From Spirochaetaceae bacterium (GTDB lineage: Bacteria > Spirochaetota > Spirochaetia > Treponematales > Rectinemataceae), in the NCBI GenBank assembly GCA_003452735.1, contig DMNL01000032.1, forward strand, positions 1 to 14,905: a DNA stretch of 14,905 nt, given 5' to 3'. Shown here in pieces: positions 1 through 14,905 of this stretch (position 1 is the stretch's first letter; every line of letters starts with the position of its first letter). The position numbers and the translations under genes are program-made. The notes below the pieces were generated by a model that had not been told where the DNA came from, searched no databases, and was given only the letters and a program-made list of their open reading frames with translations.

Positions 1-69
1 GGCGCCTGCCATTTTTCGTGATTTGGCGCTTATAAGCAGATCGAGCTCTATGAATCGATGGAGAATATT
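1..69 (+). other. Left-edge stretch before dctM, probable tail of an upstream gene
   Basis: All three forward frames were read. Frame 2 is open from base 2 to a TGA at 71-73, which would overlap the chosen dctM start (70) as ATGA, the same junction used by dctM/dctQ and two later gene pairs. Frame 1 stops at 19-21 and frame 3 at 33-35. The frame-2 tail (ending MNRWRIL) is too short to identify. In a TRAP operon the missing upstream gene could be the dctP binding protein, but nothing here proves it. Confidence 0.25.
60..63 (+). promoter_or_regulatory. Ribosome binding site that decides the dctM start
   Basis: GGAG sits 6 bases before the ATG at 70. The ATG at 58, in the same frame, has no comparable site upstream and would put this GGAG inside the gene. 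Starting at 70 also puts the first membrane helix at the very N-terminus (MITVLVFVVLLS), as is usual for DctM proteins. Confidence 0.6.
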
Positions 70-1359
70 ATGATTACCGTTCTAGTATTCGTAGTCCTCT
101 TGTCGCTAATAATGATAAATGTTCCGATAGTTGTAGCCATTGTCTTGACAGCCGTAATCTTTTTTGTCGGGCAGGGGCAAGGACAGTTTCTAGCTCTTTT
201 GCCTCAGAGGATGCACTATGGAACCACAGGATTCACACTTCTTGCGGTTCCTTTTTTTATCCTTGCTGGCAATCTTATGAACACAGGGGGCATTACCAAT
301 CGCATTTTCAGGTTTGCGAAAGCTTTAGTTGGACATATCCCAGGCGGTCTTGGTCAGGTGTCGGTAGTCGCCGAGATGCTCTTTTCGGGGATATCGGGCT
401 CGGCGGTTGCAGACGCTGCTGGGCTCGGACAGCTTCAGTATAAGGCAATGGTCGACAATGGGTATAAAAAAGAGGTAGCCGCTTCTATTGTGGCATCAGC
501 ATCGACACTTGGGCCTATCATTCCTCCGTCTATTTCCTTTGTTCTCTATGGCGCACTGACCAATGTTTCCGTACCTCGGCTTTTCCTTGCAGGTTTTTTG
601 CCAGGCTTTCTAATGGGCGGCGCAATAATGGTGGCAATTGGCATTATGGCCAAGCCACGGGGCTTTCCAAGTTACCCCAAGGCTAACCGTCATGAGATCT
701 GGGATGCAGCAAAGAAGGCTTTTCTTTCTCTCATGGCCATTGTCATTGTCCTTGGAGGAATATTTAGCGGTCTCTTTACTCCTACAGAGGCAGCTGTAAT
801 TACATGTCTATATGCGCTTTTCCTTGGTTTTCTCTATAAGGATCTGAAGCTCAAGGACTTACCGAATATGCTGTGGGATACGATAAAGCAATCCGCCGCA
901 CTTCTATTCATCATGGCAGCGGCAAATTTCTTTAGCTATTTCACTATGTATCAGCGAATTCCAGATAATCTCATTGCTACACTGCTGAGCATGAATATGT
1001 CTGGCACAGGGCTTATGGCAATCATTTTTGTCATAATAATCATACTTGGCCTTTTCCTGGAAGGAAATGCGATATTCCTAATTACGATTCCGATTTTTCT
1101 GCCAATCGTGATGCAATATGGTTTCGACCTCGTCAACTTTGGCGTTGTCATGACATTGCTCATCATGATAGGAAATCTCACTCCGCCCGTGGGCATGTGC
1201 CTCTTTGCAGTGTCCAGTTTCACCAAGATCAACATCTGGACCCTGGCAAAGGAATCGTTTCCGTACATCATCGGGATCTTTATCGTAACCGTGATAATCG
1301 CTTATGTTCCGGAGATATCGACATGTCTACCGAACCTTCTTATGGGGGTGGGGCAATGA
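70..1359 (+). CDS. dctM: TRAP transporter large permease subunit (DctM family)
   Basis: This is the large membrane subunit of a tripartite ATP-independent periplasmic (TRAP) transporter, which with DctQ and a periplasmic DctP protein takes up organic acids or sugar acids using a sodium or proton gradient. The 429 residues (433 if started at 58) are the usual family length and almost wholly hydrophobic, with around a dozen membrane segments. Family signatures are plain: FFILAGNLMNTGGI near the N-terminus, then GGLGQVSVVAEMLFSGISGSA, GPIIPPSI, FTPTEAA in the middle and NLTPPVG near the C-terminus. The gene overlaps dctQ by four bases (ATGA at 1356-1359), so the subunits are probably translationally coupled. 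The substrate cannot be read from this subunit. The order M then Q is the reverse of the common P-Q-M arrangement. Confidence 0.95.
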   Translation: MITVLVFVVLLSLIMINVPIVVAIVLTAVIFFVGQGQGQFLALLPQRMHYGTTGFTLLAVPFFILAGNLMNTGGITNRIFRFAKALVGHIPGGLGQVSVVAEMLFSGISGSAVADAAGLGQLQYKAMVDNGYKKEVAASIVASASTLGPIIPPSISFVLYGALTNVSVPRLFLAGFLPGFLMGGAIMVAIGIMAKPRGFPSYPKANRHEIWDAAKKAFLSLMAIVIVLGGIFSGLFTPTEAAVITCLYALFLGFLYKDLKLKDLPNMLWDTIKQSAALLFIMAAANFFSYFTMYQRIPDNLIATLLSMNMSGTGLMAIIFVIIIILGLFLEGNAIFLITIPIFLPIVMQYGFDLVNFGVVMTLLIMIGNLTPPVGMCLFAVSSFTKINIWTLAKESFPYIIGIFIVTVIIAYVPEISTCLPNLLMGVGQ

Positions 1360-1880
1360 AAAGAAATGACAGATTCAAGGTTGTCGATCAGGTCATAATT
1401 CAAATATTCAAGTGGATCTGCATCGTGACCTTTGCAGCCATAATGGTTCTCGTCACAGCGAATGTTCTTTTGCGTTATATACCCATTACCTCTATCAACT
1501 GGTATAGCGAGATAGTCGAGCTATGCTTTGCATGGATGATATTCTATGGAGCAGCTGCAGTCTGGATCGCCAGAGGCCATTTTAGCGCTGGCGATTGGAT
1601 AGGAAAGCGGTTGAAGAAACCTAGGGTGCGTGCAACATACCACCTCTTAGTAGAAATCATCTCCTTTGTCTTCATAGCGATTTTTTTCTGGTACTCCAGA
1701 GAGCTTTTCAATCGTTCCATCGAAGTGACCGAGTCGCTTCAGTTCCCTAAGAAGGTGATCTATAGTTGCATGCCGATATCCTCGGCGGTAATGGTCTTGT
1801 ATTCTATCAAATTCATAATTCTTGGCATCATCGATATCGTAAAGCCAGAGAAGGTCGAGGAAAAAGCAAAACAGGCTTAA
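1356..1880 (+). CDS. dctQ: TRAP transporter small permease subunit (DctQ family)
   Basis: This is the small four-helix membrane subunit that partners DctM. The 174 residues fit the family. Membrane segments lie at about residues 17-36, 50-68, 92-112 and 130-155. The typical helix-2 region is recognisable as NWYSEIVELCFAWMIFYGAAA followed by a charged loop (IARGHF). The frame is open upstream to 1197, but that part only shadows dctM. The ATG at 1356 is chosen because it makes an ATGA overlap with the dctM stop and gives the standard N-terminus, a short charged stretch then helix 1. The C-terminal tail is lysine and glutamate rich (KPEKVEEKAKQA). It is the last gene of the TRAP operon: the next gene is on the opposite strand and converges on it with an 8-base gap. 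Confidence 0.92.
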   Translation: MKRNDRFKVVDQVIIQIFKWICIVTFAAIMVLVTANVLLRYIPITSINWYSEIVELCFAWMIFYGAAAVWIARGHFSAGDWIGKRLKKPRVRATYHLLVEIISFVFIAIFFWYSRELFNRSIEVTESLQFPKKVIYSCMPISSAVMVLYSIKFIILGIIDIVKPEKVEEKAKQA

Positions 1881-1935
1881 GAGAGCAACTATTTTGATAG
1901 GTTTATATAAATAATAATGTCTCTCTTATTAGCCT
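1873..1935. repeat. Long inverted repeat spanning the convergent gene ends
   Basis: AGGCTTAAGAGAG (1873-1885) is the inverse complement of CTCTCTTATTAGCCT (1921-1935), apart from two extra bases (TT) in the right arm. This gives a 13-bp bulged stem with an A/T-rich loop of about 35 bases. It starts in the last codons of dctQ and ends inside the opposing gene. It may act as a two-way transcription end or stabilise mRNA ends, but the loop is long and no clear T run follows on the + strand, so a terminator call is weak. Confidence 0.4.
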
Positions 1936-2305
1936 TATAAATTGAAGCATTTTCCTTATTTATGGGGTACATTTTTCCATCAACCTTGCCCTCGAAAGTG
2001 ATCTCATCTACACATTGCCAAAAAGCTTTCTCCAGATCCACGATTATTACGCCAGGCCCGATCATCTTTCTATCGAGGATGATACTCACTCCAGAATAGT
2101 CCTTGCTTTCAATTTCCGAGGAAATATAGTCTCCAAGAATCGACTGATCCTCATCCGATGATAGCTTGATCTTTATTGAATACTTTTGATCTGAAGGTAA
2201 AACAGCCCAAATCTGATAATGATACATTGCATCGCATGAATAGAGAGACAAGATTATTACTATCGTTATTAAAGCGCCTTCTATTATTGGAATTATTTTC
2301 TTCAT
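1889..2305 (-). CDS. Hypothetical small membrane-anchored or lipoprotein-like protein
   Basis: I do not recognise this family. The 138-residue product starts MKKIIPIIEG and has one hydrophobic segment (about residues 4-22) ending in LYSC, so Cys24 could be a lipidation site under a relaxed spirochaete-type lipobox. Otherwise it is an N-terminal membrane anchor. The rest is hydrophilic with alternating beta-like stretches (YSIKIKLSS, GVSIILDRK, PGVIIVDLEKAFW, RDIIIYINLSK), suggesting a small beta-rich extracytoplasmic domain. The frame extends to a TTG at 2323, but that codon overlaps the GGAGG site (2317-2321) and falls at the expected transcription start, so the ATG at 2305 is preferred. GGAGG-to-ATG spacing is a long 11 bases. 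It stands alone on this strand between two transporter operons, and nothing links it to either. Confidence 0.65.
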   Translation of the reverse strand: MKKIIPIIEGALITIVIILSLYSCDAMYHYQIWAVLPSDQKYSIKIKLSSDEDQSILGDYISSEIESKDYSGVSIILDRKMIGPGVIIVDLEKAFWQCVDEITFEGKVDGKMYPINKENASIYKANKRDIIIYINLSK

Positions 2306-2672
2306 GACCGCATTGGCCTCCAAATATCAATTATATCAAGCGAGAGAATATATTTCCATCTTCTTCAGATCTGCCTTGCTTTAATCATGGCTCACTTTAC
2401 TACAAACTAGGATCATTTCAGCTGCCAGTTTATTTTACAAGGTTTGCAAGTAATATAAGCACAATATCAGAACTATGAAGAGCTTCATTGCAGAACTCTC
2501 TATTCTTGAGGTTGAGAAGATGAAGATCATCTTGGGCACTGTGATCAGGTTAGGATAAATTAAGACCTCAGTCTTTGGCACATTCTTTCACTTGGGTCTG
2601 TATTTCTTACATGATCGTAGATTTGCATAGCTAAGTCTGTCTAATTCTTAAATGACAAATGAGAATAAATTG
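2306..2672. other. Intergenic stretch without a supported gene
   Basis: About 370 bases without a credible coding region on either strand; the longest ATG-initiated frames I found are under 30 codons. Besides the putative - strand promoter it holds two compact inverted repeats, ATGAAG-AG-CTTCAT (2475-2488) and AAGATGA-AGA-TCATCTT (2517-2533). Neither is followed by a T run. No tRNA, riboswitch or insertion-sequence end was recognised. Confidence 0.6.
2330..2358 (-). promoter_or_regulatory. Putative sigma70 promoter of the small - strand gene
   Basis: On the - strand, TATAAT (2335-2330) is preceded after 17 bases by TGGAAA (2358-2353, four of six matches to TTGACA). Transcription would start near 2323, giving a leader of under 20 bases with GGAGG almost at its 5' end. 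The -10 box is a perfect match but the -35 is weak. Confidence 0.45.
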
Positions 2673-2701
2673 TTGACGATAGTGCAAATATATTGTATAA
2701 T
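2673..2701 (+). promoter_or_regulatory. Near-consensus sigma70 promoter of the sugar operon
   Basis: TTGACG (2673-2678), a 17-base spacer, and TATAAT (2696-2701). This is five of six and six of six consensus matches at ideal spacing. Transcription should begin near 2708, leaving a leader of about 90 bases before the ATG at 2799. It is the only strong promoter I see for the series of genes running to the right edge. Confidence 0.8.
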
Positions 2702-2707
2702 ATACAA
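2693..2707. promoter_or_regulatory. Perfect palindromic operator over the -10 box
   Basis: TTGTATA-A-TATACAA is a perfect 7-1-7 inverted repeat that contains the whole -10 hexamer (2696-2701) and ends at the expected start of transcription. A repressor bound here would block RNA polymerase. The IclR protein encoded at 6241 is the obvious candidate, but TTGTATA half-sites would equally suit a GntR/FadR-type protein encoded elsewhere. Confidence 0.6.
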
Positions 2708-2784
2708 CAAATTGATGCTGACTTAAGAATTCATTAGAACATTAAGAACAGTATCGACAGCTGTTTCTAAGCTGTATTTCCTTA

Positions 2785-2792
2785 AGAGGAGG
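2785..2792 (+). promoter_or_regulatory. Strong ribosome binding site of the sugar-binding protein gene
   Basis: AGAGGAGG ends 6 bases before the ATG at 2799. It is the strongest such site in the window, as expected for a binding protein that must be made in excess over its membrane partners. Confidence 0.8.
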
Positions 2793-2798
2793 TTTCAT

Positions 2799-3692
2799 AT
2801 GAACAGGGTATCGAAAAAACTATTGGTTTTCGCTGCTTTGCTTTTATTGCTGGGAGGAGAAGTGATTGCACAGCAAAAGCTAGTAATAGGCTTCTCTGTC
2901 TCTACTCAGGTAAATCCTTTCTATGTTGCTATGGCTGATGGAGTAAAGGAAGAGGCAGCTCGACAGGGTATTGAGGTATATGTGCTTAATGCTAACGATA
3001 AGTTGGATAAGCAGATAGCCGATGTAGAAGACTTGATTCAGAAGAAAATCCAAGTACTTCTGATTAATGCTACACATGATGGCGCAGTGGCTGTCGTAGA
3101 AAAGGCTGCCAAGGCTGGAATTCCAGTCATTACCCTTCAGCGAGAGATTCCCACTAGCATGGTGATCTCCCATATTGGGACTGACAACGTTGTGATTGGA
3201 AGAATGGGTGCACAATGGATTGTGGACAAGCTTGGAGGAAAGGGCAATGTAGTTGTGATGGAAGGAATTCCCGGAGCAGACTCTTCAGAGAGCCGAAAGA
3301 TCGGATCAGCTGAGGTCTTCAAAAAATATCAAGGAATCAAGATCGTAGCCCAGCAAAGCGGGCAATATGACAGAGCTAAGGCAATGAATGTTATGGAGAA
3401 CATCCTTCAAGCACAACCTAAGATTGATGCAGTATATTGCTTCAATGATGAGATGGCTATGGGCGTTTTGGCGGCTGTAAAGGCAGCGGGACGAACTGGG
3501 ATTCTGATTACGGGTATGGATGCAAACCAAGATGCAGTGGAGGCAGTAAAAAAAGGCGAGTTGGCAATGACAATAGCTCTACCTCCAAAGGATATTGGTC
3601 GCTTAGGCGTGGTATATGCCAAATGGCTGAAGACTGGAGAAATATCGATTCCAGTAAAGTCGGTTATGCCAGTACAGTTCATTACGCCATAA
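2799..3692 (+). CDS. ABC transporter periplasmic sugar-binding protein (RbsB-like)
   Basis: This is the substrate receptor of a ribose-type (CUT2) ABC importer, exported to the periplasm. Residues 1-24 form a signal peptide (basic MNRVSKK, a leucine-rich core, then a VIA|QQ cleavage site) with no lipobox cysteine. The mature part is a type I periplasmic-binding fold (Peripla_BP_4 group): it opens KLVIGFSVSTQVNPFYVAMADGVKEEA and continues with the alternating beta/alpha pattern (VYVLNANDKLDKQIADVEDLI, VLLINATHDGAVAVVEKA, GIPVITLQREIP, GNVVVMEGIPGADSSESR). The late FNDEMAMGVLAAVKAAG and GMDANQDAVEAVKKGELAMTIAL are typical of ribose, galactose and autoinducer-2 binders. Length is 297 residues, normal for the family. 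It is the first gene after the promoter; the ATPase gene follows after 86 bases. The sugar cannot be assigned from the sequence alone. Confidence 0.93.
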   Translation: MNRVSKKLLVFAALLLLLGGEVIAQQKLVIGFSVSTQVNPFYVAMADGVKEEAARQGIEVYVLNANDKLDKQIADVEDLIQKKIQVLLINATHDGAVAVVEKAAKAGIPVITLQREIPTSMVISHIGTDNVVIGRMGAQWIVDKLGGKGNVVVMEGIPGADSSESRKIGSAEVFKKYQGIKIVAQQSGQYDRAKAMNVMENILQAQPKIDAVYCFNDEMAMGVLAAVKAAGRTGILITGMDANQDAVEAVKKGELAMTIALPPKDIGRLGVVYAKWLKTGEISIPVKSVMPVQFITP

Positions 3693-3725
3693 GAGAATAG
3701 TTGCAACATATAGATGTGAGCAGCA

Positions 3726-3738
3726 GGCTATCTTAGCC
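3726..3738 (+). repeat. Small hairpin in the gap between binding protein and ATPase genes
   Basis: GGCTA-TCT-TAGCC forms a 5-bp stem with a 3-base loop in the 86-base gap (3693-3778), with no T run after it. A hairpin here could slow 3' decay and help keep binding-protein mRNA in excess, as known in other binding-protein operons. It is short and could be chance. Confidence 0.3.
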
Positions 3739-3778
3739 CGAATGGAAATTAACAGCAAAAAGCGCAGGTTAGTAATAA

Positions 3779-5278
3779 ATGGAGACACAGAAAAGCGAAT
3801 ATTTGCTTTCTATGCGAGGTATCGTTAAGGATTTTCCAGGGGTACGCGCATTGGACTCCGTTGATTTCAACCTGCGCCACGGAGAAATACATGGCTTAGT
3901 AGGAGAGAATGGGGCTGGCAAATCCACTCTTCTGAAGATTCTAAGTGGTGCGTTGAGGGCAGATTCTGGAGATATCTTGCTCGAAGGGAATCCAGTATCT
4001 ATCAATAATCCACGGCAAAGTCGCGAGCTGGGTATAGTCGTGATTTACCAAGAGCTTAGCTTGATACCTTACCTGGATGTAGCGAGGAATATATTTCTAG
4101 GTCATGAAGCCGAAGTTGGGTCGCATTTCGTACTTCATCGCCAAAAGATGTGTCAGGAAGCCTCTAAACTACTGAAAGAATTTTGCAGCGATCTAGATCC
4201 TCAGAGCCTCGTTGCTGAATTATCTGTAGCAGAGAAACAACTAGTCGAGATTGCTAGAGCACTATCCCAACAATCCAAGATACTTCTGATGGATGAACCC
4301 AGTGCTCCGCTTTCAGAGAGGGAAGTTGAGCAATTGTTCAATGCAATCCGTACGCTAAAGAAGCAAGGAGTAACAATTGTCTATGTGTCGCACCGATTGG
4401 AGGAGCTAGCTAAAATCACTGATCGGATTTCCATATTGCGTGATGGTAGGATGGTTGAAACTCGAGATACTCAATCAATCGATATAGAAGAGATTATTCG
4501 CTTAATGGTAGGCAGAGAAATTTCAGAACATTATCCAAAAGAGCATGCTATTCGAGGAGAGCGCCTTTTGGAGGTAAGCAATATTGCTGAGCATGGAGAG
4601 ATTCCGCTGCAAATAAATGCTGGAGAGGTTGTAGGATTGGCTGGCTTAGTCGGAGCTGGGCGAACCGAGTTGGCAAGATCTATCTTTGGGGCAAACCCTC
4701 TGCGAAGGCAGCGTTTAAGTTTTTTAGGCAAGAGTATACAACCTAATAGTCCTGCAGAGGCTATTAACTATGGTATTGGTATGGTTCCCGAAGATCGCAA
4801 GGAACAAGGTCTGATCCTTCAGATGACAATTCTGGACAACTTAACTATTCCTATGCTATCGGAACTTTTTAATGGTTTGAGTATTAATCGCCATCGTCAG
4901 AGAGAAATTGCGCAGGCTCAAGTAGACCAGCTCAAAATTCATATTACATCTCTAGAACAGCAAGCTCTGTTATTGAGTGGAGGTAATCAGCAGAAAGTTG
5001 TTTTGGGTAAGTGGCTGGCGAAGAATTGTCGCTTACTTATTCTAGATGAACCAACTCGAGGCATCGATATTGGGGCCAAGTTCGAAATATATAAGATTAT
5101 CAACGATCTAGTAAAGAAGGGTATAGGTATTCTTTTGATCTCTTCAGATCTTCAGGAGCTTATTGCTATGAGTGATCGTATCTATGTAATGAGCGATGGT
5201 TGTATTATAGCTGAGTATCCCGGAGGCTCCACAGAGCAAGAAACTATTTTAAACTGCATTTCAAGAGGAGAAAAATAA
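3779..5278 (+). CDS. ABC sugar importer ATPase with two nucleotide-binding domains (RbsA-like)
   Basis: This is the energising subunit of the CUT2-type importer, on the inner face of the membrane. Domain 1 has Walker A GENGAGKST (42-50), Q-loop Gln91, a signature region LSVAEKQ (149-155), Walker B ILLMDEP (168-174) and the switch His205 in YVSHR. Domain 2 shows the usual RbsA degeneracy: a Walker A-like LVGAGRTEL (290-298) lacking the lysine, but an intact LSGGNQQK (399-406) and LLILDEPTRGID (419-430), with SSD in place of the switch histidine. The 499 residues match the family. One small oddity is DEPSAPLSE where DEPTAALSE is usual. The ribosome site is weak (AGG about 10 bases upstream), in contrast to the binding-protein gene. 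The permease starts 4 bases after its stop. Confidence 0.95.
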   Translation: METQKSEYLLSMRGIVKDFPGVRALDSVDFNLRHGEIHGLVGENGAGKSTLLKILSGALRADSGDILLEGNPVSINNPRQSRELGIVVIYQELSLIPYLDVARNIFLGHEAEVGSHFVLHRQKMCQEASKLLKEFCSDLDPQSLVAELSVAEKQLVEIARALSQQSKILLMDEPSAPLSEREVEQLFNAIRTLKKQGVTIVYVSHRLEELAKITDRISILRDGRMVETRDTQSIDIEEIIRLMVGREISEHYPKEHAIRGERLLEVSNIAEHGEIPLQINAGEVVGLAGLVGAGRTELARSIFGANPLRRQRLSFLGKSIQPNSPAEAINYGIGMVPEDRKEQGLILQMTILDNLTIPMLSELFNGLSINRHRQREIAQAQVDQLKIHITSLEQQALLLSGGNQQKVVLGKWLAKNCRLLILDEPTRGIDIGAKFEIYKIINDLVKKGIGILLISSDLQELIAMSDRIYVMSDGCIIAEYPGGSTEQETILNCISRGEK

Positions 5279-5282
5279 AGGC

Positions 5283-6209
5283 ATGCGTAAAAGGATCCTC
5301 TGGAAGAATTATGGAAGCCTCTTTGGGCTTATTGCTATTGGCTTGGTAATGAGCTTGCTTTCTGATCGATTTTTTACCCTATCGAATTTGATTAATATTG
5401 CCAGGCAAGTCTCGATCAATGCAATTATCGCTATGGGGATGACAATGGTAATCATTACCGGTGGGATTGATCTTTCTGTAGGGAGCCTAGTAGCCCTTAC
5501 TGGATGTACTGCTATACTAGCTATGAGATTACCTGGATCAGACTTAACTGGAATCATAGTCGGTTTGGGATTAGGAGCCATTATAGGTCTGTTGAATGGA
5601 TTGTTAATAGCTTACGCTCAGATTCCACCTTTTATCGAAACACTAGCTATGTTGACAATAGCGCGTGGTACAGCCTTGGTTATAACAAATGGACAACCAA
5701 TCGTGCGCTTTGAAAGTCCATATCGCTGGCTAGGAGAAGGAATGATAGCAGGTGTGCCGGTCCCTGTGATTTTAATGTTGCTGATACTAGGTCTAACACA
5801 TTTCATATTATCCCACACTCCTTTGGGTTCTTATATATACGCTATCGGCGGAAATGAAGAGGCAGCTCGTCTTTCTGGAGTAAAAGTAAATCGAATTAAG
5901 AGCATAGTGTATCTGATAAGTGGTCTTTACACCGGAATTTCAGGAATGATTCTAGCTGGCAGACTCGGATCTGCTCAGCCTAATACAGGAGAAGGGTTTG
6001 AGCTTGATGCAATAGCTGCCGTAGTATTAGGTGGGACAAGTCTTATGGGTGGAAGGGGATCTGTTTGGGGAACATTGATTGGCGTGTTTATAATTGGGAT
6101 TCTTAACAATGGCTTTAATCTGCTGAATGTGAGCCCCTTTTACCAGTTAATAGCTAAGGGCGTAGTTATTATCTTTGCAGTACTTTTAGATCAAATACTA
6201 AAGCGATAA
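5283..6209 (+). CDS. ABC sugar importer permease (RbsC-like)
   Basis: This is the membrane channel subunit of the same importer, probably acting as a homodimer. The 308 residues are mostly hydrophobic (about eight to ten helices). The BPD_transp_2 hallmark IITGGIDLSVGSLVAL is at residues 58-73, and the conserved C-terminal motif ELDAIAAVVLGGTSLMGGRG with SVWGTLIG precedes the last helices. AGAGGAG in the end of the ATPase gene lies 12 bases before this ATG, so translation is likely coupled. Base composition is A/T rich: two 60-base rows counted by hand (5341, 5581) have 20 and 21 G+C, lower than sampled rows of the enzyme genes downstream. Confidence 0.94.
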   Translation: MRKRILWKNYGSLFGLIAIGLVMSLLSDRFFTLSNLINIARQVSINAIIAMGMTMVIITGGIDLSVGSLVALTGCTAILAMRLPGSDLTGIIVGLGLGAIIGLLNGLLIAYAQIPPFIETLAMLTIARGTALVITNGQPIVRFESPYRWLGEGMIAGVPVPVILMLLILGLTHFILSHTPLGSYIYAIGGNEEAARLSGVKVNRIKSIVYLISGLYTGISGMILAGRLGSAQPNTGEGFELDAIAAVVLGGTSLMGGRGSVWGTLIGVFIIGILNNGFNLLNVSPFYQLIAKGVVIIFAVLLDQILKR

Positions 6210-6240
6210 CTGCTTATGAAAAAGGAAGTTGAATAAATCT

Positions 6241-7029
6241 ATGGCTGAAATACAATCGTTGGCTCGTGGCTTAAAGATCCTAGAAATTATGGCTGAAAGC
6301 GAATTTGGAATCGGTGTTACAGAATTAGCTGAGCAACTGCAGGTGGACAAATCCACTGCTTCAAGGCTTGTTCAAACCCTAGTAAAAGACGGTTTTGTTC
6401 AAAGATCAGAGGACGGTAGGACATATACACTAGGACCAACACTTGTAAACTTAAGCCGCAGCGTCATTATCCGCATGCCTTTGAGAGAAGCTGCGAAGCC
6501 ATTCCTGAGAGAATTGGTGGAGCTGTCAGGAGAATGTGCGCACTTGGCTATCTATGCCCAAGGGAAAGCGCTCTATATAGATCAGATGGAATCGCCCTCT
6601 ACGCTAAGGGTAAATGTAGAGGTCGGACACATGGCTCCGCTGCATTGTACTGCTTTGGGGAAAGCACTATTGGCTTTTGGAGATTATCCAATTCCATATG
6701 AATTAGAGGGCTATACTTCGAAGACAATCAAAGATCCCAAAATCTTGCAGAGAGAGCTCCAGCAGGTAAAAGAGCAGGGATATGCGATAGATGATGAGGA
6801 ATTCGATCCAGATGTGCGCTGTATTGCTTCTCCGGTTTTTGATTATAGAGATAAACTGGTGGGGGCTATTGGCATTTCTGGTCCTTCTACCCGTTTGAGT
6901 CTTCCTCGAATCAAGGTATTAGCTCCACATATAAAGAATATCGCTCAGCAGCTTTCGGATAAATTGGGATTCAACATAGATAAAAGGACTGCTAAATGGA
7001 GTACAAAGAAATCGAAAAAGCGAGAATAG
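6241..7029 (+). CDS. IclR-family transcriptional regulator
   Basis: This 262-residue DNA-binding regulator has the two standard IclR parts. The winged helix-turn-helix covers residues 5-66 (LARGLKILEIMAESEFGIGV, TELAEQLQVDKSTASRLVQTLVKDGFVQ, then wing GRTYTLGP). The effector domain fills the rest (GHMAPLHCTALGKALLAF, EEFDPDVRCIASPVFDYRDKLVGAIGISGP). IclR proteins sense small metabolites and often control catabolic operons, including their own. A TTG at 6229 in the same frame is possible, but it directly abuts the AAGGAAG site, so the ATG at 6241 (spacing about 12) is preferred. It lies 31 bases after the permease gene and overlaps the next gene by 34. It most likely acts on the palindrome at 2693; whether as repressor or activator is not shown. 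The C-terminus is lysine-rich (KKSKKRE). Confidence 0.93.
   Translation: MAEIQSLARGLKILEIMAESEFGIGVTELAEQLQVDKSTASRLVQTLVKDGFVQRSEDGRTYTLGPTLVNLSRSVIIRMPLREAAKPFLRELVELSGECAHLAIYAQGKALYIDQMESPSTLRVNVEVGHMAPLHCTALGKALLAFGDYPIPYELEGYTSKTIKDPKILQRELQQVKEQGYAIDDEEFDPDVRCIASPVFDYRDKLVGAIGISGPSTRLSLPRIKVLAPHIKNIAQQLSDKLGFNIDKRTAKWSTKKSKKRE
6985..6988 (+). promoter_or_regulatory. Ribosome binding site that supports the overlapping start of the IolD-like gene
   Basis: AGGA (within AAAAGGA) ends 7 bases before the ATG at 6996, inside the end of iclR. The next in-frame ATG is at about residue 48 of the product, past the conserved N-terminal region, so the 34-base overlap start is favoured. Confidence 0.6.
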
Positions 7030-8975
7030 AGAGAGCTAACATCATTGCAGAATGTGGTGGGCTCGATGTCGCATTGGCAGCGAATAGAATTCCGCTCCAT
7101 ATAGATGCAACGCTCTCAGAACTGCTGATTCTAGGCATGCTTCTGCAGAATGTAAAAACATACTTCACCGTGTTTGGTCATGGATCGACGGAGATTGGCG
7201 AAGTTTTGCGCATCTTTGAGAAGGCTGGGCTGGTAAGAGTATTGGGTTTACGGAATGAAATCGAAGCTTCCCATGCAGCTACAGCTCTCAATTGGATTAC
7301 ACATGAAAAGGCTGCTGTAGTCACTTCCATTGGGCCTGGTGCCTTTCAGGCTTTAGCCGCTTCGCTTGTGCCCGCTTCCGATGGCATAGGTGTATGGTAC
7401 CTGTTTGGGGATGAGACCACCGAGGATGAAGGCTACAATATGCAGCAGATTCCTAAGAATCAGGAGTTTCTATTTCCTCAGGTTCTGCAGGCGATGGGCT
7501 CTGCCTATAGCCTCCAAGATCCTTGGGCGCTTTCGACGGCGCTCCGAAGAGGGCATGCGAGAGTGGATCATCCCTTTCGCCCTGGCCCTTTCTATGTGTC
7601 CATGCCTATGAATGTGCAATCACGTATGCTAAAGGGTTTCAATCTGCGAGAGCTGCAGTGCGGAGAAATATCTTGTATAGGAGCTGCTGTTGGAGATTAT
7701 GAAAAAGCAGTCGCTTGGATAAAAGATTCAAGATCGGCTGTGATAAAGATCGGCGCGGGTGCAAAAGGAGCAACAGAAGAAATTCTGCAACTTGCGGAAT
7801 TAATAGACGGAGTATGTGTTTACACTCCAATAGCAGGTGGCATAGTGCCTTACGAGCATCCACGCTGTATGGGGGTAGGCGGATCGAAAGGGAGTATCTG
7901 TGGCAATTATGCCATGGAAATGGCCGATCTTCTTATCGCTATTGGTACCAGAGCAGTCTGTCAGTCGGATAGCTCGCGCACTGGATATCCAAATGTCAGA
8001 AAAGTGATAAATATCAATGCGGATCTGGATGATGCTCTTCATTATCAGGATTCGCTCGCGTTGATGGGAGATGCAAAACTCACGCTGAAAGAACTGATCG
8101 GCGCATTGAAAAGGGCATCGGAAGAAGGCCTGAAAAAAGCGCTGAGAGAGGAGCCTGAAGAAGCGCTGAAAGAGGCATTGAAAGAAAAGTCTGAAGAAGT
8201 ATCTAGAGAATCTTATGGACAGGCTCATACCGAATCGTCGGATTGGCTGTTTGCTTGCGCAGCTAAAAAGTCCGAATGGGAAGCCTTCAAGCAAGAGCGC
8301 TTTGATAATCCAACGCTCGAGGATTCTTTCTGGAGAAGAAGAGTATTGACCCAGCCGGCCGCAATCAAAATTGCATTGGATTGGTCAGCGGACAAAGAAG
8401 TCATAAATATTTTCGATGCGGGCGATGTGCAGGCGAATGGTTTTCAGATCGCCTCGGACGAATGGTCGGGTAAGACTATTACGGATTCCGGAGCAAGTTA
8501 TATGGGATTTGCTGTTTCAGCGATCCTTGCAAGCGCGGCGAAGCCAGATTGTCCCTATATTCTGGCTTTTAGCGGCGATGGCTCCTTTACGATGAATCCT
8601 CAGATCTTGATCGATGGAGCAGAGCATGGCGCAAGGGGCTGCATTCTTTTATTCGACAATAATCGCATGGCTGCTATTTCTGGTTTGCAGATGGCTCAAT
8701 ATGGAAACGAATTTGCAACTTGGCACGAAAAGCCTATCGATTACCTAGGATGGGCAAAATCCGTGCCCGGAGTAATGGCCATAAGCGGAGGTCATTCACC
8801 AGAAGAGCTGAGAAGAGCTTTGGATAAAGCTTTCGATTACAAAGGATTATCTCTCATTCATATTCCAGTCTATTACAGTACGGATCCCCTTGGCTCTATG
8901 GGAGTCTATGGGCGATGGAATGTTGGCAATTGGGTCGAAGAGACCCAGAAATTGCGCCACAAGATAGGATTGTAG
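6996..8975 (+). CDS. ThDP-dependent enzyme of the acetolactate synthase superfamily, IolD-like
   Basis: This is a 659-residue ThDP enzyme. The N-terminal pyrimidine-binding domain has GHG (61-63) and GLRNEIEASHAA with the cofactor-activating Glu88. A middle Rossmann-like domain carries ADLLIAIGTRAV and VININADLDDALH. The C-terminal diphosphate-binding domain has GDGS (527-530) and Asn555-Asn556 (the GDG-X25-NN metal site). The nearest family I recognise is IolD, the trihydroxycyclohexanedione acylhydrolase of inositol breakdown. Shared points are the FGHG start, the ADLxIxIGTR and DAKxTLxxL segments, LLFDN, and the W-x-VG-x-x-V near the C-terminus. Similarity by eye looks partial, so the substrate may differ, and no other inositol genes are nearby except a Gfo/Idh enzyme. 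An unusual charged repeat insertion occupies residues 375-406. It overlaps iclR by 34 bases, and the transketolase genes follow 18 bases on. A decarboxylase or carboligase role is the alternative. Confidence 0.85.
   Translation: MEYKEIEKARIERANIIAECGGLDVALAANRIPLHIDATLSELLILGMLLQNVKTYFTVFGHGSTEIGEVLRIFEKAGLVRVLGLRNEIEASHAATALNWITHEKAAVVTSIGPGAFQALAASLVPASDGIGVWYLFGDETTEDEGYNMQQIPKNQEFLFPQVLQAMGSAYSLQDPWALSTALRRGHARVDHPFRPGPFYVSMPMNVQSRMLKGFNLRELQCGEISCIGAAVGDYEKAVAWIKDSRSAVIKIGAGAKGATEEILQLAELIDGVCVYTPIAGGIVPYEHPRCMGVGGSKGSICGNYAMEMADLLIAIGTRAVCQSDSSRTGYPNVRKVININADLDDALHYQDSLALMGDAKLTLKELIGALKRASEEGLKKALREEPEEALKEALKEKSEEVSRESYGQAHTESSDWLFACAAKKSEWEAFKQERFDNPTLEDSFWRRRVLTQPAAIKIALDWSADKEVINIFDAGDVQANGFQIASDEWSGKTITDSGASYMGFAVSAILASAAKPDCPYILAFSGDGSFTMNPQILIDGAEHGARGCILLFDNNRMAAISGLQMAQYGNEFATWHEKPIDYLGWAKSVPGVMAISGGHSPEELRRALDKAFDYKGLSLIHIPVYYSTDPLGSMGVYGRWNVGNWVEETQKLRHKIGL
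8118..8213 (+). repeat. 36-bp in-frame tandem repeat in the IolD-like gene
   Basis: Two full 36-base units and a partial third encode SEEGLKKALREE (residues 375-386), PEEALKEALKEK (387-398) and SEEVSRES (399-406). The units share the pattern x-E-E-(G/A)-L-K-(K/E)-A-L-(R/K)-E-x. The stretch lies in the linker between the middle and C-terminal ThDP domains and should form a charged surface helix. Confidence 0.8.
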
Positions 8976-8993
8976 ATAGGATAGGATTGCGAA

Positions 8994-9830
8994 ATGCAAG
9001 GCTTAGCTAAAGAAGAGAGCGAAGAATTGAACGAGATTGCCCGTGAGTTGCGATGCACAAGTCTACGAATGATACATAGAAGGCAGGCTGGGCATCCGGG
9101 GGGATCACTATCAGCCGCAGAAATCATGACTGTTTTATATTTCAAGGTTATGAGAATCGATCCTGAGAATCCAAACTGGGATGAGAGAGATCGGTTTTTG
9201 CTGAGCAAGGGACATGCATCGGCAATGTTCTATGCCACTCTTGCAAAGCGTGGTTTTTTCCCTGAAGAAGAATTACAGAAGTGGGGAGAACTGGATTGTC
9301 ATCTTCAAGGGCATCCTGATCGCCTCAAGACGACCGGTGTCGATATGAATAGCGGAATTTTGGGGCACGGCGTTCCGATTGGAGTAGGGCTATGCCTTGC
9401 AGCAAGACATAAGAGAAAAGACTATCGGGTTTTTACCCTCCTAGGAGATGGTGAATGCCAGGCTGGGCTCGTCTGGGAAGGAGCAAATGCTGCCGCGAAA
9501 TATGCTCTCACCAATTTAGTCGCCATTATCGACCACAATGGAGTACAGCTGGACGGATTTGTCGAAGAAGTTATGCCAATCGAACCGCTCGCAGAAAAAT
9601 GGAGATCGTTTGGATGGGATGTCCTCGAGGTGGATGGGCATGATGTCGATCAACTATATCAGGCTTTTCTCCAATGCATTGAAGCCCAGAAGAAACCAAC
9701 GGTGATCATTGCAAGAACGATAAAAGGCAAAGGCGTGAGCTTTATGGAGAACAAGGCATATTGGCATGGCGTTGCTCCATCGACAGAGGAGCTTGCGCGC
9801 GCTCTTCATGAGCTTGGTGAGGAGTTTTGA
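8994..9830 (+). CDS. Transketolase, N-terminal subunit (split transketolase)
   Basis: This is the diphosphate-binding half of a two-gene transketolase, which moves a two-carbon ketol unit between sugars using ThDP. Length is 278 residues, as usual for free N-terminal subunits. Conserved sites are GHPGGSLS (33-40, with a catalytic-region histidine), SKGHAS (71-76), and the ThDP/metal motif GDGE (151-154) through IIDHN (Asn182), then GHDVDQLYQA and TIKGKGVSFMEN. It needs the product of the next gene for a complete active site. AGGA 7 bases before the ATG serves as ribosome site. Split transketolases include housekeeping enzymes, but also specialised ones such as apulose-4-phosphate transketolase (AptAB) and, as I recall, the sulfofructose transketolase SqwGH. 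The operon setting points to a specialised role, and the sequence does not settle the substrate. Confidence 0.93.
   Translation: MQGLAKEESEELNEIARELRCTSLRMIHRRQAGHPGGSLSAAEIMTVLYFKVMRIDPENPNWDERDRFLLSKGHASAMFYATLAKRGFFPEEELQKWGELDCHLQGHPDRLKTTGVDMNSGILGHGVPIGVGLCLAARHKRKDYRVFTLLGDGECQAGLVWEGANAAAKYALTNLVAIIDHNGVQLDGFVEEVMPIEPLAEKWRSFGWDVLEVDGHDVDQLYQAFLQCIEAQKKPTVIIARTIKGKGVSFMENKAYWHGVAPSTEELARALHELGEEF
9819..9824 (+). promoter_or_regulatory. Ribosome binding site that fixes the start of the transketolase C subunit
   Basis: GAGGAG in the last codons of the N subunit gene ends 7 bases before the ATG at 9832. The frame is open back to 9766, but an ATG there has no such site and would add residues that merely shadow the upstream gene. 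Confidence 0.7.
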
Positions 9831-9831
9831 A

Positions 9832-10779
9832 ATGGCAGCTATTTCTATGCGAGAAGCCTTTGGCAAAGCGCTCTTGCAATATGGAGAAGAAAACCAAAAC
9901 ATTGTAGTGCTCGATGCCGATACAAGTTCTTCTACTCTTACGAAGATATTCGCCCAGCGTTTTCCTGAACGCTTTTACAATATTGGAATTGCCGAACCTT
10001 GCATGGTGGATGTGGCGGTAGGTTTGGCTCTTGGAGGGCTGATTCCCTTTGCAAATGCGTTCTCCGCCTTGCTTTCGCTGCGAGCCATCGAAGCGATACG
10101 CAGCAATATTTGCTATGCTCGCACCAATGTAAAGCTTGTAGCACATTATGCAGGATTATCTGATTACAAAGATGGTCCTACACATCACTCCATAAGCGAT
10201 ATCGCCATTTTTAGATCTTTGCCTGGAATGACCTTGATAGTGCCTTCGGATGCGACCCAGACAGCAGCCTTTGTGCCACTGATGGCAAAAAAAGATGGAC
10301 CGATAACAATGCGCATAAGCCGCGGTGCATCGATTCCTGTTCATAAAGAAGGCGAAGCACTGGAAATAGGCAAGGCAATCGCGAGGCGCAAAGGAAGAGA
10401 TGTGGGTCTAATCGCCTGTGGGAGCATGGTGGGACGCTGCATGGCCGCAGCCGAAATTCTTGCCAAGGAAGGAATTGAGGCTGCTGTTCTCGAGATTCAT
10501 ACCATAAAGCCCATTGATGAGGATTCGATCTATAGAGTTGCGGCTGAGACCGGCGCTATCGTGACTGCCGAAGAGCATAGCATTTTAGGGGGTCTCGGCG
10601 GCGCGGTTGCCGAAGTCCTGGCTGAAAAGTGCCCTACGCCGATGGTGAGAATAGGGATATCGGATACCTTCGCTCGTACGGCACTAGATACAGATAGCCT
10701 AATGGATGCCTATGGGCTTTCCATTGATCGAATAGCAAGCGTGGCTATTGGAGTTTTGAAGAAGAAGGAAAAGCGATGA
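9832..10779 (+). CDS. Transketolase, C-terminal subunit (split transketolase)
   Basis: This is the pyrimidine-binding half of the split transketolase, 315 residues with the family's usual length. It begins with the standard SMREAFGKALLQYGEENQNIVVLDAD. The cofactor-activating glutamate is Glu55 in YNIGIAEPCMV, and a substrate-side histidine lies in KDGPTHHS (113-120). The middle IVPSDATQTAAFVPLM and late GCACGS-like stretch (LIACGSMVGRCMAAAEILAKEGI) and HTIKPIDEDSI match the transketolase C-terminal domain. Its start lies one base after the N-subunit stop, and its own stop overlaps the isomerase gene as ATGA (10776-10779), so the three proteins are probably made together. The pairing of N and C subunit genes argues for a functional heterotetramer. 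Members of this layout can also be DXP-synthase-like, but the motifs favour transketolase. Confidence 0.93.
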   Translation: MAAISMREAFGKALLQYGEENQNIVVLDADTSSSTLTKIFAQRFPERFYNIGIAEPCMVDVAVGLALGGLIPFANAFSALLSLRAIEAIRSNICYARTNVKLVAHYAGLSDYKDGPTHHSISDIAIFRSLPGMTLIVPSDATQTAAFVPLMAKKDGPITMRISRGASIPVHKEGEALEIGKAIARRKGRDVGLIACGSMVGRCMAAAEILAKEGIEAAVLEIHTIKPIDEDSIYRVAAETGAIVTAEEHSILGGLGGAVAEVLAEKCPTPMVRIGISDTFARTALDTDSLMDAYGLSIDRIASVAIGVLKKKEKR

Positions 10780-11405
10780 GAATTGCCATTCTGAATGAGA
10801 CAAGCGCAGCAGATCGAAATGTGGATATTTTGAGAGCCCTAGAAGGCCGTGGTCATATACTCATAAATGCTGGCATGAAACAGAATGGAGCAAAGCCTGA
10901 GCTGACCTATATTCATACTGGCCTATTGGGAGCGCTCTTTTTGAACCTCGGTGCGGCGGATTTTGTGGTCGGCGGCTGTGGTACAGGGCAGGGTTTTCTC
11001 AATTCTGTCATGCAATACCCGGGCGTGTGCTGTGGGCACATCGTTTCGCCATTGGATGCATGGCTGTTTGCTCAGATAAATGGTGGGAACTGCATTTCTC
11101 TCATGCTTAACCAGGGCTATGGCTGGGCTTCCGATGTCAATCTAAAAATGATATTTGACCAATTATTCGCTGTCGAATCAGGCATAGGATATCCCCCACA
11201 CAGGCGAGAATCCCAGCAAAGTTCTCGCATAATACTTAAGAATATTTCGCAGACTACGCATTTCCCCATGCATGAGATTTTGCAGAGACTACCAGAATCG
11301 ATTGTGCAAGAAGCATTGACCTATCCCGGCATTTTCGATGCGCTTGGATTTGATGACCTGCCGCAATCCAATTTGAAAGAGGAGATAAAAAAATGGAGGC
11401 AATGA
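10776..11405 (+). CDS. RpiB/LacA/LacB-type sugar(-phosphate) isomerase, long variant
   Basis: This is a probable aldose-ketose isomerase related to ribose-5-phosphate isomerase B. The core motif GCGTGQG (67-73) keeps the catalytic-type Cys68, and is followed by PGVCCGHIVSPLDAWLFAQINGGNCISL, which aligns with the RpiB stretch PG-x-RAAL-CHD...N-D-x-NVL. At 209 residues it is longer than RpiB (about 150), with an extra C-terminal part after residue 135. The N-terminal SDHAG motif of classical RpiB is replaced by LNETSAADRN, so phosphate or sugar binding should differ. I recall a similar long RpiB-like group (starting like MKIALINENSQ) in sugar-acid clusters of anaerobes. It overlaps the transketolase gene by four bases, and the symporter gene begins 2 bases after its stop. 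A function on the aldose made or used by the transketolase is an inference. Confidence 0.82.
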   Translation: MRIAILNETSAADRNVDILRALEGRGHILINAGMKQNGAKPELTYIHTGLLGALFLNLGAADFVVGGCGTGQGFLNSVMQYPGVCCGHIVSPLDAWLFAQINGGNCISLMLNQGYGWASDVNLKMIFDQLFAVESGIGYPPHRRESQQSSRIILKNISQTTHFPMHEILQRLPESIVQEALTYPGIFDALGFDDLPQSNLKEEIKKWRQ

Positions 11406-11406
11406 A

Positions 11407-12807
11407 ATGGAAAGAGGAAAACCAAAAAAAGAGGAATCTCTGAAAAACAATGAGGAAGTGAAACTGCCGCTTAAGACAAAGATGTTCTATGGTATTGGGG
11501 ACATTGGCAATGCCATTATCAATTCTGCTATTCAGTTTTATCTATTGAAATTCTATACCGATATAGCCTTGATTTTACCCGTTCTTGCAGGTAATGCGCT
11601 ATTGATAGGAAAAATCTGGGATGCAATAAACGATCCCCTATTTGGATGGTTGACAGATAAGACGGATTCTAAGTTGGGGCGACGACGGGTTTTTATGATT
11701 TGGGGAGCTATCCCATTAGGGATCAGCATTATGCTGCTTTGGTTCATACCAAAAGGTTTATCTACAACTACGACATTCATCTGGATTGCTCTTACGTTTA
11801 TCCTTTTCGATACCTTCTGGACATTGACTAATGTTCCCTATTACGCGCTTACCTCGGAATTGACAGACGATTACGATGAGCGCAGTTCTCTTACCACTAC
11901 TCGCATGGTAATGGCCGTGCCAGCCTATCTCGTCGGCGTCGCTCTCACTCCGCTTCTAGCTGGACTCTTCTCCGATGGGAGAAAAGGTTGGGCTTATGTA
12001 GGTATTATCTATGGAGTCATCTGTGCGGCTGTCTTGCTCATCTCGGCTGCTGGAATAAAAGAACGCAAAAAGGTTATGCAAACCAAGGCCAAGACCAATG
12101 TCTGGCAGAGTGTGAAGATAGCCTTGTCCAATAAGCCCTTTCAGCGTTTGTGTATAGCATATTTCGTTATCAACCTTGCGTTCGCGATGGTGAAGACTTT
12201 GATGGCTTACTATCTCGAATACCAGCTGCTTATGAAAAATGAAATATCGCTGGTAATGGGGCTGATGCTTATCTGCGTCACGTTGTCCTTGCCCTTTTGG
12301 AAAAAGCTCAGCGAAAAGCTTGATAAGGGCAAGAGCTATGCATTGGGTACCGGAATTGGCGCGATAGCAATCAGCATATCGTTTTTCTTGAAGCCAGAGC
12401 AGGGGAAGCTGGTATACATTCTCTCGGCTCTGGCTGGCATAGGTTTTGGCTCGCAGTGGATTTTCCCATGGTCGATGGTAGCGGATGTGGCAGATTATGA
12501 CCGAGTTCAATCCGGCGAATTTAGAAGTGGAATGTATTATGGTATTTGGGGATTGGCTACCAAGATATCCGAAGCTCTTGCCATTGCTGGGATTGGCTGG
12601 ATGCTGACCGGTTTTGGCTATGTGCCGAATGTAGTTCAAAGCTCTAAATCGCTATTGGGAATCCGTTTGTTCTTTGGGCCTATTCCGGGGATCATCATTA
12701 TCGTCACCTTGCCCTTATTGATCTGGTATCCTATCGATCGCAAAAAACATTCGGAGATTCGTGAAAAATTGGCAGCAATGGAATCTCAGTCAGGAGAAAA
12801 TTTATGA
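11407..12807 (+). CDS. GPH-family (MelB-type) sugar:cation symporter
   Basis: This is an inner-membrane secondary transporter of the glycoside-pentoside-hexuronide:cation symporter family within the major facilitator fold. The 466 residues carry about twelve membrane segments. The diagnostic loop is clear at residues 69-95: KIWDAINDPLFGWLTDK then TDSKLGRRRVFM. The second half has FPWSMVADVADYDRVQSGEFRSGMYYG, the matching GPH motif. The N-terminus is unusually charged (ERGKPKKEESLKNNEEVKL) before the first helix. GGAGG lies 7 bases before the ATG, in the end of the isomerase gene, and the stop overlaps the next gene as ATGA (12804-12807). Substrates of the family range from melibiose and xylosides to uronides. 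With a complete ABC importer in the same operon, it may handle a different form of the substrate, such as a glycoside. Confidence 0.94.
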   Translation: MERGKPKKEESLKNNEEVKLPLKTKMFYGIGDIGNAIINSAIQFYLLKFYTDIALILPVLAGNALLIGKIWDAINDPLFGWLTDKTDSKLGRRRVFMIWGAIPLGISIMLLWFIPKGLSTTTTFIWIALTFILFDTFWTLTNVPYYALTSELTDDYDERSSLTTTRMVMAVPAYLVGVALTPLLAGLFSDGRKGWAYVGIIYGVICAAVLLISAAGIKERKKVMQTKAKTNVWQSVKIALSNKPFQRLCIAYFVINLAFAMVKTLMAYYLEYQLLMKNEISLVMGLMLICVTLSLPFWKKLSEKLDKGKSYALGTGIGAIAISISFFLKPEQGKLVYILSALAGIGFGSQWIFPWSMVADVADYDRVQSGEFRSGMYYGIWGLATKISEALAIAGIGWMLTGFGYVPNVVQSSKSLLGIRLFFGPIPGIIIIVTLPLLIWYPIDRKKHSEIREKLAAMESQSGENL

Positions 12808-13874
12808 AGAAAATTGGAGTGGCTTTGGTCGGTTGTGGTCGTATCTCGGATCTTCATGTGCTTGGTTATCGGGATCGCTCGGATGCGCAGATTGTCGCTT
12901 TGTGCGACGCCAAGGAGGCCAGAGCAAAACAAAAAGCGCGGGAGTGGGGTGTTGCAAAGATATACAAGGATTATCCCGAATTGTTGAAGGATCCAGAGAT
13001 AGACTTAGTGGAACTTCTTGTCCCTCATCATCTTCATTGTCCAATGACCGTGCAGGCAGCTAAAGCAGGCAAGCATATTTCAGTTCAAAAGCCAATGTGC
13101 CTTTCCGCGGCAGAAGCAGATGAAATGATCGCTGCAGCCAAGAAAGCCGGCGTGGTTTTGCGCGTATATGAAAATTTTGTTCACTATGAGCCAGCCGTAA
13201 AAGCCAAGGAGATGCTAGATGCGGGCGAAATAGGCAAGCCCGTGATGCTGCGTATGCATATTAATACAGGTTACTCTCCGCAAGGTTGGAAGATTCCTCT
13301 GGATGCATGGAGGTGGCGTTTCGATGAAAAGCAGAGTGGCGGAGGAGAATTGGTCTTTGATCACGGCTATCATCTGTTTTCTCTCGCTTATCATTTGATG
13401 GGTCAAGCCGAGCGCGTCATGGCTTGGATAGACAAGACACCGGTCGCTCCGGGAGTATTCGTCGATGCTCCAGCCACAATCATGTTTCAGTTCAAGAAAA
13501 AGCGCAGTTATGGCGTGTTCGATATTTCTCACACACCAAAGATTCTAATGAATTCGAAGTACTATTCCGATGACGACCGCGTTGAGATCGTAGGAGAGAA
13601 AGGAATAATCTTTATCAACCGATATACAACTAAGACTATCGATCTGCCCGAATTGCTTCTCTTTAAGGATGGCAAGACTATACCTATTCCTATAGAAAAG
13701 CCAGAATGGGAGGATAGTTTCATTGCTGCAACGCAACACCTTATCGATGTCTTGCAGCATGGAGGGGCTCCGCTTTTGGATGGAAGGGCTGGGAAAGAGG
13801 TGCTGCAATTCACCTTGGCAGCCCAGCAATCCGCTCGCGAGGGCCGAGAGGTCAAGCCGGATGATGTCGCTTAG
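12804..13874 (+). CDS. Gfo/Idh/MocA-family NAD(P)-dependent oxidoreductase
   Basis: This cytoplasmic oxidoreductase belongs to the glucose-fructose oxidoreductase / inositol dehydrogenase family. The N-terminal Rossmann fold has the nucleotide loop VGCGRIS (9-15). The catalytic lysine is in VQKPM (Lys96), where the common EKP motif has Gln95 in place of Glu. The C-terminal alpha/beta domain carries FDHGYH (185-190), supplying the usual Asp and His of the active site. Length is 356 residues, normal. It is joined to the symporter gene by an ATGA overlap, with AGGAG 8 bases upstream of the ATG. Substrates in the family are sugars, cyclitols, amino sugars and their acids. Next to an IolD-like enzyme, an inositol or keto-inositol dehydrogenase role is possible, but sugar oxidation or reduction elsewhere in the pathway is equally so. 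Confidence 0.92.
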   Translation: MKKIGVALVGCGRISDLHVLGYRDRSDAQIVALCDAKEARAKQKAREWGVAKIYKDYPELLKDPEIDLVELLVPHHLHCPMTVQAAKAGKHISVQKPMCLSAAEADEMIAAAKKAGVVLRVYENFVHYEPAVKAKEMLDAGEIGKPVMLRMHINTGYSPQGWKIPLDAWRWRFDEKQSGGGELVFDHGYHLFSLAYHLMGQAERVMAWIDKTPVAPGVFVDAPATIMFQFKKKRSYGVFDISHTPKILMNSKYYSDDDRVEIVGEKGIIFINRYTTKTIDLPELLLFKDGKTIPIPIEKPEWEDSFIAATQHLIDVLQHGGAPLLDGRAGKEVLQFTLAAQQSAREGREVKPDDVA

Positions 13875-13900
13875 ATCTCGCCTTGAACCAAGATGATGCG

Positions 13901-14905
13901 ATGAAACGTATATTCGTTTTGGATGTCAGCGACCTGTCTTTCTCAAGGCGCGTTTCAGCAGCGGCCTTGCAAGGTCTCGTAAACCGAAAAGGATCAACCC
14001 TCTATCTCGATTATGGCTTCTATGATGACCCAAGTGCTCGTCGAACGAATGAAGAGTTCATAGATGATAAAAACTGGTTTGGCAAATATAGGACATTCTT
14101 AGGCAATCAAGATGAACATAACATCGAGTTTTATCAAAAGGAGCATGGATTTGATATTGAAGAGCTTTCAAGTCTAAGCGAAGCCTTAAGAAAATTCAAA
14201 GATGATTATGGTGGCCTTGTAATTTGGGATGAAAGTCTATTGGATACGGTGAACGCAGCCGTAATGCTAGCAGGGCTGGAGAACTTGATTCCAGTAACCA
14301 TGAATCTCATAGAAGAATTGGCGCTCCAGGATTTGCCTATTCGCCATGATCTTCGGAACAAATGGACAGATAGACTTCAGATCTACACCTGGGCAATGGA
14401 TAATCTGTTCGAGCAATGTAAGCCTGGAGTTGTCGCTTGTATCGAGCCAGGATGGCAGAGACCAGAATTCTTGGATTACCTAGTAGAGGAGCGCATATTT
14501 ACTTATAGCCTATCGAGCCGTCATGAGGGGCTGGGGAATAAGCTATTGATGCTTTTAGCATTCGGACCGCCGGCTTTGCGCGAGGTTATCTTTGCCCTCA
14601 GACTAGATGCTCCAATTCGAAAATTCGCATTGCATTGGATGGCAAGAAGATCTCAAGAAGTAAAGATTTCCAATACAATTCAGAGAAAAGTCCGCTCGGA
14701 AACATATCCCACCATATTTGGTTGGCACACAAAACGCGATGATGAACTCTCGTTCATGTCTCAGCTTTCGGCCAATGGCTTACGGCTTGTGCCTGCTCAT
14801 CTTGCTGGGAATTTTTCCTTCCATAGCAAGTTAGAGCCGTTGAAAGAAAAACCATTCAAAGCGCGGTCATTTAAGGGAAAATCATTCAAAGCAGAATCGC
14901 TTGGA
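13901..14905 (+). CDS. GxGYxYP-family protein, N-terminal part (cut by window edge)
   Basis: The frame from the ATG at 13901 stays open to the right edge (335 residues seen). The start MKRIFVLDVSDLSFSRRVSAAALQGLVNRKGSTLYLDY matches the opening of GxGYxYP proteins, a family proposed as glycosidase-like and often found with glycan-use genes. FGWHTKRDDELSFMSQLSANGLRLVPAHLAGNFSFHS (about 273-309) matches the later family segment before the core. The naming GxGYxYP motif would lie beyond the window. No signal peptide is present, so this copy should stay in the cytoplasm. Other in-frame ATGs just upstream (13893, 13896) run into stops after two to three codons. No clear ribosome site precedes 13901; it lies 26 bases after the Gfo/Idh stop. 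A run of pentapeptide repeats starts at residue 317. Confidence 0.8.
   Translation, partial: MKRIFVLDVSDLSFSRRVSAAALQGLVNRKGSTLYLDYGFYDDPSARRTNEEFIDDKNWFGKYRTFLGNQDEHNIEFYQKEHGFDIEELSSLSEALRKFKDDYGGLVIWDESLLDTVNAAVMLAGLENLIPVTMNLIEELALQDLPIRHDLRNKWTDRLQIYTWAMDNLFEQCKPGVVACIEPGWQRPEFLDYLVEERIFTYSLSSRHEGLGNKLLMLLAFGPPALREVIFALRLDAPIRKFALHWMARRSQEVKISNTIQRKVRSETYPTIFGWHTKRDDELSFMSQLSANGLRLVPAHLAGNFSFHSKLEPLKEKPFKARSFKGKSFKAESLG
14849..14905 (+). repeat. 15-bp in-frame tandem repeat at the right edge
   Basis: Units of 15 bases encode KPFKA, RSFKG, KSFKA and a diverged ESLG(x) cut by the window end, following a conserved NFSFHS segment of the GxGYxYP protein. The pattern is (K/R/E)-(P/S)-(F/L)-K-(A/G). 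The total copy number is unknown because the array runs off the sequence. Confidence 0.65.

Follow-up and report, generated by a model that had tools for sequence, protein, structure and literature searches.

A multi-phylum operon with an IolD-like enzyme, a DhuI-type isomerase and a split transketolase resembles an undescribed breakdown route

Introduction

An operon that is conserved across several phyla appears to encode an undescribed breakdown route in which a transketolase (TK) makes the second C–C cut, a step left to a kinase and an aldolase in textbook routes. It was studied in a Spirochaetaceae bacterium, within a stretch of DNA of 14,905 nucleotides that is called the window here. 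The operon is tentatively read, with slightly less than even confidence, as a catabolic unit for an imported substrate, either sugar-like or a ring polyol, on which a Gfo/Idh oxidoreductase, a ThDP enzyme, an RpiB-like isomerase and the TK would act in turn before malonate semialdehyde is oxidized. A candidate route had been proposed in a first-pass annotation of this one locus. That proposal is partly supported by the comparison of genomes, and the comparison also revealed an alternative exit that replaces RpiB and TK elsewhere and is invisible from the sequence alone.

Organization of the Operon

The enzyme genes that had been described as packed behind an ABC importer and an IclR regulator were all located as claimed (Table 1). 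The genes for IclR, the IolD-like enzyme, the split TK, the long RpiB, the GPH symporter and Gfo/Idh run head to tail. The first two overlap by 34 nt, and 18 nt separate the IolD-like gene from TktN. TktC begins at an ATG 1 nt past TktN, the mechanical open reading frame (ORF) start at 9766 being too early. The RpiB-like gene overlaps the end of TktC by ATGA, the symporter gene starts after a gap of 1 nt, and its own end is overlapped by the Gfo/Idh gene through a further ATGA. The operon of five enzymes proposed earlier consists of real genes but omitted two: the symporter gene between RpiB and Gfo and, after Gfo, the GxGYxYP-family gene, which is an operon partner in L019 and L020 too. As had been stated, neither a kinase nor an aldolase was found by family scans of the ten genes from the substrate-binding protein (SBP) to Gfo, a set that begins at position 2799.

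Table 1. Genes of the window from the importer onward.
Feature	Coordinates	Strand	Basis
RbsB-like substrate-binding protein, CUT2 sugar ABC importer	2799..3692	+	family scans
ATPase of CUT2 ABC importer	3779..5278	+	family scans
Permease of CUT2 ABC importer	5283..6209	+	family scans
Regulator, IclR family	6229..7029	+	family scans
IolD-like ThDP-dependent enzyme, separate deep family; putative C–C cleavage	6996..8975	+	scans, alignment, tree, structure model
TktN, split transketolase N-terminal (ThDP-binding) chain	8994..9830	+	family scans, PDB matches, tree
TktC, split transketolase C-terminal chain	9832..10779	+	family scans, PDB matches, tree
Long RpiB-like isomerase, DhuI (PRK09273) family	10776..11405	+	NF006753 192.6 bits, cut-off 137
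Sugar:cation symporter, GPH family	11407..12807	+	TIGR00792 290.7 bits, cut-off 231
Gfo/Idh/MocA oxidoreductase	12804..13874	+	family scans
GxGYxYP-family protein, cut by window end	13883..14905	+	start uncertain: TTG 13883 or ATG 13901

The SBP positions that match D89 and Q235 of RBP, whose numbering and roles as ribose-pocket sites are assumed here, are Q and L, so the ribose pocket is altered. The SBPs of L105 and L106 have the same two residues; those of L081, L099 and L100, the remaining three in the alignment, do not. CUT2 genes adjoin the IolD-like gene in five of the eight relative loci fetched (L099, L100, L104, L105, L106).

The IolD-like ThDP Enzyme

The window protein reaches 137 bits on the IolD model TIGR04377, and membership of IolD was rejected on this score, the cut-off being 715. 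In 149 genomes of the phylum, four matches exceed the cut-off (849–975 bits), and many others score about 180–270 bits, above the window protein. Those inspected among the latter, L114–L122, bear acetolactate synthase (ALS)-type motifs as judged by eye. For this reason, a best hit to IolD is weak evidence by itself. The mean identity of the IolD-like family is about 23% to IolD and 21% to ALS-like proteins, and sequence comparison sets the protein apart as a deep family of its own. Some sources annotate the gene for this family as that of an inositol enzyme.

The pocket letters are of the IolD type rather than those of ALS: FGHG, TSIGPGA, an S before MG (S-x-M-G) and DN...I..LQ. They were compared in 80 of 88 IolD-like rows, eight having been dropped by length; L113 (an IolD fragment) and L120 (ALS-like) were left out as well. 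The margins of IolD over ALS are small: the family has 24 conserved positions in common with four IolDs that are absent from eight ALS-like proteins, which were assigned by an FGYPGG-type motif and not by scan, against 19 the opposite way, and 298 stands against 259. The structure model (pLDDT 88.8) matches the whole ALS/decarboxylase/CDH superfamily, carboligases included, and as a prediction does not discriminate within it. The earlier IolD-like label is borne out by the pocket letters and, by a slight margin, the profile match; it does not hold as a family assignment.

The Isomerase and the Transketolase

Judged by its sequence, the long RpiB is a clear member of the DhuI family. It passes the cut-off of NF006753/PRK09273 (Table 1), matches the gbs1892 structure 4u8e at 150 bits and contains the GCGTG motif. 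The long RpiB-like isomerase of the first-pass annotation is thereby refined to an enzyme that would act on a carboxylate sugar and not on a sugar phosphate. According to PMC12838403, DhuI replaces KduI, of the KduI/IolB family, in uronate metabolism.

All TK domains are present, namely, PF00456 (180 bits, profile 4–276 of 334), PF02779 (128 bits) and PF02780 (100 bits), and the best PDB matches of the chains are the split TK 6yak/6yaj. Three sulfo-TK-like sets, assigned by gene content and not by characterized SqwGH, group together at 100/100 in the trees of both chains and exclude the window TK, which on this phylogeny is outside the sulfo-TK-like clade. The RpiBs of the sulfo-TK-like clusters are short (157–161 aa). 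Placement of the gene set within a characterized clade, which had been raised as a possible objection, was thus tested both for IolD and for these three TKs, and the set lies outside both. Split and fused TKs have both been recruited among the TK loci, and the TK lies within 3 kb on the same strand in 26 of the 27 scored, the exception being L095 (9 kb, other strand).

Conservation and Two Alternative Exits

The expectation that these genes co-occur was confirmed. According to tblastn, 28 of 89 IolD-like loci carry a TK, 35 an IlvD-type dehydratase, three RpiB alone and 23 neither exit, and not one of the 89 carries TK and IlvD together. The long RpiB is present in all 28 TK loci and in none of the 35 IlvD loci. 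These counts supersede those from ORF clustering (TK 27, RpiB 24), in which genes of GC-rich loci had been overlooked by greedy ORF picking. For the lack of overlap between TK and IlvD, a hypergeometric P of 4e-8 was obtained from the older ORF counts; it takes no account of relatedness. Also by ORF clustering, IclR was found in 19, GPH in 14 and Gfo in 22 of 27 TK loci (Gfo absent from 5), and Gfo in 11 of 35 IlvD loci (absent from 24). Other genomes have, in place of RpiB and TK, an IlvD-type dehydratase that is mostly accompanied by a dehydrogenase of the SSADH type.

The gene set recurs in the order of the window in several Chloroflexota loci (e.g., L019, L020) and, differently arranged, in loci elsewhere, so the grouping is more than chance. 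TK-type loci were recorded in Chloroflexota, Spirochaetota, Planctomycetota and Actinomycetota, mostly in uncultured organisms. The IlvD module occurs in the named strains Rhodovulum marinum DSM 18063 (L093) and Nonomuraea thailandensis DSM 46694 (L054). L033 and L074 carry IlvD, yet their Gfo proteins are 63% and 69% identical to that of the window, and L033 also has a GPH symporter (59%). On a quickly built IolD-like tree, the exits change six times or more; 29 of its 85 inner branches are weak, and its labels come from the older ORF-based counts (L101 is labelled “none”).

Partner Aldehyde Dehydrogenases

The neighbouring dehydrogenases follow the exits. An MMSDH type adjoins 12 of 28 TK loci and none of 35 IlvD loci, and an SSADH type adjoins 26 of 35 IlvD loci and none of the 28 TK loci. 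All seven MMSDHs of TK loci that were tested exceed the TIGR01722 cut-off. Both Arg residues, which we take to bind the substrate carboxylate, are kept in eight of ten aligned MMSDHs and the Arg beside Cys in all ten, and neither is present in the six SSADH types. The either/or of TK and IlvD, together with the matching dehydrogenase types, suggests one shared acid intermediate.

At the level of whole genomes, MMSDH is over the cut-off in nine of 19 TK genomes, with fragments in two more. A strong SauS-like gene is found in none of these 11 and in five of the eight without MMSDH; the p of 0.005 for this complementarity comes from a threshold chosen after the scores were seen and is not corrected for relatedness. 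By the thresholds used, three of the 19 (G064, G072, G076) have neither gene, and a relative, G011, carries both. IlvD genomes have MMSDH over the cut-off anywhere in seven of ten searched (G077, G079, G083–G087) and a strong SauS-like gene in three of nine (G082, G084, G087). With nine of 19 (plus two fragments) against seven of ten, MMSDH was dropped as a marker of TK genomes, and only its adjacency is specific. In the window's own genome, which is 79% complete, the best match to the MMSDH model scores 318 against 448.5 bits and is about 33% identical to the neighbouring enzymes, and a search for a SauS-like gene gave no match.

The only SauS-like gene inside a TK locus lies behind RpiB on the same strand in L043. 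Its protein (575.7 against a cut-off of 600 bits) shares 73% identity with the SauS-like protein of a genuine inositol operon (IolD 923, IolB 331, IolG 496 bits), a setting in which malonate semialdehyde is expected to occur, and 49–54% with three from sulfo-TK-like clusters. The SauS tree, which left out L129, separates those three from the remaining eight with 100/100 support, the base of the eight being unresolved; four of the eight adjoin aminotransferases. The SauS-like genes of G066, G074 and G061 are located in an inositol operon or next to aminotransferase genes, and those of G011, G017 and G022 have one place each in sulfo-TK-like clusters. Since the gene is mostly outside TK loci, the SauS/MMSDH complementarity is indirect, and the number of IlvD genomes with MMSDH, together with the unresolved SauS group, weakens the malonate semialdehyde step.

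Proposed Route and Its Alternatives

In the proposed route, Gfo/Idh would turn one hydroxyl into a ketone, and the ThDP enzyme, likened to IolD on its cyclic dione, may cleave the C–C bond beside it to give a linear aldehyde that bears a carboxylate at the opposite end. Judging from gene neighbourhoods, the DhuI-type isomerase would convert this aldose-acid into a ketose, from which the split TK would transfer C1–C2 to a phosphosugar acceptor of the pentose phosphate pool and leave a short semialdehyde. The partner genes point to malonate semialdehyde, which would be converted into acyl-CoA by a CoA-acylating dehydrogenase from one of two families unrelated to each other, MMSDH-type or SauS-like. 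The earlier suggestion that the TK splits carbon is probably right, but as the second such step, after the ThDP enzyme. The C5 aldehydo-acid OHC-CHOH-CHOH-CH2-COO- is a candidate intermediate that would suit both exits without any further enzyme. The isomerase and the TK could turn it into malonate semialdehyde, and oxidation to 2,3-dihydroxyglutarate followed by dehydration could lead to 2-oxoglutarate in the IlvD exit. IolD-type opening of a C6 cyclitol would give a C6 acid, so no route is evident from an abundant substrate to this C5 intermediate.

Several known systems share parts of the set. The apiose pathway reportedly has a split transketolase, AptAB, within a sugar operon, and it differs in that no kinase was found among the window genes scanned. 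The DhuI/KduI unsaturated-uronate pathway has the DhuI-family RpiB with its GCGTG motif; here, a TK and a ThDP enzyme accompany it, and no SDR reductase (DhuD/KduD) was found among the ten genes from SBP to Gfo. Myo-inositol catabolism (IolG-IolE-IolD-IolB-IolC-IolJ-IolA) is likened through Gfo/Idh, a ThDP enzyme with IolD-like pocket letters, an aldose–ketose isomerase and the MMSDH (IolA) type gene of the TK loci. It differs in its genuine IolD and in using a kinase and an aldolase, and scans of the ten genes and the last gene found no IolE, IolB, IolC or IolJ.

An inositol-type C6 route is nevertheless conceivable, although unlikely. The IolD-like enzyme would yield 5-deoxyglucuronate, the DhuI-type enzyme in place of IolB would yield 2-deoxy-5-keto-gluconate, and the TK, taking the place of kinase and aldolase, would cut this to malate semialdehyde. 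The replacement of KduI by DhuI and the pocket letters agree with it, as does a transketolase variant that, according to PMC12016104, cleaves 5-keto-gluconate to tartaric semialdehyde. In L040, moreover, a Gfo resembling IolG and a TIM barrel resembling IolE lie next to IolD-like, TK, RpiB and MMSDH genes, but the matches are weak (IolG 151 vs. 355 bits, IolE 47 vs. 290 bits). The C4 product also fits neither MMSDH nor the SauS partner of the inositol-operon type, an additional aldolase would be required for the IlvD exit, and the Iol genes were, as noted, not found among the window genes scanned. More improbable is the reading of the ThDP protein as an ordinary decarboxylase of 2-keto acids or a carboligase, with TK and RpiB merely feeding a common product (e.g., glycolaldehyde) into the pentose phosphate pool. 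The generic profile and modelled fold, with best structural matches to ALS, carboligases, decarboxylases and CDH alike, would allow it, whereas FGHG, TSIGPGA and the S before MG, as well as the shared acid intermediate suggested by the exits, argue against it.

The sulfo-TK pathway (SqwGH, SqwI, SqwD; sulfoquinovose) has the same split TK and PF02502 isomerase. According to published accounts (PMC12890257, PMC9594981, PMC11659671), it is reported in anaerobes, including Spirochaetes, acts on unphosphorylated acidic sugars and, in a variant, has a CoA-acylating semialdehyde dehydrogenase downstream. By analogy, the module appears to work like the lower half of this pathway with a carboxylate replacing the sulfonate. 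It differs in its TK clade and long DhuI-type RpiB, in being led by an IolD-like enzyme and Gfo/Idh, and in partner dehydrogenases that resemble malonate semialdehyde enzymes. SqvD (FucI family) was not found among the window genes scanned, and the single PF02952 match of the genome lies on contig C145 in an open frame of 615 aa.

A sulfosugar substrate, with RpiB and TK as SqwI and SqwGH and sulfoacetaldehyde as the product, is the least probable reading. These shared enzymes, the SauS-like gene and TauE/SafE in L043, TauE/SafE beside the importer in L105 and L106 (Pfam run on L105 only) and the SucC- and SucD-like genes of L105 would suit it. It lost weight because L043 is adjoined by a distinct sulfo-TK-like cluster that contains a TK and an RpiB of its own and to which the TauE there may belong, and because the SauS tree and identities place the L043 protein closer to the inositol-operon one; the TK clade, the short RpiBs of sulfo-TK-like clusters and the two Arg residues retained in most MMSDHs also speak against it, and PF02952, the family of the SQ isomerase SqvD, has no match in 10 of 27 TK genomes, although the model can miss members (that of G017 is below the cut-off).

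Significance

No publication joining transketolase, inositol, IolD and RpiB was found in a search that covered few subscription papers. One listed paper mentions both 2-deoxy-5-keto-D-gluconate and transketolase. The broadest form of the preferred reading is possible but doubtful: a widespread carboxylate counterpart of the sulfo-TK pathway, in which a new ThDP family would open or cut the Gfo/Idh product to a deoxy aldehydo-acid, with interchangeable exits through isomerase and TK (malonate semialdehyde, acyl-CoA) or through a dehydrogenase and an IlvD-type dehydratase (2-oxoglutarate). The named strains with the IlvD module make the substrate accessible through growth and expression tests. 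If the proposed route is true, it would be an undescribed carbohydrate or cyclitol route across Chloroflexota, Spirochaetota, Planctomycetota and Actinomycetota, with a new ThDP family whose reaction is testable, and the C2 transfer by transketolase on unphosphorylated sugar acids, which is known for sulfoquinovose, would extend to carboxylates.

Operon Layout and Importer

The window spans 1-14905 of contig C134, in an assembly that comprises 1.31 Mb in 176 contigs and is 79% complete. After the TRAP-like parts, the gene order is RbsABC-like importer, IclR, IolD-like ThDP enzyme, transketolase (TK) N chain, TK C chain, long RpiB, GPH symporter, Gfo/Idh enzyme, and GxGYxYP-family protein. The tight packing proposed in the first-pass annotation is borne out from IclR to Gfo, where every gap is at most 18 nt and overlaps of 34, 4, and 4 nt occur. 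Loci L019 and L020 also have a GxGYxYP-family gene after Gfo, followed by a second GPH symporter. Rfam gave zero matches at gathering scores across the whole window.

Coordinates of features near the two ends of the window
Feature	Position	Strand	Remark
TRAP-type transporter-like large and small subunits	58-1880		recognised by eye
144-aa ORF	in 58-2323	reverse	upstream of importer
GxGYxYP-family protein	13883-14905		after Gfo; truncated by window end

The nearest PDB matches of the window's substrate-binding protein (SBP) are ribose-binding proteins (RBPs). Q and L stand at two pocket positions, those of RBP D89 and Q235. The SBPs of L105 and L106 carry the same Q and L, and three other aligned SBPs do not. 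Because both residues are common to all three, one common ligand, different from the ribose-binding type, is suggested. Sugar ABC importer (CUT2) genes adjoin five of the eight relative loci.

The IolD-like ThDP Enzyme

All three ThDP-enzyme domains were found, and the closest homologue with an organism name is P0003 from a Spirochaetia MAG (91% identical). The structure model (pLDDT 88.8) has as its closest folds acetolactate synthase (ALS), carboligases, decarboxylases, and cyclohexane-1,2-dione hydrolase. IolD identity was ruled out, with 137 bits against a TIGR04377 cut-off of 715; in 149 genomes of the phylum, four matches exceed it (849–975 bits). These four IolDs and eight ALS-like proteins, called ALS by motif alone, were compared with 80 IolD-like rows, whose mean identity is 22.7% to the IolDs and 21.1% to the ALS-like proteins. 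Conserved positions comprise 24 IolD-only matches versus 19 ALS-only matches, the former including H62-G63 (FGHG), S111-I112, S501, D554, I561, and L564; profile-profile scores are 298 for IolD and 259 for ALS. The low TIGR04377 score, nearly equal identities, and IolD-only pocket positions mark the protein, as judged from its sequence, as a deep family of its own with IolD-type pocket letters. The earlier label "IolD-like" holds for the pocket letters and the slightly better profile match, and fails for membership of IolD itself.

Isomerase and Transketolase

The window RpiB scores 192.6 bits against PRK09273 (cut-off 137) and has four PDB matches, among them gbs1892, the S. agalactiae DhuI. 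PMC12838403 describes DhuI as a nonhomologous substitute for KduI, which belongs to the KduI/IolB family. Among PDB entries, the TK chains most resemble the Carboxydothermus split TK. Both chain trees place the sulfo-TK-like sets L133, L139, and L140, assigned by gene content, in a 100/100 clade with the window outside. All three sets have a split TK and a short RpiB.

L133 (259-11564 on contig C42 of G070) directly adjoins the L043 IolD-like/TK operon and further contains a regulator, an SQ-isomerase-family protein, GH31, and TauE/SafE. The SQ-isomerase-family protein is under the NF048012 cut-off (338 vs 700 bits) and has a relative in L140. L139 and L140, from relatives G022 and G017, have SauS-like and SucC/SucD-like genes, as does a similar set, L141, in G011.

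Two Exits from One Module

The sample of 89 loci comprised the best 80 of 381 confirmed IolD-like loci from a species-genome collection, eight loci in seven relatives, and the window; a match was present in 8 of the 58 genomes searched, the window's own counted. Scoring of the surrounding genes used tblastn, with representative proteins of the individual families as queries. TK occurs in 28/89 loci and long RpiB in all 28, so the genes are conserved together. An IlvD-type dehydratase occurs in 35/89 loci, and TK and RpiB are found in none of these 35. RpiB without TK occurs in three loci and neither exit in 23, although contig ends may conceal some. In TK loci from ORF calls, TK is on the same strand and less than 3 kb away in 26 of 27 (L095 is the exception). 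Gfo is less constant by ORF clustering (22/27 TK loci, 11/35 IlvD loci).

In a rapidly built tree of 88 IolD-like proteins (no bootstrap; 29 of its 85 inner branches are weak), the exits appear interchangeable: six changes are needed to account for the TK/IlvD labels, and the Chloroflexota IlvD loci L028 and L074 are placed among TK loci in a group of eight (support 97). Gfo, also present at L028, is 63% identical to the window's at L033 and 69% at L074, and the L033 GPH symporter is 59% identical; a largely shared set of early genes therefore leads into two different late modules. Recruitment extended to IlvD proteins of two kinds (L053 and L098 above the PRK06131 cut-off, L033 above that of TIGR00110) and to TKs of both architectures, split and fused, which suggests that the reaction, and not a single protein lineage, is what counts.

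A fused TK, 52% identical to that of L103, adjoins a SauS-like dehydrogenase at L138 (4770-8719 on contig C33 of G022), with no IolD-like gene in the 16 kb covered there. In Alphaproteobacteria, the IolD-like genes of L082, L085, L086, L090-L093, and L098 are accompanied by genes resembling TctABC, Zn-alcohol dehydrogenase, and xanthine dehydrogenase, and in most of these loci also by SSADH and IlvD; the family scans covered L098. The substrate there is perhaps a related acid. At L041, L060, L066, L070-L072, L078, and L079, mostly from Latescibacterota and Gemmatimonadota, a GDSL-like gene (Pfam on L041 only) adjoins the IolD-like gene, and both exits are absent.

Proposed Chemistry and the Transketolase Product

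The main argument for OHC-CHOH-CHOH-CH2-COO- as the common intermediate is that both exits would then reach central metabolism without extra enzymes. A TK leaving OHC-CH2-COO- would need HOCH2-CO-CHOH-CH2-COO-, which would be the ketose of this aldehydo-acid. SSADH-type oxidation of the same acid would give 2,3-dihydroxyglutarate, which an IlvD-type dehydratase would convert to 2-oxoglutarate. IolD-type opening of a C5 ring by the ThDP enzyme would yield this intermediate; in an inositol-type route, the same opening of a C6 cyclitol would yield a C6 acid instead. Precedents for TK action on an unphosphorylated keto-acid are a TktA variant converting 5-keto-gluconate to tartaric semialdehyde (PMC12016104) and likewise sulfo-TK (PMC12890257, PMC11659671, and PMC9594981).

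The partner aldehyde dehydrogenases differ between the exits: the MMSDH type occurs in 12/28 TK loci vs 0/35 IlvD loci, and the SSADH type in 0/28 vs 26/35. The partner genes described here and below, one of them nearer to the SauS-like gene of an inositol operon than to those of sulfo-TK-like clusters, make malonate semialdehyde, an established product of inositol breakdown, the most probable compound left by TK. The TIGR01722 cut-off is exceeded by all seven TK-adjacent MMSDHs tested (L027, L036, L040, L055, L019, L101, and L102). Among ten aligned MMSDHs, with positions placed via the L055 alignment to 1t90 (the B. subtilis enzyme), eight have Arg at both of the positions that contact the carboxylate of the substrate in the B. 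subtilis MMSDH; in L101 and L102, Lys replaces the first of the two. None of six SSADH types has either Arg.

Genome-wide, MMSDH is over the cut-off in 9 of the 19 TK genomes, fragmentary in two (G059, G060), and absent from eight; it is also over the cut-off somewhere in 7/10 IlvD genomes. Strong SauS-like genes (>380 bits, a line set after the scores were seen) occur in 0/11 TK genomes with MMSDH, fragments counted, and in 5/8 without it (G061, G066, G067, whose gene is partial, G070, and G074; Fisher p 0.005, relatedness uncorrected). Of the seven relatives, four (G017, G022, G028, and G056) carry a strong SauS-like gene; the one in G029 is partial (352 bits), G011 combines a strong one with MMSDH at its IolD-like locus, and G010 has MMSDH only. 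Counting against malonate semialdehyde, both types are missing by the thresholds used in TK genomes G064, G072, and G076, and neither was found in the window's own genome (79% complete).

At L043 (in G070), RpiB is followed about 170 nt further on, in the same orientation, by a SauS-like gene. This gene shares 73% identity with its SauS-like counterpart in the G066 inositol operon and 49-54% with three from sulfo-TK-like clusters, which the SauS tree separates 100/100 from the other eight; the base of the eight lacks resolution, and four of them adjoin aminotransferases.

The G066 operon (L134, 7115-16210 on contig C44) is a true inositol operon, with IolD (923 bits), IolB (331), and IolG (496) above the cut-off and an IolE-like protein below it (230, under 290). 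It also holds a SauS-like CoA-acylating dehydrogenase, TauE/SafE, and, between IolD and IolB, a transaldolase-like gene (122 vs 367 bits); this is perhaps an inositol route without kinase or aldolase, in which the transaldolase cuts 2-deoxy-5-keto-gluconate.

The catabolic module is real and conserved, and probably undescribed. Its likeness to the sulfo-TK pathway lies in a TK that would act on an unphosphorylated acid, here a carboxylate in our proposal. By this analogy, the module is best seen as a carboxylate counterpart to the lower half of the sulfo-TK pathway, and the IolD-like ThDP family at its head is best seen as new.
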